64,000 bases of DNA, from positions 1,302,001-1,366,000 of the forward strand of contig NZ_CP031165.1 of assembly GCF_003344865.1 (NCBI RefSeq), written 5' to 3'. Numbering within the stretch: the first letter of the stretch is position 1; every line of letters starts with the position of its first letter. The translations under genes were made by a program, and so were the position numbers. Source of the DNA: Euzebya pacifica (lineage in GTDB: Bacteria; Actinomycetota; Nitriliruptoria; Euzebyales; Euzebyaceae). Under the pieces are notes generated by a model. That model had not been told where the DNA came from, did not search any database, and saw nothing but the letters and a program-made list of their open reading frames with translations. This document shows, piece by piece, positions 1 to 64,000 of the stretch.

Positions 1-1055
1 TATGCGTGGCCCTTGTGGTCGCCGCGTGCGGTCAGAGTCCCGCCGACGGGCCCGCGGGCTCGGGCCCCCAGGGACTGTCGGAGGTCGAGCAACGCCGGTT
101 CACCGCCTTGACGGCCTTGTTGCCAGAGCACGATCGGGATGAAGTCGCCGAGATGGTCCGCGCAGACGACTGTCCGCAGGGCCCATCGTATGAGGAGCCG
201 GTAATGCTCGGTGGCCTGTTGGGCCCCACGACGGGATGGCTCGCGCTCAGCCAGGAAGAGATGCTGCGGCTCCGCGACTCCGCTGAGCGCGCCGACGAGG
301 ACACCTCGCAGGTCGTGCGCGTGGGGACGGTTCTGTCTGGTCAAGTGCCGGAGCGCTTCTCCGTGCTCACCTCGACATTGGCGCGCACCGAAGAGGTTCC
401 GGCAGCGAGCATGTGGTTGCTCGGCACGAAGGCGTCGCTCACCTCGACGTTCGTCGCCATCTACCCCCGCGGGGGCGCCGCCTTGGTGTTTGAGTGCGCC
501 TTCGAGCTGTACAGCCTGCCGCCCGTCGAACTGGCCGCCGTGGAGGGACGAGCCCCCGCGGAGGTGTGGATGGGCTACGCCAACGGCACCGAAGCCGACC
601 TGCTCGCACGACTAGACGCGGCAGCCCAAGCCGCAGAGCCCGTCCCGACCCCCTGGGTGTCGCTGCCACCGCAGGAACGAGCGCTGGATGCTGACGGCAT
701 TCCACCAGGCACGCTGGAGCGTCTCACACCGTTCACTGTGTACATCGAGGTGTCTCAGGAGCTGGCCGCGGATGATCTGGTGGGGTGCGTCTTCGCGGGC
801 GCAGGGTGGGCCGGCTGCTCTGACCTGCGACTGGTGCAGGACGGTCTTCCTCTTGATCTGCGCGGTCGGGGCGAAAAAGGCGCAGCGATCGAGGTGGGAA
901 TCTTTGATCAGGCGGCCCATCTCCCATCACCACTTGCCGTGCTCACCGCAGGATCCCTTGACCCGGCAGCGGCCGATGCAAACGGCGACATCGCGCTTCG
1001 CACCCAATTGTCCCGCGATGAGAATGGGGAGTTCGTCCTCACCCCGGCGGACTGA
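1..1055 (+). CDS. Lipoprotein of unknown function, 5' end outside window
   Basis: The frame is open to the left edge, and the first in-window start (GTG at 6) lies only seven codons before a lipobox-like VVAAC. The charged part of the signal peptide must therefore be upstream of the window and the gene is partial. The Cys after VVAA is the likely lipidated residue, which predicts an exported, membrane-anchored protein. The remaining ~340 residues are acidic, with a few cysteines (near DDCPQG, FECAF, VGCVFAG and GCSDL) that may form disulfides in an exported protein. I recognise no enzymatic domain. It lies left of the tRNA-derived att repeat, so it probably belongs to a neighbouring mobile element or to the old tRNA flank. 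Confidence 0.7.
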   Translation, partial: CVALVVAACGQSPADGPAGSGPQGLSEVEQRRFTALTALLPEHDRDEVAEMVRADDCPQGPSYEEPVMLGGLLGPTTGWLALSQEEMLRLRDSAERADEDTSQVVRVGTVLSGQVPERFSVLTSTLARTEEVPAASMWLLGTKASLTSTFVAIYPRGGAALVFECAFELYSLPPVELAAVEGRAPAEVWMGYANGTEADLLARLDAAAQAAEPVPTPWVSLPPQERALDADGIPPGTLERLTPFTVYIEVSQELAADDLVGCVFAGAGWAGCSDLRLVQDGLPLDLRGRGEKGAAIEVGIFDQAAHLPSPLAVLTAGSLDPAAADANGDIALRTQLSRDENGEFVLTPAD

Positions 1056-1149
1056 CCGCGCCGTACCGGTCGTAGTTGCGCACGGGCAGGTAGGCGCCTT
1101 CACCACCGTCGCTGGACCCGTGGGCAGCCACGGGAGATCCTCCCCGTCC

Positions 1150-1208
1150 TTCGGCAGAGGGTGGCCTTGCAGCCACCGGATCCTTCGCGACGCCGCGCAA
1201 AGCCACGG
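1150..1208 (+). repeat. Degenerate copy E of the palindromic module-border repeat
   Basis: This stretch matches the sequence leading into copy C at 22081-22169: both have an AGAGGGTGGCCTTGC block, a CGGATC block, and an end reading GCCGCGCAAAGCCACGG (here) or GCCGCCCATAGCCACGG (copy C). The left arm of the palindrome is missing here. It sits just right of the lipoprotein gene and just left of the GNAT gene. Copy F lies on the other side of GNAT, so GNAT is bracketed by two copies. Confidence 0.55.
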
Positions 1209-1228
1209 CTCTGGGCGTAGCTCGTCTA

Positions 1229-1720
1229 CTACGGCAGGGCACGAACCATCGTTAGGGCCCCGTCTACCGACTCCTCCGGAACGAAGCCGATGCTCTCGTA
1301 GAGGAAGCGTGCAGGGTTGTCGGGTTCCACGCTCAGGCTGACATTGGCGACTCCGTCCTGGCGTGCCTGAGCCAGCATGGCCGCCATGAGGCATCGCCCG
1401 ATGCCGCGGCCGCGGTGATCCTCCACGACCGCCATGCTCAGCTCAGGGGTCTCGTCGTCTACATAGCCGTATCCGTGGCTGTGCTCATCGAAGAGCCGGA
1501 CCCAAGCCGCGCCCACAGGCTTGCCCGAGACACGCGCGACGACACCACGATCGCCCTGGCGTCCCCATCGGTCGACGTAGACGGCAAGGCTCGGCTGTCT
1601 CATCGCCTCCTCGATCGCAGGTGCATCCGCCGCTCCGCGCCAGAAGGCGGCTTCGTACAGCATCGCCCGGACGAACGGTAGGTCGTCGTCCACGATCGGC
1701 AGCAGCGAGAGGTCGGCCAT
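1229..1720 (-). CDS. GNAT-family N-acetyltransferase
   Basis: A 163-residue single-domain GNAT protein. It contains a Val-Val-Glu-Asp-His strand followed by the acetyl-CoA loop RGRGIGRCLM, which is motif A (Q/R-x-x-G-x-G/A), and the C-terminal NPARFLYESIGF block typical of motif B. Members transfer an acetyl group from acetyl-CoA to an amine; the acceptor cannot be read from sequence. The start is the ATG at 1720, giving MADLSLLPIV; the open frame upstream shows no GNAT homology. The gene is alone on its strand between border-repeat copies E and F and is absent from the equivalent place near 22160, so it looks like an inserted module. Confidence 0.85.
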   Translation of the reverse strand: MADLSLLPIVDDDLPFVRAMLYEAAFWRGAADAPAIEEAMRQPSLAVYVDRWGRQGDRGVVARVSGKPVGAAWVRLFDEHSHGYGYVDDETPELSMAVVEDHRGRGIGRCLMAAMLAQARQDGVANVSLSVEPDNPARFLYESIGFVPEESVDGALTMVRALP

Positions 1721-1796
1721 GGGCTGCAGCCTGCCAAATCGAACTGTCCCGTGCTCGCAAGTTGCCAGGCACAGGGTGCAGGTCCGCGGCAAGCCA

Positions 1797-1840
1797 TTGT
1801 GTGCGGCTGCATCGACGTGGCTGGCCGCACGCAACCACGG
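1797..1840 (+). repeat. Copy F of the palindromic module-border repeat
   Basis: Arms TTGTGTGCGGC (1797-1807) and GCCGCACGCAA (1824-1834) pair at 10 of 11 positions around a 16-nt loop, followed at once by CCACGG (1835-1840). The arm-loop-arm-CCACGG layout and orientation match the copies at 16457, 18861 and 22125. Confidence 0.6.
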
Positions 1841-2061
1841 TTGTGTGTTCGCGCGTGCTCCAGCTCAGGGCCACCGCGATGTCCTCTGGCCTCGGATGCC
1901 GTGTGTCGTCCTCGAGAACGGTACGGGAAGGCGTAGCCCCAGCCTCCGGTGGTGACGAACGCGATGCAGTCCTCGACGGGCTCAAGACGCCGATGTCTGA
2001 CCTGTGCTCGGGTCCCCACGGGGACGGAAGACAGGGGTGGGTTCGTCGCCCCGAGCGGGCT

Positions 2062-2093
2062 TCCTCCCATTCTCCTCCCGATCTCCTCCCAAT
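2062..2093 (+). promoter_or_regulatory. Arm-type integrase sites of the neighbouring element
   Basis: Three tandem 11-bp units of TCCTCCCAAT type, at 2062, 2073 and 2084, the first two slightly degenerate. They match the three perfect units at 22391-22422 at the same distance from the tRNA-derived core. Repeated short motifs flanking a core are the usual form of arm sites bound by the N-terminal domain of tyrosine integrases. Their presence outside the element supports a second related element to the left. Confidence 0.5.
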
Positions 2094-2187
2094 TTGGTGG
2101 CGGATGAGGGGGTTTGGTGGACAGCGGTGGACAAGCAAATCGGCCGCCGACCCCGCATGATCGCAGGTCAGCGGCCGATTCCTTCTG

Positions 2188-2236
2188 CGCCCCCGGAGCG
2201 ATTCGAACGCCCGACACCTGGTTCCGGAAACCAGTG
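2188..2236 (-). other. att site: duplicated 3' portion of tRNA-Arg(CCG)
   Basis: This 49-bp block repeats exactly the 3' part of the intact tRNA at 22518-22566, from the discriminator through the T arm and variable loop to the anticodon loop and the 3-prime end of the D-arm side. Identity stops at CCAGTG. It is the left attachment site produced by integration into the 3' end of the tRNA gene. Confidence 0.9.
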
Positions 2237-2290
2237 GTGAATCGGGGTAAAAGACCAGCTCAGCGGCCTATCAATGGCCGAGGAAACTTT

Positions 2291-2311
2291 TCCTCCCAAC
2301 CTCCTCCCAAT
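2291..2311 (+). promoter_or_regulatory. Left arm-type integrase sites
   Basis: Two units TCCTCCCAAC (2291-2300) and TCCTCCCAAT (2302-2311) with the same 11-bp period as the triplet at the right end (22391-22422). They lie between the att core and the integrase start. An arm-site role for the adjacent integrase is inferred from layout. Confidence 0.5.
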
Positions 2312-2354
2312 GAAATAGGGTCGATTCGAGCCAATTCGTGGGAGGGAGTGAGCC

Positions 2355-3653
2355 ATGCGGCCGGTGCAGGAGATCCAGTTCTTCTCCATCCAGAAGCGCG
2401 ACGCGGGAACGCGAGTCAAGCGGCCCTACATCGTGCGGTACGCCATCGACGGTCGGCAGCGGAGCCGCTCCTTCCGGAGTCGTGTCGAGGCCGACCGCTA
2501 TCGCAGCGAGCTGGTCCGTGCCGCTGGCCGGGGCGTCCAGTTCGACCCCGAGACGGGAGAGCCAGCGTCATGGAAGCTGCCCCTCGGCGAGATGGGCGTC
2601 CACCAATGGGTCCGCCGCTGGCTGGCCGAACAGTGGGTGGAGTGGCAGCCCCGGACACGCGAGTCGGCAGTGGACGCCATGGCCCGATTCGTCATCGCGG
2701 CGCGACGACCCAGGGCTCGGACCCCGGATGGGATGCGGCGATACCTGGTGGGGGCGCTGGCGCCAGATTCCCACCGTGATGAGACCCGGGAACGGTGGCT
2801 GGCCCGCAACTGCCTGACCCTGGACGAGCTGGACGCCGAGGCCGCCAACCGGATCGCCCTGGCCCTCACGTTGCGCGTGGACGGCAGGACCCCCTTGGCG
2901 GCCAACACCGCGAACCGCTACCGGACGACGGCACATGCGTGTGTGATGGCCGCCGTCGACGTCGGCGCACTGCCCAGCGACCCATGGCCACGACGGTCTC
3001 GCTCCCGATCGCGACGGAAGGTGGCAAGGGTTCGGACCGTGGACGTCCGCTCGCTGCCAACGCCGGCACAGATGGCTCGGGCACTGGCCGCGCTGCGCAC
3101 CCACCAGCCGGCAAGCCGCCGCTACCAGGTCATGACCTCCGTCGTGTACTACGCGGGCCTGCGGCCCTCCGAGGTGGTGATGCTCCGGGTCGGTGCGCTC
3201 ACGCTTCCCGAGGACGGCTGGGGAAGCATCCACGTCGTCGAGGCCGAGGACGGCGAGGGGGGCTCCGGTGAACCCAAGACCGGACCGCGCCACGTGCCGA
3301 TCCCCCCGCCGCTGGTCGCGCTCCTGCGCGACTGGCTGGACGAGGCCGGCCTCCAGAGCCGCGATGAGCTGCTCTTCCGGACGCGCACCGGTCAACGACC
3401 GTCCCGGTCTAACTGGCGACGGGCCTGGCTGACCGCGCTTGACAAGGCCGACCTGGCCCCGATGCGGGTCTACGACTGCCGCCACGCCGCCGCCACGACC
3501 TGGCTGCGGGCGGGTGTGCCGCTGGGCGAGACCGCCAGGCGGCTTGGTCACAGCGTCGAGACCTTGGTGTCGGTGTACGTGGGCGCACTCGGCGACGACG
3601 AGAAGCTCGGCAACGCCCGCATCGAGGCCGAGCTGCGCGCCGGCGATGCCTGA
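2355..3653 (+). CDS. Tyrosine-type site-specific integrase
   Basis: A 432-residue phage-type integrase that inserts and excises the element at tRNA-Arg. Residues ~1-75 form a basic, arm-binding-like N-terminus (WxxR-type YIVRYAIDGRQRSRSF). A core-binding helical region follows to ~215, then the catalytic domain. Visible catalytic residues are Arg270 in GLRPSE, a Lys in the EPKTGPRHVPI hairpin, Arg376-His377 in YDCRHAAATTWL, His in RRLGHS and the nucleophile Tyr408 in VSVYVGAL. The usual first His of the HxxR box is Tyr here (YDCRH). The ATG at 2355 is preceded by GGAGGGAG (2341-2348), a strong ribosome site. It stands alone, reading away from the left att site, with arm-type repeats just upstream. 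Confidence 0.95.
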   Translation: MRPVQEIQFFSIQKRDAGTRVKRPYIVRYAIDGRQRSRSFRSRVEADRYRSELVRAAGRGVQFDPETGEPASWKLPLGEMGVHQWVRRWLAEQWVEWQPRTRESAVDAMARFVIAARRPRARTPDGMRRYLVGALAPDSHRDETRERWLARNCLTLDELDAEAANRIALALTLRVDGRTPLAANTANRYRTTAHACVMAAVDVGALPSDPWPRRSRSRSRRKVARVRTVDVRSLPTPAQMARALAALRTHQPASRRYQVMTSVVYYAGLRPSEVVMLRVGALTLPEDGWGSIHVVEAEDGEGGSGEPKTGPRHVPIPPPLVALLRDWLDEAGLQSRDELLFRTRTGQRPSRSNWRRAWLTALDKADLAPMRVYDCRHAAATTWLRAGVPLGETARRLGHSVETLVSVYVGALGDDEKLGNARIEAELRAGDA

Positions 3654-3667
3654 CGGACGTGGGGAGT

Positions 3668-4612
3668 TCAGGTCCCGTCAGGCCTTGGCAACAGGGCGAG
3701 CAGCCGTTCGATCTGGTCCTCGGCTGAACGTCCCGCCTCGTCCCGGACCGCCCACGCCGTCACGAGCGGATCGGTCACCCAGAGCCGTCGACCTGCCGGG
3801 CTCTGACTCGCCGATCGGGTGGCGGTGATGCGGTTGTCGGCCGGCACGACGAGGCGGATGGGTGCCTCGGGGTCGCTGCTCTCCACGAGGTCGCCTCGGT
3901 CGGCCGATGGCGTCCGGTTGACGTAGGCGGTCACGCGGGCCGGGTCGGTCCAGGGGCCGGTCGCGTCCGCGGCGACCGCACCGGTGAGCGTGACGTCCAC
4001 GCCCTCCTGATCGCATGCGTCAACGAGGGTCGCTGCGTTGTCCCACGGACGTCCGGGGGCCCACAGGCGCAGCGTCGTCCCACCCGGACCGGGGTAGCGA
4101 TCCAGCCACCAACGGGCCAGGTCGGGACCGGGCCGCCATTCGCCCCGACGACCGTGCACCAGGCCGTCACCGGCCAGGCGGCGGAGCGTTCGTGAGACCA
4201 GCGGCTGGCTGCAGTCGGCACAGCCGGCGAGCGTCGCTTGGTCGGCTCGTCCTGCCAGCAGCAGCGCGCGCACGATCGCGAAGGTGGCGTGCCCGCGGGG
4301 CCAGCGTGGCCGGGCCTCGGGGTCGGTGGTCTCCCGTGCCTGTCCGACCACGATGTCCAGGCCCGCGACATGGGCCGCTTGTGCGTCCTCGGCCACCCAC
4401 GACCACGCATTCGCCTGGAGCCGGGCCCGCAATGTGGGTCCGATGCGGGTGGCGACGAGGAGACCCGGGCCGCCCAGACCGTTCAGGTCCCGCCCCCGCA
4501 ACGGCCGATCGAGGGTGACGAGCCGCAGCGCCGGTCCCTTGTTGAGACGGACCTCGTCTGGGGACGGCAGCGCGACATCGACCCCCGCGTCGATGAGCAC
4601 GTCAACCCACAT
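3668..4612 (-). CDS. AbiEi-like antitoxin with winged helix
   Basis: About 314 residues. An N-terminal region (~1-100) with a VTLDRPLRGRDL strand and a YLD-like core precedes a winged helix-turn-helix (FAIVRALLLAG...QPLVSRTLRRLAGDGL). The C-terminal half has an LRLWAPGRPWDNAATLVDA block and an AVAADATGPWTDPARVTAYV block, as in actinobacterial type IV antitoxins partnered with nucleotidyltransferases. It is the third gene of a minus-strand run (xis-like, nucleotidyltransferase, this gene), starting 40 bp downstream of the toxin stop or 13 bp if the ATG at 4639 is used; no ribosome site decides this. In the textbook abiE operon the antitoxin comes first; here it is second. Confidence 0.62.
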   Translation of the reverse strand: MWVDVLIDAGVDVALPSPDEVRLNKGPALRLVTLDRPLRGRDLNGLGGPGLLVATRIGPTLRARLQANAWSWVAEDAQAAHVAGLDIVVGQARETTDPEARPRWPRGHATFAIVRALLLAGRADQATLAGCADCSQPLVSRTLRRLAGDGLVHGRRGEWRPGPDLARWWLDRYPGPGGTTLRLWAPGRPWDNAATLVDACDQEGVDVTLTGAVAADATGPWTDPARVTAYVNRTPSADRGDLVESSDPEAPIRLVVPADNRITATRSASQSPAGRRLWVTDPLVTAWAVRDEAGRSAEDQIERLLALLPRPDGT

Positions 4613-4652
4613 GCACCAAATATAACAGTTGGTTCCCAAACGCAGCCAAGTG

Positions 4653-5462
4653 TTATGTGATCGTGCGTGCGCAGTACTTCAGCTCCGCGACGTCCGCGGA
4701 CGTCCATCCCGCGTCCCGGACCATGTGCGGCGCCCAGATCTGACCACGCCTGCGCAGGTCCTCCCGCGCGACCGTCAGGTCGGGGTGGAGTGTCCAGACG
4801 TCCGCGTCTCGTGCACCGGAGCCGGCGAGGCTGCGCAAGAGGGCCGCGACATCGTCGGCATCCTGCGTCCGCTTCAGCGACTGCCAGGCGTGGACCTTGA
4901 GGGCCAGGGCGGCAACGGGGTGGGGCAAGAGCACGTCGTCGACAACGACCGTTGACCCATCTGTGAGCAGCGCGCGCACGGACGCCACGCGGGCCGGCAG
5001 CAGGAGCGCGGCCCCCAGGGCCGGGGTCACATCGACCACGAAGTCCCCCGCTGGGACGTTGCGACCGAATCGACCGTGATCGGCCGCACCGAGGAGGTCC
5101 ACGTTCGCCTCGACGTCAGCGGCCACCTTGCGCAACCGTGAGCCGTCGACCTTCTCGAACCCCTGTGACCGCATGGCGACAAGAAGCGGCGCTTCGCGTA
5201 GCTGGGCAACGTCAACACCGAGGTCGGCGTCGGCGGAATACCGCTGGTCCGGCTGTTGCGGCGCAAGGAGCCGCACCGTGAGGAGCGTCATCAGCCCGCC
5301 CACGAGCCTCCACCGCGTGCCCAACGCGGCGTGCGCGGCCGCTGTCATGCCCTCCAGGGCGACGGCCGCACCGTCGAAGGCCCGACTGGGTGACTGCAGC
5401 AGCACCGGCGCACCGGCACCGTGTCCGTCGCCGCTCACCGTTGGACCGCCATGGTGGTCCAT
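4653..5462 (-). CDS. AbiEii-like nucleotidyltransferase toxin
   Basis: 269 residues. The nucleotidyltransferase fold is recognised by WRLVGGLMTLL followed by RYSADADLGVD, which carries the D-x-D metal ligands, and by the helical block HPVAALALKVHAW...DADDVAALL, which corresponds to the K-x-x-A and R/K-D-xx-D region of AbiEii/DUF1814 proteins. AbiEii toxins block growth by adding nucleotides to tRNA or other targets. The family call is from motifs; toxicity is inferred. The start is the ATG at 5462 (MDHHGG). The frame runs further upstream but there reads across the excisionase gene in another frame and is not coding. Confidence 0.7.
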   Translation of the reverse strand: MDHHGGPTVSGDGHGAGAPVLLQSPSRAFDGAAVALEGMTAAAHAALGTRWRLVGGLMTLLTVRLLAPQQPDQRYSADADLGVDVAQLREAPLLVAMRSQGFEKVDGSRLRKVAADVEANVDLLGAADHGRFGRNVPAGDFVVDVTPALGAALLLPARVASVRALLTDGSTVVVDDVLLPHPVAALALKVHAWQSLKRTQDADDVAALLRSLAGSGARDADVWTLHPDLTVAREDLRRRGQIWAPHMVRDAGWTSADVAELKYCARTIT

Positions 5463-5505
5463 TCTCGCTGACCGGTGCCGTGGACGGCTGATGGTCCGCC
5501 GGCGC

Positions 5506-5706
5506 TCACCGCCGCAGCCAGGGCGTCTGGGCGTCGACCCGGTTGGTGTCGACGTACGCGTCCAACGCCGAGGGCTCGAATCTGACGTAGTGCCCGACCT
5601 TGATGAACGGGATCGTCCGCTGGGCAACCGCCCGGCGGATCCACCGGACGGAGACGCCAAGTCGGTCCGCGGCCTGGTCGACGTCGATGAGCGCTTCGGT
5701 CGGCAT
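5506..5706 (-). CDS. Excisionase-like MerR-type HTH protein
   Basis: A 66-residue single-domain DNA-binding protein. LIDVDQAADRLGVSVRWIRRAV is a classic helix-turn-helix 17/excisionase motif, followed by the wing KVGHYVRFEPSALDAYV. Such proteins bend DNA at att sites for excision or act as local regulators. The ATG at 5706 follows AAGGGAG at good spacing on the minus strand. It leads the minus-strand run with the AbiE-like pair, 43 bp before the toxin gene, so excision control and the toxin pair may share a transcript. Confidence 0.85.
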   Translation of the reverse strand: MPTEALIDVDQAADRLGVSVRWIRRAVAQRTIPFIKVGHYVRFEPSALDAYVDTNRVDAQTPWLRR

Positions 5707-5940
5707 GGCAGGTCTCCCTTCGGCGACGCGGCCGACCGGACCGTCCCGGCTGCACGTGGACACCACGTCGGACGGTTCGACGGCCCTTCAAGGGGTTCTG
5801 TGTCAAAGACCCGGCAAAGGATTCTGGACGGCGGTTTCCCGCCACGCCCCCTGACGGACCACCACACCTCTTGCAACTCGGTGAGTTGGGGAGGGCCTGC
5901 GCACCTCCATGGTGATGAGACGAACCTGGGCGGCACAGCC
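5707..5940. other. Intergenic region, candidate oriT / divergent promoters
   Basis: This 234-bp stretch separates the leftward excisionase run from the rightward relaxase. MobF relaxases usually nick just upstream of their own gene. It holds a perfect inverted repeat CAACTC-GGT-GAGTTG (5874-5888) and a smaller GGCGG/CCCGCC repeat around 5830. No known nic sequence is recognised, so oriT is a positional inference. Divergent promoters for both flanking genes must also lie here. Confidence 0.4.
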
Positions 5941-8900
5941 ATGACGGTGTCGATGCGGGCGATGTCGGCCGGTGATGGCTACCGCTACCTGATCGGCTCG
6001 GTCATCGTCGGCGACGGGCCGAGGGATCGGTCGTTGCCGTTGGTGGCGTACTACGCCCAGTCGGGGACGCCGGCGGGCCGCTGGCTGGGTTCCGGTCTCT
6101 CCGCCGTCGGACTTGCCGAGGGAGCGGAGGTCACCGAGGACCACCTCGCGCTGCTGCTGGGTGCGGGCCGGCACCCGGTCAACGGTGGGAAGCTCGGCCA
6201 CGCCTATCCCCGGTACACGACCGTCGCGGAGCGTGTCGCGGCCCGCCTGCGGCAACTCCCGGCCGGAGTGGCCCGGGGAACCGCGGACCGGATCACTGCG
6301 GAGGAAGCCGCCCGGCCCACCCGTCGTGCCGTGGCCGGCTATGACCTGACCTTCTCGGTGCCCAAGTCGGTGTCCGCGTGGTGGGCGCTCGCTGACGACG
6401 CGACGCGCAGGGGGATCGTCGAGGTCCACCACGCGGCCGTCCGTGACGTGCTGGCGTTGATGGAACGCGAGGTGGCGGCCACCCGTGCCGGTGCGAAGGG
6501 CCCCCACGGGGGCGTGCTGCAGCTGGACGTGGACGGGCTGATGGCCGCGGCGTTCGACCATTGGGATTCCCGTGCCGGGGATCCGCAGCTGCACACCCAC
6601 GTGGTGGTCTCCAACAAGGTGCGAACCAGCAGCGACGGGCGGTGGCGGGCGCTGGACGGACGGCCGCTGCACGCAGCGTTGGTGGCGCTGTCGGAGCACT
6701 ACAACGCGTTGCTCGCCGACGGGCTCACCGGCCGGTTCGGAGTGGATTGGGAGCAGCGGCAGCGGGGCCGGGACCGCACCCCGGCATGGGAGATCGCGAC
6801 CGTCCCGCAGTCGCTCGTCGAGGCGTTCTCCCAGCGATCCCGCCGGGTGGACGAGGCAACTGACCGGCTGGTCGACGCGCACCGCACGCAACATGGAACC
6901 ACGCCAGGCAGGCAGACCGTCATCCGGTTGCGGCAACAAGCCACGTTGGCGACACGCCCAGCCAAGCAACAACACTCGTTGGCCGCGCTGACCCGCGCAT
7001 GGAGTGCCCGGGCCCGCGAGGTGCTCGGCTTCGACGCTGCTTGGCTCAGCGTGGCGCCACGCAACGGGGAGCAGTCCCGGGCGTCTGCGGGCCCGATGGA
7101 TCCGCGGGCGATTCACGGGTGTGCGTTGGTCGTGCTCGACGTGGTGTCCGAGCGGCGGGCGACGTGGACCCGATGGAACCTCGTGGCCGAGGCGACGCGG
7201 CAGACCATGCACCTGCGCTACGGCAGCACCGCCGAGCGGGAGGAGGCAGTTGCCGCGATCGTTGCGTCGGCGCAACGCCAGTCGTTGCCCATCACGCCGC
7301 CCGACCTGGCTGCTGTCCCTGCGGACCTGCAGCGCGCGGACGGCAGCTCGCGGCTGCGCCCCAGGCACGCCACCCGCTACACCTCCCGGCACCTTCTGGA
7401 CGCCGAGGACCGCCTCGTTCAACGCAGCCGATCACGGCGCACCGGGTTGCAGATCCCTCCCGCCGAGTCGGGCGCGGTTGCGGCCGTGGCGGCCGGCTTG
7501 TCTGCGGATCAACATGCCGCGGTCGATCAGATCGCCACCTCTGGCCTGCAGGTGGACCTGCTCGTCGGGCCGGCCGGCACCGGCAAGACCCGCACCCTGG
7601 CAATCCTCCGCGCGCTCTGGGAACAGCATCACGGCCCGGGCTCCGTGGTCGGGCTCGCCCCCTCGGCTGCTGCTGCGGCAGTGTTGGGCGAGGAGCTGCG
7701 CATCCCCACCGACAACACTGCCAAGTGGCTGCACGACCACACCCGCAACGGGCGGCGGCTCGACTCCGGTCAGCTGCTGATCATCGACGAGGCATCCCTG
7801 GCCTCCACCCGTGCCCTCGACCTGCTGACCGGCCACGCCCAGGCCGTCGGGGCCAAGGTGTTGATGGTCGGCGACCCCCAGCAGCTCGGCCCGGTCGGCG
7901 CGGGTGGTGTGCTCGGCCTGCTCGCCGGGAGCCGGGCCGACCACCCACGCCTTGAGCAGGTGCACCGGTTCCACCACGAATGGGAGCGGGAGGCCTCGCT
8001 CCGGCTTCGGGACGGCAACCTCAACGCCGTCAGCGCCTACGCCGAACACGGACGACTGCACGAGTGGGCACCGGAGGAGGTGTTGCAGCGGGCACACGAT
8101 GCCTGGAGAGCCGACGTCGACGCCGGCATGGCGTCCATGCTGATCTCGCCCTCCCAGGACCAGGTGACTGCACTCAACCAGCTCGCCCGCAATCACCGCC
8201 AAGTGAGCGGAGAGGTCGAGGCCGGCGATGCCGCCGTCCTGCACGACGGGACGGCCGCAGGTGTCGGGGACTGGGTCATCACCAGACGCAACGCCCGACG
8301 CCACCGGACCAGCGCCGGCCGATGGATCCGCAACGGCGACCGCTGGACGGTCACCCAGTTGCACGTCGACGGCAGCCTCACGCTCACCGGCAACGACCCA
8401 CACGGCGGCGAGGTCACCCTGCCCGCCAGCTACGTCGCCGCCCACGTCGACCTCGGCTACGCGATCACCACCCACCGGGCCCAGGGCGCCACCGTCGACA
8501 CGGCGCACTGCATCATCGGGCCTTCGTCGACGCGGGAGAGCCTGTACGTCGCGCTCACCCGAGGCCGCCAGGCCAACCACGCCTGGATCGCCGACGGCCG
8601 CGACGGTTCATCGGTCCTCGCCGAGGTCCTCCGACGCACAGGTCAGACTCGATCGGCAACCGAGTCCCTTGCGCGGGAGCAGGACCGCTGGACGAGCACA
8701 GCGCAGCTCATCGCCGAGTACGAAACCATCGCCGCCTCTGCCGGCCCGACCCCGAGTGCCGAGACTGCACGCGCCCTGGCCGAGCGGCGACAGCTGCTCC
8801 ATCAGCAGGGCGACCAGCTGCTGCGCGCCGCCATCGCGGAACGGCAGCCCTGGCTTCTCCGGATCGGCAAACCACCCGTCGACCGCGGCCGCCGCCAGCA

Positions 8901-9111
8901 ATGGCTGACCCACGCGCGCACCATCGCCCTCCATCGAGATCGCCACGAGATCACGAGCCCCGAACCACTCGGACATGGGCCAAGGGAATCAGTCCCCGGA
9001 GCGGTGAAGGCACGCCAGGCGGCACGCGCACTGCAGGACCTTCGGCGGCAGGGCACACCAAGCACCCACCGTCCCCCGGCGCGGGAATCTTCCCGTGGGC
9101 TCGCGTGGTGA
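5941..9111 (+). CDS. MobF-family relaxase-helicase (TraI/TrwC type)
   Basis: 1056 residues. The relaxase domain (~1-330) has tandem tyrosines Tyr37-Tyr38 (VAYYAQ), one expected to attack the nic site, and the HUH histidines in DHWDSRAGDPQLHTHVVV (His207, His218, His220). The helicase half has Walker A VGPAGTGKT (~542-550), Walker B LLIIDEAS, a GDPQQLGPVGAGG motif III and the late motif YAITTHRAQGATVD. A basic ~200-residue tail follows. The protein would nick one strand of the excised circle, attach covalently and unwind the DNA for conjugation. The ATG at 5941 is chosen because family similarity starts there; its ribosome site is weak. No coupling protein or mating-channel gene accompanies it, hence mobilizable rather than self-transmissible. 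Confidence 0.93.
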   Translation: MTVSMRAMSAGDGYRYLIGSVIVGDGPRDRSLPLVAYYAQSGTPAGRWLGSGLSAVGLAEGAEVTEDHLALLLGAGRHPVNGGKLGHAYPRYTTVAERVAARLRQLPAGVARGTADRITAEEAARPTRRAVAGYDLTFSVPKSVSAWWALADDATRRGIVEVHHAAVRDVLALMEREVAATRAGAKGPHGGVLQLDVDGLMAAAFDHWDSRAGDPQLHTHVVVSNKVRTSSDGRWRALDGRPLHAALVALSEHYNALLADGLTGRFGVDWEQRQRGRDRTPAWEIATVPQSLVEAFSQRSRRVDEATDRLVDAHRTQHGTTPGRQTVIRLRQQATLATRPAKQQHSLAALTRAWSARAREVLGFDAAWLSVAPRNGEQSRASAGPMDPRAIHGCALVVLDVVSERRATWTRWNLVAEATRQTMHLRYGSTAEREEAVAAIVASAQRQSLPITPPDLAAVPADLQRADGSSRLRPRHATRYTSRHLLDAEDRLVQRSRSRRTGLQIPPAESGAVAAVAAGLSADQHAAVDQIATSGLQVDLLVGPAGTGKTRTLAILRALWEQHHGPGSVVGLAPSAAAAAVLGEELRIPTDNTAKWLHDHTRNGRRLDSGQLLIIDEASLASTRALDLLTGHAQAVGAKVLMVGDPQQLGPVGAGGVLGLLAGSRADHPRLEQVHRFHHEWEREASLRLRDGNLNAVSAYAEHGRLHEWAPEEVLQRAHDAWRADVDAGMASMLISPSQDQVTALNQLARNHRQVSGEVEAGDAAVLHDGTAAGVGDWVITRRNARRHRTSAGRWIRNGDRWTVTQLHVDGSLTLTGNDPHGGEVTLPASYVAAHVDLGYAITTHRAQGATVDTAHCIIGPSSTRESLYVALTRGRQANHAWIADGRDGSSVLAEVLRRTGQTRSATESLAREQDRWTSTAQLIAEYETIAASAGPTPSAETARALAERRQLLHQQGDQLLRAAIAERQPWLLRIGKPPVDRGRRQQWLTHARTIALHRDRHEITSPEPLGHGPRESVPGAVKARQAARALQDLRRQGTPSTHRPPARESSRGLAW

Positions 9112-9139
9112 TGGGCCGCAGCACGTCCGCTCGATAGTC

Positions 9140-9225
9140 CCCGATATGGGTGGGCAGCGGTCCCGGCAAGCGGTGCCACCCACGCGCATAACGCCCCTCC
9201 GGTATCCGGGACATCGCATAGCAGC
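9140..9225 (-). repeat. Possible diverged, inverted copy of the border repeat
   Basis: On the minus strand CCCGGATACCGGA followed by GTTATGCGCG resembles the start of copy A (16437-16467), and GGGTGGCA/TGCCCACC arms can pair further on. The CCACGG end is missing. It lies just past the relaxase gene in a 200-bp stretch without a gene. Weak on its own; listed because CCCGGATACCG recurs at copies A and B. Confidence 0.3.
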
Positions 9226-9313
9226 GCCGGCAGTGCAGAGGTCTGCTACCAGAGGCCTGGGCGTTGGGGGCGGGAGCGCCCGATACCGCACGGTGACGCC
9301 ACGCACAAACGGC

Positions 9314-9742
9314 TCAGTCGAGTAGCAACTCGTTGAGAGCCAGGGCGCCCGTGCCAGGGGGTCGATGTCGGGGAAGTAGCGGGGTGTGATGTCGAACGCC
9401 TGCTGACGGTCGTCGATCCGAGGTGGTCCAGCAGTAGCCGGATGTCGTTCGTGTCGCGCTCGGTGCGAGACGCCATGACGTTCATGGCCAGCAGGTTGGT
9501 CCGGTGGTGTGAGCAGCGCCCTGAGGTTGGGGCGGTCCACCACGACCGTGGTGGGCGTTGCCAAGCCAGAGACGTAGGTGCTGGCCTTGTTGTTCAGCCA
9601 GCCCATCTGGATGTTCATCCGGCGCGCGATGGCGTGGGGCTGCCTCGATCACCGGATCGTCGGGCTGGAACAGTGCATCCACATACGAGTGGCGTCGTGA
9701 CCGTCGAAGGTCAAGTTCCAACGCCCGACGGCGACAGGGCAT
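9314..9742 (-). pseudogene. Frameshifted nucleotidyltransferase (DUF6036/AbiEii-like) remnant
   Basis: Pieces of one protein appear in order on the minus strand in alternating frames: LDLRRSRRHSYVDALFQPD (around 9720-9660), MGWLNNKASTYVSGL then VVVDRPNLRALLTP (9610-9500), ASRTERDTNDIRLLLDHL (9480-9425), QQAFDITPRYFP (9400-9365), and a final NELLLD then TGA at 9316-9314. This is the order seen in DUF6036-type nucleotidyltransferases: D-x-D strand, WLN, lower domain, R-x-x-D-x-x-D-I helix, C-terminal E-L-L. At least three frame changes are needed, so the gene is dead. It is a second, decayed relative of the intact pair at 3668-5462. Confidence 0.65.
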
Positions 9743-9858
9743 TCACCGTCGCAGCCCCCGACGCAAGCGCAGAATCCACAGCCGCGTCGGCTCAAACCGG
9801 AGGGCGGATGCTCCCTCTGACATCTCCCAGGCCGTCGTCGCTGCCGTCGCGTCGATGG

Positions 9859-11031
9859 TCAGTCGTCGCGCTTACGGCGTCGGTACTCTCGCTGTGCCTG
9901 CGCCCGGGCGCAGGCCCTCGAGCAGTACAGCACCCCCTTGGTGCGGTGCTGCCCGTACTCCGCCCGGCCAGACTGCCGGGCGAACCATGTCGCGCACGTC
10001 TCGTTCGCGCACCGCCTGGCCGGGACGCCAGCGGCGACCCAGTCGACTACCTGCAGCATCATCGCCTGCAGGATCCGGGCGATCGGCCGACCGAACGCGA
10101 GCCCGCCGCGCTCTGCCCCCGGCGGCGCAACCTCGATTCGCGGCGACATGACCGTCTCGACGTTCGTCAACCGCTGGATGCTGCGGATCAGCTCGATGGT
10201 CGTGGACGGGACGGAGAGCCCGTGTCCTTCCCAGAGCGCTGCCAGCTCATCGCGAGGCGGGAGGAGGAGCGCCGCGCGTGTGAGGTCTGTGTCGGGACGC
10301 AGGTGCAGCCACGACTGGACGACCGCCTGATACAGCCGAAAGTGCGCCTGCTGCTGGCCGAGCGCCGTGCCGTAGGCCACCCGCAAGTCGCGTTCCGCGG
10401 AGGCTCGGTAGGTCCCCTCGTAGGACTCCGGGGAATCGCCGAGTCGGTCCGGCTGCTCGTCGAACTCGATCTCGTGCTCGGTGAGGTCCGGTTCGTCGCC
10501 GGCGTACAGCTGCAGTTCCAGGGGATCCTCACTGGACGCGCGCGGCTCGATTACGGGCCGGACCTCCTCCGCATGGAGGTAGAGCCGCTGGGGAACTAGG
10601 GGGCCGTACCGGCTGCACCACCGCAGCACGCTGTTGAGGTCCTCGGCGTCCACCTCGAGGAACCCGCGGAAGACGAGTTCATGCGGCAACTCGACGAGCT
10701 CGACCTCTGAGGAGGAGAAGACCGCCGCGGGCGGCCAGTCGACGGCGGCGCCGATCCTGCGGAGCCCGTCAGCGACGTCGGGGTAGTCCTCGTACAGCGG
10801 CCGGGCGACGTAGACAAGGTCGAGGCTGCCGTGGGCACCATCGAGGATGTCGACGCGCTGGTAGTCGCCGATGTCGTCATCGAGTTCGACCCACCACTCC
10901 TCCTTGTCCGGCTCCTCCGGCCACTGGGTGTCGACGACGGCGAGCAGCCGCGGAGCCCCGACGAGCGTAGGAACCTCCACGGCCCCTGGCCAGGTAGTGA
11001 TACGAAATCGTGTCTGTTCGTCCCTCGACAT
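9859..11031 (-). CDS. CGNR-like zinc-finger protein, paralog 1
   Basis: 390 residues. The N-terminus (RFRITTWPGAVEVP) matches paralog 2 (RFRMTAWPAAVEPP), and both end in a Cys-rich basic finger: RRCANETCATWF, then GQHRTKGVLYCSRAC and an Arg-rich tail. Four cysteines in a C-x4-C ... C-x3-C pattern fit a CGNR-like zinc finger, usually DNA-binding at the C-terminus of actinobacterial regulators. The ~340-residue central part is acidic and unrecognised, so the full role is unknown. The ATG at 11031 has no ribosome site but lies 6 nt past a good -10, which indicates a leaderless mRNA. It follows paralog 2 on the same strand with its own promoter. Confidence 0.8.
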   Translation of the reverse strand: MSRDEQTRFRITTWPGAVEVPTLVGAPRLLAVVDTQWPEEPDKEEWWVELDDDIGDYQRVDILDGAHGSLDLVYVARPLYEDYPDVADGLRRIGAAVDWPPAAVFSSSEVELVELPHELVFRGFLEVDAEDLNSVLRWCSRYGPLVPQRLYLHAEEVRPVIEPRASSEDPLELQLYAGDEPDLTEHEIEFDEQPDRLGDSPESYEGTYRASAERDLRVAYGTALGQQQAHFRLYQAVVQSWLHLRPDTDLTRAALLLPPRDELAALWEGHGLSVPSTTIELIRSIQRLTNVETVMSPRIEVAPPGAERGGLAFGRPIARILQAMMLQVVDWVAAGVPARRCANETCATWFARQSGRAEYGQHRTKGVLYCSRACARAQAQREYRRRKRDD

Positions 11032-11037
11032 ACCCCC

Positions 11038-11066
11038 AGTATGCGTGGCACGGTATCAACAGTCAA
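11038..11066 (-). promoter_or_regulatory. Leaderless sigma70-type promoter of paralog 1
   Basis: Minus strand: -35 TTGACT (11066-11061), 17-nt spacer, -10 CATACT (11043-11038), then 6 nt to the ATG at 11031, so transcription should begin at or next to the start codon. The spacer shares ACCGTGCCACG with paralog 2's ACCGTGTCACG, more than promoter function requires, so it may hold a common operator. Confidence 0.6.
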
Positions 11067-11106
11067 CGTACAACGAGGAGGAGGGGCGGTGAAGGGTCGT
11101 AGCAGC

Positions 11107-12339
11107 TCAGGTGGCGTCGCGCTGACGTCGGCGCCACTCCCGCGACGCCTGATTTTGCGCGCATCGGGCAGAGCAGTAGAGGACTCCCCGCGTGCGGCGC
11201 TGGCCTTTCTCTGCGCGGCCGGTCTGGACCGAGAACAGCCGCCCACAGGTCTCGCTCGCACATCGCTTCACCGGGACCCCTGTCGCTGCCCATGTCACGG
11301 CCTGGAGCGCCATCACCGGCAGAGCGCTCAGCAGCGGTCGACCGTAGATGACCTCCCCGGCGTCGAGCTGCAGTCGCGGGGCGCCCGGGACGGTGTTGGT
11401 GTTGATCTCTTCCATGACAGCATGGGCCAGCTCGAAGCCGGTCGTCGCAGGCTCGAAGCCCCGTCGCCTCCAGATGGCGTGCAGGTCGTCGCGCGGCATG
11501 TCCGCCAGCGCCGCGGACTCGAGATCCGACGGCGTCCAGGACGCCAGGGTCTCGAATACGGCGGCGTAGTAGCGGATGGCGTGACGCTGGACGTCCAGAT
11601 CGTGCAACAGCATCCGCGGCCCGTAGCCCTCATGGTCGACGGGACTCACGTCTCCACTCGGACGAACCAGGTACCGGTAAAGGCTGTAGGAATTCGCGGA
11701 TGGCTGAACCTGCGGGCTTCCGAGCAGCGCCGAAGCCTGTCGCAGTTGATGGGAGCGATCTCCGGCTCGACGCTCGTGAAGGCGGCTGGCGATCTCCAGT
11801 GCGCTCAGACCCTCAGCGATGAGCGCGTCAGCCTCCTCCTCGGTCGCTACATCCCACAGGTCCCAGGGATCGGACGCAGCGTCCCAGCCGACCGGAGCGA
11901 CTGTGTAGAGATCGTCCCTTCCGTCTTCGCGGACCCACAGGGGGCCGTAGCGCATGAGGAAGTCCATCACCGCCGCGTCCGATGGTCGGTCAGGCAGGTC
12001 GACGAGCTCGAGGAACAACTCGGGGGGAGCTTCGACCTCCACGGGCGACGGCGTGAACAGCAGCGTCGCCGAGTCGGTGTAGGAAGCCGGCTCGTGACTG
12101 TCGACTTCGAGGACCAGTTCGTCGGGGTCGCTCTGCTGCCCCGCCGGTACGTAGACGTTCCGAAGGTCCTCGCCCTCCCCGTATGCCTCGTGGCGGACGA
12201 AGCTCGGGAGATCGAGTGGCTGGTCGGTGCCGGGTGCCTGGACGATGCCGATGAGTGGCGCGACCGCGATCTGCGCCGGCGGCTCGACAGCCGCCGGCCA
12301 TGCCGTCATACGAAACCGCAATACATCGTCTGTTGCCAT
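11107..12339 (-). CDS. CGNR-like zinc-finger protein, paralog 2
   Basis: 410 residues. It resembles paralog 1 at the start (LRFRMTAWPAAVEP), in the PxxFLMRYGPLWV-type middle block and at the finger (KRCASETCGRLFSVQTGRAE, then RTRGVLYCSARC and RREWRRRQ). The finger suggests DNA or RNA binding; nothing indicates catalysis. The ATG at 12339 is chosen because a -10 sits 6 nt upstream exactly as in paralog 1, again leaderless. An upstream GTG is possible but lies inside the promoter. It is divergent from the HNH-helicase at 12421, with 81 bp between. Confidence 0.8.
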   Translation of the reverse strand: MATDDVLRFRMTAWPAAVEPPAQIAVAPLIGIVQAPGTDQPLDLPSFVRHEAYGEGEDLRNVYVPAGQQSDPDELVLEVDSHEPASYTDSATLLFTPSPVEVEAPPELFLELVDLPDRPSDAAVMDFLMRYGPLWVREDGRDDLYTVAPVGWDAASDPWDLWDVATEEEADALIAEGLSALEIASRLHERRAGDRSHQLRQASALLGSPQVQPSANSYSLYRYLVRPSGDVSPVDHEGYGPRMLLHDLDVQRHAIRYYAAVFETLASWTPSDLESAALADMPRDDLHAIWRRRGFEPATTGFELAHAVMEEINTNTVPGAPRLQLDAGEVIYGRPLLSALPVMALQAVTWAATGVPVKRCASETCGRLFSVQTGRAEKGQRRTRGVLYCSARCAQNQASREWRRRQRDAT

Positions 12340-12345
12340 GACCGC

Positions 12346-12374
12346 ATTGTGCGTGACACGGTGAGCTCCGTCAA
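12346..12374 (-). promoter_or_regulatory. Leaderless sigma70-type promoter of paralog 2
   Basis: Minus strand: -35 TTGACG (12374-12369), 17-nt spacer, -10 CACAAT (12351-12346), 6 nt to the ATG at 12339. The geometry is identical to that upstream of paralog 1, and the spacer shares the ACCGTG-C/T-CACG core. Binding here could also affect the divergent helicase. Confidence 0.6.
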
Positions 12375-12420
12375 ACGTATGACGCAACCAGCGACGTACC
12401 GGCGCACCGAGGAGCACGCC

Positions 12421-14307
12421 ATGGCCCGCCACATGACCGCCACCGACAAGCAGACGCTCACGCTGTTCACCGCCGGCGCCTGCGCCGGGTGCGGCGCTGA
12501 CCTCCCGGACGGCTGGCACGCCGACCACCGCACCCCGCACGCAGCTGGCGGCCTCACGTCAGCCCTCAACGGCGACCCGCTCTGCCCGCCATGCAACCTG
12601 ACGAAAGGAACGACGATGCCCCACGGCACCACGACCATGACCCTGCGAGACTGGCAGCGCCAGGCCCTCGACCTCTATCGCGACCCCACCCCGCCCTCGG
12701 ACTTCCTGGCCGTCGCGACGCCTGGCGCCGGCAAGACCCGCTGGGCCGCCACGGTCCTCGAGGGGCTCCTCACGACCGGTGCCGCCCAGCAGATCGTCGT
12801 CGTCGTCCCCTCCACCCGTCTGCGGGAGCAGTGGGCGAACAGCCTCTACGCCTCCCACCGCATCGCCCTGAACCCCTCCTGGGCCAACCACAACGGCACC
12901 TGGACCAGCGACTTCCGTGGCGTCGTCGTCACCTACGCCCAGGTGGCCTCCAACCCCGACCTGTTCGCCATGCACTGTTCAAGGACCGACACCGTCGCCG
13001 TGTTCGACGAGATCCACCACTGCGGCGAGCGGCGCAGCTGGGGCGACGCCCTCCGGACCGCCTTCGCTCCCGCCCGGCACCGCATCGCGCTGTCCGGCAC
13101 ACCGTTCCGTAGCGACACAAACCCCATCCCGTTCATCCGCTACACCGACGAGTCCTCAGACCCCGACTTCACGTACGGGTACGACCAGGCCGTGGCCGAC
13201 GGCGTGTGCCGGCGCGTCTTCTTTACCACCGTCGACGGCGAGTTCGAGTGGAGCTCCCGCCCCGGGGAGACCATCTCGTGCGACTTCGACACGCCGCTGT
13301 GGCACAACGAGCTGGGCCGACGCCTCCGCACCGCACTCATGCCCGACGGCGACTACCTCCGTCGCCTCATCAGCGAAGCCCACAACCGCCTCATGAGCCT
13401 CCGCCGCGACCAGCCCGATGCCGGCGGCCTCATCCTCGCGATCGACCAGGACCACGCCCACGCCATCGCGCAGATCCTCCGCGACGAGCACGCCGTCGCC
13501 GCCGTCGTCGCGGTGTCCGACGACCCGACGTCCCAGCAGCACATCGACCGGTTCGCGACGTCCGACGCTCCGTGGATCGTCGCGGTCCGCATGGTCTCCG
13601 AGGGCGTCGACATCCCGCGGCTCCGCGTCGCCGTCCACGCCACGAACACGACCGCCGAGCTGTTCTTCCGCCAGGCCGTCGGCCGGATCGTGCGGCACAC
13701 CGACACCGAACATGAGGACGCCTACTACTTCATCCCCGCCGATCCGCGGCTGCGCGATAACGCCGCCCGGATCGAGGAGGAGCGCGACCACGACCTCGAC
13801 GAGCCCGACGACGACCCCGACGCGCCCACCGACCCACGCGACGAGGAGGACCCACCGCCGACCACGTTCGTCCCGATCGCCGCCCGCGCGACCGTCAAGG
13901 GGATGATCGCCTCCGGGGAGGTCTTCGACGGCGCCGCCCTCGCTGAGGCCGAGCATTTCCTCGCCGCCAACCCCGAGTTCGCCAAGCTGAACGCAGCGGA
14001 GGTCATCCGGCTCAAGCGGGCCCTCGCGTCCACCCAGCCGACGCTGGCCACGAGCACCGCCCCCCAGCGGGACGTTCTTGAAGAGCCTCCGCACCGGCGC
14101 CGCGAGACGCTGAAGAAGCGCAACAGCGAAATCGCCCGCAGGATCGCGTACCGCCACCAGACCGAGTTCCGCGACGTCAACGCCGCGCTCAACCGGGCCG
14201 CCGGGATCCGCCGCGTCGATGACGCCACGATCGAGCAGCTCGAGGAGCGACTGGCAACCGCGACCCGCTGGCTCGCCGGCGGGGGACCAGGCCTGATGCC
14301 GCTATAG
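12421..14307 (+). CDS. HNH nuclease - SF2 helicase fusion
   Basis: 628 residues. The N-terminal HNH domain (~20-65) has Cys21-x2-Cys24, HADH (33-36), GGLTSALN and Cys55-x2-Cys58 followed by NLTKG, all expected zinc and catalytic positions. An SF2 helicase follows: Walker A TPGAGKT (100-106), DEIH (196-199), SGTPFRS (motif III), EGVDIPRL (motif V) and QAVGRIVRHT (motif VI). A very acidic linker (EPDDDPDAP...) and a helical C-terminal tail end the protein. HNH plus an ATP-driven motor suggests nucleic-acid processing, as in restriction-like defence or element replication; the function is inferred. The ATG at 12421 has GAGGAG at 12409-12414. The gene is divergent from zinc-finger paralog 2. Confidence 0.85.
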   Translation: MARHMTATDKQTLTLFTAGACAGCGADLPDGWHADHRTPHAAGGLTSALNGDPLCPPCNLTKGTTMPHGTTTMTLRDWQRQALDLYRDPTPPSDFLAVATPGAGKTRWAATVLEGLLTTGAAQQIVVVVPSTRLREQWANSLYASHRIALNPSWANHNGTWTSDFRGVVVTYAQVASNPDLFAMHCSRTDTVAVFDEIHHCGERRSWGDALRTAFAPARHRIALSGTPFRSDTNPIPFIRYTDESSDPDFTYGYDQAVADGVCRRVFFTTVDGEFEWSSRPGETISCDFDTPLWHNELGRRLRTALMPDGDYLRRLISEAHNRLMSLRRDQPDAGGLILAIDQDHAHAIAQILRDEHAVAAVVAVSDDPTSQQHIDRFATSDAPWIVAVRMVSEGVDIPRLRVAVHATNTTAELFFRQAVGRIVRHTDTEHEDAYYFIPADPRLRDNAARIEEERDHDLDEPDDDPDAPTDPRDEEDPPPTTFVPIAARATVKGMIASGEVFDGAALAEAEHFLAANPEFAKLNAAEVIRLKRALASTQPTLATSTAPQRDVLEEPPHRRRETLKKRNSEIARRIAYRHQTEFRDVNAALNRAAGIRRVDDATIEQLEERLATATRWLAGGGPGLMPL

Positions 14308-14329
14308 CGCCGGCATCGCGACCCGACCG

Positions 14330-14640
14330 CCCGGTCTGCTCGCGCCGCCACTGGAGCTGCCAGCTCTGGCAGCTGGTCGCCTTCCAAGAACTCGTCGGCG
14401 TTGACGGTGACCGACGTCGGTCCCTCGATGATCCCGTTGCCGATGATCGAGGTGACCTCGCCGGACGCGTCGCGGTTACGGGCCCAGGAGCAGGCGACGG
14501 GGTCGAGCCCCTGGGGGCCCGCAGTACGGTAGGTCCGGGGGCAATGTCGACGCCGACCTGCTCAAGAACCACACGTCAGGGCGGTCTCCATTGAGCGCGT
14601 CGTTGAAGAGGCCGGCAATGTCGGGGCCATGGCGCTGTTC
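14330..14640 (-). pseudogene. Remnant of a secreted-protein tail domain, frameshifted
   Basis: Minus strand: DIAGLFNDALNGDRP, then VGVDIAPG, then TYRTAGPQGLDPVACSWARN and VTSIIGNGIIEGPTSVTVNA follow one another in different frames. The VGxDIxPGTYR ... CxWAR ... IIxN ... GPTSVTI pattern is a known small extracellular domain at the ends of actinobacterial and Bacillota surface proteins. At least one frame change falls inside the PGTYR motif and another before it, and no start or signal sequence survives. The C-terminal part runs toward the 3' end of the helicase gene. Confidence 0.55.
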
Positions 14641-14789
14641 TCTTGGACCTCTAAGCCGAGGTGCTGGCCGCGCCGACCAGCCTTCTGGTAGCGGCTCATG
14701 CGGGAGGCCTGCGATCAGGCCAGAGCTGCATCCTTCCCTGCGGCCGCGTAGCTCGGCCGACCTGGGCCGTGACCCACTACCCTGAGCGC

Positions 14790-15083
14790 ATGGGCTGGGA
14801 GGGGCTGACGACGGCGAGGCTCCGCGCTGTCAGGTTCCTCTCACAGCTGCTTACGCCGACGAGGACGCCAACGGCGGCAGGCGATCGACTCGACACGGCC
14901 TATTGGGTTCACTCGGTGCCATTGCTCCTGGCATTGCTCGTGGGTGGGTTCTTGCAGGAGGTGGTCCTTCCCGCCGTGCTATCAGCGACGGCGCCCCGCG
15001 TGGCCATCTCCTGGGCAGCTGCCCTGGGGGTGCTGACGCTATCCATTTGCGGAAGACCTCGGGAGAGGACGACTGACCCGTAG
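14790..15083 (+). CDS. Small two-helix membrane protein, unknown
   Basis: 97 residues from the ATG at 14790 (MGWEGLTTARL). Two hydrophobic stretches, SVPLLLALLVGGFLQEVVLP and VAISWAAALGVLTLSICG, predict a hairpin in the membrane after a basic N-terminus. There is no ribosome site; a TACCCT 6 nt before the ATG could be a leaderless -10, without a clear -35. It is convergent with the minus-strand gene ending at 15089. No family recognised; an accidental frame is possible. Confidence 0.4.
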   Translation: MGWEGLTTARLRAVRFLSQLLTPTRTPTAAGDRLDTAYWVHSVPLLLALLVGGFLQEVVLPAVLSATAPRVAISWAAALGVLTLSICGRPRERTTDP

Positions 15084-15088
15084 GTCGG

Positions 15089-15985
15089 CTACGGACGTTG
15101 CTGCGCGACTGACGGGTCAGCCCCTGCCTTGGCCGCGTGGTAGCTGCGCCTGCTCGAGTAGGCGTTGGCGCACGACGGGGAACAGTGGTCGGCGTCCTTG
15201 CGGCCACGTGTGGTCCTGGTCGCGCGTCCGGACTTAATGGAGAACCGGCCGCCGCAGTTGAGGCAGTCCCGGACCCGGACGTCCCTGGCGTGCAGCGAGG
15301 CGATCTGGCGTGCCGCGGCGGTCCCGCAGGCCGGCGGCTCGTCCGGGACGGGACTGGGGTCGTCGTGGAGGACGAACACGGGGAGCGGTGCGGTGCCGCC
15401 GCACATCTCGTTGATGAGCGCGACGAAGGTCCGCAGCGATCGGCGGCCCGTCTCGGGGGTCGGGCTGCCCGGATCGACCCCGACTCCGTGCCAGGCCGCG
15501 CCTGTGGCGTCGGCGAAGGCCTCGAAGTGGTCGTCGGTGGCGGGGTGGCCGAGCCGACCAACGTGGTAGGCGAGGTCGGCGAGGGTCTTGAGGAGCGCGA
15601 TGCCCCAGCCGGCGGCCCGGACCGGCATCCGCCGCTCCGTGCTCGACGGGTGCTCGAAGTGCATGCCGAGGAGATGGAGTCGTGCCGCGACCCGGAGGGC
15701 GTCGTGGTGCGTCCTGCCGTCATCGAAGGGGCCTGACGGAGCCAACCTGACCGAAGCGGGGAGGTGGACGGGTCCCCAGGCGGTGACCCAGTCGACGACC
15801 TGCGCGGCGTCGTCGGGGTCGGTGTCGCGGACGGACCGGACGAAGAAGTCGGACTCGACCGGCACCGACAGGGACCGGTGGTCGAGCGCCACGAGCGCCG
15901 GCGGGGAGGCCTCGGGTCTGTGCAGGACATGGGGGACCCGGACCCGGTCGGGTGGGTCGAACGTCGCGCGTGTCCGCAACTCCAT
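15089..15985 (-). CDS. CGNR-like zinc-finger protein, paralog 3
   Basis: 298 residues, shorter than and distant from the proteins at 9859 and 11107, but with the same plan: a 'DPDDAAQVVDWVTAWGPV' block parallel to the 'FLMRYGPLWV' block, a helical middle and a C-terminal finger. The finger is CLNCGGRFSIKSGRATR, then ADHCSPSC, then a basic SSRRSYHAAK tail, with C-x2-C rather than C-x4-C. The ATG at 15985 (MELRTRATF) has GGGAGGAG in front, unlike the leaderless pair. Upstream lies a perfect 11-bp inverted repeat, a candidate operator shared with the divergent small genes at 16103. Function unknown beyond probable nucleic-acid binding. Confidence 0.75.
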   Translation of the reverse strand: MELRTRATFDPPDRVRVPHVLHRPEASPPALVALDHRSLSVPVESDFFVRSVRDTDPDDAAQVVDWVTAWGPVHLPASVRLAPSGPFDDGRTHHDALRVAARLHLLGMHFEHPSSTERRMPVRAAGWGIALLKTLADLAYHVGRLGHPATDDHFEAFADATGAAWHGVGVDPGSPTPETGRRSLRTFVALINEMCGGTAPLPVFVLHDDPSPVPDEPPACGTAAARQIASLHARDVRVRDCLNCGGRFSIKSGRATRTTRGRKDADHCSPSCANAYSSRRSYHAAKAGADPSVAQQRP

Positions 15986-16003
15986 GACGATCTCCTCCCT
16001 ATT

Positions 16004-16044
16004 CGCACCTGCCACGAAAAGCTACATGGTTCTTGGCAGGTGCG
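16004..16044. promoter_or_regulatory. Perfect 11-bp inverted repeat, candidate operator
   Basis: CGCACCTGCCA (16004-16014) and TGGCAGGTGCG (16034-16044) are exact reverse complements separated by 19 nt. They lie between paralog 3 (minus) and the 80-residue gene at 16103 (plus). Arm length and spacing fit a site for a dimeric regulator over divergent promoters; the adjacent zinc-finger protein is an obvious candidate ligand. A transcript hairpin is the alternative. Confidence 0.5.
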
Positions 16045-16102
16045 CCGGTGAGGATGTTCCTGGAGCTCGGGACAGCCCCGGCCCAAAGAGAAGGAGAGAC
16101 CG

Positions 16103-16345
16103 ATGGATGTGCTCAACGAAGCCGCAGCGCGGGGCGTCACGGGACCCGAGCCGGACGATGCAGCCCGCTGGACCGCGCAGGGCCTCGCCGATCTCGCGGT
16201 CGTCGTGGCCGACGGCGACGCTGATGTCGTGCGCAGGTGGGCGCGACGGGTCGGGTCAGCCGGCGGCGCACTGGTGCTCCTCGCCGTCACGATGGACCGT
16301 GTCGCTGACCGTGTCGCCGTCGAGGTCGTCGGGGCGGCACGGTGA
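16103..16345 (+). CDS. Small protein of unknown function (80 aa)
   Basis: Starts at the ATG at 16103 with GGAGAG in front (AAGAGAAGGAGAGACCG). The product is Ala/Val/Asp-rich and probably helical, with a mildly hydrophobic segment GGALVLLAVTMDRVADRV. No family recognised. Its stop overlaps the GTG of the next mini-gene, so the two are translationally coupled. Divergent from zinc-finger paralog 3 across the operator-like palindrome. Confidence 0.6.
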   Translation: MDVLNEAAARGVTGPEPDDAARWTAQGLADLAVVVADGDADVVRRWARRVGSAGGALVLLAVTMDRVADRVAVEVVGAAR

Positions 16346-16425
16346 ACGACCGCTTCTGGACCGAGCTGGCAATCGCGTCCGCGCTCGCAGTAGTCGTCGG
16401 CTTGGCGCTGACCGCCTGGGGCTGA
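16342..16425 (+). CDS. 27-residue single-span membrane peptide
   Basis: The GTG at 16342 overlaps the previous stop as GTGA. It encodes MNDRFWTELAIASALAVVVG plus LALTAWG, a short charged head followed by one hydrophobic helix long enough to span the membrane. The stop-start overlap and clean single-helix composition support a real gene. Peptides of this kind can be type I toxins, small regulators or membrane anchors; nothing here decides. Confidence 0.5.
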   Translation: MNDRFWTELAIASALAVVVGLALTAWG

Positions 16426-16436
16426 GCCGCTCAGTG

Positions 16437-16502
16437 CCCCGGATACCGGATGCGCTGCTATGGGCGGTGGTGAGCTTCCGCGAAGCCGTCCATAGCCACG
16501 GC
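16437..16502 (+). repeat. Copy A of the palindromic module-border repeat
   Basis: A CCCCGGATACCGGA lead is followed by arm GCTATGGGCGG (16457-16467), an 18-nt loop containing GAGCTTCC, arm CCGTCCATAGC (16486-16496; 10 of 11 pairs) and CACGG, so CCACGG begins at the last C of the right arm. The loop GAGCTTCC recurs in copy C. It marks the left border of the 16878-18664 gene pair. Confidence 0.65.
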
Positions 16503-16877
16503 TTCGTGGGGGCGCTCTCGAGTCGGGCGGCGATCCGCCGGTGACCCTGACCGGTGGCGGCAGCGTCAGGGCCTGGCCGATGACCGCCATCGCCCAGGCC
16601 CGGTGGGGCACGACGCTGGCGGGCAGCAGCACGTGGGTGCGGCCACGGCCGCCGCAGCGAGCACGTCGGCCGCAAGACCTGGGCGCTGTCGCGTAGCGGA
16701 CGGCGTCGTACCAGTCCCCACGGCCGCAGACTTCCCTTGGTACTCGCCAGGGCAGGTGAGCTGGCCGTCGCGCAGCGCACGATCGGCCCGGTCGCGGTGG
16801 GCGGTTCCGTCGCAGCGGTCCAAGCGACGCCGCTAAGGTTCCAGGCTTTCGATGCGCACGTCGGCTAAGGTTGCCGA
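16503..16877. other. Gap without recognisable gene
   Basis: About 375 bp between border repeat A and the gene at 16878. Short frames run through it on both strands but none has a ribosome site, a recognisable domain or a consistent start. It may hold the promoter of the following pair, close to 16860, and otherwise looks like eroded sequence. Confidence 0.5.
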
Positions 16878-17573
16878 ATGCACGACCTGCCTGTTCCGAT
16901 TCCTGCCGCGTTGACAGAAGCGATCGTTCGGGGTGCCCGCCGCGGCCATGAACTCGCGGCCCGGACCCATAACGACGACGAGTTGTGGGACGAGATGACG
17001 TTCGGGGTGAACCGTCACCGATTGTCGGTCAACTGGATCATGCAGGAAGCCGCCGGCCTCGCCGGCGTGACACCTCAATCGGGTATGGGCGGTAGCAAGC
17101 ACCTGTGCTGCAACGGGTTGCGTTTCAGCTTCCACAACGGCGGCATGAACGCCAAGTGGGACCCCGACACCTACGACTTCGATCGCGGAGCCCGCGGTGC
17201 GATGGCGGACAGCAACGGGCAGCTGTCGATGCTGGCCGACCTCGCCGGGGACGCCGCGATGGTCGACATGGCGCGGGTTCGGGAGTTGGACGTTGTCTTG
17301 GTCGGCAACCAGATGGCCGGCTGTGAGGTTGTCTACCTCGGCGCCCCCGTCGACAGCGACATCGGACGCCGTTGGGGCTGGATCACCATGCTCTGGACCA
17401 TCGGTGACGAGGGGCTCGCCGGTTGGGGCGAGACTGAGGGCGGCGCTCCGCCTCGAGGGCCAGTCGACCCGTCGGGCGGGTATGACGGGTTCCGAGCGAT
17501 GCCCGTGGATGACGTCCCGCCACTCACGGTCAAGCCGACGGTGCGGCCTGCGGAGGGGTCCGGGGCGTCGTGA
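16878..17573 (+). CDS. Unknown protein coupled to XRE/ImmA-IrrE gene
   Basis: 231 residues, ATG at 16878 (MHDLPVPIPAALTEAI). Features: a helical N-terminus (RGARRGHELAARTHNDDELWDEMTFG), a central GGSKHLCCNGLRFSFHNG segment, a beta-like stretch (ELDVVLVGNQMAGCEVVYLG), then WGWITMLWTIG and a Pro/Gly-rich tail. I do not recognise the family. The stop overlaps the next start (GTGA at 17570-17573), so the two proteins are made together. ImmA/IrrE-HTH proteins often cleave or regulate a partner encoded beside them, so this may be the controlled partner or a toxin; that is inference from position only. Confidence 0.75.
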   Translation: MHDLPVPIPAALTEAIVRGARRGHELAARTHNDDELWDEMTFGVNRHRLSVNWIMQEAAGLAGVTPQSGMGGSKHLCCNGLRFSFHNGGMNAKWDPDTYDFDRGARGAMADSNGQLSMLADLAGDAAMVDMARVRELDVVLVGNQMAGCEVVYLGAPVDSDIGRRWGWITMLWTIGDEGLAGWGETEGGAPPRGPVDPSGGYDGFRAMPVDDVPPLTVKPTVRPAEGSGAS

Positions 17574-18664
17574 TGTCGCCGGCTGCTGCAGCGGCCGCGT
17601 TCGACCCAAGCCGGTTGCGGCTCGCCCGCCAACTGCGCGGACTGTTGTTGCGCGAGTTGGCCGAACGCGTCGACGTCAATCCATCTGCGATATCCCAATA
17701 CGAACACGGCCACACGACACCGAGCCCAACGACGCTGCGTCGCCTCGCGCTCGCGTTGGCAGTCCCGCCCGGGTTTCTCGCCACCAGTCGCCCGATGCAC
17801 GGGGTGGACCAGAGCGGTGCACACTTCCGCAGCCTGCGATCCACTACCAAACGCGAGCGCAGCACCGCCTTTTCTCAAGCGCTGCTGGTATGGGATCTCG
17901 CTCGCATCCTCCAAGCCCACATCGACCTCCCCGTCGTTGACGTGCCCGATATAGCCGTTGACGGTGACGCTGACGTGAACGAAATCGATGACATCGCCTG
18001 GGAGGTCCGCCAAACCTGGAGCATCCCGGATGGGCCTCTCAGCAATGTGGTCAGGCTGATGGAACGCCACGGGATCCTGGTCGTCCGCGCCGCGCTGAGT
18101 ACCCGTCGGGCCAACGCCTTCTCCTACGACTTCGGTGACCGGCCCGTCGCGGTGCTAGGCACAGAAAAGGCGAACACGCTGCTGTCGCGCTTCGACGCTG
18201 CCCACGAGTTGGGCCACCTCGTCATGCATCACGAGGCCGAGCCCGGCGACGGCAAGCTGGAATCACAGGCACACGCCTTCGCGGCCGGACTTCTGATGCC
18301 ACGGCGGCTTGTCGAGCCACTGCTTCCCGCCACGTTCACCGTGTCGGAGTTGATCGCCTTCGCCCACACCTGGGGGGTGTCGATCGCTGCTGCGCTCTAT
18401 CGGGCCCGCAGCCTCGGGGTGATGTCGGACTCGGTCTACCGGCGGGCGGTCACATGGATGAGCGCGCAGGGTTACCGGCGCGACGAGACCGCGCTTGTGG
18501 GGGATGTTGGCCCGCCCGAGCAGCCGATCCTGCTGCAACGCGCAGTTGAGCTGCTAGCCGACATGGAAGGGCTGACCGTGTCGCAATCCTTGGCCGCGCG
18601 CCACCTCGACATCGACGTGCTGCAACAGTTGCTGAACAGCGCCCGACCGTCGGTTGAGTTGTGA
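17570..18664 (+). CDS. XRE-HTH plus ImmA/IrrE metallopeptidase
   Basis: 364 residues. The N-terminal helix-turn-helix (~10-70: RLRLARQLRGLLLRELAERV ... SAISQYEHGHTTPSPTTLRR) is XRE-type. A linker leads to an ImmA/IrrE (DUF955) domain with the zinc-protease motif HELGH at 212-216 (FDAAHELGHLVMHHE) and the downstream E-xx-A-xx-F-A-x-x-LLMP block (ESQAHAFAAGLLMP). Such proteins repress through the HTH and can cleave a repressor or partner on a signal, as ImmA does in ICEBs1. The start is GTG 17570 or ATG 17573, overlapping the preceding gene. The pair is bounded by border repeats A and B. Confidence 0.9.
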   Translation: MMSPAAAAAAFDPSRLRLARQLRGLLLRELAERVDVNPSAISQYEHGHTTPSPTTLRRLALALAVPPGFLATSRPMHGVDQSGAHFRSLRSTTKRERSTAFSQALLVWDLARILQAHIDLPVVDVPDIAVDGDADVNEIDDIAWEVRQTWSIPDGPLSNVVRLMERHGILVVRAALSTRRANAFSYDFGDRPVAVLGTEKANTLLSRFDAAHELGHLVMHHEAEPGDGKLESQAHAFAAGLLMPRRLVEPLLPATFTVSELIAFAHTWGVSIAAALYRARSLGVMSDSVYRRAVTWMSAQGYRRDETALVGDVGPPEQPILLQRAVELLADMEGLTVSQSLAARHLDIDVLQQLLNSARPSVEL

Positions 18665-19018
18665 CTCGGTCCTCAACGCTGGAGCCCGTGGTGGGCAGCG
18701 CCCACGCCGCTCCGTCCATCTCCAGGCCGCTGATCTCTTTCGGCGAAGAATCGAGGAGATCCGCTACCTCCTACGCGACAGTGGGCCGGCGAGAAGCCTG
18801 AGAAGATCCCCGAACTGCATGACCGTGGTCACCTTCTAGCTTCTCGGGGCCCCGCGCCTTGTTATGGGCGGCGAAGGGTTCCTGGCGCACCGCTCATAGC
18901 CACGGCTTTGAGCACGCACTGCTCTCGGACTGGCGAATCCCCCGGATACCGTTGCGACGTGTCGGGCAGCTTCCGCAGGGGCGCGTATCCGAGACCGCGC
19001 ATACGAGCCTTGCGGGGC
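18665..19018. repeat. Gap holding border repeat copy B
   Basis: No gene is supported here. Copy B is at 18861-18906: arms GTTATGGGCGG (18861-18871) and CCGCTCATAGC (18890-18900) pair at 9 of 11 positions, followed by CACGG. CCCGGATACCG recurs just right of it (18950-18960). A distant GAGAAGC/GCTTCTC pair (around 18789 and 18838) could form a transcript end for the XRE gene. Confidence 0.55.
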
Positions 19019-19423
19019 CTAGCTTCCCAAAGTCAGTTGCTGTACGGCTTGCAGGACCTGCTCGTTGGTGAAGACCGTCCAAGGACTCGAACGTGGCGGC
19101 TCCAGCGTCGCCTCACCGTCAGTGCTCCCGGACCACTCCACCGTCATTGTGAGTTTCCTAGCGTTGACTGCTATGCCGTCGATCATGGTGACATCGAGGC
19201 CTATCGCTTGACCGCCGTCATAGGGAACCGCGACGATCCGCGACCCCTCGACGGTGACCAGGGCGGGGGTGGCTCGACCGCCCGGATCCAGCTCGGCCGG
19301 GCCGATCGCCGGCGGGTTTGCGCCGACGACTCCTTCCATCCGCAGGGCGGCCTGGTCGATCCGCGGGTCGTTCACGATCTTGTTGATCTTCCGGGTCCTG
19401 GCGAACATCTGCTGTGGCTCCAT
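19019..19423 (-). CDS. Hypothetical protein (134 aa)
   Basis: ATG at 19423 (MEPQQMFARTRKINKIVNDP). The protein has a basic, helical N-terminus, a central Pro/Gly stretch with AELDPGGRATPALVTVEGSR, then beta-like segments (IVAVPYDGGQAIGLDVTM, KLTMTVEW) and a helical C-terminus (TNEQVLQAVQQL). No family recognised and no ribosome site. It is the only gene between border repeats B and D, on the strand opposite to the XRE pair. Confidence 0.5.
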   Translation of the reverse strand: MEPQQMFARTRKINKIVNDPRIDQAALRMEGVVGANPPAIGPAELDPGGRATPALVTVEGSRIVAVPYDGGQAIGLDVTMIDGIAVNARKLTMTVEWSGSTDGEATLEPPRSSPWTVFTNEQVLQAVQQLTLGS

Positions 19424-19532
19424 TGACTAGCGTGCAATTGTCACCTTAGCGGCGGACGGCGCAATGGTGTCAGCTGTTTCAGCGCCACCGCATCAGCCAA
19501 CGTCGCGTCGCTTGCGCGACGTCTCCAAGACG

Positions 19533-19576
19533 TTATGGGCGCTCTCCGCTGGTCTCTACGCCGCGCACAACCACGG
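19533..19576 (+). repeat. Copy D of the palindromic module-border repeat
   Basis: Arm TTATGGGCGC, a short loop, then GCCGCGCACAA followed by CCACGG (19571-19576) and GGCTACGAGG. The arms pair less well than in copies A and C, but the ARCCACGG end and orientation are kept. It separates the genes at 19019-19423 and 19678-19989. Confidence 0.5.
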
Positions 19577-19677
19577 CTACGAGGCAATCGCGAAGCCTGC
19601 GGTGTCCCAGCCCATGGGCTGCAAGCGGTGGAGTGGACCAAGCTTCCCGCGAGATGATGGTTCCTGAGCCGGGTGAT

Positions 19678-19989
19678 TCAGTCGACTTGGTACAGGTCCG
19701 CAGGAGCCACTTCCAGGGGACGCAGTGGACACAGGGAGGTGTCCAGCACGCGGCGCTGACCGATGGGGTCGTCAAGCGTCAGCGTGTACGGGGTCGCGGG
19801 GTTGCTGGAACACGTTTGAACGCCTTCGCGCGGTCGCACGGCCACCATGATCTCGACCGCCTCCTCGGTCGTCGCCTGCTGGTGGACCTCGATGCGCCCC
19901 GCGGCGTCCTGGCCGGAGTTGCAGCCCAACCCCACGACAAGTAGGCCTAGAGTCGAGTCGGTCGGCTCGGGTTCGTGGGCTAACCACAC
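19678..19989 (-). CDS. Hypothetical protein, possibly truncated lipoprotein
   Basis: 103 residues, ATG at 19989. The segment GLLVVGLGCNSGQDAAGRIE followed by EEAVEIMVAVRP, TCSSNPATPYTLTLDDPIGQ and RRVLDTSLC resembles small actinobacterial lipoproteins that end in a G-x-R-x-V-x-D beta strand. A full signal peptide is absent: the hydrophobic LLVVGLGC lies ~15 residues in, after an acidic stretch. So this may be a 5'-damaged gene or have a different start. Confidence 0.45.
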   Translation of the reverse strand: MWLAHEPEPTDSTLGLLVVGLGCNSGQDAAGRIEVHQQATTEEAVEIMVAVRPREGVQTCSSNPATPYTLTLDDPIGQRRVLDTSLCPLRPLEVAPADLYQVD

Positions 19990-20117
19990 TTCGGGCTGCC
20001 GAGGCCCTCCAACACCAGATGCGGGGCACGATGAGGCTTTGGGTCAGCATCCAGCCCTGCTCGTTGCTCGCATCCACGTCACTGACCTCGAGAATGTCGT
20101 GGGTGCGCAGGGTGTCA

Positions 20118-20576
20118 TCACCCGGTTCGCGGACGACGGCGCGCTCTCGGGCGATCACCGCCTGTCGTGGTCTCCCAACGCGAACCATGGGTCGATGCCG
20201 TCGGCACCGACGTGCTTGACAAGGGTCGCGTGGCCGGGGTGGACGGCCAACTCGCGGCGGGTCTGGAGCCAGCCCAAGCCGAGGCTGGGTATGGCGTGGA
20301 GAAGCGGGCCGGGTTGCAGCGCGGGCGGGGTAACCCGCCGGTGTGAAGGCCCGCCCGAGTACTGGTGGTCCTCGATGTAGGAGGGTCTCCCGCATCCGCA
20401 GATGCGGACATAGCTTCGAGGGTCTCCATCAGCGGGCTGGGCATGTGGCGGGCCGTGGCGGTCCAACCGGTGTCGCTGACAGCGCGGTCACCGCAGTAGC
20501 CGCACCGATATCGGATGGCTTCACCACGGCTCATCTGGGGCCACAACGCTTCGACGGACTCCACTTCGTTATCCAT
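20118..20576 (-). pseudogene. Frameshifted zinc-ribbon protein remnant
   Basis: From the ATG at 20576 the frame reads MDNEVESVEALWPQMSRGEA and then IRYRCGYCGDRAVSDTGWTA, the first half of a zinc ribbon. The second half (SYVRICGCGRPSYIEDHQYS, then LLHAIPSLGLGWLQTRREL) continues in a different frame from about 20430. The order C-x2-C ... C-x-C followed by a Pro-rich segment recalls DUF4145-like proteins. One frameshift is needed and the C-terminal domain is missing. 19990-20117 holds nothing else I can support. Confidence 0.4.
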
Positions 20577-20698
20577 GCCCGTTATGAGACCATATGCGAC
20601 CGACAACGGATGGGACTCACCAAGCAAGACTGCGCGCGGGGCGAGGAGAAGTAGCAGTCCCCCATGGGGTGTCTCACCCGTCCGATACGGTGACGGGG

Positions 20699-21724
20699 AT
20701 GGGCCGCAAGAAGAAGCCAGTCCGTGGTGGTGGCGACCAGTTCGAGTTGCTGCTGCAGGACCTGCACTTCTTCAAGGTCCTAGCTGCCATCTGGCCGACG
20801 CTGGACCTTCCAGAGGATCTCCGGGCAGCGTTCGTCGCAGCGGATCCCGCGGTGCTTCCCGCGCTCATCGACCTCGTTCTGGACGATCCGACCAACGAGG
20901 GGTTGAACGCTGTCGGCATCATCATGCGTGTCGATCTTGACGACCGTGACGACCCCGCCAAGGTGCAAGCCCAGCTCCAGCGCCTCCGCGAAGTTGTTGC
21001 TCGGGAGCACAGCAGGACCGTGCTGCTGCGGACCTTGGTCGACAACCACCCTGGTACGTGGATCCAAAGGCGGATCGACACGATCTTCCGTGCCCACTAC
21101 CTCCTCATCGATGCCGGCGTTGACCTGGTCGCGTTCCTGGCCGAACTCGAGGATGTGCAGCAGGCCATCGCGGCCATCGCCGAAGGCAAAGACGGGGGAC
21201 ACGGGCCACTGCTCCGCCGCCTTCACCTGCGGCTGCACGGCTTTGTCGCCGCGTCCACAACACTTGGCGACTATCTCGCCAAGACCGGCGATGAGATCGG
21301 CAACGATGCCGTCGCAGACCTCGGTCAGGACATCAGGTCGCGGCCGCTATCAGCATTGCTGCGGGAACTTCGGAATCACGCACTCCATGAGGACACGCTG
21401 CCGGTCAAGCCGATGATCTGCCTGAGGGATGGCGAATGGACCGGTGCGGTCGGCTTTCATCGGGACGAACTCCTGACCCTCAGGTCATGGGCGAAGAACA
21501 CCGACGGCCGCAGCTATCTGGAGGCGGCGGAAGAAGACACGCTGTACCTCGACGACCTCGTCCGTGATCACCTCGAGCAGGTTGGCGGCTACGTCGAGTC
21601 CTTCATCGACGCTGTCATGGAGGCCCGACGGCATGTGCTCGCGGAAGCTCGGCACTTCAAGCTCATGGCGGACGAAGCGACCGCAGCGGACTTCAGGGCG
21701 ATCATGGACAGGTCTGACAACTAA
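20699..21724 (+). CDS. Unknown helical protein (341 aa)
   Basis: Start ATG 20699 (MGRKKKPVRGGGDQFELLLQ). The protein is almost entirely helical and acidic, with long amphipathic stretches (QAQLQRLREVVAREHSRTVL, AVMEARRHVLAEARHF) and a central RRLHLRLHGFVAASTTLGDY segment followed by LLRELRNHALHE, which has an R-x4-6-H look. That is reminiscent of HEPN-like helical RNases but is not a firm match. No other domain seen. It stands alone between a decayed gene and the MmyB remnant, in the last module before border repeat C. Confidence 0.7.
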   Translation: MGRKKKPVRGGGDQFELLLQDLHFFKVLAAIWPTLDLPEDLRAAFVAADPAVLPALIDLVLDDPTNEGLNAVGIIMRVDLDDRDDPAKVQAQLQRLREVVAREHSRTVLLRTLVDNHPGTWIQRRIDTIFRAHYLLIDAGVDLVAFLAELEDVQQAIAAIAEGKDGGHGPLLRRLHLRLHGFVAASTTLGDYLAKTGDEIGNDAVADLGQDIRSRPLSALLRELRNHALHEDTLPVKPMICLRDGEWTGAVGFHRDELLTLRSWAKNTDGRSYLEAAEEDTLYLDDLVRDHLEQVGGYVESFIDAVMEARRHVLAEARHFKLMADEATAADFRAIMDRSDN

Positions 21725-21785
21725 CGGGAGGCATGCCCCGTCGGCAGGCGTCTAGGGGCCCCCGTCTACTGGGGGGCATGCAGCA

Positions 21786-21935
21786 GCGTGCGATCACCGG
21801 CACCTCACCCTCGCCGATGAGGGCTTGAACATGGAGGCAGAGCCTGGGCTGACCCTCACCATCTACACCGCCGAGCCAGGATCGCCGCGAGGAACGACTC
21901 AAGCTCCTCGCATCATGGAACGAACCGGGACACAC
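21786..21935 (+). pseudogene. C-terminal fragment of MmyB-like regulator
   Basis: LTLADEGLNMEAEPGLTLTI and YTAEPG are read in one frame, then EERLKLLASWNEPGHT in another. This is the characteristic end of MmyB-type ligand-binding regulators (GLTL-x-VYTAEPGS ... LxLLASW). The HTH and most of the ligand domain are gone, and a frameshift falls after AEPG. Confidence 0.6.
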
Positions 21936-22105
21936 CTCGCGCGCGCAAAGGGTCACCGCAACGGCGCCACGCGCCGACGGGCTGACCATCACCCCAACCC
22001 AGCATCCACCGACCGCCGTCCACTGGCCCGTCGGTACGGCCCCTCGCTGTGGACGGGCGCCATAGGCGATCCCCCGCTCTCCGTCGGTAGAGGGTGGCCT
22101 TGCCG

Positions 22106-22169
22106 CCCCCCGGATCGCGACGTCGTTTTGGGCGGCGGGGAGCTTCCTCGACGCCGCCCATAGCCACGG
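22106..22169 (+). repeat. Copy C of the palindromic module-border repeat
   Basis: CCCCCCGGAT lead, arm GTTTTGGGCGGCG (22125-22137), a short loop with GAGCTTCC, arm CGCCGCCCATAGC (22152-22164; 11 of 13 pairs) and CCACGG (22164-22169). It runs straight into the 403-bp end repeat of the element, as copy F does at 1835. Confidence 0.7.
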
Positions 22170-22566
22170 TTGTGTGTTCGCGCGTGCTCGAGCTGAAGGC
22201 CACCGCGATGTCCTCTGGCCTCGGATGCCGTGTGTCGTCCTCGAGAGCGGTTCGGGAAGGCGCAGCCCCAGCCTTCGATGGTGACGGACGCGATGCAGTC
22301 CTCGTGGGGCTCAAGACGCCGATGTCTGACCTGTGCTCGGGTCCCCACGACGACGGAAGACCGGGGTGGGTTCGTCGCCCCGAGCGGCCTTCCTCCCAAT
22401 CTCCTCCCAATCTCCTCCCAATTTTGGTGGCGAATGAGGGGGTTTGGTGGGCAGCGGTGGACAAGCAAATCGGCCGCCGACCCCGCATAATCGCAGGTCA
22501 GCGGCCGATTCCTTCTGCGCCCCCGGAGCGATTCGAACGCCCGACACCTGGTTCCGGAAACCAGTG
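22164..22566. repeat. Right copy of ~402-bp end repeat
   Basis: Partner of 1835-2236 (about 95% identical by eye, 1 bp longer through an extra T near 22425). It includes the arm-type sites and the 3' part of the tRNA. No gene is apparent within it. Confidence 0.9.
22391..22422 (+). promoter_or_regulatory. Right arm-type integrase sites (three 11-bp repeats)
   Basis: TCCTCCCAAT at 22391, 22402 and 22413, three perfect copies in an 11-bp phase (one helical turn). The same motif occurs twice at the left end (2291-2311). A same-face array flanking the core fits arm sites of the integrase at 2355. Confidence 0.55.
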
Positions 22567-22590
22567 CTCTATCCCCTGAGCTACGGGGGC
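22518..22590 (-). tRNA. tRNA-Arg(CCG), integration target
   Basis: Minus strand. The acceptor stem GCCCCCG (5') pairs fully with CGGGGGC (3'). The D arm contains GCTCAGGGGATAGAGC. The anticodon stem CTGGT/ACCAG closes loop TTCCGGA, giving anticodon CCG (codon CGG, Arg). The T loop contains GTTCGAATC. The discriminator is G and CCA is not encoded. The element's end regenerates the 3' half, so the tRNA stays functional. Confidence 0.96.
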
Positions 22591-22657
22591 AAGGGAGGGG
22601 ATGGTAGCCGGTTGTGGCGGCTCGGGCCACATGGCGGCGTGGCTCCCGGGAGCCCGG

Positions 22658-23524
22658 CTACAGCGCAGCCAGTCCCTGCGCGAAGGGGTTGGGGTCGGCG
22701 GTGACGGGGTGGGGGGTCTGCGTTGGCCCGGCGGTCCCGGCGGCCGCCTCGCGTTGCTCGCCGTACCACGCCAGCGACGGCTCCAGCAGCGCCTCGTAGG
22801 CCTGCCGGAACGCCTCGGCGGCCTGCTGGCCCAGCCAGTCCTCCGGCAGGACCGCTGCCGGCAGGCCCGGGTCGGCGAAGAGGAACGACCGCCAGCGATG
22901 CACGAGCCGCAAGCGCGAGGCGAAGGCCGCCTCCCCGTCGGTGGGCACCTGCACATCGGTCCACTCGTCGAGGAACGCGCGGTGGTCCGTCCGCAGCCGG
23001 TCGAGGTCCCATGCCCGGTGGGCGAGGGTGTCGTCGGGACCATCGACCCGAGCGGTCATCCGCGTCACGGCACTCCGGGCAGCGGGTGGCATGCGGTCCA
23101 GCACCGCCTCGACGGCCCGGCCGTGGTCGTGGGGACTGACCCAGACGGTCGGTTCGAGCCGGCCGAAACCGATCCATCCGAGCTCCGCGGCCAGCTCGCC
23201 GTCGCCGTCGACCTCGTCCAGGCCAGGGGTGACCAGCATCCGCCAGGATCCGTCCCACGGCCGGGTCCGGAGCCGGTAGATCCGCTCGGCCGCCTCGTCG
23301 AGGCGGGTGACACCCCTGTCGGTCAGCCGGTAGGCGGCGTACCGTCCGGCACGCCGGGGCTCGACCCAGCTTTCGCCGGTCATGCGGTGCAGGGCTGTGC
23401 GAACGGCCTGCGGGTTGAACCCGAGCGTGCCCATCGCCGCGGTTATCGTGGACAGCCACGCCTCGCCACCCATCGGCCGGACGACGTCGCCGAAGAGGGT
23501 GAACAGCGCCGATCGCGCGCGCAC
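22658..23524 (-). CDS. PaaX-family transcriptional regulator
   Basis: 288 residues. The N-terminal winged helix begins RSALFTLFGDVVRPMGGEAW and includes ALHRMTGESWVEPRRAGRYA, the PaaX HTH; the central WDGSWRMLVTPGLDE and the C-terminal DPGLPAAVLPEDWLGQQAAE (the DPxLPxxLLPxxWxG motif) confirm the family. PaaX proteins repress aromatic or phenylacetate catabolic genes and respond to acyl-CoA; the target here is unknown. The start is a GTG at 23524. First chromosomal gene beside the tRNA. Confidence 0.92.
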   Translation of the reverse strand: MRARSALFTLFGDVVRPMGGEAWLSTITAAMGTLGFNPQAVRTALHRMTGESWVEPRRAGRYAAYRLTDRGVTRLDEAAERIYRLRTRPWDGSWRMLVTPGLDEVDGDGELAAELGWIGFGRLEPTVWVSPHDHGRAVEAVLDRMPPAARSAVTRMTARVDGPDDTLAHRAWDLDRLRTDHRAFLDEWTDVQVPTDGEAAFASRLRLVHRWRSFLFADPGLPAAVLPEDWLGQQAAEAFRQAYEALLEPSLAWYGEQREAAAGTAGPTQTPHPVTADPNPFAQGLAAL

Positions 23525-23645
23525 GTGGACCTCCCGGGACGATGACCTTGACGTGTTACAGCATAGGTCCGTCTGCCCGGTTCAGCGTCACACGTCGACG
23601 CCGCTGGTTGTGGCGGCCGCCGGCCGGGCGGGTACAACTCCTCGG

Positions 23646-24176
23646 GTGACCTCCGCCAGAGTGCTGTCCCTCCTCGTGCTGCTCGCCGTCCTTGGTGCGG
23701 CGTGCGGCGACTCCCCCGATGTGCTGCCCGACCCCCGCGACGGGCGGTCCGGCCTGCAGATGTCGGGGTTGCTCCGCGACCGCCAGATCGCCGTCAGCGT
23801 CGGGCTCCCGGTGCTGAACACCACCGACTGCGACGTCAACGACGGCCCCGACCGCGACGTGTGTGTCATCGCCGAGGACATCAACGGCGAGCTGCTCAGG
23901 GTCATCTTCGAGAACCCCATCGCGTTGCAGGAGGGTGCAGTCCTGCCCGTCGGCTCGGACTGCCGCACCGACGCGGAGTGCGACGAGGTGCTCGATGCCG
24001 CCGTCATCGAGTTCGAGCTGGGCGACCGGCCCCGTGTGCGAGCCGAGTCCGGCACCCTCCGGCTGGAGGTCGTCGAACCCGGTCAGCGCTACCGGGGTGA
24101 CTTCGACGTCCGGTTGCCCGACGGGTCGCTGTCGGCCACGTTCGACCTGGTTCCCCGCCCCGACGAGCTCTCCTGA
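23646..24176 (+). CDS. Lipoprotein of unknown function
   Basis: 176 residues from GTG 23646. Signal peptide VTSARVLSLLVLLAVLGAAC with a lipobox (LGAAC) predicts lipid anchoring. The mature part has two Cys pairs (TTDCDVNDGPDRDVCV; SDCRTDAECDEV), probably disulfides, and a beta-rich C-terminus (RYRGDFDVRLPDGSLSATF). No family recognised. Starts 121 bp from the divergent PaaX gene. Confidence 0.8.
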   Translation: MTSARVLSLLVLLAVLGAACGDSPDVLPDPRDGRSGLQMSGLLRDRQIAVSVGLPVLNTTDCDVNDGPDRDVCVIAEDINGELLRVIFENPIALQEGAVLPVGSDCRTDAECDEVLDAAVIEFELGDRPRVRAESGTLRLEVVEPGQRYRGDFDVRLPDGSLSATFDLVPRPDELS

Positions 24177-24207
24177 GCGACGCTGGTGCGCGGCCTCGAC
24201 GGGATGG

Positions 24208-24564
24208 TCAGGCGCCCAGCACGACCTGGGTGAACGTCGCGGTCGCCTTGACCTCGCCGTCGTGCACGAACTCAACCGACGTCTCCATCCGGCGCCCCTC
24301 GGCGTGGGTCACGGTGGCGACGACGTCCACGGTGGCCCCGACGGGCACTGGGGCGTCGTGCCGCAGCTGGATGGAGGCACCCGCGCCCTCCTCACCCTCC
24401 TCCAGGCCCTGCCGGAAGACATAGCGCGAGACGTGCTCGGCATCGCGCACCATCGCCACCGTCGAGTACAGGTCGTGGATGTTCTCGTCGTCGAACGCTG
24501 CACGGTCGCTGTCGAGCACCACCCGCCGCATCGACACGGCCGTTCCCACCGCGGGCCAGCGCAT
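24208..24564 (-). CDS. Hotdog-fold thioesterase-like protein
   Basis: 118 residues, ATG 24564 (MRWPAVGTAVSMRRVVLDSD). The pattern FDDENIHDLYSTVAMVRDAE then GASIQLRHDAPVPVGATVDV and ATVTHAEGRRMETSVEFVHD fits a single hotdog domain of the 4HBT/FlK type, hydrolysing acyl-CoA thioesters; the substrate is not predictable. Its ATG overlaps the stop of the upstream cupin gene (ATGA), so they are coupled. Confidence 0.75.
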   Translation of the reverse strand: MRWPAVGTAVSMRRVVLDSDRAAFDDENIHDLYSTVAMVRDAEHVSRYVFRQGLEEGEEGAGASIQLRHDAPVPVGATVDVVATVTHAEGRRMETSVEFVHDGEVKATATFTQVVLGA

Positions 24565-25076
24565 CAGCTGCTCCCCAGCCCGCGACGGAGGCGATCCAGC
24601 AGGCCCGGCTTCTCCGCCGCTGCCCGCCGTTCGGCTGTCGACTGCTCGCTCGCGCCGCCCGGCACGACCGGCGCCTCGTCCGGTGGGGATGTGACGACCT
24701 GCAGGATCAGCGGATCGGCGGAGGAGTTCCGCAGCCCGTGGGCGATCCCGGCGGGGACCATCACGGCCTGGAGGGACTGCAGCGTCACTTCGGCGTCGTC
24801 GGTGACGACCCACGCCTGGCCGCCCAGCACCGTGTACACGGCATCTGCCGTGGCGAACGTGCGGGCCTCCAGCGTCTGCTGGGGTTCCAGGCAGATGAGG
24901 TCCAGCGCCAGCACGTCGGTCTCCATGACGCGTCGCCCAGCGGGCAGGGCGAGGTCGAACTCGACGTAGTCACGCAGGTCGACCGCGATCGGCTCGAACG
25001 TGTCTGGTGCAGCGGCTGGTTCGGGTGCCTGCTCGGGTACCGGGTCGGGTGCCTGCTCGGTTGCGTCGTCGTCCAT
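24564..25076 (-). CDS. Cupin-domain protein
   Basis: 170 residues. A Pro/Ala/Glu-rich disordered N-terminus (EQAPDPVPEQAPEPAAAPDT) leads to a single cupin barrel: ARTFATADAVYTVLGGQAWV is the first half and VMVPAGIAHGLRNSSADPLI the second. The metal-binding first-motif histidines are not conserved; only the His of AGIAHG is seen, so catalysis is doubtful and a binding or regulatory role is possible. Operon with the following thioesterase-like gene by a 4-bp overlap. Confidence 0.8.
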   Translation of the reverse strand: MDDDATEQAPDPVPEQAPEPAAAPDTFEPIAVDLRDYVEFDLALPAGRRVMETDVLALDLICLEPQQTLEARTFATADAVYTVLGGQAWVVTDDAEVTLQSLQAVMVPAGIAHGLRNSSADPLILQVVTSPPDEAPVVPGGASEQSTAERRAAAEKPGLLDRLRRGLGSS

Positions 25077-25173
25077 CGCCGCGGGAGTGTAGGCCGGCCG
25101 GTCGCCGGAGGCCCGTGGACGGTGCCGGATCGGCCGAGTGCCCGCCGGCGCTGCTCGCTAGTATCCCGCCTCG

Positions 25174-26628
25174 ATGGCGACTTCACTGCAGCTCAGCACC
25201 GGTCCACTGTCCGACGTCGACGCGGGGGCGGTGGCACTGCTCGTTCCCAGCGATGACGAGGGGCGTGCCGCGGCGCTCGCCGCCATGTCGGAGTCCAGCG
25301 GCGTCGACCTCGGCGCGGCCCTTGCCGCCGTCGACGTGACGGGCAAGGTCGGCGAGGTCGCGCGCATTCCCCTCGCCGGGCGTCTCCTCATCGTCTCCGG
25401 CCTGGGCGAGAACCCCGATGAGGAGGTGTACCGCCGTGCGGCCGCAACGGCCGTCCGCAACACCCCGAAGGACACCACCCTGGCCATCGGCGTCACCGGT
25501 GACGCCGCCGTCGTCCAAGCAGTGGCGGAGGGTGCGGGGCTCGGCGCCTACGCCTACACCGAGCACCGCAAGAAGCCCCACGACGCCCCGACGGTGGAGA
25601 CCGTCACCGTCGTCACCCCGGAGGCCGTCGACGAGGCCGACGACGCCATCGCCAGGGCGAGCGTCGTCGTGGCCGCCGTCTGCGCTGCCCGTGACATGGT
25701 GAACTGCCCTCCCGGCGACAAGCGTCCCCCGGCGCTGGCCGACCGCATGGCCGCGCTGGTCGCCGACGCCGACGTCACCGTCCGGATCCGCGACGAGGCC
25801 GAGTTGGAGGAGGGTGGCTTCGGCGGGATCATCGGCGTCGGCAAGGGCTCCTCCGAGCCGCCGCGCCTGGTCGAGCTGACCTACGCCCCGGAGGGCGCGA
25901 CCACCCACGTGGTGCTGGTCGGCAAGGGCATCACCTTCGACTCCGGCGGCCTGTCGCTGAAGCCGTGGAAGGGCATGCTGACCATGAAGTCCGACATGGC
26001 CGGCGCGGCTGGCGTGGCCGCCACGATGTCGGCGCTGAAGGCCATGGGCGTCACCGTCAAGGTCACCGGACTGTGTGCGCTGGCGGAGAACATGCCGTCG
26101 GCGACGGCCCAGCGGCCCGGTGACGTGATCCGCCACTACGGCGGTACCACCGTGGAGGTCCTCAACACCGACGCCGAGGGCCGCCTGGTCATGGCCGACG
26201 CCCTCGCCTACGGCGCCGAGATGTCGCCCAACGCGATGATCGACATGGCCACCCTCACCGGTGCGCAGGTCGTCTCCCTCGGCGAGGACGTCGCGGCGGT
26301 CATGGGCACCGACGAGGGCCTGGTCCAGGCGCTGCGCGATGCGGCGGAGACCTCCGGTGAGCAGATCTGGCCGCTGCCGCTCGTCGAGCGCTACACCGAG
26401 ACGCTGAAGTCCCCGGTCGCCGACATGCAGAACATCGGCAAGGCCGGCCACGCCGGGACCATCACCGCGGGGCTGTTCCTGCGGGCCTTCACCGGTGACA
26501 TCCCCTGGGCCCACCTCGACATCGCCGGCCCGTCGTTCATGGAGGCCCCGAACGAGAACTACCTGTCCGCAGGCGGCACCGGCTTCGGCGTCCGCACCCT
26601 GCTGACCTACCTCGCCGGCCTCAGCTAG
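25174..26628 (+). CDS. pepA: Leucyl aminopeptidase (M17)
   Basis: 484 residues, the usual length. The C-terminal catalytic domain carries the M17 signatures VGKGITFDSGGLSLKP (Lys and Asp metal ligands), MKSDMAGAAGV and NTDAEGRLVMADAL (Asp-Glu ligands with the bicarbonate-binding Arg). The N-terminal part is the less conserved macro-like domain. It removes N-terminal residues from peptides in the cytoplasm as a hexamer with two metals per subunit. A TAGTAT box (25159-25164) 9 nt before the ATG suggests a near-leaderless transcript. Confidence 0.96.
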   Translation: MATSLQLSTGPLSDVDAGAVALLVPSDDEGRAAALAAMSESSGVDLGAALAAVDVTGKVGEVARIPLAGRLLIVSGLGENPDEEVYRRAAATAVRNTPKDTTLAIGVTGDAAVVQAVAEGAGLGAYAYTEHRKKPHDAPTVETVTVVTPEAVDEADDAIARASVVVAAVCAARDMVNCPPGDKRPPALADRMAALVADADVTVRIRDEAELEEGGFGGIIGVGKGSSEPPRLVELTYAPEGATTHVVLVGKGITFDSGGLSLKPWKGMLTMKSDMAGAAGVAATMSALKAMGVTVKVTGLCALAENMPSATAQRPGDVIRHYGGTTVEVLNTDAEGRLVMADALAYGAEMSPNAMIDMATLTGAQVVSLGEDVAAVMGTDEGLVQALRDAAETSGEQIWPLPLVERYTETLKSPVADMQNIGKAGHAGTITAGLFLRAFTGDIPWAHLDIAGPSFMEAPNENYLSAGGTGFGVRTLLTYLAGLS

Positions 26629-26652
26629 CAGCGTCGGTCCGGCGGGGCCGGC

Positions 26653-27033
26653 TCATCCCGCGAAGCGCTCCCGCGCGACCACGACACGGCGGTGGCGGCC
26701 CCGGGCGACTTCCTTGCCGTCCTCACGGACCGAGACGACGAACGTCAGCTTGCGGCCGTCGACCTGCTCGAGGGTCGCAGCGGCCGTGACCTCGCCGCCC
26801 ACCTGCGTGGGCAGCAGGTGGTCCAGCTCGATGTGGACCCCGACGGTGGTGTGATCGGGGTCGAGGTGGCCGATCAGCGCGGTGCAGGCTGCCTCCTCGA
26901 CGAGCGCCACGGCGCGTGGGGTCGCCAGCACGGGCACATCGCCCGAGCCGAGGGCGATGGCGGTGTCGTCGCTGGTCACCGTGTGGGCCACCGAGCCGGC
27001 GAGGCCCGGCTCGATGCCGTCGATATCGGTCAT
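26653..27033 (-). CDS. FlK-like thioesterase
   Basis: 126 residues, ATG 27033 (MTDIDGIEPGLAGSVAHTVT) with GAAGGA upstream. AVALVEEAACTALIGHLDPD then TTVGVHIELDHLLPTQVGGE and GRKLTFVVSVREDGKEVARG give the FlK/fluoroacetyl-CoA thioesterase-like hotdog pattern, with the conserved Glu and His in EEAACTALIGH and HLLPT-type positions. Role probably acyl-CoA clearance. Convergent with pepA, 24 bp apart. Confidence 0.8.
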   Translation of the reverse strand: MTDIDGIEPGLAGSVAHTVTSDDTAIALGSGDVPVLATPRAVALVEEAACTALIGHLDPDHTTVGVHIELDHLLPTQVGGEVTAAATLEQVDGRKLTFVVSVREDGKEVARGRHRRVVVARERFAG

Positions 27034-27223
27034 TGGGTGTCGTCCTTCGGGGCCCGGAGAGCGGTCGGCCACCCCACGGGTTGGGTGGGAACGGGCCCGT
27101 GCAGGCAGTATGGAGGGCCACCTCGTCCTCGCCGACGAACGTCTGCACGACGCGTCGAGCGAGCATCCAAGCCATCAACCCCTGTTCAGGACGGTGAAGC
27201 CAGTGTCCGGCGCTGCCGGTGTG

Positions 27224-27964
27224 ATGTCGGTCATCCTGCTCGAAACCGCGGTAGGCGGTGCGGTCGTCATGTGGGCCGGCGGTGTGTGGGGAGTGGTCCG
27301 CAAGGGCTTCTTCGTCCTCACCGGCGTGTTCCTGGCGCTGTGCGCTGCGGGCGCGTGGGCGATCGCCGGTGGGGAGAGCAGCACGGTCAACACCGCGCTG
27401 GCGGCCTTCACCGGGCTGCTGGTCGCGTGGCAGGTCCTGCTGCTGATCGGCCAGGAGTCCCTCAGCCGTTGGGTCGGCCTTGCCGCTGCGGTTGCCGGCG
27501 TGGCCAGCCTTCCCGCCTATGCGACGCTCCGTGAGGCGGCGGTGGGCCGTGGGGTGGCCGAGCTCGTGCTCGGGTCGATCTTCCTCGGCTCGGCCTTCTA
27601 CGGACTGCTCCTGGGCCACTGGTACCTGGTCGAGCGGCGCCTGAGCAAGGACTACATGATCCGCTCGGCCTGGTGGTTCGTCGCCGGCACGGTCATGTCG
27701 ATCGGCGCGGCGGTGCTCAGCGCACAGAACCCCGTGCCCTCGGATGCCACCCAGTTCTCGCCGTTCCTGCAGACCGCCAACTTCACGGTGCTGCTGGCCG
27801 GCGGCCTCGTCGCCATCTGCGCGGTCATCGCCGGGTTCCTGATCCGCCTGTCCAACGAGGGTGGCAAGTCCATCCAGGCGGCGACCGGCTACTTCTACCT
27901 GGCCGTCATCATGGCCTTCTCCGCGGAGCTCGCCACGAAGTTCCGCTTCTTCGTCGAGGGCTGA
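27224..27964 (+). CDS. Multi-pass membrane protein, unknown
   Basis: About 246 residues with eight predicted membrane spans (e.g. FFVLTGVFLALCAAGAWAIA, AAFTGLLVAWQVLLLIG, VLGSIFLGSAFYGLLLGHWY, VLLAGGLVAICAVIAGFLI). LLGHWYLVERRLSKDYMIRS between spans is the best-conserved-looking loop. No family named. The start is uncertain: ATG 27224 (MSVILLETAV) is used; GTGs at 27221 and 27194 are in frame and none has a clear ribosome site. Seven bases separate it from the next gene. Confidence 0.75.
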   Translation: MSVILLETAVGGAVVMWAGGVWGVVRKGFFVLTGVFLALCAAGAWAIAGGESSTVNTALAAFTGLLVAWQVLLLIGQESLSRWVGLAAAVAGVASLPAYATLREAAVGRGVAELVLGSIFLGSAFYGLLLGHWYLVERRLSKDYMIRSAWWFVAGTVMSIGAAVLSAQNPVPSDATQFSPFLQTANFTVLLAGGLVAICAVIAGFLIRLSNEGGKSIQAATGYFYLAVIMAFSAELATKFRFFVEG

Positions 27965-27971
27965 CCGGGTC

Positions 27972-28697
27972 GTGCAGTCACGTCTCGGCCGCCGCACGTT
28001 CGGGCCCGCCATGGTGCTGGGCCCCGTCGTCGCCCTGCTCCTGCTCGTCGGTGTCGTCCTGGCCGTCACGCGCTCCGGCGCGGAGACCGACGTCGTGGTC
28101 GAGGATGCCGGCGACCCGACGATCGTCACGAGCGGGGATGCTCCCTCCGGTGCCGACGACGACCCCGACCGGCCCGACGGGGTGGAGTCCCTCGCCGAGG
28201 GCACCATCGACGACGACGCCGCCGACGCTGATGACGTCACGCCCGAACCTGCCCCGTCCGCAGGGACCGAGCCCGGGGCCGCGGCCACGCCGTCGTCGAC
28301 CACACCGCCGCGTCCCGGCACACCGGTGATCCCGGAAGGGGGCCTCGCGATCGCGGTCGGGGACTGCTTCACCGGGACGGCCAACACGGCACGCGACGTC
28401 ACCCCGATCCCCTGTGACGGCCCGCACGGCAGCGAGATCTACGCGGTCCTGCTGTCGCCCGGCGGCCCGAGCGCCCCCTATCCGGGGCAGGAGGCCCTGC
28501 TCGACCAGGTCGCCCCGATCTGTCGCGAGGACGCCTTCACCGACTACGTGGGCGTCCCGTGGAACGAGTCGCGGTACTTCACCGCGCCGCTGGTCCCGAG
28601 CGACATCACCTGGGCCGAGGGCGACCGCGTGGTCGCCTGCTTCCTCTATGACCTCCGCGGCGAGCAGACCGAATCGGTGCAGGACGCCGCCGGCTAG
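27972..28697 (+). CDS. Septum-formation-domain-like membrane-anchored protein
   Basis: 241 residues from GTG 27972. One N-terminal transmembrane helix (AMVLGPVVALLLLVGVVLAV) is followed by a long acidic, Pro/Thr-rich low-complexity linker, then an extracytoplasmic domain starting LAIAVGDCFTGTANT with IPCDGPHGSEIYAVLLS, APICREDAF and DRVVACFLYD. The four cysteines and C-D-x-P-H-xx-E-V/I-Y arrangement match the Septum_form family of actinobacterial wall-associated proteins. Probably co-transcribed with the preceding membrane protein. Confidence 0.78.
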   Translation: MQSRLGRRTFGPAMVLGPVVALLLLVGVVLAVTRSGAETDVVVEDAGDPTIVTSGDAPSGADDDPDRPDGVESLAEGTIDDDAADADDVTPEPAPSAGTEPGAAATPSSTTPPRPGTPVIPEGGLAIAVGDCFTGTANTARDVTPIPCDGPHGSEIYAVLLSPGGPSAPYPGQEALLDQVAPICREDAFTDYVGVPWNESRYFTAPLVPSDITWAEGDRVVACFLYDLRGEQTESVQDAAG

Positions 28698-28739
28698 CTC
28701 GACTGCACTGATCCGCGGGTTCCGCTACTGTCCCGACGC

Positions 28740-29177
28740 ATGACTGTGCAGCGGATGGACAACGTCGGCATCGTCGTGGAGGACCTCGACGCGGCGATCG
28801 CGTTCTTCGTCGAGCTCGGCCTCGACCTGGAGGGTCGGGCCACGATCGACGGGGACTGGTCGGGACGCGTCACCGGCGTGCCCGGCCAACAGGTCGAGAT
28901 CGCCATGATGCGTACCCCGGATGGGCACAGCCGCATCGAGCTGTCGCGGTTCATCGCACCGTCGGTCGTCGCGGATCACCGCAACGCCCCGGTGAACGCC
29001 TTCGGCTACCTGCGTGTGATGTTCACCGTCCACGACCTCGACGCCACCCTGGTCGCGCTCGAGGCGTACGGTGCGGAACTCGTCGGGGAAGTGGTCCGGT
29101 TCGAGGACGCCTATCGGCTGTGCTACATCCGTGGTCCGGAGGGACTGCTCATCGGACTCGCCGAAGAGCTCGGCTGA
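28740..29177 (+). CDS. VOC-superfamily (glyoxalase-like) protein
   Basis: 145 residues, ATG 28740. Two beta-alpha-beta-beta-beta modules: MDNVGIVVEDLDAAIAFFVE with IEIAMM-like strands, then GYLRVMFTVHDLDATLVALE with YIRGPEGLLIGLAEEL. VOC proteins bind a metal or small ligand between modules and include lyases, dioxygenases and resistance proteins; the first-position His is replaced (NVGI), so the type is undefined. A TACTGT box lies just before the ATG. Confidence 0.88.
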   Translation: MTVQRMDNVGIVVEDLDAAIAFFVELGLDLEGRATIDGDWSGRVTGVPGQQVEIAMMRTPDGHSRIELSRFIAPSVVADHRNAPVNAFGYLRVMFTVHDLDATLVALEAYGAELVGEVVRFEDAYRLCYIRGPEGLLIGLAEELG

Positions 29178-29186
29178 CGCAGCCGA

Positions 29187-31538
29187 TCAGAAGCCCATTG
29201 ACCTGCCGATTATCTCGGCCATGATCTCGTCGGTGCCGCCGCCGATGGGGCCCAGTCGGGCGTCGCGCAACCAGCGCTGGGCCGGGTACTCCATCATGTA
29301 GCCGGCGCCGCCGTGGATCTGCACGGCCCAGTCGGCGCAGTCGACCGCAAGCCGCTGGGTGAACCGCTTGGCCTTGGCCGCCTCGATCGGCGCATCCTCG
29401 CGCCCGGCGATCATCACGCGCAGGGCATGGTCGGTCAGAGCCCGTCCCTCGGCGATACGAGTGGCGAGGTCGGCGAAGCGGTGACGCCACGTCTGGAAGC
29501 TGCCGATCGGTCGGCCGAACGCCTGCCGCTCGCGCCCGTAGGCCATCGCGCCGAGCACCGACTCCTCGGCGGCGACGATCGCACCCAGCGACATCGACAC
29601 GCGCTCCCACGCGAAGTTCTGCATCACCTGGTAGAAGCCCGTGCCCGCCTCGCCAAGCCGGTTTTCGTCGGGCACACGGACGTCGGTGAACGACAGCTCA
29701 CCCGTGTGGGAGGTGTGCCAACCGAGCATCGACAGCCGCCGGCGCTCGACGCCGGGCAAGTTGGCCTCGACGACGAACAGGGACTTCCCGCCGTGCCCCT
29801 TCTCGGGGTCGGTGGTGGCCAGGACCACGACGAAGTCCGACCACGAACCGTTGGTGATGTAGGTCTTGGCGCCGTTGATCACCCAGTCGTCGCCGTCCCG
29901 GACCGCACGGGTGCGGATGCCGTTGACGTCGGATCCGGCGTCGGGTTCGGTGATCGCCAGCGCACCGACGACCTCGCCCGCGATCGAGGGGACGAGCCAG
30001 CGCTGCTTCTGCTCCTCGGTCCCTGCACGGTCGATGTAGAGCGCGGGCAGGTCGGAGTGGGCCCCCAGGTCGGCGGCCAGGCCACCCGACCCGGCACGCG
30101 CCAGCTCCTCGATCCACACCGCCTGCGCGACGAAGTCGGGGCCCGACCCGCCGTGGGCCGGGTCGAACTTCATGCCGAAGAACCCGGCCTGCCCGACGGT
30201 CCGGAACAGCTCACGCGGGAAGTCCCGCGCGGCTTCCCACGCCTCGACGTTCGGGGTGATCTCGGCCTCCACGAACGCCCGGGCGGACTTCCGCAGGGCC
30301 TCGTGCTCCTCGCGGTACAGCGGCTGGACCCCGACCCCACGGTCCTCACCGACCGCCACCTGCGCCCGCGCGGGTTCCCGCAGCCCGCCGGCGCCCTCGA
30401 TGAGCTTGCCGATGACCTCCAGCTGCACCTCGTCGGCGCCGCCGCCGATCCGCAGCAGCCGCATGTCGCGCCACAGCAGCGGGATGCCGGACTCCTCGGC
30501 GTAGCCGAACCCGCCGAACAGCTGCATGACCTCGTCGGAGACCCAGTGGGCCAGCCGCGCCCCCGCCAGCTTGATCATGGCGATCGACAGGGTCGGGTAG
30601 AGACCCCGTTCCCAGGCTTCGGCGGTCTCGTACACCAACCGACGGGTCGCCTCGATGCGGGTGGCGATCTCCGCCAGCCGGTGCCGCTGGACCTGGAAGC
30701 TGCCGATCGGTCGCCCGAACGCGGTGCGCTCGCGGGCATAGGTGGTGGCCCGCTCCAGCAGCTGCTCGGCGGTCCCGACGGCCTGCAGGGCGCCGATGAT
30801 CCGCTCGCCCTGCAGCTGCCACATGATCTCGCCGAAGCCCATGCCCTCCTCACCGAGCAGGGCATCACCGGACACCCGCACGTCGACCAGGGAGAGCTCA
30901 GCGGTGTCGGAGGACCGCATGCCCATCTTGTCGAGCTTCTTGGCGACGCTGAAGCCGGGCAGGTCGGTGTCGACGAGGAACAACGACACCCCGGAGTGGT
31001 CACCGGGCTTGCCGGCGGTGCGCACCACCATCGTGCAGAAATCCGCCCGGGTGCCGTTGGTGATGTAGGTCTTGGCGCCGTTGATGATCCAGTCGTCGCC
31101 GTCACGGACCGCGCGGGTGCGGATCCCGGCCACGTCCGACCCGGCGTCGGGTTCGGTGATGGCGATGGCCGCGATCTTCTCCCCGCGCATGGCCGGTTCG
31201 AGCCAGCGGCGCTTCTGCTCGTCGGTGCCGAACTCGTGGATCGGCGGGGTGGCCATGTCGGTCTGCACGCCCAGCGCCATCGGCACGCCCCCGAAGCCGG
31301 CTCGGCCGAGCTCCTCGCCCCAGACGACCGTCGCCCAGTAGTCGCCGCCGGACCCGCCCCACTCCTCGGGCACCGACAGGCCGAGGAACCCCAGCTCACC
31401 GGCCCGGCTGAACACCTCGCGCGGGAAGATGCCATCGGCCTCCCACTCCGCCGCGTGCGGGGAGATCTCCTCGGCGACCCACCGCCGGATCGTCTGGCGC
31501 AGCTGGTCGTGGTCCTCGGTGAACGGCTCGATCCTCAT
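29187..31538 (-). CDS. Fused tandem acyl-CoA dehydrogenase (two complete domains)
   Basis: 783 residues, twice the usual ~380. Domain 1 (~1-380) and domain 2 (~403-783) each carry an alpha N-domain, the ITEPDAGSDV flavin/substrate loop, the WxINGAKTYITNG strand and a C-terminal GGG-ADEV or GGG-TDEIM block. In both, the base at the 'YEGT' position is absent and a Glu is present in helix G (Glu245 in QLQGERIIG; Glu645 in NFAWERVSM), as in the long-chain and isovaleryl classes. Both halves could therefore be active FAD enzymes introducing an alpha-beta double bond. The linker GGLREPARAQVAVGED has no stop or frame shift, so the fusion looks genuine unless an assembly or start artefact is shown. 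Confidence 0.9.
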   Translation of the reverse strand: MRIEPFTEDHDQLRQTIRRWVAEEISPHAAEWEADGIFPREVFSRAGELGFLGLSVPEEWGGSGGDYWATVVWGEELGRAGFGGVPMALGVQTDMATPPIHEFGTDEQKRRWLEPAMRGEKIAAIAITEPDAGSDVAGIRTRAVRDGDDWIINGAKTYITNGTRADFCTMVVRTAGKPGDHSGVSLFLVDTDLPGFSVAKKLDKMGMRSSDTAELSLVDVRVSGDALLGEEGMGFGEIMWQLQGERIIGALQAVGTAEQLLERATTYARERTAFGRPIGSFQVQRHRLAEIATRIEATRRLVYETAEAWERGLYPTLSIAMIKLAGARLAHWVSDEVMQLFGGFGYAEESGIPLLWRDMRLLRIGGGADEVQLEVIGKLIEGAGGLREPARAQVAVGEDRGVGVQPLYREEHEALRKSARAFVEAEITPNVEAWEAARDFPRELFRTVGQAGFFGMKFDPAHGGSGPDFVAQAVWIEELARAGSGGLAADLGAHSDLPALYIDRAGTEEQKQRWLVPSIAGEVVGALAITEPDAGSDVNGIRTRAVRDGDDWVINGAKTYITNGSWSDFVVVLATTDPEKGHGGKSLFVVEANLPGVERRRLSMLGWHTSHTGELSFTDVRVPDENRLGEAGTGFYQVMQNFAWERVSMSLGAIVAAEESVLGAMAYGRERQAFGRPIGSFQTWRHRFADLATRIAEGRALTDHALRVMIAGREDAPIEAAKAKRFTQRLAVDCADWAVQIHGGAGYMMEYPAQRWLRDARLGPIGGGTDEIMAEIIGRSMGF

Positions 31539-31592
31539 GGGCGTGGAACATAGACGGGTTCCGTGTCTCGTGGCGAGGCAGGTCGCTCGTCG

Positions 31593-32264
31593 TCACGGTC
31601 GGGGAGCGGTGGGTGCATGGAGGTTCCACGTGCCCAGCGCACGCGCGAGGTGCCGCGGCCCGGTCACGGTGATGCCGCCGCTGGCCCGGGCGCCCTCCCA
31701 CGACCGCACCCCACGGTGCCAGTCGACGAAGGCCGCTGATCCGGCCTCGACGTGGAGGTCGACATCGCCGCCGGGGTCGGCGTAGCAGACCTCCGCGTCC
31801 CCGTGCTCGACGAGGAGCCAGTAGTACCGGTTGGCCGGTGGTTCCTCGGGGAAGGCGAAGGCGACGAGGACCCGGTCGTGGGGCAGCTTCGACCGGTCGA
31901 GCTGCGCTTGGCACCAGGCCCAGAGCGCGAATCCGGGGTCGGCATGGGCGCTGGTCACCTCGACCCACCGCTCGCCCCAGTCCCCGAGCGCCCCGATGAC
32001 CGCGGCGAGGTCGGCGCCCGCCTCGGTCAGGTCGTAGCGCGATCCCCGACCCGTGGGTTTCGGGGTGACGCGGACGACCCCAGCGTGTTCGAGCTCGGCC
32101 AGGCGCTTGACCAGCATCGACCGGGACATGGCTGGGACTCCTCGGGCGATGTCGTTGAAGGTGTGGGCCCCCAACATCAGGTTCCTCACGACCAGCGGCG
32201 TCCATCGCTCGGCCATGATCTCCGAGGCTCGGGCGATCGGGCAGTACTGGCGATAGGTCCTCAT
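31593..32264 (-). CDS. HxlR-family regulator with C-terminal SCP2-like domain
   Basis: 223 residues. MRTYRQYCPIARASEIMAER then WTPLVVRNLMLGAHTFNDIA and MSRSMLVKRLAELEHAGVV is the HxlR winged helix, with the conserved CPI-x-xA-x-E-I-x-x-x-RWT entry. The C-terminal ~110 residues (YYWLLVEHGDAEVCYADPGG; VDLHVEAGSAAFVDWHRGV) look like an SCP2/sterol-carrier fold that could bind a hydrophobic effector. Divergent from the methyltransferase at 32351, a likely target. Confidence 0.85.
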   Translation of the reverse strand: MRTYRQYCPIARASEIMAERWTPLVVRNLMLGAHTFNDIARGVPAMSRSMLVKRLAELEHAGVVRVTPKPTGRGSRYDLTEAGADLAAVIGALGDWGERWVEVTSAHADPGFALWAWCQAQLDRSKLPHDRVLVAFAFPEEPPANRYYWLLVEHGDAEVCYADPGGDVDLHVEAGSAAFVDWHRGVRSWEGARASGGITVTGPRHLARALGTWNLHAPTAPRP

Positions 32265-32350
32265 GTCCAGATCCTCGCGCCTCCTTCGCCGCAGTTCGAG
32301 TTCGAAAACAGCACTTGATGGTGGGTGGGAGCGCTCGAAGACTGCCCGGC

Positions 32351-33175
32351 ATGTCCCCGCAGCACAACGAACAACCGACCGCCGCCGAACGAGGCCAGGT
32401 CAGCACCGCGGCGGCCGAGCTCTACGAGGCGTTCTTCGTCCCCGCCCTCTTCGGTCAGTTCGCCGAACCGGTCCTCGACTTCGCGGGTGTCGGACCGGGT
32501 GCCCGCGTCCTCGATGTCGGCTGCGGCACGGGGGTGCTCGCCCGTGCCGCGCGCCGACGAGTCGGGCGGGACGTCGACGTCATCGCGGTGGATCCCAACG
32601 ACGGGATGCGTGCCGTCGCCCGCCGTTGCGATGCCACCGTCGACTGGCAGGCCGGAACCGCCGAGGCACTTCCATTCGAAGACCGTGCGTTCGACCACGT
32701 CATCAGCCAGTTCGCCGCGATGTTCTTCGTCGACCGGACGCGCGCGGTGGCCGAGATGGCCAGGGTGGCGGTCGACGGCGGCACGGTCACGCTTGTCACG
32801 TGGGCCGGTCTGGACCGTACGCCCGGGTATGCGGCGATGGTGGACCTGATCGCCGCTGAGCTGGGCGACGACGCGGCCGATGCGCTGCGCGCACCGTTCG
32901 TGCTGGGCGACCTCGACGACGTCGTGGCGCTGCTGGAACCGGCCGGGTCGAGGCTCCGCCTGCACGAGGTCACGGGGACTGCTCGCTTCCCGTCGATCGC
33001 CGACTGGGTGCACACCGATGTGCGGGGCTGGACGCTCTCCGAGCTCGTCGACGACGACGGGGAGGCGGCGCTGCTGGCCCGTGCCGAACGGGATCTCGTG
33101 CGCTTCGTGACCGCGGACGGCCACGTGGCCTTTCCGGCGCCCGCGATCGTTGCTGCCGTGACGATCGCCGGGTGA
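32351..33175 (+). CDS. Class I SAM-dependent methyltransferase
   Basis: 274 residues. GARVLDVGCGTGVLARAA is SAM motif I, DVIAVDPNDGM motif II, and WQAGTAEALPFEDRAFDHVI motifs III-IV, as in UbiE/Methyltransf_11 enzymes. It would methylate a small molecule; the substrate is not predictable. The ATG at 32351 is preferred over an in-frame ATG at 32315. Divergent HxlR gene 86 bp away. Confidence 0.88.
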   Translation: MSPQHNEQPTAAERGQVSTAAAELYEAFFVPALFGQFAEPVLDFAGVGPGARVLDVGCGTGVLARAARRRVGRDVDVIAVDPNDGMRAVARRCDATVDWQAGTAEALPFEDRAFDHVISQFAAMFFVDRTRAVAEMARVAVDGGTVTLVTWAGLDRTPGYAAMVDLIAAELGDDAADALRAPFVLGDLDDVVALLEPAGSRLRLHEVTGTARFPSIADWVHTDVRGWTLSELVDDDGEAALLARAERDLVRFVTADGHVAFPAPAIVAAVTIAG

Positions 33176-33212
33176 GGATCACCATCGGGGGCAGCGCGCC
33201 CCCGCAGGCGGG

Positions 33213-33848
33213 TCAGCTGGCGCGCAGGACGGCAGCCATCAGGCCGTCGTCGATCGGCAGCAGGATGCTGGCCAGGTCGGGGTCGTCCTTGACCGTCTCG
33301 TTGAACGTGCGCAGGCCCTGGGTGTCCTCGTCGTCGACGAGCGGGTCGGCGACCTTGCCCGACCACAGCACGTTGTCGGCCAGCAGGACGCCACCGGGAC
33401 GGAGGAGGCGCTTGGCGTGCTCGAGGTACTCGGGGTACTCCGACTTCATCGCGTCGATGAAGACGATGTCGTAGGCCGAGTCCGCCAGCTTGGGCAGCAT
33501 CAGCAGCGCCGGGCCGAGCAGCGAACGAACCCGGGACGTGAGCCCCGCCTCGTTGAACGCCTGCTGGGCCAGCGACTGGTTGCCCGAGTCGATCTCGATC
33601 GTCGTCAGGATCCCCTTGGGGTCCATGCCGCCGAGGAACCACAGGCCGCTGTAGCCGCCGCCCGAGCCGATCTCGACCACGGTGCGGGCACCGGTGGCCC
33701 GCGCCATGAAGCGCAGCACCGAGCCGATCTCGCTGCTGACCGCGGGGATGTCGCTCTCCTCGCTGCGCGCACGGGCGGCCCGGAGGGGTTCGTCCTCCCC
33801 TTCGGCATGGGATCGCAGGTACGCAGTCACGCGCTGATCATTCAGCAT
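33213..33848 (-). CDS. O-methyltransferase (caffeoyl-CoA OMT-like)
   Basis: 211 residues. TVVEIGSGGGYSGLWFLGGM is the SAM-binding loop, YDIVFIDAMKSEYPEYLEHA holds the metal-ligand Asp, and LLADNVLWSGKVADP the second Asp-Asn pair, all as in cation-dependent OMTs (Methyltransf_3). The N-terminus MLNDQRVTAYLRSHA fits the family start. Likely transfers methyl to a catechol-type hydroxyl. Confidence 0.92.
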   Translation of the reverse strand: MLNDQRVTAYLRSHAEGEDEPLRAARARSEESDIPAVSSEIGSVLRFMARATGARTVVEIGSGGGYSGLWFLGGMDPKGILTTIEIDSGNQSLAQQAFNEAGLTSRVRSLLGPALLMLPKLADSAYDIVFIDAMKSEYPEYLEHAKRLLRPGGVLLADNVLWSGKVADPLVDDEDTQGLRTFNETVKDDPDLASILLPIDDGLMAAVLRAS

Positions 33849-33942
33849 CTCGCAGGCAGCCTACCTGCCGGAACGCTCCGAACACGACAACGACGACAGT
33901 CGCCGTGATGCCCACCGCCGACGGGTCCGGCATGCTGGCTGC

Positions 33943-35085
33943 GTGGAGGAACCCGACACCGGCGACGCGACCGACCGCTCGCTCGACCCGACCGTCGACG
34001 GGGTCGGGCTGCCCCCTGACGGCCGTCGCTCCCTCGTCTGGGTGGCTGCGGTCGCCGGTCTGGTCGGCGTGCTCGTCGGGGCCGGACTCGTCGCCCTGGT
34101 GCTGCCCGGCCCGCAGGGGCCGACCGGTCCGGTGGCGCGGCCGGTCATTCAGGTCGACGGCGTCGCCGATCCCGACCTGGTGGCGGCGGTGGCGGAGGTC
34201 GTGCTGCCCTCGGTGGTGCGGGTGGACGTCGACGGCATCGGCAGCGGCTCGGGGAACGGCTCGGGTGCCATCGTCTCCGACAGCGGCCACGTCGTGACCA
34301 ACCTGCACGTCGTCGCGGGTGCCACCCGCATCGAGGTGGTCTTCCACGACGGCAGCAGCGAACCAGCCGCGCTGGTCGGGACCGACGAACAGGCCGACCT
34401 CGCCCTGCTGCGTGTCGGACGCGCTGACTTGCCACCGCTGGCACGGGCCGACGTGGACGACATCCGTGTCGGCCAGCTCGCCGTGGCCGTCGGCGCACCG
34501 TTCGGCCTCGACGGCACCGTCACCGTCGGCGTCGTCAGCGCCATCGATCGGGCGATCGACCTGGCGGGCCTCGACGGCTCGACCTTGCGCCTGTCCCGGG
34601 CCCTGCAGACCGACGCGGAGATCAACCCCGGCAACAGCGGGGGTCCGCTGGTGGACAGCGAGGGCCGGATGCTCGGCATCACCTCTGCCGTCCTGTCCGG
34701 TGAGCGGCCCTCGGGGTCGGGGGTCGGGTTCGCGGTGCCCGTCGACATCGTCGCCGACACCGTGGCGCAGCTGATCGCCAACGGCACCGTCGCCCGTCCT
34801 CGGCTGGGCATCAGCGGGCGCTCCCTCACCCCCGACGAAGCCCTGGCCCAGGACGTCGCTGGGGGTGTGCTGGTGGAGTCCATCAGCCCCGGTTCGGCCG
34901 CCGCCGAGGTCGACCTGCGCGAGGGGGACGTGCTCGTTGCCGTCGACGATGAGATCCTGCGGACCATCGACGACCTCGTCGACCGTGTCCGCGAGGCCGG
35001 TGTGGGCGGTACCCTCGGGGTCCAGCTGGTCCGCGACGACCAGCACCGCGAGGTGACGGTCACCCTGCGGTCGGATCAGTCCTGA
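33943..35085 (+). CDS. HtrA/DegP-type membrane-anchored serine protease
   Basis: 380 residues from GTG 33943. A short cytoplasmic acidic tail, one transmembrane helix (AVAGLVGVLVGAGLVALVL), a trypsin-like domain with His122 (NLHVVAG), Asp152 (QADLALL) and Ser232 (NPGNSGGPL), then a PDZ domain from ~290 (RLGISGRSL ... GGVLVESISPGSAAAEVDLR). All catalytic residues are present. Acts outside the membrane on misfolded exported proteins. Followed 38 bp later by a Tat component, so the cluster 33943-36087 concerns the envelope. Confidence 0.95.
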   Translation: MEEPDTGDATDRSLDPTVDGVGLPPDGRRSLVWVAAVAGLVGVLVGAGLVALVLPGPQGPTGPVARPVIQVDGVADPDLVAAVAEVVLPSVVRVDVDGIGSGSGNGSGAIVSDSGHVVTNLHVVAGATRIEVVFHDGSSEPAALVGTDEQADLALLRVGRADLPPLARADVDDIRVGQLAVAVGAPFGLDGTVTVGVVSAIDRAIDLAGLDGSTLRLSRALQTDAEINPGNSGGPLVDSEGRMLGITSAVLSGERPSGSGVGFAVPVDIVADTVAQLIANGTVARPRLGISGRSLTPDEALAQDVAGGVLVESISPGSAAAEVDLREGDVLVAVDDEILRTIDDLVDRVREAGVGGTLGVQLVRDDQHREVTVTLRSDQS

Positions 35086-35123
35086 CGGCCAGCAGCCGTC
35101 GACGCGGGAGTTGACGCACACAC

Positions 35124-35504
35124 ATGGGCAGCCTCGGTTTCTGGGAGCTCGTGGGCCTTGCGGTGCTCGCGCTGTTCATCTTCGGCCCCGACCGCCTGCC
35201 CGGCATCGCCCGCACCGTCGGGCGGACCGTCAACCAGGTGCGACGCGAGGCCAACAAGACCCTCGGCGAGCTGCGCGACGCCGCAGGGGTCGACGAGGAC
35301 CTCGCCGAGCTGACCCGCGAGGCGCGGCAGCTGCGCGGCTCCCTGACCGACCTGAAGGGCACGGCGACACAGGCCATCGTCGGGCCGATGAACGAGACCA
35401 TGGACGAGGTGAAGGGCATCTCGACCGGAGGGCCCAAGGACATGGCGATGTCGGCGAACGGGCTGGAGCCGGGCAACGCCCCGTTCGACCCGGACGCGAC
35501 CTGA
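35124..35504 (+). CDS. Tat translocase subunit TatA/TatB
   Basis: 126 residues. MGSLGFWELVGLAVLALFIF is the membrane helix, followed by the hinge GPDRLPGIARTVG and an amphipathic helix, then a long charged region. The FGPDRLP hinge and the long helical tail (EDLAELTREARQLRGSLTDL) are more TatB-like, but A and B are not cleanly separated in actinobacteria. Partners TatC and others are not in the window. Confidence 0.9.
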   Translation: MGSLGFWELVGLAVLALFIFGPDRLPGIARTVGRTVNQVRREANKTLGELRDAAGVDEDLAELTREARQLRGSLTDLKGTATQAIVGPMNETMDEVKGISTGGPKDMAMSANGLEPGNAPFDPDAT

Positions 35505-35526
35505 TCCAGCGACGGTCCGCCGCCCC

Positions 35527-36087
35527 ATGACCCACCCCCTGCTTCGCCGCGTCCGCAGCCTCGTCAACCCGATCGGACCGCTCGACGTCCGGTTGGCCAC
35601 CGCGTGGCGGCGCCTGATCCGACGACATCCGGCACTGGATGCCCTGGCGGTCAACACCACCGACCTCGGCTCGATGTACACCGTTGCCGGCGCGGCGGGC
35701 CTGCTCGCGGCGCTCGGTCGCCGCCGCGATGCCGCAGACTTGGCCATCGTGGGCACTGCGGCCTGGTTCATCGGCCAGGAGAGCAAACGGGTGTTCAACC
35801 GTCGCCGCCCGTTCGAGGCCGACCCGGCGCTGGAGCGGCTGATCAAGCCGCCGACGGGCTCGTCGTTCCCGTCGGGGCACGCCACCGTGGCCGCGGCGAT
35901 GGCGACCCTGATGACGCGCCGATCCGCCGGCGGACGACGCTGGCCATGGACGGCGATCGCGGTCTGGGTGCCCTTGACCCGGATCCACGTCGGTGTCCAC
36001 TACCCCGGCGACACCGCTGCCGGTGCGGTCCTCGGCTGGTCCATCGCGCGGAGCGTCGAGCGCTTGGTCACCACCACTCGGGACTGA
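35527..36087 (+). CDS. PAP2-family membrane phosphatase
   Basis: 186 residues. The three phosphatase motifs are present: K-x6-RP (KRVFNRRRP), PSGH (SSFPSGHATVA) and R-x5-H (TRIHVGVHYPGD). Several membrane helices surround them. Acts on lipid phosphates such as undecaprenyl-PP or phosphatidate at the membrane. Close behind the Tat gene (22 bp), same strand. Confidence 0.92.
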   Translation: MTHPLLRRVRSLVNPIGPLDVRLATAWRRLIRRHPALDALAVNTTDLGSMYTVAGAAGLLAALGRRRDAADLAIVGTAAWFIGQESKRVFNRRRPFEADPALERLIKPPTGSSFPSGHATVAAAMATLMTRRSAGGRRWPWTAIAVWVPLTRIHVGVHYPGDTAAGAVLGWSIARSVERLVTTTRD

Positions 36088-36091
36088 TCAG

Positions 36092-36122
36092 CCCCGTCCT
36101 GACCCACCCTGGGCCGACGGGG
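36092..36122 (+). terminator. Weak hairpin after PAP2 gene
   Basis: CCCCGTC (36092-36098) and GACGGGG (36116-36122) pair across a 17-nt loop, 5 bp after the PAP2 stop. No T tract follows, so termination is only a possibility. Confidence 0.3.
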
Positions 36123-36220
36123 AATGTCGTGTGTGTTGCTGATGGGGGACGTCGTCTACGCTGTCGCGGGCCATTCGGGGGGGGAGCAGTTCCATTCGTT
36201 CGATGCAAGGACCGATGTTC

Positions 36221-38356
36221 ATGTCTGCACGTGTCATACCGGGGTCGCGCCGCCCCACGGCGATCCTCCTCCTGCTGGCGATGGTGGTCGCCGGCCTTCT
36301 CGCCACGCCTGCCGAAGCCGCCTTGCCGGGTGGTGAACGCATCGGTGACGACGAGGCGCCCACCGCGGCATCGATCGACATCGCACAGCGAGGCGTCGCT
36401 GACGGCGCTGCCACCCGCGTGGTGCTGGGCCGAAACGATGTGTTCCCCGACAACCTCGCCGGGTCCGCCGCGGCTGGTGTCGACGGGGTGCTGCTGCTGG
36501 TCGACCCTGCCCCCGCAGGCCTCGACGCGGCGGTGGCCACCGAGCTCGTCCGCTTGCTGGGCGCGCCGTCGGAGGAGGAGTGCGCCGACGCCGATGTCGT
36601 CCTGCTCGGCGGGGAGAACGCCCTCGGCACCGAGCTTGCCGACGACCTGACCGACGCCGGGTGGTGCATCGACCGCCTGGCCGGGCCGTCCCGCGTGGAG
36701 ACGGCCATCGACATCGCCCTCGACGTCGTGGGGGACGGTCCCCGCGAGACCCTCCTCATCGCCCGTGACGACAACCCTGCCGACTCCGCCACTGCCGGCG
36801 CCTGGGCCGCTGCGACCGGCACGCCCATCGTCGTCACGCCGACCGACTCCCTCCACGAGGCCGTCGGCACGCTGCTGGCCCCCGGCGACGACCCTTGGGA
36901 CGAGGTGATCCTCCTCGGTGGCACCGCTGCGCTGAGCGACGACGTCCAGACCCTGGTGATGGAAGCCGCCGGTACCGACACCGAGGTGCGCCGGATCGCC
37001 GGTGTCACCCGCGACGACACCGCCCTGCGGATCGCCGAGGACCTGTGGGATGACCGCGCCGGTTCGGCCGTCGCCATCGTCAACGGGTTCCCCGAGAACT
37101 TCTGGACCTACGCGCTCCCGGGTGGCGTCGCCGCCGCATCGGAGAACGCCCCGCTGCTGTACGTCACCGCTGACTCGGTGCCGACGACCACCGCGGGGTA
37201 CCTGGGACGCGAGATGCCGACCGTCACCACGATCGGTCCGGCCAGCGCCGTCGCCGACGCCGTCAAGGCCGAGGCCGAGACGCTGGCAGGCGGAGGGGGT
37301 CCCGGTGGCCTCGGCGAGGACCTTCGGATCGTCGAGCTGCCCCTCCCCGAGGACGGCGGCGGCACGGCCACGGTGGCCATCGAAGAGGGCGACATCTCCG
37401 TGCTCTTCATGGTCCAGGGCAGCACCTCCGACGGCACCATGTTCATCGACGGCGTCACCGGTCCCGAGGGTTTCGTCCTGACGGCCGAGGACATCCCCGA
37501 GAACAGCAACCGCCCCGACATCGCGTTGTCCCTGCCGCAGTTCCCCGGCCAGTTCGACGGGGACATCCTGCCGGCCGGCGACTACGCGTTCACCTACTCC
37601 TCGGAATCCCCGATCTCCCGGGTCGTGGCGCTGGTGAAGTCCGGCGACCCGTCGGCCCGCCAGGAGATCGACGTCAACTACGTCGACGTCAGCACCGTCG
37701 GCCACGTCGACTCCGCCGAGGAGCAGGCGGCGGTCGTGGACGTCTTCGACACCGCCGGTGAGGAGATCATGGGTGGCTTCGGGCTGCACCCGGGGGCCAC
37801 GTCCTTCACCACCGCCCCGGACGAGGTCAGGACGGCCTGGGCCGAGGTCGACTCCAGCACGACCGACATCTCCGACCTGTGCCGCGCCATCGTGGACGCC
37901 GACACCGACCGTCGGGCCCTCAACTTCGCCTTCGTGGACCGCATCACCGAGGACGGTGAGGACGTCGGCATCGACGGGCTGTCCTCCGGGCTCCCCGGCA
38001 GCGTGGTCCTCGGCGGGTTCGGCGTCAGCTGCGTGATCATCGCCACCGACGTCCCCGACACCGACGACGGCCAGCCGGGCATCCTCGGCGCCGGGCCGGT
38101 GGCGTGGCACGAGGCGGGCCACCTGATGGGCCTGGCCCACACCACCCAGGCGGACGGCATCGAGCACGACCTGCTGGCCGACACCCCCGAGTGCGACATC
38201 GCCAACGACGCCGACGACAACGGTGAGGTCGACGACGTCGAGTGCGGCGAGCTCGGCGACAACTTCATGTTCTGGACGGGCCTGTCCAGCACCATGACGG
38301 CTGACCAGGCGTTCATGCTGGCCCGCAACCCGCTGTTCCAGCCCCGCGCCGGGTAG
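36221..38356 (+). CDS. Secreted cell-wall-binding repeat protein with metzincin-type motif
   Basis: 711 residues. The ATG at 36221 has AAGGA upstream at good spacing; ATGs at 36203 and 36215 are in frame but worse placed. Signal peptide (PTAILLLLAMVVAGLLATPA-EAA), then about three cell-wall-binding type 2 repeats to ~350 (VVLGRNDVFPDNLAGSAA, TLLIARDDNPADSATAGAWA and VILLGGTAALSDDV patterns). A beta-rich middle follows, with a C-terminal region holding HEAGHLMGLAH (from His630), the zinc motif HExxHxxGxxH of metzincins. The last 60 residues are acidic (NDADDNGEVDDVEC) and could bind calcium. Likely a wall-attached metalloprotease; activity is inferred. Confidence 0.85.
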   Translation: MSARVIPGSRRPTAILLLLAMVVAGLLATPAEAALPGGERIGDDEAPTAASIDIAQRGVADGAATRVVLGRNDVFPDNLAGSAAAGVDGVLLLVDPAPAGLDAAVATELVRLLGAPSEEECADADVVLLGGENALGTELADDLTDAGWCIDRLAGPSRVETAIDIALDVVGDGPRETLLIARDDNPADSATAGAWAAATGTPIVVTPTDSLHEAVGTLLAPGDDPWDEVILLGGTAALSDDVQTLVMEAAGTDTEVRRIAGVTRDDTALRIAEDLWDDRAGSAVAIVNGFPENFWTYALPGGVAAASENAPLLYVTADSVPTTTAGYLGREMPTVTTIGPASAVADAVKAEAETLAGGGGPGGLGEDLRIVELPLPEDGGGTATVAIEEGDISVLFMVQGSTSDGTMFIDGVTGPEGFVLTAEDIPENSNRPDIALSLPQFPGQFDGDILPAGDYAFTYSSESPISRVVALVKSGDPSARQEIDVNYVDVSTVGHVDSAEEQAAVVDVFDTAGEEIMGGFGLHPGATSFTTAPDEVRTAWAEVDSSTTDISDLCRAIVDADTDRRALNFAFVDRITEDGEDVGIDGLSSGLPGSVVLGGFGVSCVIIATDVPDTDDGQPGILGAGPVAWHEAGHLMGLAHTTQADGIEHDLLADTPECDIANDADDNGEVDDVECGELGDNFMFWTGLSSTMTADQAFMLARNPLFQPRAG

Positions 38357-38372
38357 CAGACACGCCACAACG

Positions 38373-38406
38373 CGAGGAGCCCGCACCGGATGGTGCGGGC
38401 TCCTCG
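38373..38406 (+). terminator. Strong bidirectional hairpin terminator
   Basis: CGAGGAGCCCGCACC (38373-38387) pairs perfectly with its complement at 38392-38406 around a GGAT loop. It lies 17 bp past the stop of the wall protein and 17 bp before the stop of the convergent Mrp gene, so it can serve both. No T tract, as is common in high-GC actinobacteria. Confidence 0.8.
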
Positions 38407-38422
38407 TGGTCCGTGGGGGCGG

Positions 38423-39541
38423 TCAGAACTTCAGGGGAAGCGAGCGGCCGACCAGCGACGTCTTGGTCTTGGCCAGGCGCTTGGCCATCTCGGTGAACCG
38501 CTGCGAGGCGGGGGCGTCGGGGTCAGCGACCACCAGCGGTGTGCCGTTGTCGGAACCCTCGCGCAGGCGGGTGTCGATCGGGATCTGGCCCCACAGCTCG
38601 GTGTCGAGCTCGGCGGCCAGCAGCTGTCCGCCGCCCTCACCGAAGATGCGGTACTCCTTGCCGGTGTCGGGGGCGACGAAGGTCGCCATGTTCTCGATCA
38701 CACCGGAGACGCGCATGCCGGTCTGGGCGGTCATCTGCCCGGCGCGCAGGGCGACACGCTGTGCGGCCTGCTGCGGGGTCGTGACGACCAGCATGTCGGC
38801 GTTGGGCAACATCTGCGCCAGGGAGATGGCGATGTCGCCGGTGCCGGGGGGCAGGTCACAGAGCAGGAAGTCCAGGTCGCCCCAGTGCACGTCGGCGAGG
38901 AACTGCTGCAGCGCACGGTGCAGCATCGGGCCACGCCAGATGACCGGCCGCTCGCTGTCGACGAAGAAGCCGATGGAGATGACCTTCACGCCATGGGCCT
39001 GCAGCGGCATCACCATGTTGTTGAAGGCGACGGGCTTGCCCTCCACACCCAGCATCCGGGGGATGGAGTAGCCCCACACGTCGGCGTCGAGGACACCGAC
39101 GTTGAGGCCCTCCTTGGCGAGGGCAACGGCGAGGTTGGCGGTCACCGACGACTTGCCGACGCCGCCCTTGCCCGAGGCGATCGCCACGACCTTGGTCGGG
39201 TTGTCGGCTTCGGCGAAGGGGATGACGACCTGCCCGCCGGGGGCGCGGCCCGCGCCGCCACGGACCTTCTCGGCCACGCTGGCGCGCTGCTGCTCGGTCA
39301 TCGAGCCGAGGCGAACCTCGACGGCGGTCACTCCCTCGACCTTCTGCACGGCACCGGTCACCTCTCGGGTGATGGTGTCCTTCATGGGGCAGCCGGGCAC
39401 GGTCAGCAGTACGTCAACGGTGACCTTGCCGTCGTCGGCGACGTCGACGCCGTCGACCATGCCCAGGTCGGTGATCGGCTGGCCGATCTCGGGGTCGTTG
39501 ACCGTGCCGAGGGCCTGCATCACCTGGTCGGTCGTGGGCAT
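38423..39541 (-). CDS. mrp: Mrp/ApbC-type P-loop iron-sulfur carrier ATPase
   Basis: 372 residues, ATG 39541 (MPTTDQVMQALGTVNDPEIG) with AAGGAG upstream. Residues 1-95 are the DUF59/MIP18 domain (NDPEIGQPITDLGMV ... VPGCPMKDTI, with its conserved Cys). The ATPase has deviant Walker A IASGKGGVGKSSVTANLAVA and switch DADVWGYSIPRMLG. Members carry and transfer Fe-S clusters; the usual C-terminal C-x-x-C is not seen. Confidence 0.95.
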   Translation of the reverse strand: MPTTDQVMQALGTVNDPEIGQPITDLGMVDGVDVADDGKVTVDVLLTVPGCPMKDTITREVTGAVQKVEGVTAVEVRLGSMTEQQRASVAEKVRGGAGRAPGGQVVIPFAEADNPTKVVAIASGKGGVGKSSVTANLAVALAKEGLNVGVLDADVWGYSIPRMLGVEGKPVAFNNMVMPLQAHGVKVISIGFFVDSERPVIWRGPMLHRALQQFLADVHWGDLDFLLCDLPPGTGDIAISLAQMLPNADMLVVTTPQQAAQRVALRAGQMTAQTGMRVSGVIENMATFVAPDTGKEYRIFGEGGGQLLAAELDTELWGQIPIDTRLREGSDNGTPLVVADPDAPASQRFTEMAKRLAKTKTSLVGRSLPLKF

Positions 39542-39686
39542 GGCAACAACACTCTCCTTGAGGGATTGCGGGGGACCGTCATGGTATCGGCGGCCCGAGA
39601 TCCCGCCCAAGGCGGTGCAGGTCGGGGGGTGATCAGGCGGTCACGCGGACTGGGCCTGGTCACTCATCGGGCCTTTGACCGATCGA

Positions 39687-41081
39687 TCAAGGGCGCTTCT
39701 GTGGCCTAGGGGACAGTCGCTCGGCCAGCACGTTGCGCAGCGGCTTGCCCGACGCGGTTCGTGGGAGGTCGTCGAGGACCAGCACGTCCTTGGGGGTCTG
39801 GAAGCCGGCGAGGCGGGCCCGGAGGAACGTCCGGATCTCCTCGCCGTCCGCGGCAGCCCCACGACGTGGGACGACGGCGGCCGTCACCCGTTGGCCCCAC
39901 GCGTCGTCGGCGACGCCGAACACGACCCCCTCGGCGACGCTCGGATGGGCCAGGAGGACCCGTTCGACCTCCGCCGGATAGACGTTCACGCCACCGGTGA
40001 CGATCAGGTCGGTTCGTCGCCCGGACAGCGTCAGGTAGCCCTCGTCGTCCAGCGCCCCGAGGTCGCCGACGGTGAAGCGGTCGCCGCGCCAGGCCGCTGC
40101 GGTGGCCGCGGGGCTGCGCCAGTACGAGAAACGGGCATGCGGCGGCGCCGAGACCCAGACGGTGCCCACCTCGTCGACGGCCGCCTCGCTGCCGTCGTCG
40201 CGGGTGACCTGCAGCGTTCGGCCGGCTCGTGCCCGTCCGACCGAGCCGGGCCGCTGCAGCCACTCCGCAGGGGTGATGTCGGTGAACTGGCCCTCCGTCG
40301 AGCCGTAGAACTCGTGCAGCACCCCCGCGGGGAAGGCGTCGAGGGCGCGGCGCTTGAGGGGTTCGGGGCAGGCCGCACCCGCGTGGTGGATCCAGCGCAG
40401 GCTCGACAGGTCGGCGGTCGCCATGTCCGGGTGGTCCAGCAGTCGGGACAGGTGCGTGGGGACCATGAAGGCGGTGGTGACGCGGTGGCGCTGGATGGCG
40501 GCGAGGGTCGCGCCGGCGTCGAAGTGGGGCTGGACCACCACGTGGCCACCGCGGTTCAGCGTGTTGATGGCGTAGCGGTGCGGGCCGGAGTGGAACAGGT
40601 GCGAACAGACCAGGTGGACGTCGTCGGGCCCCGTCGGGTTGGCGGTGGTCTCGTCATCGGCCCACGCGGTGGCCAGGTCGGGGGACAGGACGCCGGTCCA
40701 CACCCCCTTGGGGGTGCCGCTGGTGCCCGAGGTGTAGTGCATCGCCCGGGCAAGGGGCACGGGGTGCAGGTCGGCGGCAGGGCTGGCAGCGAGCAGGTCG
40801 GCCTCGTCCAGCAGGAGGTCTGGGTCGAGCCTGCCGGCGTTGGCTGCGTCGGTGACCACCAGCGTCCCGTCGGCGTCGGCCGCCAGCGCCACCACCTGCG
40901 TGTCCGACAGCGCGGTGTTCAGCGGAACGGGGACGATCCCGGCGCGCAGGGCACCCCACGTGAAGGCGAGGAACGCGGGACTGTTGTCGGCGAGCAACAC
41001 CACCCGGTCGCCGGTCGCGGCGCCGTGGGCCCGAAGGGCGCCGACGGCATGGCAGGCCAGTGTCTCCCAGGACGTCGTCAT
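39687..41081 (-). CDS. AMP-forming acyl-CoA synthetase (FadD-like)
   Basis: 464 residues. MHYTSGTSGTPKGVWTG is the phosphate-binding loop, YGSTEGQFT the A5 motif, GDLGALDDEGYLTLSGRRTD the A7-A8 region with hinge, and RTASGKPLRN the C-terminal catalytic Lys region. Activates a carboxylic acid as acyl-AMP then acyl-CoA; the substrate is unknown. Somewhat short at the N-terminus for FadD. Same strand as, and just downstream of, the PilB pair. Confidence 0.92.
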   Translation of the reverse strand: MTTSWETLACHAVGALRAHGAATGDRVVLLADNSPAFLAFTWGALRAGIVPVPLNTALSDTQVVALAADADGTLVVTDAANAGRLDPDLLLDEADLLAASPAADLHPVPLARAMHYTSGTSGTPKGVWTGVLSPDLATAWADDETTANPTGPDDVHLVCSHLFHSGPHRYAINTLNRGGHVVVQPHFDAGATLAAIQRHRVTTAFMVPTHLSRLLDHPDMATADLSSLRWIHHAGAACPEPLKRRALDAFPAGVLHEFYGSTEGQFTDITPAEWLQRPGSVGRARAGRTLQVTRDDGSEAAVDEVGTVWVSAPPHARFSYWRSPAATAAAWRGDRFTVGDLGALDDEGYLTLSGRRTDLIVTGGVNVYPAEVERVLLAHPSVAEGVVFGVADDAWGQRVTAAVVPRRGAAADGEEIRTFLRARLAGFQTPKDVLVLDDLPRTASGKPLRNVLAERLSPRPQKRP

Positions 41082-41152
41082 CGGCCGGTCACCTTACCCC
41101 CTGGGCACGCGAGCCCTGCCAGCGCACCGGCCACCCACCCGGGGCGGCTCGG

Positions 41153-43459
<2,307 letters not shown>

Positions 43460-43469
43460 CCGATCCGGT

Positions 43470-45692
43470 TCAGTCCACGTGTTCCAGCAGCTCTTCCAGC
43501 CGGTTCAACGCGTTCCTGGGGGTAGTCCTGGTGCTGACTGCGTCAGTGGCGCCTGCCCTGACCGCGTCGAGCCTTGCATCCTCATCGGCAGGGTTCATCA
43601 CGAATACAGGAGTGTCGACGGTGACCTGTCGGCCACGCAGCTCGTGGGTGAGGGCGTACCCGTCGACGTCCTCCAGCTCCGCGGACACGAACACCGCATC
43701 GGCGCGAGTCCTCGCGACGGCGTCGAGCGCATCCTCACCGGATCCGACCTCGACGACCTCGTAGTCCTTGTCACGCAGGGCCGCTGCGACACCGACACGG
43801 TGTTCCTCGTCGGGGTCGGCGACGACAACGCGCTTCGGCTCCTCGCGAACGGGCGCAAGCGCGACCGGCTGGGCAGGTGCCTGCGGCTGGGGGATGGGGA
43901 CCGGTTGCTGGGCAGCGGCCTGTGCGGCCAGCTGGGCGGCGGCGAGCGCCGCGACGTGCTCGTCGTGTTCCTCGACCGCGTCGGTCGGGGTGGTGCGCAG
44001 CACCTCCTCGAGCGTGGTGATCCCGTCACGGGCCTTCACCAGGCCGTCCTCGCGCAGCGACACGAGACCGGCGCGTCGTGCGGCCCGGCGGATCTCCGCT
44101 TCCTCGGCCTTGGCCATCATGGCGTTCTTGACGCCCTTGTCGACGGTCAGGATCTCCATGAAGGCGATGCGGCCCTTGTAGCCGGTGTGGCCACAGGCGG
44201 CGCAGCCGTGCCCGGTTACCCAGCCGTTGTAGGCGATGTCCTCGGGGGTCAGCCGGAGCCGGTCGATCTCGCGCTGGGTGGGGGTGTGCGGTCCGACGCA
44301 GCTGGAGCAGACACGACGGCCGAGGCGCTGGGCCACCACCATCGTCAGGGACGAGGCGATCAGGTAGTCGGGGATGCCCAGGTCGGCCAGACGGGTCACG
44401 GCGCCGGGGGCGTCGTTGGTGTGCAGGGTGGAGAAGACCATGTGGCCGGTGAGGGAGGCCTGCAGGGCGAGCTCCGCCGTCTCGAGGTCACGGATCTCAC
44501 CGACCATCACCACGTCGGGGTCCTGGCGCAGCACGGTCTTCAGCGCGGAGGAGAACGTGAAGCCGATCCGGGCGTTGACCTGGGTCTGGTTGACGCCGGG
44601 CAGCTCGTACTCGACCGGATCCTCGATGGTGATCAGGTTGTGCTCGTCGTCGGACAGGTGGGACAGGAAGGCGTAGAGCGTCGAGGTCTTGCCGGCACCG
44701 GTCGGTCCCGTCAGCAGGCACAGGCCCTGCGGACGCTCGATGTGGGCCAGGACGTTGGCATGCTGCTCGTCGGACAGGCCGACCTCGTCCAGCTGCAGCT
44801 GCTCGGCCCCCTTGCGCAGCAGACGCATGACCATCTTCTCGCCGTACAGCAGGGGGAGGGTCGAGACACGGAGGTCGACCTCGGAGTCCTTGCTGCGGTA
44901 CGTCGACCGGCCGTCCTGGGGACGACGGCGCTCGGCGATGTCCAGCGACGCGATCAGCTTGAGGCGGCTGATCAGCGGGCCGTGCACGTTCTTGGGGATC
45001 TGCATGACCTCCTGCAGCACACCGTCGATGCGGTAGCGCACGCGGGAGGAGGTCTTGCCGGGCTCGACGTGGATGTCGCTGGCGTTGCCGTGCAGGGCGT
45101 CGTGGATGATCTGCTCGGCCAGGCGGATGACCGGGGCTCGCTCCTCGACGGAGTCGACGATGTCATCGGCGTCGTCGTCGACGGACTCGGAGTCGGTGGA
45201 GATCTGGTCGAGCAGCGCACCGGTCCGTGAGCCGTCGGAAAGGTAGACGCGCTTGAGGGCGTCGCCGATGCGGTCGGGGGAGGTGACGATCGGCCGGAGG
45301 CGGCGGGCGCCTGCAGACAGCCGGACGTCGTCCATGGCGACGATGTCGGTCGGGTCGGCGGTCAGCACCACGAGGGTGCCGTCCTGCTCGGTCCAGACCG
45401 GCACGATGCCGTGGCGACGGGCCAACGACTCGGGGACGGTGTCGCGGGCGCTGGCGTGGGGCTCGGGCAGCGTCGTGCCGGCGAACTCCAGGCCGAACTG
45501 CTTGGCGACGATGCGGGACACGTCCTGCATCTCGACGAAGCCGAGCCGGGCGATCGTCTCGCCCAGGCGCTCGCGTTTGCCGTCGATGACCATTCGGCTC
45601 GCCAGCGCCTCGAGCAGCTCTCCCTGGGAGATCAACTCTTCGGCGACCAGCCACTCGCCGATCGGCTTCTTGCTACGTCGTTCCTGAGTCAT
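43470..45692 (-). CDS. PilB/GspE ATPase with degenerate receiver domain
   Basis: 740 residues. MshEN-like N-domain (PIGEWLVAEELISQGELLEA), RecA ATPase with GPTGAGKTST, VGEIRDLETAELALQASLTG and the tetra-Cys VCSSC ... HGCAACGHTGYKGR. After an Ala/Gln/Pro-rich linker (AQLAAQAAAQQPVPIPQPQA) a receiver-like fold from ~620 (VVVADPDEEHRVGVAAAL) has Ser670 where the phosphoacceptor Asp should be (VFVSAELEDVDGY), and TRTTP instead of the Lys-Pro. It cannot be phosphorylated in the normal way. It has no extra zinc ribbons. First gene of the pair; the stop is 10 bp before the start of the second. Confidence 0.93.
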   Translation of the reverse strand: MTQERRSKKPIGEWLVAEELISQGELLEALASRMVIDGKRERLGETIARLGFVEMQDVSRIVAKQFGLEFAGTTLPEPHASARDTVPESLARRHGIVPVWTEQDGTLVVLTADPTDIVAMDDVRLSAGARRLRPIVTSPDRIGDALKRVYLSDGSRTGALLDQISTDSESVDDDADDIVDSVEERAPVIRLAEQIIHDALHGNASDIHVEPGKTSSRVRYRIDGVLQEVMQIPKNVHGPLISRLKLIASLDIAERRRPQDGRSTYRSKDSEVDLRVSTLPLLYGEKMVMRLLRKGAEQLQLDEVGLSDEQHANVLAHIERPQGLCLLTGPTGAGKTSTLYAFLSHLSDDEHNLITIEDPVEYELPGVNQTQVNARIGFTFSSALKTVLRQDPDVVMVGEIRDLETAELALQASLTGHMVFSTLHTNDAPGAVTRLADLGIPDYLIASSLTMVVAQRLGRRVCSSCVGPHTPTQREIDRLRLTPEDIAYNGWVTGHGCAACGHTGYKGRIAFMEILTVDKGVKNAMMAKAEEAEIRRAARRAGLVSLREDGLVKARDGITTLEEVLRTTPTDAVEEHDEHVAALAAAQLAAQAAAQQPVPIPQPQAPAQPVALAPVREEPKRVVVADPDEEHRVGVAAALRDKDYEVVEVGSGEDALDAVARTRADAVFVSAELEDVDGYALTHELRGRQVTVDTPVFVMNPADEDARLDAVRAGATDAVSTRTTPRNALNRLEELLEHVD

Positions 45693-45728
45693 GGTTCATG
45701 TCTTGAGTCGGTAGGGTTACCCCTGATC

Positions 45729-46487
45729 TTGAGCACCATTCGCCATGCAGTCCTGATTGTTCTCTTGCTCGTGCTCGCCGCGGGCTGCGAACTGCGCCTC
45801 GAAACGCGGGTCGCGCTGGACGACGACGGGGGAGGAGCGCTCGAGTTCACCCTCGCACCGGACGCCGAGCTGGTCGACATGGCCGCATCGGCGGGAGTCG
45901 ACCCGCTGGGTCGCCTAGTGGAGCGCGTCGAGGCCCTCGAGGGCTGGGACCTGTCGACCGGTGAGGCCGAGGACGGCACGCTGCAGGAGGTCACTGTCCG
46001 GACCGGTTTCGACGGCCCGGAGGAGTTCGGCCTGCGCTACGAGGAGCTCCGTTCGGCGCTGGACGCACCGGAGGCCCAGCTGCTCGGCCCCCTGTCACTG
46101 GCCCTGGACCCGGAGGCTGACGTCGTCTCGTTGACGGGCACGGTGCCCTTCCGGCTGACCGAGGTCGCGGCAGCTGACACCGGCGTCCCGCTGGAGACCC
46201 TCGGCCAGCAGGTCGACACCGCGGTGCAGTACACCTTCGTGGTCACCACGCCGGTGCCGCTGGTGGAGGGGACCGCGACCGCCACCTCCCCGGTCGATCC
46301 GGAGGACCCCGACGGCGCCCAGCAGGTCGTCCTCGAGCTCTCCCCGGGGCAGGAACAGGCGCTCGACGTGGCGTACGTGCGACCGGGGCTGGACCTCTTC
46401 GCGATTCTGCTGCAGGGCGGGATCGCCCTGCTGGCTGTCCTCGCGATCGGCGGCGGCGTCCTGGCACAACGGCGACGCGTCCGCTGA
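45729..46487 (+). CDS. LppM-like lipoprotein with C-terminal membrane helix
   Basis: 252 residues. The start is a TTG at 45729, chosen because the signal peptide STIRHAVLIVLLLVLAAGC begins there and no ATG/GTG fits. The lipobox LAAGC gives a lipid anchor. A beta-rich ectodomain (LETRVALDDDGGGALEFTLA; VVSLTGTVPFRLTEV) is followed by a helix (LFAILLQGGIALLAVLAIGG) and a basic end. Two anchors and the DUF3153-like layout resemble mycobacterial LppM; medium certainty. Divergent from the PilB pair, 36 bp apart. Confidence 0.72.
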   Translation: MSTIRHAVLIVLLLVLAAGCELRLETRVALDDDGGGALEFTLAPDAELVDMAASAGVDPLGRLVERVEALEGWDLSTGEAEDGTLQEVTVRTGFDGPEEFGLRYEELRSALDAPEAQLLGPLSLALDPEADVVSLTGTVPFRLTEVAAADTGVPLETLGQQVDTAVQYTFVVTTPVPLVEGTATATSPVDPEDPDGAQQVVLELSPGQEQALDVAYVRPGLDLFAILLQGGIALLAVLAIGGGVLAQRRRVR

Positions 46488-46539
46488 CGCATCGCGGTCG
46501 CCACGCGCGGTGCGCTGGCCGTCTTCGACGAGCGTGTCG

Positions 46540-47805
46540 TCAGGCGGCCTGGACGGGTGGGTCGCGGCTGATCTCCACGCCGGTTTGGGTGGTCCAGGTG
46601 CGTTGTCCGGGTGGACCGAGCAGCCGGTAGTGGCGCCTGGATTTCTGTCGGTGGTGGGTGGTGCAGAGCCAGGCGAGATCGGACAGTCGGGTTTGTTTGG
46701 TGAGGGCCCAGCCGGTGATGTGGTCGATCTCCAGGAGGTGGTCGGCGGTGCAACCGGGCACTTCGCATTGGTAGCCCCGTGCTTCCAGGGCGGTGCGTTG
46801 GTGGGCGGTGACCTGCCGGCCGAGGTGGGCGACGGTCACATCCTGGGCGTTGGTGATCACGTAGGTGATGTGGGCGTCGGGGATCTGCTCGCGGACCGCG
46901 GACAGCGCGACCGGGCCGATGCCGGCGATCTCGCAGGTCTCGCCGTCTTCCACCTCGCCGCGCACGAGTGCCGAGCCGTCGACGCGGATGATGACCTTGG
47001 TCTGCCGGCCCGTCCGTGGTCCCTTCGTCGCAGGGGTGGGGACGGGGGCATCGTCGGTGCTGGCCTGTTCACCGCCGGTGGTGGCGTGTCCTTCGAGGAG
47101 GTTGAGGAGGGCGTCGAACCGGTAGCAGGCATCGTCCTCGCGTCGTCCGGCGGCGTGTGCGGTCCGGAACACTGCGTCGTGCTCGCCCCGCAGCGCCGCC
47201 TCGATCCGGGCACCCAGATCACCCGGTCCGGACAGGAACGCCTTCCATTCGCCGTCGGTTTCGGTCCACGACCGGAACGCCCGCCGGGCCAGGTGCCGCC
47301 GTCGGGTCGTTTCCCGATCGGGATCGGCAGCGGTGCGGATGTCCCGAGCGGTCTTCCGCAGTTCGGCCAGCGTCTGCTCACCCGCCCCACCGATCAACTC
47401 GGCCGCCTTCTCCGGCGCATCGGCCACGGTCTCGGAGACCACGACGGCCTGGTCGGTCGACAGGGTCCCGTCGGTGACAGCCTTGTCCACGTCGGGCTGG
47501 TCCACGAGCTGCTCTGAGGTCTTCAACATCTTCTTGGCGGCTGCGGTGGAGCTGCCGGTGGCGGTGGCGATCAACGTCACTGCGTCCTTGGCTCCGGCGG
47601 TCTCGTGGGCGGAGGCCTCGGTGGCGCGTCGGGCGGCCCGGGTGAGCATCCCGTCGACCAACCGGCCTGCACGGCCGAGGTCGACGACCAGTCCTGCCAC
47701 GTCGCTGTCGGGAATCTGGTCGGGGTCGAAGCGGCTGGCGAGGGTGTGGAGGTGGGTGACCAGCTCGGTCACCTCACCCGCCTCAACCACCCCTTGCCCA
47801 CCCAT
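46540..47805 (-). CDS. DUF222 / HNH (13E12-type) protein
   Basis: 421 residues. The long helical N-terminal DUF222 region (VAGLVVDLGRAGRLVDGMLT ... RTGRQTKVIIRVDGSALVRG) is followed by an HNH motif: CEVPGCTADHLLEIDHITGW then LAWLCTTHHRQKSRRHY, with the C-x4-C/H...DH...H-N/C-x-x-H zinc-finger arrangement. These 13E12-type genes are numerous and mobile in actinobacteria; a role in DNA cutting is supposed. ATG 47805 lies downstream of a TATACT -10. Confidence 0.88.
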   Translation of the reverse strand: MGGQGVVEAGEVTELVTHLHTLASRFDPDQIPDSDVAGLVVDLGRAGRLVDGMLTRAARRATEASAHETAGAKDAVTLIATATGSSTAAAKKMLKTSEQLVDQPDVDKAVTDGTLSTDQAVVVSETVADAPEKAAELIGGAGEQTLAELRKTARDIRTAADPDRETTRRRHLARRAFRSWTETDGEWKAFLSGPGDLGARIEAALRGEHDAVFRTAHAAGRREDDACYRFDALLNLLEGHATTGGEQASTDDAPVPTPATKGPRTGRQTKVIIRVDGSALVRGEVEDGETCEIAGIGPVALSAVREQIPDAHITYVITNAQDVTVAHLGRQVTAHQRTALEARGYQCEVPGCTADHLLEIDHITGWALTKQTRLSDLAWLCTTHHRQKSRRHYRLLGPPGQRTWTTQTGVEISRDPPVQAA

Positions 47806-47847
47806 GTCCCCGACCCCAGTTCTCGCTGTCTCGATCGTGTGTTCGAG

Positions 47848-47853
47848 TATACC
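47848..47853 (-). promoter_or_regulatory. -10 box TATACT of the DUF222/HNH gene
   Basis: Consensus-like TATACT on the minus strand about 43 nt before the ATG at 47805, with no strong -35. A TATACT in a similar context (GTATACTCCCC, near 49645) lies upstream of the 48471 gene. Confidence 0.4.
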
Positions 47854-48007
47854 GCATCGACGGTCTCGGATCGCCTGTTTCCCCAGCTCACAGACCATTT
47901 CGAACGGATCGTCGACACACAGCACCACATGTCCCACACCAGACAACTCGAGCCACGGTGCGACCCGACCACGTACCGTCCAACGGCCCCGTCCCCGGGG
48001 CCGCGAG

Positions 48008-48143
48008 ACGATCGTGCCCGAACCCACCCATAAGAGGTCCAGGCCCCGATCGCGCCGAAACACACCCGGCGCGGGTCGGCCCCCAGCCACGATCGTGCCC
48101 GAACACACCCATAGGGGGTTCAGGCCCCGATCGCGCCGGAACC
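48008..48143. repeat. Two 55-bp direct repeats
   Basis: The ACGATCGTGCCCGAAC-type unit starts at 48008 and again at 48089 (81 bp apart). Each runs through CACCCATA and CCAGGCCCCGATCGCGCCG before diverging. No coding potential. It belongs to a 617-bp stretch (47854-48470) without genes that is filled by repeats. Confidence 0.7.
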
Positions 48144-48149
48144 CACCGG

Positions 48150-48495
48150 CGGCTCGGGCCTCCTCAGCGCTCCGCGTCGCGGAGTCGGGTCCTCAGCTGC
48201 CCTGCTGCTCCCGTCGCTCATTGGCGGAGCAGCGGTCGGGCAGCCTCCGGGCCTCGCAAAGCCGCTTCACGGCGGCTCGGGTCCTCAGCCGCCCTGCTGC
48301 TCCCGTCGCTCATTGGCGGAGCAGCGGTCGGGCAGCCTCCGGGCCTCGCCAGGCCGCTTCACGGCGGCTCGGGTCCTCAGCTGCCCTGCTGCTCCGCGGT
48401 GTTGGTCTGGCGGAGCAGCGGTCGGGCAGCCTCCGGGCCTCGCAAAGCCGCTTCGCGGCGGCTCGGGTCCTCAGCTGCCCTGCTGCTCCGCGAGG
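48150..48495 (-). repeat. 92-94-bp tandem repeat copied from the 3' end of the next gene
   Basis: The word TCGGGTCCTCAG begins at 48185, 48277, 48369 and 48463 (spacing 92, 92, 94), each followed by C-T/C-GCCCTGCTGCTC, then the GGCGGAGCAGCGGTCGGGC and CTCGCAAAGCCGCTTC blocks. The last unit contains the stop codon and final codons of the gene ending at 48471. So the gene's 3' end plus trailer has been copied about three times downstream. The arms GGAGCAGC/GCTGCTCC inside each unit can pair, so each unit is also a hairpin and may act as a terminator. Confidence 0.85.
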
Positions 48496-49556
48496 ATCCG
48501 CTTCTTCTCGGCCCGCACGTACGCGGCCTTGGCCTTCGCGCGGGCGACGCGCTCGGACTTGCCCTCGGCGACCAGCTTGTCGAAGACGGCCTGGTCGATC
48601 TGCGCCTCGACGTGGATGTCGTCCTCGGGGCGCTTCTTGACCTCCTTCTTCTCCTCCGCTGCCGCAGGCGCTGCGGCAGCTGCGACGGCCTCGACGGCGG
48701 TCTTGCTGGGGGCGCCAGCGAACACCGGGGTCAGGGCGTACAGCGTGCAGTTCTCGCGCCACCGGTCGATGGCGCCCTCGCCGTCGGGCAGGTTGAGGCG
48801 CTTGCCCATCCCGGCCTCGGCAGCTGTGGCCCAGCGCGGGTCATCCGACGGCACGACCTCGACCTTGGCCTTGGTCCGCACGACGGCCGAGCGCAGGTCC
48901 TTGGACCGGGCGACGATCTCGACCTCTTCCGTCGACGGCTCGAGGCCCTCGATCTGCTGCTCCGTCGGACCGGAGAAGACGAAGATCGTCTCCATGTCCA
49001 GCACGAACCACGCCGGCGTCTGGTGCTTCTCGTAGACCAGCCCACGGGGGCGGTTCTTCCGGAGCTTCTTCGTCCCCGGGACGACCGGCACCTTGCGGTC
49101 GATCACGATCCACATGATCGCGCCCTTGCCCAGGGCCTTGGCGAGGGTCTCCTCGGCCATGACCGAGGGGTCACCACCGCCGCCGACCTCGAGGAACATC
49201 GGGACGGAGCTGACCTCGTCCCCGTCGACGAAGAACGTCAGCTCGTGCTCGTCACCGCGGTCCACCAGCAGGCGGGGGACCGTGGTGGTCATCCGGTCCT
49301 CGAACTGCTCACCACGCAGGTTCACCTTGCGCTCGACCGAACGGAACACCTCCGCACCGGTCGGGTCGGTGATCGTGAAGTACTCCAGGTACAGCCCCTG
49401 GGGGCCCTGGTAGTCACGGACAACCACGAACGGGTGGGTGGTCCCGGGCACGGCGTCGGTGCGGACCACCGGGTCGAGCAGGGTCGGGTCGACCTTCGAC
49501 GCCTCCCAGATCTCGGTGTCGATCGCGAGGGCGTAGTGCACGTCGGCGCGGGTCAT
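48471..49556 (-). CDS. Unknown cytoplasmic protein with charged C-terminal tail
   Basis: 361 residues, ATG 49556 (MTRADVHYALAIDTEIWEAS), AAGGAG about 12 nt upstream. Mixed alpha-beta, with GTTHPFVVVRDYQGPQGLYL, FEDRMTTTVPRLLVDRGDEH and AWFVLDMETIFVFSGPTEQQ; after ~300 an Ala-rich linker leads to a Lys/Arg/Glu helix (EGKSERVARAKAKAAYVRAE). No family recognised. Its 3' end is the source of the tandem repeats downstream. Confidence 0.75.
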   Translation of the reverse strand: MTRADVHYALAIDTEIWEASKVDPTLLDPVVRTDAVPGTTHPFVVVRDYQGPQGLYLEYFTITDPTGAEVFRSVERKVNLRGEQFEDRMTTTVPRLLVDRGDEHELTFFVDGDEVSSVPMFLEVGGGGDPSVMAEETLAKALGKGAIMWIVIDRKVPVVPGTKKLRKNRPRGLVYEKHQTPAWFVLDMETIFVFSGPTEQQIEGLEPSTEEVEIVARSKDLRSAVVRTKAKVEVVPSDDPRWATAAEAGMGKRLNLPDGEGAIDRWRENCTLYALTPVFAGAPSKTAVEAVAAAAAPAAAEEKKEVKKRPEDDIHVEAQIDQAVFDKLVAEGKSERVARAKAKAAYVRAEKKRILAEQQGS

Positions 49557-49746
49557 CGCGGCTTCGAGCTCCTTGGAGTGGTCATGTCGGCGCCAGCATC
49601 GGCGCAAGGCAGGGCCGCCGGAACCGGCGGTGAACGTCTGGGGGAGTATACGGCCTCGACGCCCACCCCCCCGATCGGCCTCGTCGGCCACGGACGGCGA
49701 CGCGACGTTTTGGCCCTCGAGCCACGGGGCTGAGAATGTGGTCGGC

Positions 49747-50676
49747 GTGACCGCCAGCACCTCCTCCGCCTCCACGACGACCACGCACGCGCCCGCCCGG
49801 GTACGCCTGCTGCTCGCGGTCGGCATGCTCGCCGTGTCGTTTGCGGCCGTCCTGATCCGGACGGCCTCGGCGCCCGCCCTGGCGCTGGCGTTCTGGCGCT
49901 CCTTCGGCGGCGCGGTGGCCCTGGTCCCCTTCGCCGCCCGCGACACGGTCCGTCCCGATGCACGGGAGATCCGGGCCATGCTGCTCAGCGGCACGTTCCT
50001 CGCGGTGCACTTCGCCCTGTTCATCGGGGCGTTCGCCTACACCTCCGTGGCATCCGCGGTCGTGTTCGCCGCGACCGCCCCGGTCTTCGTGGGGCTCGGC
50101 TCGTGGCTGTTCCTGGGACAGCCACCGACCCGACGGACGTGGTTCGGGATCGCTGTCGCGATGGCCGGGGCAGCCGTGGTGGCCATCGCCGACGGAGGGG
50201 AGGGGGCCACGGGCTCCAACCCGCTCCTGGGCGACCTGATGTCCCTCGGTGGATCGATCGCCGTGAGCGGGTACCTCGTGATCGGGCAGCGGACTCGACG
50301 ACGCCTCACGGTCGCCACCTACGGCGCATGGGTCTACGGCACGTCGGCCGCAGTGCTGTTGGTCGTCTCACTGGCCACGGGCAGCGCCTTGGTGGGCTTC
50401 GACGGCACGACCTGGCTGGCCATCCTCGGACTGCTGCTCGGCCCCCAGCTGCTGGGCCACACGATCTTCAACCAGGTGCTCAACCAGGTCCCCGCGACGA
50501 CGGTCGCCGTCGTGGTCCTCAGCGAACCGATCGGTGCAGGGCTGCTGGCCTTCCTGCTGCTCGGCGAGGTCCCACCACCGCTGCTGGCGCTCGGCGGACC
50601 GCTGATGCTGATCGGCGTCTTCCTCGCCGCCACCGGTGAACGGCGCCCTGCCGAGTCGGTCGCGCCGACCGGCTGA
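49747..50676 (+). CDS. EamA-family (DMT) transporter
   Basis: 309 residues from GTG 49747 (GTG 49738 also possible). Ten hydrophobic helices in two five-helix EamA repeats, e.g. ALALAFWRSFGGAVALVPFA with the R-x-x-x-A pattern, FALFIGAFAYTSVASAVVFA, TAPVFVGLGSWLFLGQPPTR and VVLSEPIGAGLLAFLLLGEV. Predicted inner-membrane metabolite exporter; substrate unknown. Confidence 0.92.
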   Translation: MTASTSSASTTTTHAPARVRLLLAVGMLAVSFAAVLIRTASAPALALAFWRSFGGAVALVPFAARDTVRPDAREIRAMLLSGTFLAVHFALFIGAFAYTSVASAVVFAATAPVFVGLGSWLFLGQPPTRRTWFGIAVAMAGAAVVAIADGGEGATGSNPLLGDLMSLGGSIAVSGYLVIGQRTRRRLTVATYGAWVYGTSAAVLLVVSLATGSALVGFDGTTWLAILGLLLGPQLLGHTIFNQVLNQVPATTVAVVVLSEPIGAGLLAFLLLGEVPPPLLALGGPLMLIGVFLAATGERRPAESVAPTG

Positions 50677-50706
50677 ACGCACCGGAAGGATGGACCGGTC
50701 GAACCA

Positions 50707-52890
50707 TCAGCGGTCCTCGTGGGCGGCTGGAGCGTGGGCCCGGGTCAGGTCCAGGGCCTCGTCGGAGCTCAGCGGCACACCGAGGTGGAAGCACTGCGCG
50801 TGCGTGCAGCCGAGCTCGGCCAACGCGGCCAGGTGGGCGTCGTCACGTGCACCCTCGGCCACGACACGGGCAGCTCGCCACGCACCGACCCTGGATATGG
50901 CCCGGATGAGCTCCCGTCCTGCCGGGCCGTCGGTCAGCTTGTGGACGACCTCCCGGTCGATCTTGATCTCTGCCAGGGGGAGGTCCGCCAGCCGCAGGAA
51001 CGAGGAGTACCCCGTCCCGAAGTCGTCCAGCGACAGCTGCACCCCTCGGTCGGCCAGCGCGAGCAACGCGTTCCATGCCGGTGTCCCGGGGGCCAGCGCG
51101 CTGTCCTCGGTCACCTCGACCACCAGCCGTTCGGGGGGCAACTGGTGGGTCTCCAGCGCCGCCTCGATCGTCGCCACGACGCCGCGGTCCATCCAGCGGG
51201 GCGACAGGTTGATGGCGACATCGAGGGTGGGGTGGGACTGGTGTCGGCGTGCGGCCTGGCGACAGGCCTCGTCGATCACCCAGTCGTTGATGGTGTGCAT
51301 CAGCAGCGACTGGTCGGCGACGTCGATGAACTGCGAGGGCAGCCACATCGTCCCGCTGGCCCGCCGCCAGCGCAGCAGCGCCTCGAACCCGCGGAGGCGG
51401 CGGTCCGGAAGCGACCAGGACGGCTGGTGGAACAGCTCCAGCTGTCCGTCGCGCAGCCCGATGCGCAGCTGGGTGGCCAGCTCCTGCCGCCGAATCGCCT
51501 CGCTGCGAGTGGCGCGATCGAAGCGCTGGACCCGTCCGACCCCGTGTGACTTCGCCACGTACATGGCCGCGTCGGCGTCGCGCAGGACATCGGCGGGATC
51601 GGCGCCGCGGAGGCCCTCGGCCAGCCCGATGCTGACACTGGCAGACCCGCCACCCACGCGATCGCTCAGCGGACGTTCGAGTGCAGCACGGACGCGAGCC
51701 ACGACCTGCTCGGGGTCGTCGTCGCGCACGACGATGACGAACTCGTCGCCGCCGAAGCGGGCGAGGAAGTGTGGTGCCGATGCGTTCAGCAGCCGGTCCG
51801 CGACCTCGCACAACGCCGCGTCGCCGGCGTCGTGGCCGAGGCTGTCGTTGATGACCTTGAAGCTGTCGAGGTCCAGGGCCAGCACGGTCATGGGTGCCGA
51901 CGGCAGGTGCTCCCGCAGGTACTCCACGAGGTGGCGCCGGTTCGGCAGGCTCGTCAGCGCATCGGTCAGGGCCATCTGGCGCAGCCGGTCGGACGCGTCG
52001 AGCCGTCCGAGCAGGGCCGACAGGTGCCCCGCGACGAGGGTCACCCCGCTGGTGCCGACATCGGCGCCCTCGTCCAGCAGCGCCTCGATCACCAGCTCGT
52101 CCCCCTCGACCGGCACGCGCACCAGTCGTTGACGGGCTTCGGCGTCCTCGTCGAGGACGTCGGGCACGCGCGCCCCGGCGCTCACCAGCACACGAGCCTC
52201 GTCGTCGCTGGTCACGATCCGCGCCCCCGTCCCGAAGCCGCCGTTGCCCAGCAGCTCGACCACGCGCTGGAGCACCCGCAGGCGGTCGCTGTTGTCGATC
52301 GCGTCGGCCCCCACCTGCAGGAGCCCCTCGATGAGCCGCATACGGGTCCGGCGGCGCCTGCGGTGCTCGCGGTCGGTCCGCCGCAGCTGCTCGGCCTGCA
52401 CCAGGAGTCCGGCGGTGCGGGCCATCGCCAGCACGTGGTGCGCCTCGAAGTCGTCGAACCCGCCGGTCCGCTCGGCGTACTCGGCGCTGATGAACCCGAC
52501 GGCTCGGGGCGCATCGGGATCGTTGGACGCGAGGGCCGCGACGACCATCGCGTTGACGCCGGTCCGCGCGACCCACGGACCGAGCAGGGGCGACCCGACA
52601 ACGTCGTCGATGACGACGAAGCTGTCGTGCTCGAACGCCTCGCGGACCAGCGGATGGCGAGGGGAGAAGGAGGTGTCCTCGAGGAGGGGGACCTGGTCCT
52701 CGGGCACGCCGTACTGCGCCCAGGGCCGGAAGCGGTCGTCGTCGAGCACGAACACCGTGGCTCGGTCACAGCCCACCAGCACCGTCGTCAGCCGACAGAG
52801 TTCCTGCAGCCGACGAGCAGTGGAGTGCCGACCGGCCAGCACCTCGGCGAGCTGGAGCAGGCCCTCGGTGTCGGTCGAGGGCTGGGTCAT
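50707..52890 (-). CDS. GAF-GGDEF-EAL cyclic-di-GMP protein
   Basis: 727 residues, ATG 52890 with AAGGAG. A GAF-like N-terminus (~20-165: VLVGCDRATVFVLDDDRF ... HHVLAMARTAGLLVQ), a linker, a GGDEF domain with intact GGDEF near 376-380 (LARFGGDEFVIVV) and ALDLDSFKVINDSLGHDAGD, then EAL with EAL at ~501-503 (GFEALLRWRR), INLSPRW, SLDDFGTGYSSFLRL, EIKIDREVV and VVAEGARDD. Q-G-Y near the end is QCF. No RxxD I-site is seen before GGDEF. It can be a cyclase, phosphodiesterase or both. c-di-GMP can bind MshEN domains, a possible link to the PilB pair at 41153-45692. Confidence 0.93.
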   Translation of the reverse strand: MTQPSTDTEGLLQLAEVLAGRHSTARRLQELCRLTTVLVGCDRATVFVLDDDRFRPWAQYGVPEDQVPLLEDTSFSPRHPLVREAFEHDSFVVIDDVVGSPLLGPWVARTGVNAMVVAALASNDPDAPRAVGFISAEYAERTGGFDDFEAHHVLAMARTAGLLVQAEQLRRTDREHRRRRRTRMRLIEGLLQVGADAIDNSDRLRVLQRVVELLGNGGFGTGARIVTSDDEARVLVSAGARVPDVLDEDAEARQRLVRVPVEGDELVIEALLDEGADVGTSGVTLVAGHLSALLGRLDASDRLRQMALTDALTSLPNRRHLVEYLREHLPSAPMTVLALDLDSFKVINDSLGHDAGDAALCEVADRLLNASAPHFLARFGGDEFVIVVRDDDPEQVVARVRAALERPLSDRVGGGSASVSIGLAEGLRGADPADVLRDADAAMYVAKSHGVGRVQRFDRATRSEAIRRQELATQLRIGLRDGQLELFHQPSWSLPDRRLRGFEALLRWRRASGTMWLPSQFIDVADQSLLMHTINDWVIDEACRQAARRHQSHPTLDVAINLSPRWMDRGVVATIEAALETHQLPPERLVVEVTEDSALAPGTPAWNALLALADRGVQLSLDDFGTGYSSFLRLADLPLAEIKIDREVVHKLTDGPAGRELIRAISRVGAWRAARVVAEGARDDAHLAALAELGCTHAQCFHLGVPLSSDEALDLTRAHAPAAHEDR

Positions 52891-52937
52891 CGAGGTCTCC
52901 TTCGCAAGCGATCCCCCATCGCGGAACACGTGCAGGT

Positions 52938-53357
52938 CTACCCTCGCAGGTGGTCGAGTAGTCCGTGGTCGGCCAGGAACGTGACCGTCCCGGGCACGGT
53001 CTCGAGGGTCTCCAGCTCCGACCTCGTCACGAACCGGAGCTCCTCGGCGTCGTCCCCGGCCCTGGCCCCACCGATGTCGGCGACGTCCACCCGGTAGTCG
53101 AGGATCACGAAGTTGTGGGTCGGTCCCATGCGCTGGGCCACACCGCACAGGGCGACCACATGCCCCTCGAGCCCCGTCTCCTCCTCCAGCTCCCGCAGCG
53201 CGCCGGCCTCGAGAGTCTCGCCCGGCTCGAGCCGTCCGCCGGGGAGGGTCCACAGGCCACGGGCCGGCTCGTTGCCGCGCTTGACGACCAGCAGGCGACC
53301 CTCGTGGACGACCACGGCACCGACACCGACGACGGGTGGGGGAGGGGTGGCAGACAC
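52938..53357 (-). CDS. Nudix hydrolase
   Basis: 139 residues from GTG 53357 (SATPPPPVVGVGAVVV). The Nudix box is GGRLEPGETLEAGALRELEE followed by ETGLEG, all G-x5-E-x7-REUxEExGU positions present. Hydrolyses a nucleoside diphosphate linked to another group; substrate unknown. Located 47 bp upstream (5') of the GGDEF-EAL gene on the same strand. Confidence 0.92.
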   Translation of the reverse strand: MSATPPPPVVGVGAVVVHEGRLLVVKRGNEPARGLWTLPGGRLEPGETLEAGALRELEEETGLEGHVVALCGVAQRMGPTHNFVILDYRVDVADIGGARAGDDAEELRFVTRSELETLETVPGTVTFLADHGLLDHLRG

Positions 53358-53386
53358 GCGCAGCAGCCTACGCCCGGCAACGGCGA

Positions 53387-53413
53387 ACGCCCGGACCACG
53401 AGGGTCCGGGCGT
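53387..53413 (-). terminator. Hairpin after the cell-wall-binding protein gene
   Basis: ACGCCCGGACC (53387-53397) and GGTCCGGGCGT (53403-53413) are perfect complements with a 5-nt loop, 20 bp past the stop (minus strand) of the gene at 53434. GC-rich, no T tract. Confidence 0.7.
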
Positions 53414-53433
53414 CCGACGATCCGAAGGGCGTG

Positions 53434-56400
53434 CTAGGCCGAGGTGGTCTCCTCGACCGGGATGGCGCATGACCAGCCGAAGACCGGGTCCGCCTCCCAT
53501 GCTCCGGCGCTGGTGCCGGCCGAGCCGGTGGCCTGCCGCTGGGCGAAGGTGGCCCCCGGCAGCACCGGTGCCAGCACCTCTTCCTCACCGGCGAGCGCCG
53601 TCATGGCGTCGTCGTTGAGCTGCAGCACCTCCACACCGCGGCTGCTGTCGGCCACGATGACGTAGTCGCCATGGAAGTACGGCGCGTAGCTGACTCCACC
53701 CGTCGGTCGGGAGTACGCGATCTGACGCGGGTTGGCCGGGTCGGACACGTCGAGGAACCGGGTGCCCTGCGCGTACCAGGAGTAGGCCACGATCCCGTCC
53801 TTCACGGCGAAGTAGTGCGCGCTGCAGAACAGGTCGGGGGACTGGCCCTCCGCCATGGTCGGCGACCAGATCCCGACCGTCTCCAGGCGGAACGGGTCAT
53901 CCGGGGTGGACTCGAATCCCTCGCCGGCCTCGCTGCCGGCCAGGCTGGCGATGACGAACCGACCGTCGGTCTCGCACCGGGTGGAGAAGGCCTCCTCGGT
54001 GTTGTAGATCAGCTCACCCTCCGCGAAGCCGCTGGCCTCGAGGTCGGCGCCCTGGTCGGCCGTGTTGCCCACGGCGCGGAAGGAGTTGTGCACGAGGCGG
54101 CTGGGCGCCGCCTCGTCGGCGAGGGTGCCGCCGGCGTAGGGGACCGGGTCGACCGGGGTGGCCACGCGCTCCTCGCCGGTCAGCGGGTCGGTGTGGGTAC
54201 CCATCGTGTGGTAGCCGTAGATGCCGCCTCGCGAGGAGACCCACGCGATGCCGTCGGCGTCCACCTGGACGTCGTGGGCGTAGTCGGTCACGCCGTCGTT
54301 CTGGTTGGTGACCAGTGGCTGGGGGTACGTGAACGGCTTCGCGGGGTTGGTGATGTCGGTCACGAAGATCGGTCGTCCGGCCCAGTCCTCGGGCTGGTGC
54401 TCACCCGTCGCCGGTCCGCCCGACCACAGGTAGTCGCAGGGTCCGGACTCCGAGAGCACACACGTGGCCGTGTGGCCGGTGGGCAGCTCGTGGAAGGCCA
54501 GCTCGACGATGTTGTTGGGGTCGGAGACGTCGAAGATGTAGACACCGGCGACGCCGTCGCTGGTCGAGCCGCCGTAGGCCCGGGGGTCACGTGACAGGAA
54601 GATCAGGTCACGGCCGTCGTCGACATCCATGTCCTCGTTCTGCCAGAAGCCCGGCATGGACGCTGTCCCGAGGGCAACGGGGGCGGTGGGGTCGGTGATG
54701 TCGAACAGCTTCAGGCCGAACCGGCCGCTGGTCGCCATCACGTCGACGCCGTCGACGTCGAGGAAGTTGACGGAGGTCGAGCCGCTGGTCCCGGGAACGG
54801 TGGCGATGTGGTCGACACCGCTGACCGTGGACTCGTTGACGTCGTAGGCGGGTGCCTCCGTGGTCTCGAACTGGCTGTAGTCGCTGCCGATGGCGGCGAA
54901 GTTGTCGGTGGCGGCGCCGTTGATGGCCATGCTCCAGCTGTCGATGTCGGCGTCGATGTCGCGAGCGGTCAGCCCGTCGGCGGGCAGGCAGCCCTCCGAG
55001 CCGTCGACGGCGAAGGTCGTGGTGCCGTCGCTGATCTGGATGCGCGCGATCCCCTCGGCGGGCGAACCGGCCAGGCAGACCTCGTCGTCGATCACGTTGG
55101 CGTGACCGACCATGTTGTCCAGCGACCCGGCGTAACGGGCAGCGAAGCGCACCGCAGAGGTGTCGCAGGTCTCCTCACCATCGGGGCCGGCGGCACAGAC
55201 GTTGACCACGACCAGGCCGGGGGTGTTGGAGGTGAAGGTGGTCGCAGCGGTGCCGTCGGCGGACGCCGGGATCGTTTCCATCCCCACGGTGGGGGTGGCC
55301 ATGCCGATGCTGTTGGTGTCGGGGGTGACGGTGAACGTCGCCTCGACACCCTCCAGGTCGACCGCGGCGAAGCTGGAGTCACGGTCCAGCAGGTCAGCGG
55401 TGACGGTGAAGGCCTGGCCGACCGGCACGACGGCCACGTCGGGGAAGGCGGTGACGGCAAGGTCGCAGACGTCACCGGTGGTGGCGGCGTCGAGGACCGA
55501 CTGTGCCTCCTCGTCGCTGACGGCGTTCTCGCCACCGGCCACGTAGAGGGTCGACACCGTGCAGCCCAGTGCCGATGCCAGCGCGTCGGACGCGACGTCG
55601 CCGCCGGCCAGCAGCACAGGAGCGGTCACGTCGCCGGCAAGCGGCGCGGCGGCGAGGGCGTCGGGGAAGTCGTCGCCGGTGGCGAGGACCGCCGCGGTCG
55701 GACGCCAGTCCAGGGCGGTCATGGCCCAGGTGGCGACCTCGGCAGCGGTGGCCTGGCGGCCGTCGCCGGCAAGACGGGTGACGTCGACGTCGAGGGCCTC
55801 GAGGTCGGCGACGGTGGCCTCGCTGATCACGGCGGTGCCGCCGAGCACGACGAGGCGCTCGATGGCCAGCTCGTCGACGAGGGTGGAGGTCTGCTCGGGG
55901 ACACCATCGGCGTCGACCAGCAGCAGGGGGAGGCCCTCACCAGCGGCAACGGCGCCGCCCACCAGGGCGTCGGCGAACCCGGCGGCGCTGGCGACGAGGG
56001 CGGTGCGCTGACCGGCGACCTGGCCCGGGATCGTCGGGTCGGCGGCGACGGCGGCACGCACGATGGCGGCGGCCGTGGCGTGACGGCCGTCGCCGGCGAG
56101 CCGGTCCACGTCGAGGCCGAGGTCGCTCAGCGCGGTCTCGACGGCGTCGCCGAGGGCGGCGGTGCCGCCGAGTAGGGTCGCCGAGGACGCGCCGAGGTCA
56201 GCGATCGCGTCGGCGGTCGCCTCCGGGAGCCCGTCGGTGGCAGCCAGCAGGATCGGGGTGTCCAGCGCGCCGGCCAGCACCGCGCCGACCAAGGCGTCGG
56301 GGAAGGAGTCCTGGCGGGCGATCAGCACGTGATCGGCGGTGTCCCGCTGCCCAGCGATGGCAGCCGCGGTCGCGGCACGGCCGTCGCCGGCGAGGCGGAC

Positions 56401-56505
56401 GAGGGATGAATCGGGTGGGCTCTCGTCCTGTGCAAGCGATGGGGCCACGGCGGTCAGGGATGCGACCAGCAGCAGCACCATCACGGGGATGGTTCGACGG
56501 ATCAT
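53434..56505 (-). CDS. Large secreted protein: cell-wall-binding repeats plus LVIVD-type propeller
   Basis: 1023 residues, ATG 56505 with AAGGAA. Signal peptide MIRRTIPVMVLLLVASLTAV (cleavage near SLAQ). Three to four cell-wall-binding type 2 units to ~350, each beginning with a VRLAGDGRxATAAA-type line and holding LLGGTAALGDAV or VVLGGTAVISEAT. A beta-sandwich-like stretch (VAVVPVGQAFTVTADLL) leads to LVIVD-like propeller blades (FGLKLFDITDPTAPVALGTA; VYIFDVSDPNNIVELAFHEL; TRFLDVSDPANPRQIAYSRP). Wall-bound adhesin or scaffold is likely; no catalytic motif seen. Confidence 0.9.
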   Translation of the reverse strand: MIRRTIPVMVLLLVASLTAVAPSLAQDESPPDSSLVRLAGDGRAATAAAIAGQRDTADHVLIARQDSFPDALVGAVLAGALDTPILLAATDGLPEATADAIADLGASSATLLGGTAALGDAVETALSDLGLDVDRLAGDGRHATAAAIVRAAVAADPTIPGQVAGQRTALVASAAGFADALVGGAVAAGEGLPLLLVDADGVPEQTSTLVDELAIERLVVLGGTAVISEATVADLEALDVDVTRLAGDGRQATAAEVATWAMTALDWRPTAAVLATGDDFPDALAAAPLAGDVTAPVLLAGGDVASDALASALGCTVSTLYVAGGENAVSDEEAQSVLDAATTGDVCDLAVTAFPDVAVVPVGQAFTVTADLLDRDSSFAAVDLEGVEATFTVTPDTNSIGMATPTVGMETIPASADGTAATTFTSNTPGLVVVNVCAAGPDGEETCDTSAVRFAARYAGSLDNMVGHANVIDDEVCLAGSPAEGIARIQISDGTTTFAVDGSEGCLPADGLTARDIDADIDSWSMAINGAATDNFAAIGSDYSQFETTEAPAYDVNESTVSGVDHIATVPGTSGSTSVNFLDVDGVDVMATSGRFGLKLFDITDPTAPVALGTASMPGFWQNEDMDVDDGRDLIFLSRDPRAYGGSTSDGVAGVYIFDVSDPNNIVELAFHELPTGHTATCVLSESGPCDYLWSGGPATGEHQPEDWAGRPIFVTDITNPAKPFTYPQPLVTNQNDGVTDYAHDVQVDADGIAWVSSRGGIYGYHTMGTHTDPLTGEERVATPVDPVPYAGGTLADEAAPSRLVHNSFRAVGNTADQGADLEASGFAEGELIYNTEEAFSTRCETDGRFVIASLAGSEAGEGFESTPDDPFRLETVGIWSPTMAEGQSPDLFCSAHYFAVKDGIVAYSWYAQGTRFLDVSDPANPRQIAYSRPTGGVSYAPYFHGDYVIVADSSRGVEVLQLNDDAMTALAGEEEVLAPVLPGATFAQRQATGSAGTSAGAWEADPVFGWSCAIPVEETTSA

Positions 56506-56726
56506 CGAGGGGGTTCCTTGTTCTCGGCGGGTGTTCTGAAAGACGCGCCACCGAACGCAGTTCACTCTGTGGAACGGCGTTTCGATAGCGTACGGTGGTG
56601 CAACCTACGCGACGCCATTTGGGGAGTAAAGCTCAACCATCCGTCTGGTAACCATCGGATGGCCGGGGCCGCCACTCGGTCGAGGCGCTCCCTGCGGCGG
56701 ATGGTCGTTGGCTACGCTGAGGCGAC

Positions 56727-57863
56727 ATGAACTTCGACCTCAACGACGAGCAGGCTGGCATCCGCCAGCTGGCGAAGGATTTCTGCGATCGCGAGCTCGC
56801 GCCCAACGCTCGCGAGCTGGACCGCACCGAGGCGTTTCCGGACGAGCTGGTTCCCAAGCTGTTCGACGTCGGGTTCCTCGGCGCGACCATCCCCACCGAG
56901 TACGGCGGGATGGGGCTGGACTACCTCTCCTACGGGTTGATCGTGGAGGAGACCGGTCGGACCGACGCGTCCATCCGCTCCATGATCTCCGTCAACCTCG
57001 GCCTGGTGGGTTCCTCGCTGCTCAACTACGGCACCGAGGAACAGAAGCAGGAGTGGCTGCCGCGCCTGGCGACAGAGGGGTTGGGCGCGTTCGGGCTGAC
57101 CGAACCCGACCACGGCTCGAACCCCAACGGGATGAAGACCTTCGCCCGCCGCGACGGCGACGACTGGGTCATCAACGGGTCCAAGATGTGGATCACCAAC
57201 GGGTCACGCGGCGTCCTGACGGTCGTCTACGCCCAGACCGACGACGGCATCACCGCGTTCCTCGTCCCCCAGGACACGCCCGGCTACTCGGGCACGCCGC
57301 TGCACGGCAAGCTCGGCCTGCGTGCCGGTGACACCGCCGAGCTGTCCCTGACCGATGTCCGGGTGCCGAAGGCGAACGTGCTCGGCGAGATCGGCAAGGG
57401 CCTGCGCATCGCCCTGCACTCGCTGGACAACGGACGGTTCTCCCTGGCGGCTGGCTGCACCGGCATCTCCCAGGCGTGCCTCGACGCGTCGCTGGAGTAC
57501 GCGCTGGAGCGTGAGCAGTTCGGCAAGAAGATCGGTGGGTTCCAGCTGGTGCAGGAGCTGCTCAGCGACATCTACCTCGACCTCGAGGCCAGCCGGGCGC
57601 TGACCTGGAAGGTCGCATGGAAGCACGACAAGGGGGAGCGGCACACCGTGGAGTCCAGCGTCGCGAAGACGTTCGCCTCCGAAGCCGCGGTGCGCAACGC
57701 CAACCGGGCCGTCCAGGTGCACGGCGGCTACGGCTACTCCGATGAGTACCCCGTCGGCCGCTACCTGCGCGACGCCCGTGTGACGACGCTCTACGAGGGC
57801 ACCAGCCAGATCCAGCGCCTGCTGCTCGGGCGGCACCTCACCGGGCTCAACGCGTTCACCTGA
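56727..57863 (+). CDS. Acyl-CoA dehydrogenase
   Basis: 378 residues, standard length. FGLTEPDHGSNPNGMKT and WVINGSKMWITNGSRG are the substrate/FAD loops, QVHGGYGYSDEYPVGRYLRD precedes the catalytic Glu in TTLYEGTSQIQRLLLG. It introduces a trans-2 double bond into an acyl-CoA, electrons going to ETF. Divergent from the large wall protein. Confidence 0.96.
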   Translation: MNFDLNDEQAGIRQLAKDFCDRELAPNARELDRTEAFPDELVPKLFDVGFLGATIPTEYGGMGLDYLSYGLIVEETGRTDASIRSMISVNLGLVGSSLLNYGTEEQKQEWLPRLATEGLGAFGLTEPDHGSNPNGMKTFARRDGDDWVINGSKMWITNGSRGVLTVVYAQTDDGITAFLVPQDTPGYSGTPLHGKLGLRAGDTAELSLTDVRVPKANVLGEIGKGLRIALHSLDNGRFSLAAGCTGISQACLDASLEYALEREQFGKKIGGFQLVQELLSDIYLDLEASRALTWKVAWKHDKGERHTVESSVAKTFASEAAVRNANRAVQVHGGYGYSDEYPVGRYLRDARVTTLYEGTSQIQRLLLGRHLTGLNAFT

Positions 57864-57939
57864 GCCGCGCGAGGACACCACTGGACCGCAGCGCGGCGTC
57901 TTGCAGGTGAACGCCGGACAGGCAACGCGTTCACCTGAG
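57848..57939 (+). repeat. 20-bp duplication of the acyl-CoA dehydrogenase 3' end
   Basis: CAACGCGTTCACCTGAGCCG, containing the last codons and stop, occurs at 57848-57867 and exactly again at 57920-57939, 72 bp apart. The word CGAGGACA follows in both contexts. Comparable to the 3'-end copies at 48150-48495. Confidence 0.75.
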
Positions 57940-57951
57940 CCGAGGACATCG

Positions 57952-57980
57952 GACGACCCGCGCCACCGGCGCGGGTCGTC
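57952..57980. terminator. Strong hairpin between convergent genes
   Basis: GACGACCCGCGCC (57952-57964) pairs fully with GGCGCGGGTCGTC (57968-57980), loop ACC. It lies between the convergent acyl-CoA dehydrogenase and subtilase and can stop both transcripts. Confidence 0.8.
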
Positions 57981-58002
57981 GTCGTTGGAGGGGGTGGGGT
58001 GG

Positions 58003-59580
58003 CTACGGGCGGTCGAGCTGGAAGGCGTAGCTTCCCGAGCCGCTGTAGCTGTACATCTCCCACATGTAGTAGCCAGACGAGCCGCTGTAGCTGATGGCCT
58101 CGTCGGAGCTGGCGCTGGTGCTGGACGCCACGACGGACCACCCCCATCCGTTCCACTTGTACAGGTACAGGTCGAAGTCGGTGCCGGTCGGGCCCTGCAG
58201 GCAGCCGAGGTGGGTGCCGCTGCCGGAGTAGTAGTAGGTCCCGTTGGGCTCGTAGGTGTAGGCGCCGGACCCGCTGAGGGTGCCGGAGAAGCTCTCGGGG
58301 TAGCTGCAGCCGGGCTCGGGATCGGGGCCGGGATCAGGGTCCGGATCCGGATCCGGGGTGCCCGTCAGCGGGGAGTACACCAGCAGGTTCGGGGAGCCCG
58401 AACCCGGGTTGCCCACCACGCCGCTGGTGGCCGAACCGGTGATCGCGGCGCCGACCTGCGCCGGGGTGTGGGTCGGGTTGGCCTCCAGGTACAGGGCCGC
58501 GACGCCGGCCACGTGTGGTGAGGCCATCGACGTGCCGCTGATCGTGTTGGTCTGCGTGTCGGACTGGTACCACGCGGCCGTGATGGAGGATCCGGGTGCG
58601 AAGACGTCCACGCAGGTCCCGTAGTTGGAGAACGACGAACGAGCGTCGCTGGAGGTGGTGGAGCCGACGGTGATGGCGTTCGCCGCACGTGCCGGGGACT
58701 TGGTGCAGGCGTTGGTGTTCTCGTTGCCCGCGGCCACGGCGAACGTCACCCCGTTGGCGACGGCGTTGTTGACCGCGTTGTCCAGCGCCGTTGAGGCGCT
58801 GCCCCCCAGGCTCATGTTGGCAACGGCCGGTGCGACGTGGTTGCTGGAGACCCAGTCAACCCCCGCGATCACGCCGGAGTTGCTGCCGCTGCCGGAGCAG
58901 TTGAGGACCCGCAGGGCGTGCACCGTGGCGTTCTTGGCGACGCCGTACGTGGTGCCCGCAGCGGTGCTGGCGACGTGGGTACCGTGTCCGTTGCAGTCGT
59001 TGGGGTTGCTGTCGTTGTCGACGTAGTCGTACCCGTTGCCGACCCTGCCGGTGAACTCCTGATGGGTTGCCCTGATCCCGGTGTCGACGACGTAGACGTG
59101 CACGCCCTGACCCGACGCGGTGTAGGTGTAGTTGCCGTCGAGGGGCAGGTTGCGCTGGTCGATCCGGTCCAGGCCCCAGGTGGCGCCGGACTGCGTGGTG
59201 TCGAGGGCCACCGTCCGGTCGACCTCGATGTACTCCACGCTGGGGTCGGTGCGGAGGGCATCGACCGCTGCGTCGGACAGCGTCGCGGAGAACCCGCGGA
59301 GGGCGGAGGAGTACCGATGGTGCACCGTGCCGCCGAGTGCGCTCACGAGGGCCTCGGTCCCGCGCGTGTCGAGCAGCGACGCCCGCTTGCGATGGACCAC
59401 GATGTACTGCCCGTCGATCGCCGACGCGTCGTCGGCGTGCAGCAGGGGGGCCTGCGCGTCGGCCGCCGCCGCAGGCGCAGGTGGTGTCGGCAGGAAGGGT
59501 TCGGTCTCAGCAGCCTGGGCTGCGACCGAGGCGAACAGCAGCATGACCACTGCGAGCGGTGCGATGAATGATCGTGGCAA
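58003..59580 (-). CDS. Secreted subtilisin-type (S8) protease
   Basis: 525 residues, TTG start at 59580 with GGGGAGA upstream. Signal peptide, an I9 propeptide ([12 protein letters not shown] ... [12 protein letters not shown]), then the S8 domain with Asp166 (VYVVDTGI), His199 (GHGTHVAST) and Ser351 ([12 protein letters not shown]). An Asp-Pro repeat linker leads to a C-terminal domain ([20 protein letters not shown] ... [20 protein letters not shown]), probably a PPC/P-like beta sandwich. Extracellular endopeptidase like aqualysin. Confidence 0.95.
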
Positions 59581-59794
59581 GGAACGTCTCCCCGTTCGGT
59601 GTTCGCCGGACGGGACCGCCCGGCCGTTCGGACACTAGTCACGCCCGGGAGATCCCCGAAAGGGCGGTCGGGAGGGGGTGGCCAACGGCCGTTGGGACAG
59701 GGTGTGAACACAATTCGGGAAGGTCTGCGTCGGGAGTGAAACACCGCGTGCATTGGCTTGCTGTACACCCGGTCCGGTGCCATGCTCCCGCGGT

Positions 59795-60508
59795 ATGTCG
59801 GACCCGTGGTACCGCAGCTTCTTCGACGCCACCTACACCGAGCTGTGGGATGCGGCCGGCGCCTTCGCGGGCACCGGGGAGGAGATGGCCGGGCTGCGCT
59901 CGGTGCTGCCCGCTGACACGGGGTTGCGCATCCTCGACGTCCCGTGCGGGTTCGGTCGCCACGCCGGACCGCTGCACCACGACGGCCACCTCGTGACGGG
60001 GGTCGACATCTCCGCCGACCAGCTGGCGATGGCCGAGGAAGGAAACCCCGGCCCGGCCTACCAGCAGGGCGACATGCGAACCCCGCCGCCCGGCCCGTAC
60101 GACGTGGTGCTGAACCTCTACAGCGCCTTCGGGTACTTCGACGACGACGCCGAGGACCAGCGGGCCATGCACGCGTGGCATCAGGTGCTGGTGCCCGGTG
60201 GCCTCCTGGTGATGACCGGCAACCACCGTGACCGGGTCGCGAGGATGCACCAGCCCGGTCAGCGGTTCCCGATGGGTGACACCGGTGCCAGCGAGGAACC
60301 CTCGATCGACTGGGTGGCGGGGGTCAACCATTCCACGCTGCACATGCCCGACGGCTCGACGAGGCGCTTCGACGTCCGCCTCTACACGCCGACCGAGCTC
60401 GTCGCGATGGCCCGGACCGCCGGGTTCGCCGAGGTGGAGGTGTTCGGCGACTGGGACCGCCGGCCGGTCACCCCCGAGACCCGCATGGTGCTGGTGGCCC
60501 GGCGCTGA
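59795..60508 (+). CDS. Class I SAM-dependent methyltransferase
   Basis: 237 residues, ATG 59795 (MSDPWYRSFFDATYTELWDA). ILDVPCGFGRHAGPL is motif I, VTGVDISADQL motif II, and GDMRTPPPGPYDVVLNLYSA motif III-IV, as in Methyltransf_25 proteins. The substrate is unknown. 214 bp from the divergent subtilase, a region with no other recognisable feature. Confidence 0.9.
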   Translation: MSDPWYRSFFDATYTELWDAAGAFAGTGEEMAGLRSVLPADTGLRILDVPCGFGRHAGPLHHDGHLVTGVDISADQLAMAEEGNPGPAYQQGDMRTPPPGPYDVVLNLYSAFGYFDDDAEDQRAMHAWHQVLVPGGLLVMTGNHRDRVARMHQPGQRFPMGDTGASEEPSIDWVAGVNHSTLHMPDGSTRRFDVRLYTPTELVAMARTAGFAEVEVFGDWDRRPVTPETRMVLVARR

Positions 60509-60625
60509 TCAGCCAGCCGACAAGGTGCCGTCGAACAGGTTGGTGACCTCGACCGGACGCCAGGTCGGTACCGGCCATGGGTGATCGGCCAGCGCGACGT
60601 CACACCCCCTCCGTACGGTGCGCAC

Positions 60626-61477
60626 ATGGCCTTCGACCTGCACAGCCACACCACCTACTCCGATGGGCATGCCGGCCCGTTCGACCTCGCCCGCATGGCG
60701 TGGGCCAGCGGGCTCGAGGGGCTGGCCGTCTCCGACCACGACACGACTGCCCACTTCGAGGAGGCTGCCGAGGCGTGTGCCACCTTCGGGCTGTCCTGGG
60801 TGCCGGCGGTGGAGCTGTCCGCCGAGGTCGCGGCGTTGCCGGGTGCCGGGGGCAGCCCGCGTTCGGTCCACCTGCTGGCCTACTTCGTCGACGCCGAAGG
60901 CCCCCTGTCCCGCGAGCTCGAACGCCTGCAGGCGGCACGACGCGATCGGGCCCTGGCGATGGTGGCGGCGCTCAACGCCCACGGTGCCGACATCGACCCC
61001 TCGCCCCTGCTGGAGATGGGGGACTCGGTGTCCTTGGGTCGGCCACACGTGGCCCGCCTGATGGTGCGGGCCGGCCTGGTGCCCACCACCGGCCAGGCCT
61101 TCGTGCAGTGGCTCGGCGAGGGGTGTCCCGCGTACGTCCCGAAGGGTGCGCTCGATCCCGTTCGGTGCGTCGAGCTGGTTCGTGCCTCGGGGGGTGCGGC
61201 GGTACTGGCCCATCCGACGTGGGGCGGGGTCGATCGTGGGCTGCTCGATGCCATGTGCACGGCCGGACTGGCCGGCATAGAGTCACCTCGCGATCAGTAC
61301 GAGCCGGACGCAGCCCGCGCCTGGCGTCGGATCGCCGCCCAACGTGGTTTGGTCGTGACACACGGCAGCGACTTCCACGGTGAGGCACAATCAGCCAGCA
61401 TGGGATCCATCAGTACTCCCGTCCCCATGGTCGAGGCGCTCCGAACGCGGGCCGAAGGAGAGGTCAGAACGTGGTAG
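60626..61477 (+). CDS. PHP-domain phosphoesterase (TrpH-like)
   Basis: 283 residues, ATG 60626. FDLHSHTTYSDGHAGPF, SDHDTTAHF, VELSAE, LAHPTWGG and HGSDFHGE supply the metal-binding His/Asp residues of PHP proteins in the expected order. Family members are RNase AM-like 5'-3' exonucleases or 3',5'-bisphosphate phosphatases. Its stop overlaps the GTG of the next gene, so both are coupled. Confidence 0.92.
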   Translation: MAFDLHSHTTYSDGHAGPFDLARMAWASGLEGLAVSDHDTTAHFEEAAEACATFGLSWVPAVELSAEVAALPGAGGSPRSVHLLAYFVDAEGPLSRELERLQAARRDRALAMVAALNAHGADIDPSPLLEMGDSVSLGRPHVARLMVRAGLVPTTGQAFVQWLGEGCPAYVPKGALDPVRCVELVRASGGAAVLAHPTWGGVDRGLLDAMCTAGLAGIESPRDQYEPDAARAWRRIAAQRGLVVTHGSDFHGEAQSASMGSISTPVPMVEALRTRAEGEVRTW

Positions 61478-62052
61478 GACCAGCGAAACGGCTACAGCCG
61501 CTGCCCATGTTCGTCGTGACGAGCGACGGGCCACTGAAGGGTCGTGTCCTCGTGATCGAGGCCGACGAACAGATCCTCGGACGTCGGTCGACGTCGGACC
61601 TCGTCATCGACGACCCGCACGTCTCCCGTGCCCACGCCACCGTTCGCAAGACCGCTGGCGCGGTGCTCATCGAGGACCTCAAGTCCACGGGTGGGACCTG
61701 GGTCAACGACGAGCAGGTGTCGGGCTCGGCGGCGCTCAAGCACGGTGATGTCGTCAAGTTCGGCAACATCGAGACGCGCTTCGAGGACCGCGGCGCCAAC
61801 ATGCAGGGCGATGACGACACCGAGGTGCTCGAGATCGAGCCCTCCGAGGCCAAGCCGATCCTGTCCCCGCGCCAGGGCGAGGTGCTGGAGTTCCTCAAGG
61901 AGGGACTGACCAACCCCGAGATCGCGGAGAAGCTCGGGGTGACCGAACGCACCGTCAAGGCCCACTGCCAGGAGGTCTTCGACCGCCTCGGTGCCCGGAA
62001 CCGCACCGCCGCCGTGGCTGCCGCCATGCGCATGGGGCTGTTCGAGGACTGA
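61471..62052 (+). CDS. FHA domain - LuxR-type HTH fusion regulator
   Basis: 193 residues from GTG 61471, overlapping the PHP gene. FHA domain (~12-95): LKGRVLVIEADEQILGRRST with SDLVIDDPHVSRAHATVRK and the LKSTGGTWVNDEQ-type NGxxV loop, which binds phosphothreonine. Acidic linker DDDTEVLEIEPSEAK, then the LuxR_C helix-turn-helix (~128-185): LSPRQGEVLEFLKEGLTNPE followed by IAEKLGVTERTVKAHCQEVF. It joins Ser/Thr-kinase signalling directly to a DNA-binding module, with no receiver domain. The kinase is not in the window. Confidence 0.92.
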   Translation: MVGPAKRLQPLPMFVVTSDGPLKGRVLVIEADEQILGRRSTSDLVIDDPHVSRAHATVRKTAGAVLIEDLKSTGGTWVNDEQVSGSAALKHGDVVKFGNIETRFEDRGANMQGDDDTEVLEIEPSEAKPILSPRQGEVLEFLKEGLTNPEIAEKLGVTERTVKAHCQEVFDRLGARNRTAAVAAAMRMGLFED

Positions 62053-62063
62053 GGTGTTCCCGG

Positions 62064-62086
62064 TCGGGCGTCGTCCGGACGCCCGA
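62064..62086 (+). terminator. Hairpin after the FHA-LuxR gene
   Basis: TCGGGCGTC (62064-62072) and GACGCCCGA (62078-62086) pair perfectly with a 5-nt loop, 12 bp past the stop. 62087-62386 holds nothing else I can support. Confidence 0.7.
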
Positions 62087-62386
62087 GGCCGGAGGGTTGC
62101 AGCCGTGACGTCGCCGGTACAGTGTGCTGCGCCGGTCGGTAGTGGTGTTCACCCTCCACAAACCCGCTCGGAGACTTTCGTCTAATGATGTGGCTTGCAC
62201 CATCGGTCTCGTCGAAGGGTCCTCGCGACCTCGGTAGATGACATCGATGGGTGGGCCCGTACCAGCCTCTCGGCTCGCGCCGAGCTGGCCGGAGTGGGAA
62301 ACCGCTCTGAGACGTTGCGTTACGGAGGGTGGACACCGGTACCGACCGGTCCTGTGTCCGACGTCCGTGGCGCCGACTGCGGGACG

Positions 62387-63223
62387 TCAGAGGTCGGCGG
62401 CGTGTCCCCTGACACGGATGCCGCCCGATGGGGGGATGTCGACCACGAGGGTGCTGGGCCGCCCCATGTCCTCGCCCTGCCGGATGGTCACGGTGGCGGG
62501 AGGGTCGACTCGTCCGTGTGCCCGCAGGTACCCGCCGAGCGCTGCGGCGGCGGCGCCGGTGGCAGGGTCCTCCACCACCCCGCCGACGGGGAAAGGATCC
62601 CGTGCGTCGAAGCCGTCGTCGGTGGGGACGACCACCTGGATCGTGGTCCATCCCTCGACGGTCATCAGCCGCTGGAGGGCCTCGAAGTCGTAGGTCATGC
62701 CGGCCAGCACGGCGCGGTCGGCCAGGACCAGGACCGGATGCCACACGCCGGCGAAGGCCACCGCGGGCGTCCAGGACGTGGCCAGGACGTCGTTGGACCA
62801 GCCGAAGGTTGCCAGCAGTGCGTCCAGCCGTGGGCCGTCCAGCGCTGCGGTGCGCGGATCGACTGACTCCAGCGTCGCGGTGGGGCCGTCGTCGTCGGAG
62901 GACGTCTCGACGACCACGGGACCGACGTTGGTGTCCAGCACGTAGGTGCCCTCGCCGTGCGTCCGCGCCAACGCCACCCCCGAGGCGATGGTCGCATGGT
63001 CACAGAAGTCGACCTCGGCGAGCGGCGACCAGTACCGGGTGACCCAACGGTCGGTCCGGCCCGTGGACGCAGGCGCGAGGAAGGCCGTCTCGGAGTAGCC
63101 CACGTCAGCGGCGATCGCCAGCATGGTCGCGGCGTCGGGAAGCGCGTCGGCGATGTGCACGCCGGCAGGGTTGCCGCCCGCGGGGTCGGAGGTGAAGGCG
63201 GCCAGCCGTTGCAGGGAGTCCAT
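62387..63223 (-). CDS. PhzF-family isomerase
   Basis: 278 residues, ATG 63223 (MDSLQRLAAFTSDPAGGNPA). FTSDPAGGNPAGV, YSETAFLAP and DHATIASGVAL, then DPATGAAAAALGGYL are the PhzF signatures; the conserved Glu in SETAF is the catalytic acid/base. Diaminopimelate-epimerase-like fold; substrate unknown, as no phenazine genes are near. Confidence 0.92.
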   Translation of the reverse strand: MDSLQRLAAFTSDPAGGNPAGVHIADALPDAATMLAIAADVGYSETAFLAPASTGRTDRWVTRYWSPLAEVDFCDHATIASGVALARTHGEGTYVLDTNVGPVVVETSSDDDGPTATLESVDPRTAALDGPRLDALLATFGWSNDVLATSWTPAVAFAGVWHPVLVLADRAVLAGMTYDFEALQRLMTVEGWTTIQVVVPTDDGFDARDPFPVGGVVEDPATGAAAAALGGYLRAHGRVDPPATVTIRQGEDMGRPSTLVVDIPPSGGIRVRGHAADL

Positions 63224-63302
63224 GCGGTGATGCTGCACCCCCGGAGCGAACCCGTCGAGTGCGGAGTTCGTGCGCGGTCCACGCCCGGTCAGGGGGCGGC
63301 GC

Positions 63303-64000
63303 TCAGGGCAGGCTGACGAACTCCTGGTGGTGGCGCACCGCAGCTGGCAGGCCACCCACGGTCAGCAGGTGGCGCACGTCGATGGCGTCGTGCAGCAGCG
63401 GGGCGAGCCGTCCGGTGACCGGGTCGGCAAGGGGGAGTGGACCGACCTGCGCGACCGCCTGGCCGTCCCCGAGCGGAAGGACCCAGCCGATGTGCCGCAA
63501 CCGCCCCGCCCTCGGACGGAGGCCATCGGCGATGCGAGCGGCGTTGGCCCCAGCCAGCCGTCCCGCCCGCACCGCCACCTGGGCGGTCTGGGGCAGGAGG
63601 CGGCCGCCCGGGCCCCGGTGGGCCGCGATGTCGCCCGCAGCCAGGACCCGGCGGTGACCGCTCACCCGAGCGCAACGATCGACGACGATCCGCCCGTCGG
63701 TGGTGGGGGCGTCGGGCAGCAGGACGTTGCCGTTGCTGGCGTAGCCGCCGGTCCACACCACGAGGCCGGGCACGGTGGTCCCGTCGTCGAGGTCGGCACC
63801 CTCGGGGCCGACACGGTCCAGCGACACGCCCGTCCGGATCGCCACCCGTCGGTCCACGAGGACGTGATGGGCCCGGTCGGCCATGTTGTCGGGCAGGGAC
63901 GGGAGGATGCGGTCGGCCATCTCCAACAGGTGGACCTGCACGTGGGGGTGTGCGGCGGCGACCTCTCCGGCCAGCTGGGTGCCGGTGGATCCTGCGCCGA
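63303..64000 (-). CDS. NAD(P)/FAD-dependent oxidoreductase (NDH-2-like), 5' part outside window
   Basis: Only the C-terminal ~232 residues are inside. The frame is open to the right edge and reads GAGSTGTQLAGEVAAAHPHV there, the NAD-binding Rossmann loop. Then VVWTGGYASNGNVLL and RVLAAGDIAAHRGPGGRLLP with QTAQVAVRAGRLAGANAAR give the FAD-binding GD motif and the AQ-AxxQ block of type II NADH dehydrogenases. Membrane-peripheral, transfers NADH electrons to quinone. Partial at the window end. Confidence 0.88.
   Translation of the reverse strand, partial: GAGSTGTQLAGEVAAAHPHVQVHLLEMADRILPSLPDNMADRAHHVLVDRRVAIRTGVSLDRVGPEGADLDDGTTVPGLVVWTGGYASNGNVLLPDAPTTDGRIVVDRCARVSGHRRVLAAGDIAAHRGPGGRLLPQTAQVAVRAGRLAGANAARIADGLRPRAGRLRHIGWVLPLGDGQAVAQVGPLPLADPVTGRLAPLLHDAIDVRHLLTVGGLPAAVRHHQEFVSLP

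Follow-up and report, generated by a model that had tools for sequence, protein, structure and literature searches.

Finger proteins with a candidate operator adjoin nuclease and helicase genes on actinobacterial mobile elements

What do several related finger proteins do beside a nuclease-helicase gene on a single mobile element? The question is raised by a locus of Euzebya pacifica, which we analysed within a 64-kb stretch of DNA (the window). An initial annotation had described three CGNR-like finger proteins around an HNH-helicase fusion and suggested that they are recognition or regulatory subunits of an undescribed helicase-nuclease system carried as cargo. All four open reading frames proved to lie where that annotation had placed them (Table 1), and it was right in assigning them to one mobile element: direct repeats of ~420 bp at a tRNA-Arg gene bound an element of ~20 kb in all, with its own integrase and MOBF relaxase. 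The genes scanned included none that was identified as conjugation machinery, so the element looks mobilizable, not self-transmissible.

Table 1. Features of the mobile element and the finger locus, in window positions
Feature	Position	Strand	Remarks
Left direct repeat	1824..2243		92-95% to right copy (22153-22573)
Tyrosine integrase of element	2355..3653	+	
TrwC/MOBF relaxase-helicase of element	5128..9111	+	
P0001, finger-family protein	9859..11031	-	390 aa; cassette gene 1; ORF check
Palindrome at P0001	11001..11022		TACGAA-N10-TTCGTC; 1 mismatch; near codons 4-11 of P0001
P0002, finger-family protein	11107..12339	-	410 aa; cassette gene 2; ORF check
Perfect 9-bp inverted repeat	12304..12384		CGTCATACG / CGTATGACG, 63 bp apart; from P0002 5' end to helicase start
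Palindrome at P0002	12309..12330		TACGAA-N10-ATCGTC; 2 mismatches; 5' end of P0002, 91-112 bp before helicase start
P0003, HNH-SF2 helicase fusion	12421..14307	+	628 aa; ORF + Pfam
HNH part of P0003	~12481..12612	+	
SF2 core of P0003	~12637..13700	+	
P0004, third finger-family protein by profile, very divergent	15089..15985	-	ATG at 15985; ORF open to 16015
Weak palindrome copy at P0004	15986..16007		3 mismatches; directly before P0004 ATG; chance possible
RosmerTA-type pair	16878..18664	+	RmrT-like 16878-17573; RmrA-like 17570-18664 (HTH + M78 peptidase)
Right direct repeat	22153..22573		ends inside tRNA-Arg 22517-22590

The three finger proteins are indeed related, at very different distances. 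P0001 and P0002 are full-length paralogs, with 33% identity along the whole length (BLAST E value, 1e-42). The BLAST matches of P0004 to these two lie mainly in the finger (E values, 2e-5 to 3e-5). Since a family HMM from which P0004 had been left out found it at an E value of 2e-17, and since its stretch VPVESDFFVRSVRDTDPDDAAQVVDWVTAWGP agrees with the middle motif of the family, P0004 is, on profile and motif grounds, a true but very divergent member. Its finger has C-x2-C instead of C-x4-C, and it forms by far the longest branch in the family tree. No counterpart of P0004 was found beside the same cassette in a sister genome, G024; P0004 is a member of the family, but it stands outside the conserved cassette. 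P0004 also gave one weak PHROG HNH match.

Apart from that match, searches of Pfam, NCBIfam, PHROG, and PADLOC yielded no model for the window finger proteins. The family, which is undescribed, resembles CGNR fingers only remotely. Its members share an N-terminal motif (RFRxTxWPG), a middle motif (LPxxFxLRELxELDxxDxxAVxxFxxxYG), and a C-terminal motif (CxNETCxxxF..QxGRAxxGQxRTxGVxYCSxxCARAQAQRExRRR). The likeness to CGNR fingers claimed initially fails at the Pfam cutoff and in the CGNR motif itself, which is absent from the family and has CARAQ in its place; zf-CGNR gave no match at an E value of ≤0.1 in the window finger proteins and matched 6 of 10 family members weakly (best E value, 0.14; one example scored 11.1 bits against a cutoff of 24). 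At the profile-profile level, however, the likeness holds: hhalign matched the family to eight genuine CGNR proteins of related genomes with 92% probability (E value, 5e-7) over 48 finger columns, in which its treble-clef type Cys arrangement can be aligned to that of the genuine fingers.

ABATE-CGNR proteins (PF07336 plus PF11706; Jann_2411) have been proposed to be dimeric DNA-binding regulators (PMC2954205), and the family resembles them in its C-terminal four-Cys treble-clef-type finger, its basic helix, and an N-terminal part that is possibly ligand sensing. It differs from them not only in CARAQ and in a Pfam score under the cutoff but also in a longer linker between the Cys pairs, in being borne on mobile elements and tied to nuclease and helicase genes, and in the lack of a detectable ABATE domain, given that no PF07336 match was obtained at an E value of ≤5 and a fold search with the AlphaFold model of a compact homolog (pLDDT, 82) gave no convincing match. 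That model had no PDB match above background, which is not evidence of a new fold; the model of P0001 had a mean pLDDT of 56, too low for a fold search, and a PDB sequence search with the finger returned nothing meaningful.

The family is sparse across the genomes searched. It was found in 10 of 396 genomes of the phylum, in 8 of 150 Streptomyces genomes, at 49 loci in a species collection, and in 14 plasmid records; none of the phage records contained a finger. Viral contigs gave no match to P0002 or P0003 alone, and two contigs matched when the alignment was used as the query. A finger locus is also present in G135, a genome of the same class as the window genome (Nitriliruptoraceae bacterium in the named collection). 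Family members of other clades adjoin tyrosine integrases, and solitary members occur as well. Taken as a whole, the finger proteins constitute one actinobacterial family, borne on mobile elements, of probably dimeric DNA-binding proteins.

P0003 unites an HNH domain and a complete SF2 core in one protein. Four Pfam models score above their cutoffs (in bits, with the cutoff second: HNH, 25.4 and 21.4; ResIII, 49.6 and 22.5; DEAD, 27.5 and 26; Helicase_C, 24.3 and 23.5), and Walker A, DEIH, and motif VI are recognizable. The fusion reported initially is thus real, as is its divergent orientation to P0002, from which it is separated by 81 bp. A search of 30 genomes of the order found P0003 relatives in 15 (E value, ≤1e-30), nearly all of them aligning from the helicase core onward only; HNH-fused relatives were found on three Streptomyces plasmids and, probably, in one phage. 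Among the same 30 genomes, fingers are present only in the window genome and G024. P0003 relatives mostly have no finger partner, and the HNH-helicase cassette with fingers is known from these two genomes only. In PADLOC, the fingers had no match, P0003 had partial helicase matches only, and no known defence system was complete. The best named relatives of the P0003 core are PbeA and the Dnd-associated restriction helicase TIGR04095 (PADLOC E value, 9e-24; NCBIfam E value, 7e-15), but the likeness is partial, with 55 bits against a cutoff of 600, and there was no sign of modification genes at the window locus.

G024 carries the same cassette near a different relaxase, and since the two relaxases are only ~50% identical, the cassette has moved as cargo. 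The region 9830-14285 of the window is ~80-95% identical to G024 at the nucleotide level, except that identity falls to ~45-60% across the middle gene (11200-12400). P0001 (86% amino acid identity to the first G024 gene; dN/dS, 0.24) and the helicase (dN/dS, 0.14) are under purifying selection. Between these neighbours, at 86% and 93%, P0002 shares only 41% of its amino acids with the middle gene of G024 (dN, 0.62), while identity in the last finger residues is 83%. The middle gene of G024 is not an unrelated insertion: it groups with P0002 in the tree (99/99), although the tool warned that long branches meet at this node, and P0001 groups with the first G024 gene (100/99). The pattern suggests two old paralogs, of which the middle one has been exchanged or is diverging fast. 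In G024, a frameshift, possibly an error of assembly, affects the HNH part, in which Lys replaces the central Asn; the nuclease is therefore not kept in every case.

A hypervariable protein with a conserved finger end is what would be expected if a recognition part were swapped on an otherwise constant core; the fingers could accordingly confer specificity, as subunits that direct the HNH-helicase to its target DNA, with the variable middle gene setting the target. We consider this quite unlikely, because the variability lies in the N-terminal and central part and not in the predicted DNA-binding finger, because most helicase relatives have no finger partner, and because divergent transcription and a palindrome at the gene starts (see below) fit regulators.

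The enzymes adjoining the finger differ in Streptomyces. Neighbour clustering placed a divergent gene of ~160 aa with PD-(D/E)xK motifs at 36 of 36 inspected streptomycete finger genes; these loci are related, and the counts are not independent. H-E, P-D, and D-A-K are invariant in 17 sequences, Pfam matches to Hjc, PDDEXK_5, and AHJR-like models are all subthreshold, and a PDB sequence search gave nothing meaningful; by its motifs, the partner is a predicted PD-(D/E)xK nuclease. In 24 of the 36 loci, a DEAD/DEAH-type SF2 helicase gene with HA repeats lies directly downstream of the finger gene, often with a stop/start overlap or a gap of 1-3 bp. One of these proteins shares 74.5% of its residues, along the full length, with a helicase encoded close to one end of NC_004933 (S. 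lividans 1326; 50 kb), which we take to be SLP2. Because of this similarity, and because many close relatives lie within a few kilobases of replicon ends and face inward, we classify the finger-linked helicase as TtrA type. TtrA itself has been described as a helicase that is encoded at the terminus, is transcribed inward, and is needed for the conjugation of SLP2 (PMC8743542). It is an SF2 protein of the same broad group as P0003, but P0003 has an HNH domain and lacks HA repeats, which were found in the TtrA-type helicase only, and placing the two in one helicase family was rejected, as no blastp relation was detectable (E value, >0.3). Neither Streptomyces partner is present in the window, where the divergent partner is the HNH-SF2 helicase; the layout of nuclease, helicase, and finger thus recurs with unrelated parts.

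The proposal that the fingers are subunits of a helicase-nuclease system is therefore upheld in part: a repeated family does lie on mobile elements and does adjoin SF2 helicases and nuclease-type genes, but most fingers pair with a TtrA-type helicase or with none, and not with the HNH-helicase. Since finger relatives often adjoin SF2 helicases and this HNH-helicase is usually without fingers, co-occurrence refutes the proposal from neither side. The recurring layout also bears on the notion that the fingers are plain regulators of the CGNR kind, tied to the enzymes by nothing beyond autoregulation, in a chance gathering of mobile genes. While CGNR proteins are proposed regulators (PMC2954205) and integrase-linked and solitary family members exist, nuclease-type partners at every inspected streptomycete locus and coupled helicases at two-thirds of them are far beyond chance, and between two elements the cassette has moved as a block, making this notion very unlikely.

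The TtrA-type partner, reported as required for conjugation (PMC8743542), brings in another possibility, namely, a helper module for transfer or replication, in which the finger would bind element DNA and recruit or regulate the helicase and nuclease in conjugation or end processing. The location of some finger loci near replicon ends, the abutting tyrosine integrases of other family members, and the MOBF relaxase of the window element all accord with such a role. However, TtrA-type helicases are present in 107 of the 150 Streptomyces genomes and the finger in only 8, which marks the finger as accessory; most TtrA-type genes have no finger partner, and the finger was rejected as an obligatory TtrA partner on these counts. 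Given also that the cassette moved between distinct elements as cargo, we regard a helper role as unlikely.

Evidence for a regulatory function comes from the starts of the finger genes. At 31 of the 36 Streptomyces loci, a palindrome, TACGAA-N10-TTCGTA flanked by an outer GT and AC, lies at positions -48 to -51 relative to the finger ATG, within the 64-94 bp that separate the divergent nuclease-type and finger genes. The 10-nt spacer stands out, as other spacers occur at 0 to 7 loci. In ten loci measured, a TATGAT-like -10 box follows the right arm at a distance of 15-16 bp. In Streptomyces, the palindrome overlaps the promoter of the finger gene at its -35 region, whereas in the window genus it overlaps the first codons. 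The motif was defined on the Streptomyces loci and then used as an independent probe of the window genome and G024. Four matches at ≤3 mismatches were found in the window, about the number expected by chance, and three of them lie at the starts of P0001, P0002, and P0004. The single match at ≤1 mismatch in the 6.37-Mb window genome is the P0001 start, and the only perfect copy in G024 is at the start of its middle finger gene. When codons were drawn from the usage of the element with the protein held fixed, a match as good or better arose with a P value of ~0.001 for P0001, 0.005 for P0002, 0.001 for the middle gene of G024, and 0.03 for its first gene. Part of the conservation in the window genus is at the protein level, since the palindrome there overlaps the stretch of about codons 4-11 that holds the conserved RFR. 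Neither eight TtrA loci that lack a finger gene nor 64 kb of sequence surrounding genuine CGNR genes contained the motif. The palindrome is probably the operator of the finger family itself. As to whether the fingers are recognition or regulatory subunits, the palindrome and the divergent layout favor the latter, and the hypervariable middle gene would fit sensing or specificity.

Controller (C) proteins of restriction-modification systems are small helix-turn-helix (HTH) DNA-binding proteins whose genes adjoin that of a nuclease and have a palindromic operator at their own promoter. The finger family shares this arrangement but has a zinc finger in place of the HTH and a long extra domain, and the cassette contains no methyltransferase.

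The window cassette lies 2.6 kb from the RosmerTA-type pair, and that of G024 lies 0.1 kb from a two-gene BovA (Borvo-like) system; the anti-phage activity of both types has been validated elsewhere (PMC12322248). The idea that the locus is cargo gains from its location beside two different known defence systems, while the tie of the fingers to the HNH-helicase is weakened by the mostly finger-less relatives of that enzyme. Neighbours of the wider family (116) include Lamassu genes, JetD, DrmD, and AbiTii, which we give as an observation and not as proof. While the TtrA and integrase partners favor transfer, the cargo behavior, the neighbours, the variable sensor, and the occurrence of helicase relatives in restriction systems make a defence role the more likely of the two.

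We favor the view that the fingers are autoregulating DNA-binding sensors that control mobile nuclease-helicase cargo and give it about an even chance, the binding of the palindrome and the function of the cargo being inferred. The C-terminal treble-clef finger would bind the palindrome as a dimer and thereby repress both its own promoter and that of the divergent nuclease or nuclease-helicase gene, and the long N-terminal and central part would sense a trigger and lift the repression. In the window, P0001 and P0002 would act as tandem sensors that hold the HNH-SF2 helicase in check until foreign or processed DNA turns up in the cell, which the enzyme would then unwind and cut. Mobilizable elements would carry the cassette as cargo, in the company of other defence genes, and its central sensor would be exchanged or diverge quickly. 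Only tentatively can one go further and see here a new class of mobile, self-regulated nuclease-helicase defence modules with interchangeable nucleases (PD-(D/E)xK or HNH) and SF2 helicases, in which the finger would be a sensor-repressor with its own operator and the sensor would diversify by allele exchange in an arms race.

The 22-bp palindrome gives an unannotated finger family a testable handle, and "hypothetical" genes on Streptomyces linear plasmids are linked to a recurring nuclease-finger-helicase layout. This raises the question of whether the task of some TtrA-type helicases is conflict and not transfer, and the hypervariable sensor gene would be the place to seek the trigger.

Finger-family genes, whose zinc-finger products are remotely CGNR-like, are divergent from a ~160-aa gene with PD-(D/E)xK motifs in every streptomycete locus checked; this undescribed ~160-aa family occurs at L079:7420-7893 and 35 other streptomycete loci. 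A C-terminal, homeodomain-like HTH extension was observed on the finger-family members at L054:1640-2686 and L055:8346-9362, and the HTH_23 model matched 2 of 10 family members, at an E-value no better than 0.01. Near opposite ends of one Streptomyces chromosome (G470), two finger genes lie in inverted orientation, both probably inside terminal inverted repeats.

No finger genes were found beside the HNH-SF2 helicase relatives at the three plasmid loci, where each helicase gene overlaps or abuts a downstream ~205-aa gene; these downstream genes appear to form a single family.

Features located in Streptomyces
Feature	Coordinates	Location
Finger gene with palindrome	G470:C1:19236-20098	near one chromosome end
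Finger gene with palindrome	G470:C1:8480912-8481775	near other chromosome end
HNH-SF2 helicase relative	L060:6986-9474	plasmid
HNH-SF2 helicase relative	L061:6971-9531	plasmid
HNH-SF2 helicase relative	L062:6923-9698	plasmid

The mobile element carrying the window cassette also holds a RosmerTA-type toxin-antitoxin defence pair (16878-18664; RmrT-like match, E 1e-6; RmrA-like match, E 2e-97), and the cassette copy in the sister genome G024 is directly adjoined by a two-gene BovA system (Borvo-like CHAT; L026:15402-17503). The repeat at the element ends (window 1147-2243 and 22080-22573) is unusually long, at ~420 bp, with weaker similarity persisting outward, and perhaps reflects earlier or nested integration.

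Follow-up and report, generated by a model that had tools for sequence, protein, structure and literature searches.

Two tandem genes in the window, by which we mean the whole 64-kb stretch of DNA analysed here, each carry two copies of a 30-bp inverted repeat, one of them (O1) spanning the -35 box and spacer of an apparently leaderless promoter and the other (O2) lying within the first codons of the gene. We put the probability at roughly 75% that each of the encoded zinc-finger proteins represses its own leaderless promoter through these bracketing operators, that is, by autoregulation in cis. The sites themselves, their conservation and their position are well supported by sequence comparison. 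All coordinates below are positions in the window, and minus and plus offsets are relative to the start codon. The genes concerned, together with a distant paralog, are as follows.

9859-11031, minus strand: gene 1, 390 aa, ATG at 11031, with a C-terminal CX4C...CX3C zinc finger (CANETC...YCSRAC)
11107-12339, minus strand: gene 2, a 410-aa paralog of gene 1, ATG at 12339
15089-15985, minus strand: third finger paralog, distant, without O1/O2 (O1 -1.6 bits, O2 4.2 bits), used as a control row

The proteins encoded by genes 1 and 2 are 33% identical, and gene 2 has the same finger as gene 1 and an N-terminal motif related to the RFRITTWPG of gene 1. The promoter elements of the two genes, -35 and -10 boxes alike, were located with both a sigma-70 scan and a composite pattern.

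11061-11066, minus strand: -35 box of gene 1, TTGACT (sigma-70 scan and composite pattern)
11038-11043, minus strand: -10 box of gene 1, CATACT, 6 nt to ATG, leaderless geometry
12369-12374, minus strand: -35 box of gene 2, TTGACG (sigma-70 scan and composite pattern)
12346-12351, minus strand: -10 box of gene 2, CACAAT, 6 nt to ATG

The sequence-only reading had proposed that these promoters share their geometry and a core within the spacer, and both proposals hold: TTGAC(T/G), 17 nt, NANNNT, 6 nt and ATG follow one another at both genes, and the 17-nt spacers (GTTGATACCGTGCCACG in gene 1, GAGCTCACCGTGTCACG in gene 2) have ACCGTG-Y-CACGCA in common. A generic sigma-70 scan of positions 9000-17000 on both strands returns exactly these two promoters (shuffle mean, 0.5), and the composite promoter pattern has two matches in the window and none in 100 shuffles. 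When a slightly looser pattern, allowing up to 3 mismatches, is run over the 6.37-Mb genome, genes 1 and 2 are again the two matches, and no third composite promoter was found. Moreover, among 248 coding-like ORFs (1135 start candidates) in a 400-kb background sample of the same genome, drawn as 20 stretches of 20 kb, none has an equally strong promoter with 17-nt spacing and exactly 6 nt to the start codon.

The common operator suggested by the earlier reading is strongly supported and can be extended. Its shared core stands, being the right half of O1; the longer inverted repeat and the second copy in the first codons had been overlooked. The complete 30-bp repeat, with half-site consensus GTAGTACGAA, runs from -43 to -14 as O1 and from +6 to +35 (codons 2 to 12) as O2, and the two copies are present at most of the family genes examined. 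The four sites in the window are listed here with their scores.

11045-11074, minus strand: O1 of gene 1, GTTGTACGTT-GACTGTTGAT-ACCGTGCCAC, -43 to -14, 18.3 bits, second in the window
10997-11026, minus strand: O2 of gene 1, GAGGGACGAA-CAGACACGAT-TTCGTATCAC, +6 to +35, 23.2 bits, first in the window
12353-12383, minus strand: O1 of gene 2, GTCATACGTT-TGACGGAGCTC-ACCGTGTCAC, with an 11-nt centre, 17.4 bits, third in the window
12305-12334, minus strand: O2 of gene 2, AACAGACGAT-GTATTGCGGT-TTCGTATGAC, +6 to +35, 14.6 bits, fourth in the window

The half-site matrix was trained on 11 upstream O1 sites outside this genus; the idea of the half-site arose from a listing of upstream sequences that included this genus, the sites of which were kept out of the matrix. 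Over the window, the top four matches are exactly the O1 and O2 sites of genes 1 and 2, with the fifth at 8.4 bits, and the maximum in the 400-kb sample is 12.7 bits. The highest score among 60 dinucleotide shuffles of the window is 18.3 bits (mean maximum 11.9, with 7 of the 60 at 14.6 bits or more), so the scores of single sites are only moderate, and the strength of the result lies in four of four sites at two gene starts. With a joint score defined as the smaller of the two site scores, genes 1 and 2 have 18.3 and 14.6 bits, and the best of 869 start candidates in the 400-kb sample has 3.0 bits. Given that an inverted repeat is located in the first codons, O2 might act in the mRNA, as a hairpin or an element of leaderless translation, and not as DNA. 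We consider this very improbable, since a matrix trained on O1 alone detects O2, and O1, with the same motif, would fall outside the transcript, on its upstream side, if transcription is leaderless.

Relatives of genes 1 and 2 are present in 9 of 396 genomes sampled across the phylum, and 27 named relatives, 17 of them from Streptomyces, were found with alignment A3. Searching genome contigs with gene 2 alone gave no relative, and the phage records searched gave no family match; one relative was found in viral contigs and 17 plasmid records have a family match, three of which were examined in detail. In most relatives, the upstream listing shows a 30-bp inverted repeat before the gene and a second across the first codons, as exemplified by the operator GTAGTACGAA-GTGCCACTGT-TTCGTATTAC of locus L050. 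We tabulated 35 genes, among which the third paralog serves as a control and L070-L072 and L075 are four loci fetched after training. Left out of this table were L056, L063, L064 and L065, in which no in-frame N-terminal motif was found and no site scores above 11.6 bits, L015, the 5' part of which is not resolved, and L010, L012 and L014, which are the same sequences as L041, L040 and L059. Both O1 and O2 reach at least 14 bits in 27 of the 35 genes, 11 of these 27 having supplied training O1 sites; genes with both sites include those of Streptomyces, Micromonospora, Salinispora, Nitriliruptoria and a viral contig, and all four of the loci fetched after training. Eight rows fail the 14-bit test at one or both sites (O1/O2 bits): gene A of G003, a genome of the same genus (6.2/24.4), L011 (5.8/8.5), L013 (3.7/12.5, start uncertain), L016 (4.4/2.4), L040 (14.5/8.4), L057 (12.1/15.0), L059 (12.1/3.4) and the third paralog (-1.6/4.2). 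Three of these, L040, L057 and L059, are distant members that have a C-terminal extension and whose half-sites have diverged (GTGATAAT, GTGATAGG), which may reflect joint change of protein and operator.

The placement of the sites is regular. O2 begins at +6 in all 23 genes with leaderless geometry (19 from Streptomycetaceae and 4 from this genus), and the position of O1 relative to the promoter is constant within each genus. The left half of O2 lies upstream of the start codon wholly in L041 and mostly in L054, L055, L058 and L075, with the spacing still kept. For 19 of the 20 Streptomycetaceae genes tabulated, O1 and O2 are offset by 59-60 bp; the offset is 48-49 bp in this genus, 57-58 bp in L055 and L058, and 66 bp in L054 and L075. 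A helical-phase rule for this offset is only a possibility, with the difference between 48 and 59-60 bp fitting one added turn and the values of 57-58 and 66 bp fitting less well. Across genera, the start codon, the promoter and the operator appear to limit each other's placement.

The codons TTT-CGT, which are rare, are invariant where O2 overlaps them, a synonymous constraint among the dereplicated members, whose genes otherwise favour TTC and CGC. Under its right half, TTT is used in 15 of 15 dereplicated members and CGT in all 12 that have arginine; the whole-gene pool, O2 positions included, contains 35 TTT versus 121 TTC codons and 55 CGT among 492 arginine codons. The G003 copy of gene 1, which is outside the dereplicated representatives, uses TTC. 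Over 198 columns, excess codon identity is greatest at R10, with a glycine column in the finger region second (91 of 105 pairs identical, 36.7 expected) and F9 third, so that O2 is not the sole place with such an excess. The codons also bear on whether the shared promoter is merely a functionless relic of gene duplication or conversion, a reading favoured by the tandem arrangement of the two paralogs. That explanation seems to us scarcely credible: the proteins are 33% identical yet 12 of 13 positions of the promoter core are identical between the two genes, homologs in other families and classes are preceded by a site of this type, and the O2 codons are invariant.

Genome scans were carried out with two models, R1, which uses sequence only and was built without this genus, and R2, a pairing model built partly from sites of this genus, including O2 of gene 2, with 150 candidates scored per genome. 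Among these candidates, O2 of gene 1 is the best match in the whole genome with both models. With R1, only O2 (E 0.14) and O1 (E 2.2) of gene 1 appear at E ≤ 10 in the genome of the window, and both sites of gene 2 are missed. R2 gives E values of 2.7e-4 for O1 of gene 1, 0.0027 for O2 of gene 2 and 1.9 for O1 of gene 2, all but the last being flattered because the model was partly built from sites of this genus; its weak extra matches are at C1:2676566 (E 1.8, unrelated) and C1:5395545 (E 4.7). In six further genomes, all 14 R1 rows at E ≤ 1 among the candidates scored fall on O1 or O2 of a family gene, and only the two O2 sites reach this value in G003. No further clear operator was found in the seven genomes among the 150 candidates scored in each, and the idea of a genome-wide regulon was dropped for this reason. 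An extension of the operator to canonical CGNR genes was likewise ruled out for the loci scanned (30 of 50 PF11706 matches in the seven genomes), none of which has the operator, the best score being 10.2 bits.

Starts of the leaderless type are common in this genome, and the strong form with a TTGAC-like -35 box at this spacing is rare. In the 400-kb sample, TANNNT is found 7, 12, 11 and 9 times at 6, 7, 8 and 9 nt before ATG or GTG, with counts of 0-6 at the 36 remaining distances. The leaderless -10 geometry is seen in four of four genes of this genus, and in 19 of the 20 tabulated Streptomycetaceae genes the distance from the end of a TANNNT box to ATG is either 6 nt, as in 7 rows, or 7 nt, as in 12; the exception, L054, has a GTG start and an O2 that reaches upstream. 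Leaderless genes make up about 20% in Actinobacteria, according to PMC3160421, and their -10 box is placed as in the genes studied here, with about 6-7 nt between it and the start codon; the genes studied here have a bracketing operator pair in addition. On the basis of this geometry in both groups, the TANNNT peak and the literature, we infer that transcription is leaderless, as had been suggested from the two genes alone. In two Streptomyces plasmid homologs, L070 (3706-3777) and L071 (1754-1864), the annotated starts are 24 and 37 codons downstream of a leaderless-type ATG marked by O1 and O2, and the reading frame is open from the earlier ATG, suggesting earlier start codons for these annotated genes. 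The L071 copy is annotated as 'transposase', and the annotated and predicted starts agree in L072.

The region around genes 1 and 2 contains two further genes of interest.

12421-14307, plus strand: HNH-nuclease and ResIII/DEAD helicase gene, divergent, starting 37 bp from O1 of gene 2
5128-9111: ORF with TrwC relaxase and AAA_30 helicase domains

With its relaxase and helicase ORF, the region has the appearance of an integrated element that is conjugative or mobilizable. Neighbours of the family gene vary: an HNH-helicase gene here, a gene with a Helicase-associated domain (HA helicase) in Streptomyces, and an AAA or HSP70 gene in L055 and L058. In the three Streptomyces plasmid copies examined, of 17 records, the family gene is about 2-6 kb from the end of a linear plasmid, and in two of them an HA helicase gene comes next, which may be related to ttrA, described in PMC8743542 as a putative helicase gene near streptomycete replicon ends. 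The divergent partner at L039:1751-2257 (MADWAARKSIGDQHEQRV...) has no Pfam match, is nuclease-like by eye only and resembles, also by eye, the upstream divergent genes of other Streptomyces loci. Taken together, the TrwC relaxase in the window, the closeness of the plasmid copies examined to linear-plasmid ends and the integrases beside distant members might indicate that the paired sites serve recombination, transfer or replication of a mobile element, with the promoter overlap being secondary. This is improbable in our judgement, given that O2 is at +6 in every one of the 23 genes with leaderless geometry, that O1 is fixed to the promoter within each genus, and that each of the tandem paralogs has its own pair of sites.

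Neither gene 1 nor gene 2 has a Pfam or NCBIfam match (no Pfam family at E ≤ 1). Across 26 family members, Pfam zf-CGNR (PF11706) matches four at E ≤ 1, the best value of 0.14 falling short of the curated cut-off, and HTH_23 matches three; the 50 matches to PF11706 found in seven genomes include none of the loci studied here. The family has the cysteine pattern CX4C...CX3C (C341/C346/C370/C374 in gene 1, invariant columns in alignment A4) that is reported, in PMC2954205, for the treble-clef finger of Jann_2411 (Cys147/152/168/172), but CARA in gene 1 and CAQN in gene 2 replace the CGNR motif (C-G/Q-N-R at the last cysteine). We examined AlphaFold models of gene 1 (mean pLDDT 61) and of a Micromonospora member (mean pLDDT 81). 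When Foldseek candidates are aligned with VIA-align, the best for both models is 3h0n, the structure of Jann_2411, with alignments that include the finger and cover most of the protein (Z 6.8 over 151 of 184 residues and Z 5.8 over 147 of 184; next candidates 3.0 and 2.8), values below 8 being weak. Foldseek itself gives nothing significant, with 3h0n at rank 3 (E 0.71) for one model and outside the 50 matches listed for the other, and a sequence search of solved structures gave nothing convincing. Jann_2411 is an ABATE-CGNR protein (PF07336 and PF11706), described in PMC2954205 as a dimer with a finger that is likely to bind DNA. Family proteins are about 275-450 aa long, compared to about 180 aa for ABATE-CGNR proteins, and one Streptomyces homolog carries the annotation 'CGNR zinc finger domain-containing protein'. 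As the cysteine spacing agrees, the CGNR motif does not, and the structural match is weak, genes 1 and 2 probably encode remote relatives of ABATE-CGNR proteins and not members of zf-CGNR.

The earlier reading had tentatively named one of the zinc-finger proteins as the binder. We infer, and prefer as the plausible reading, that the zinc-finger protein itself binds O1 and O2, because its gene is the only common factor seen across differing hosts and neighbours, and also because the two models match, albeit weakly, a protein predicted to bind DNA. Binding by another protein, whether a host regulator or a mobile-element partner such as an HTH_17 excisionase-like protein, is an unlikely alternative for which the genomic neighbours offer candidates: L041 has HTH_17 and integrase genes next to the family gene, and L054 and L057 have integrase genes there. 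Neighbours change, however, while the sites stay, and the hosts differ widely; in addition, a host regulator usually has sites elsewhere, and none is clear in the seven genomes with 150 candidates scored in each. With the zinc-finger protein as the binder, autoregulation in cis is suggested because the same motif is present at O1 and O2 and is almost exclusive to this gene, and the overlap of O1 with the -35 box and spacer would make repression the likely sign. Each operator consists of two 10-bp half-sites with centres 20 bp, or two helical turns, apart. A dimer bound at O1 would stand directly in the way of RNA polymerase, and another bound at O2 would provide a further block downstream, possibly in a cooperative manner, with an O1-O2 offset about one helical turn longer in Streptomycetaceae than in this genus. 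Since the operator is common to both paralogs, they probably regulate each other as well, and O1 of gene 2, which also falls in the gap before the divergent HNH-helicase gene, may control that gene too.

Paired operators around a regulator's own promoter are a general feature of one kind of autorepressor, e.g. phage repressors, and the likeness here is that two inverted-repeat operator copies bracket the promoter. In contrast to such systems, the downstream copy here sits within the first codons of a gene that is apparently leaderless, and the synonymous codons that accompany it are invariant across genera, which makes this a clear example of an operator embedded in the beginning of such a gene. 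The available part of PMC2954205 states no DNA target for ABATE-CGNR-like proteins, and, among the literature matches listed, no title concerns either such a target or this operator in searches with operator strings. It is a tentative and somewhat doubtful proposal that these sites might be the first DNA target of the ABATE-CGNR superfamily, belonging to mobile-element regulators with a bracketed leaderless promoter, in which a dual-coded O2 and a self- and cross-regulated switch of two paralogs and four sites would also control the divergent nuclease-helicase gene, and hence whether conjugative elements and the ends of linear plasmids are in a transfer or a defence state. With a 30-bp operator pair defined this precisely, the statement 'likely binds DNA' becomes checkable by a simple gel shift.

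The same block, an HNH-helicase region followed by two tandem finger genes, is present in G003, and the family is absent from the other two genomes of this genus that were searched. In G003, the counterpart of gene 1 shows 86% identity to it and retains ACCGTGCCACG together with the 17-nt spacer and the distance of 6 nt to the start codon, and the helicase part is 93% identical to that of the divergent gene in the window. The G003 gene in the gene-2 slot is 32% identical to gene 2 and has a poorer -35 box (TTGCGC), with the geometry of 17 nt and 6 nt before a GTG. Comparison of this slot (L008:4688-6028 versus window positions 11107-12339), with its 32% identity between neighbours at 86% and 93%, makes it look as if gene 2 has been replaced or is diversifying between the two genomes.
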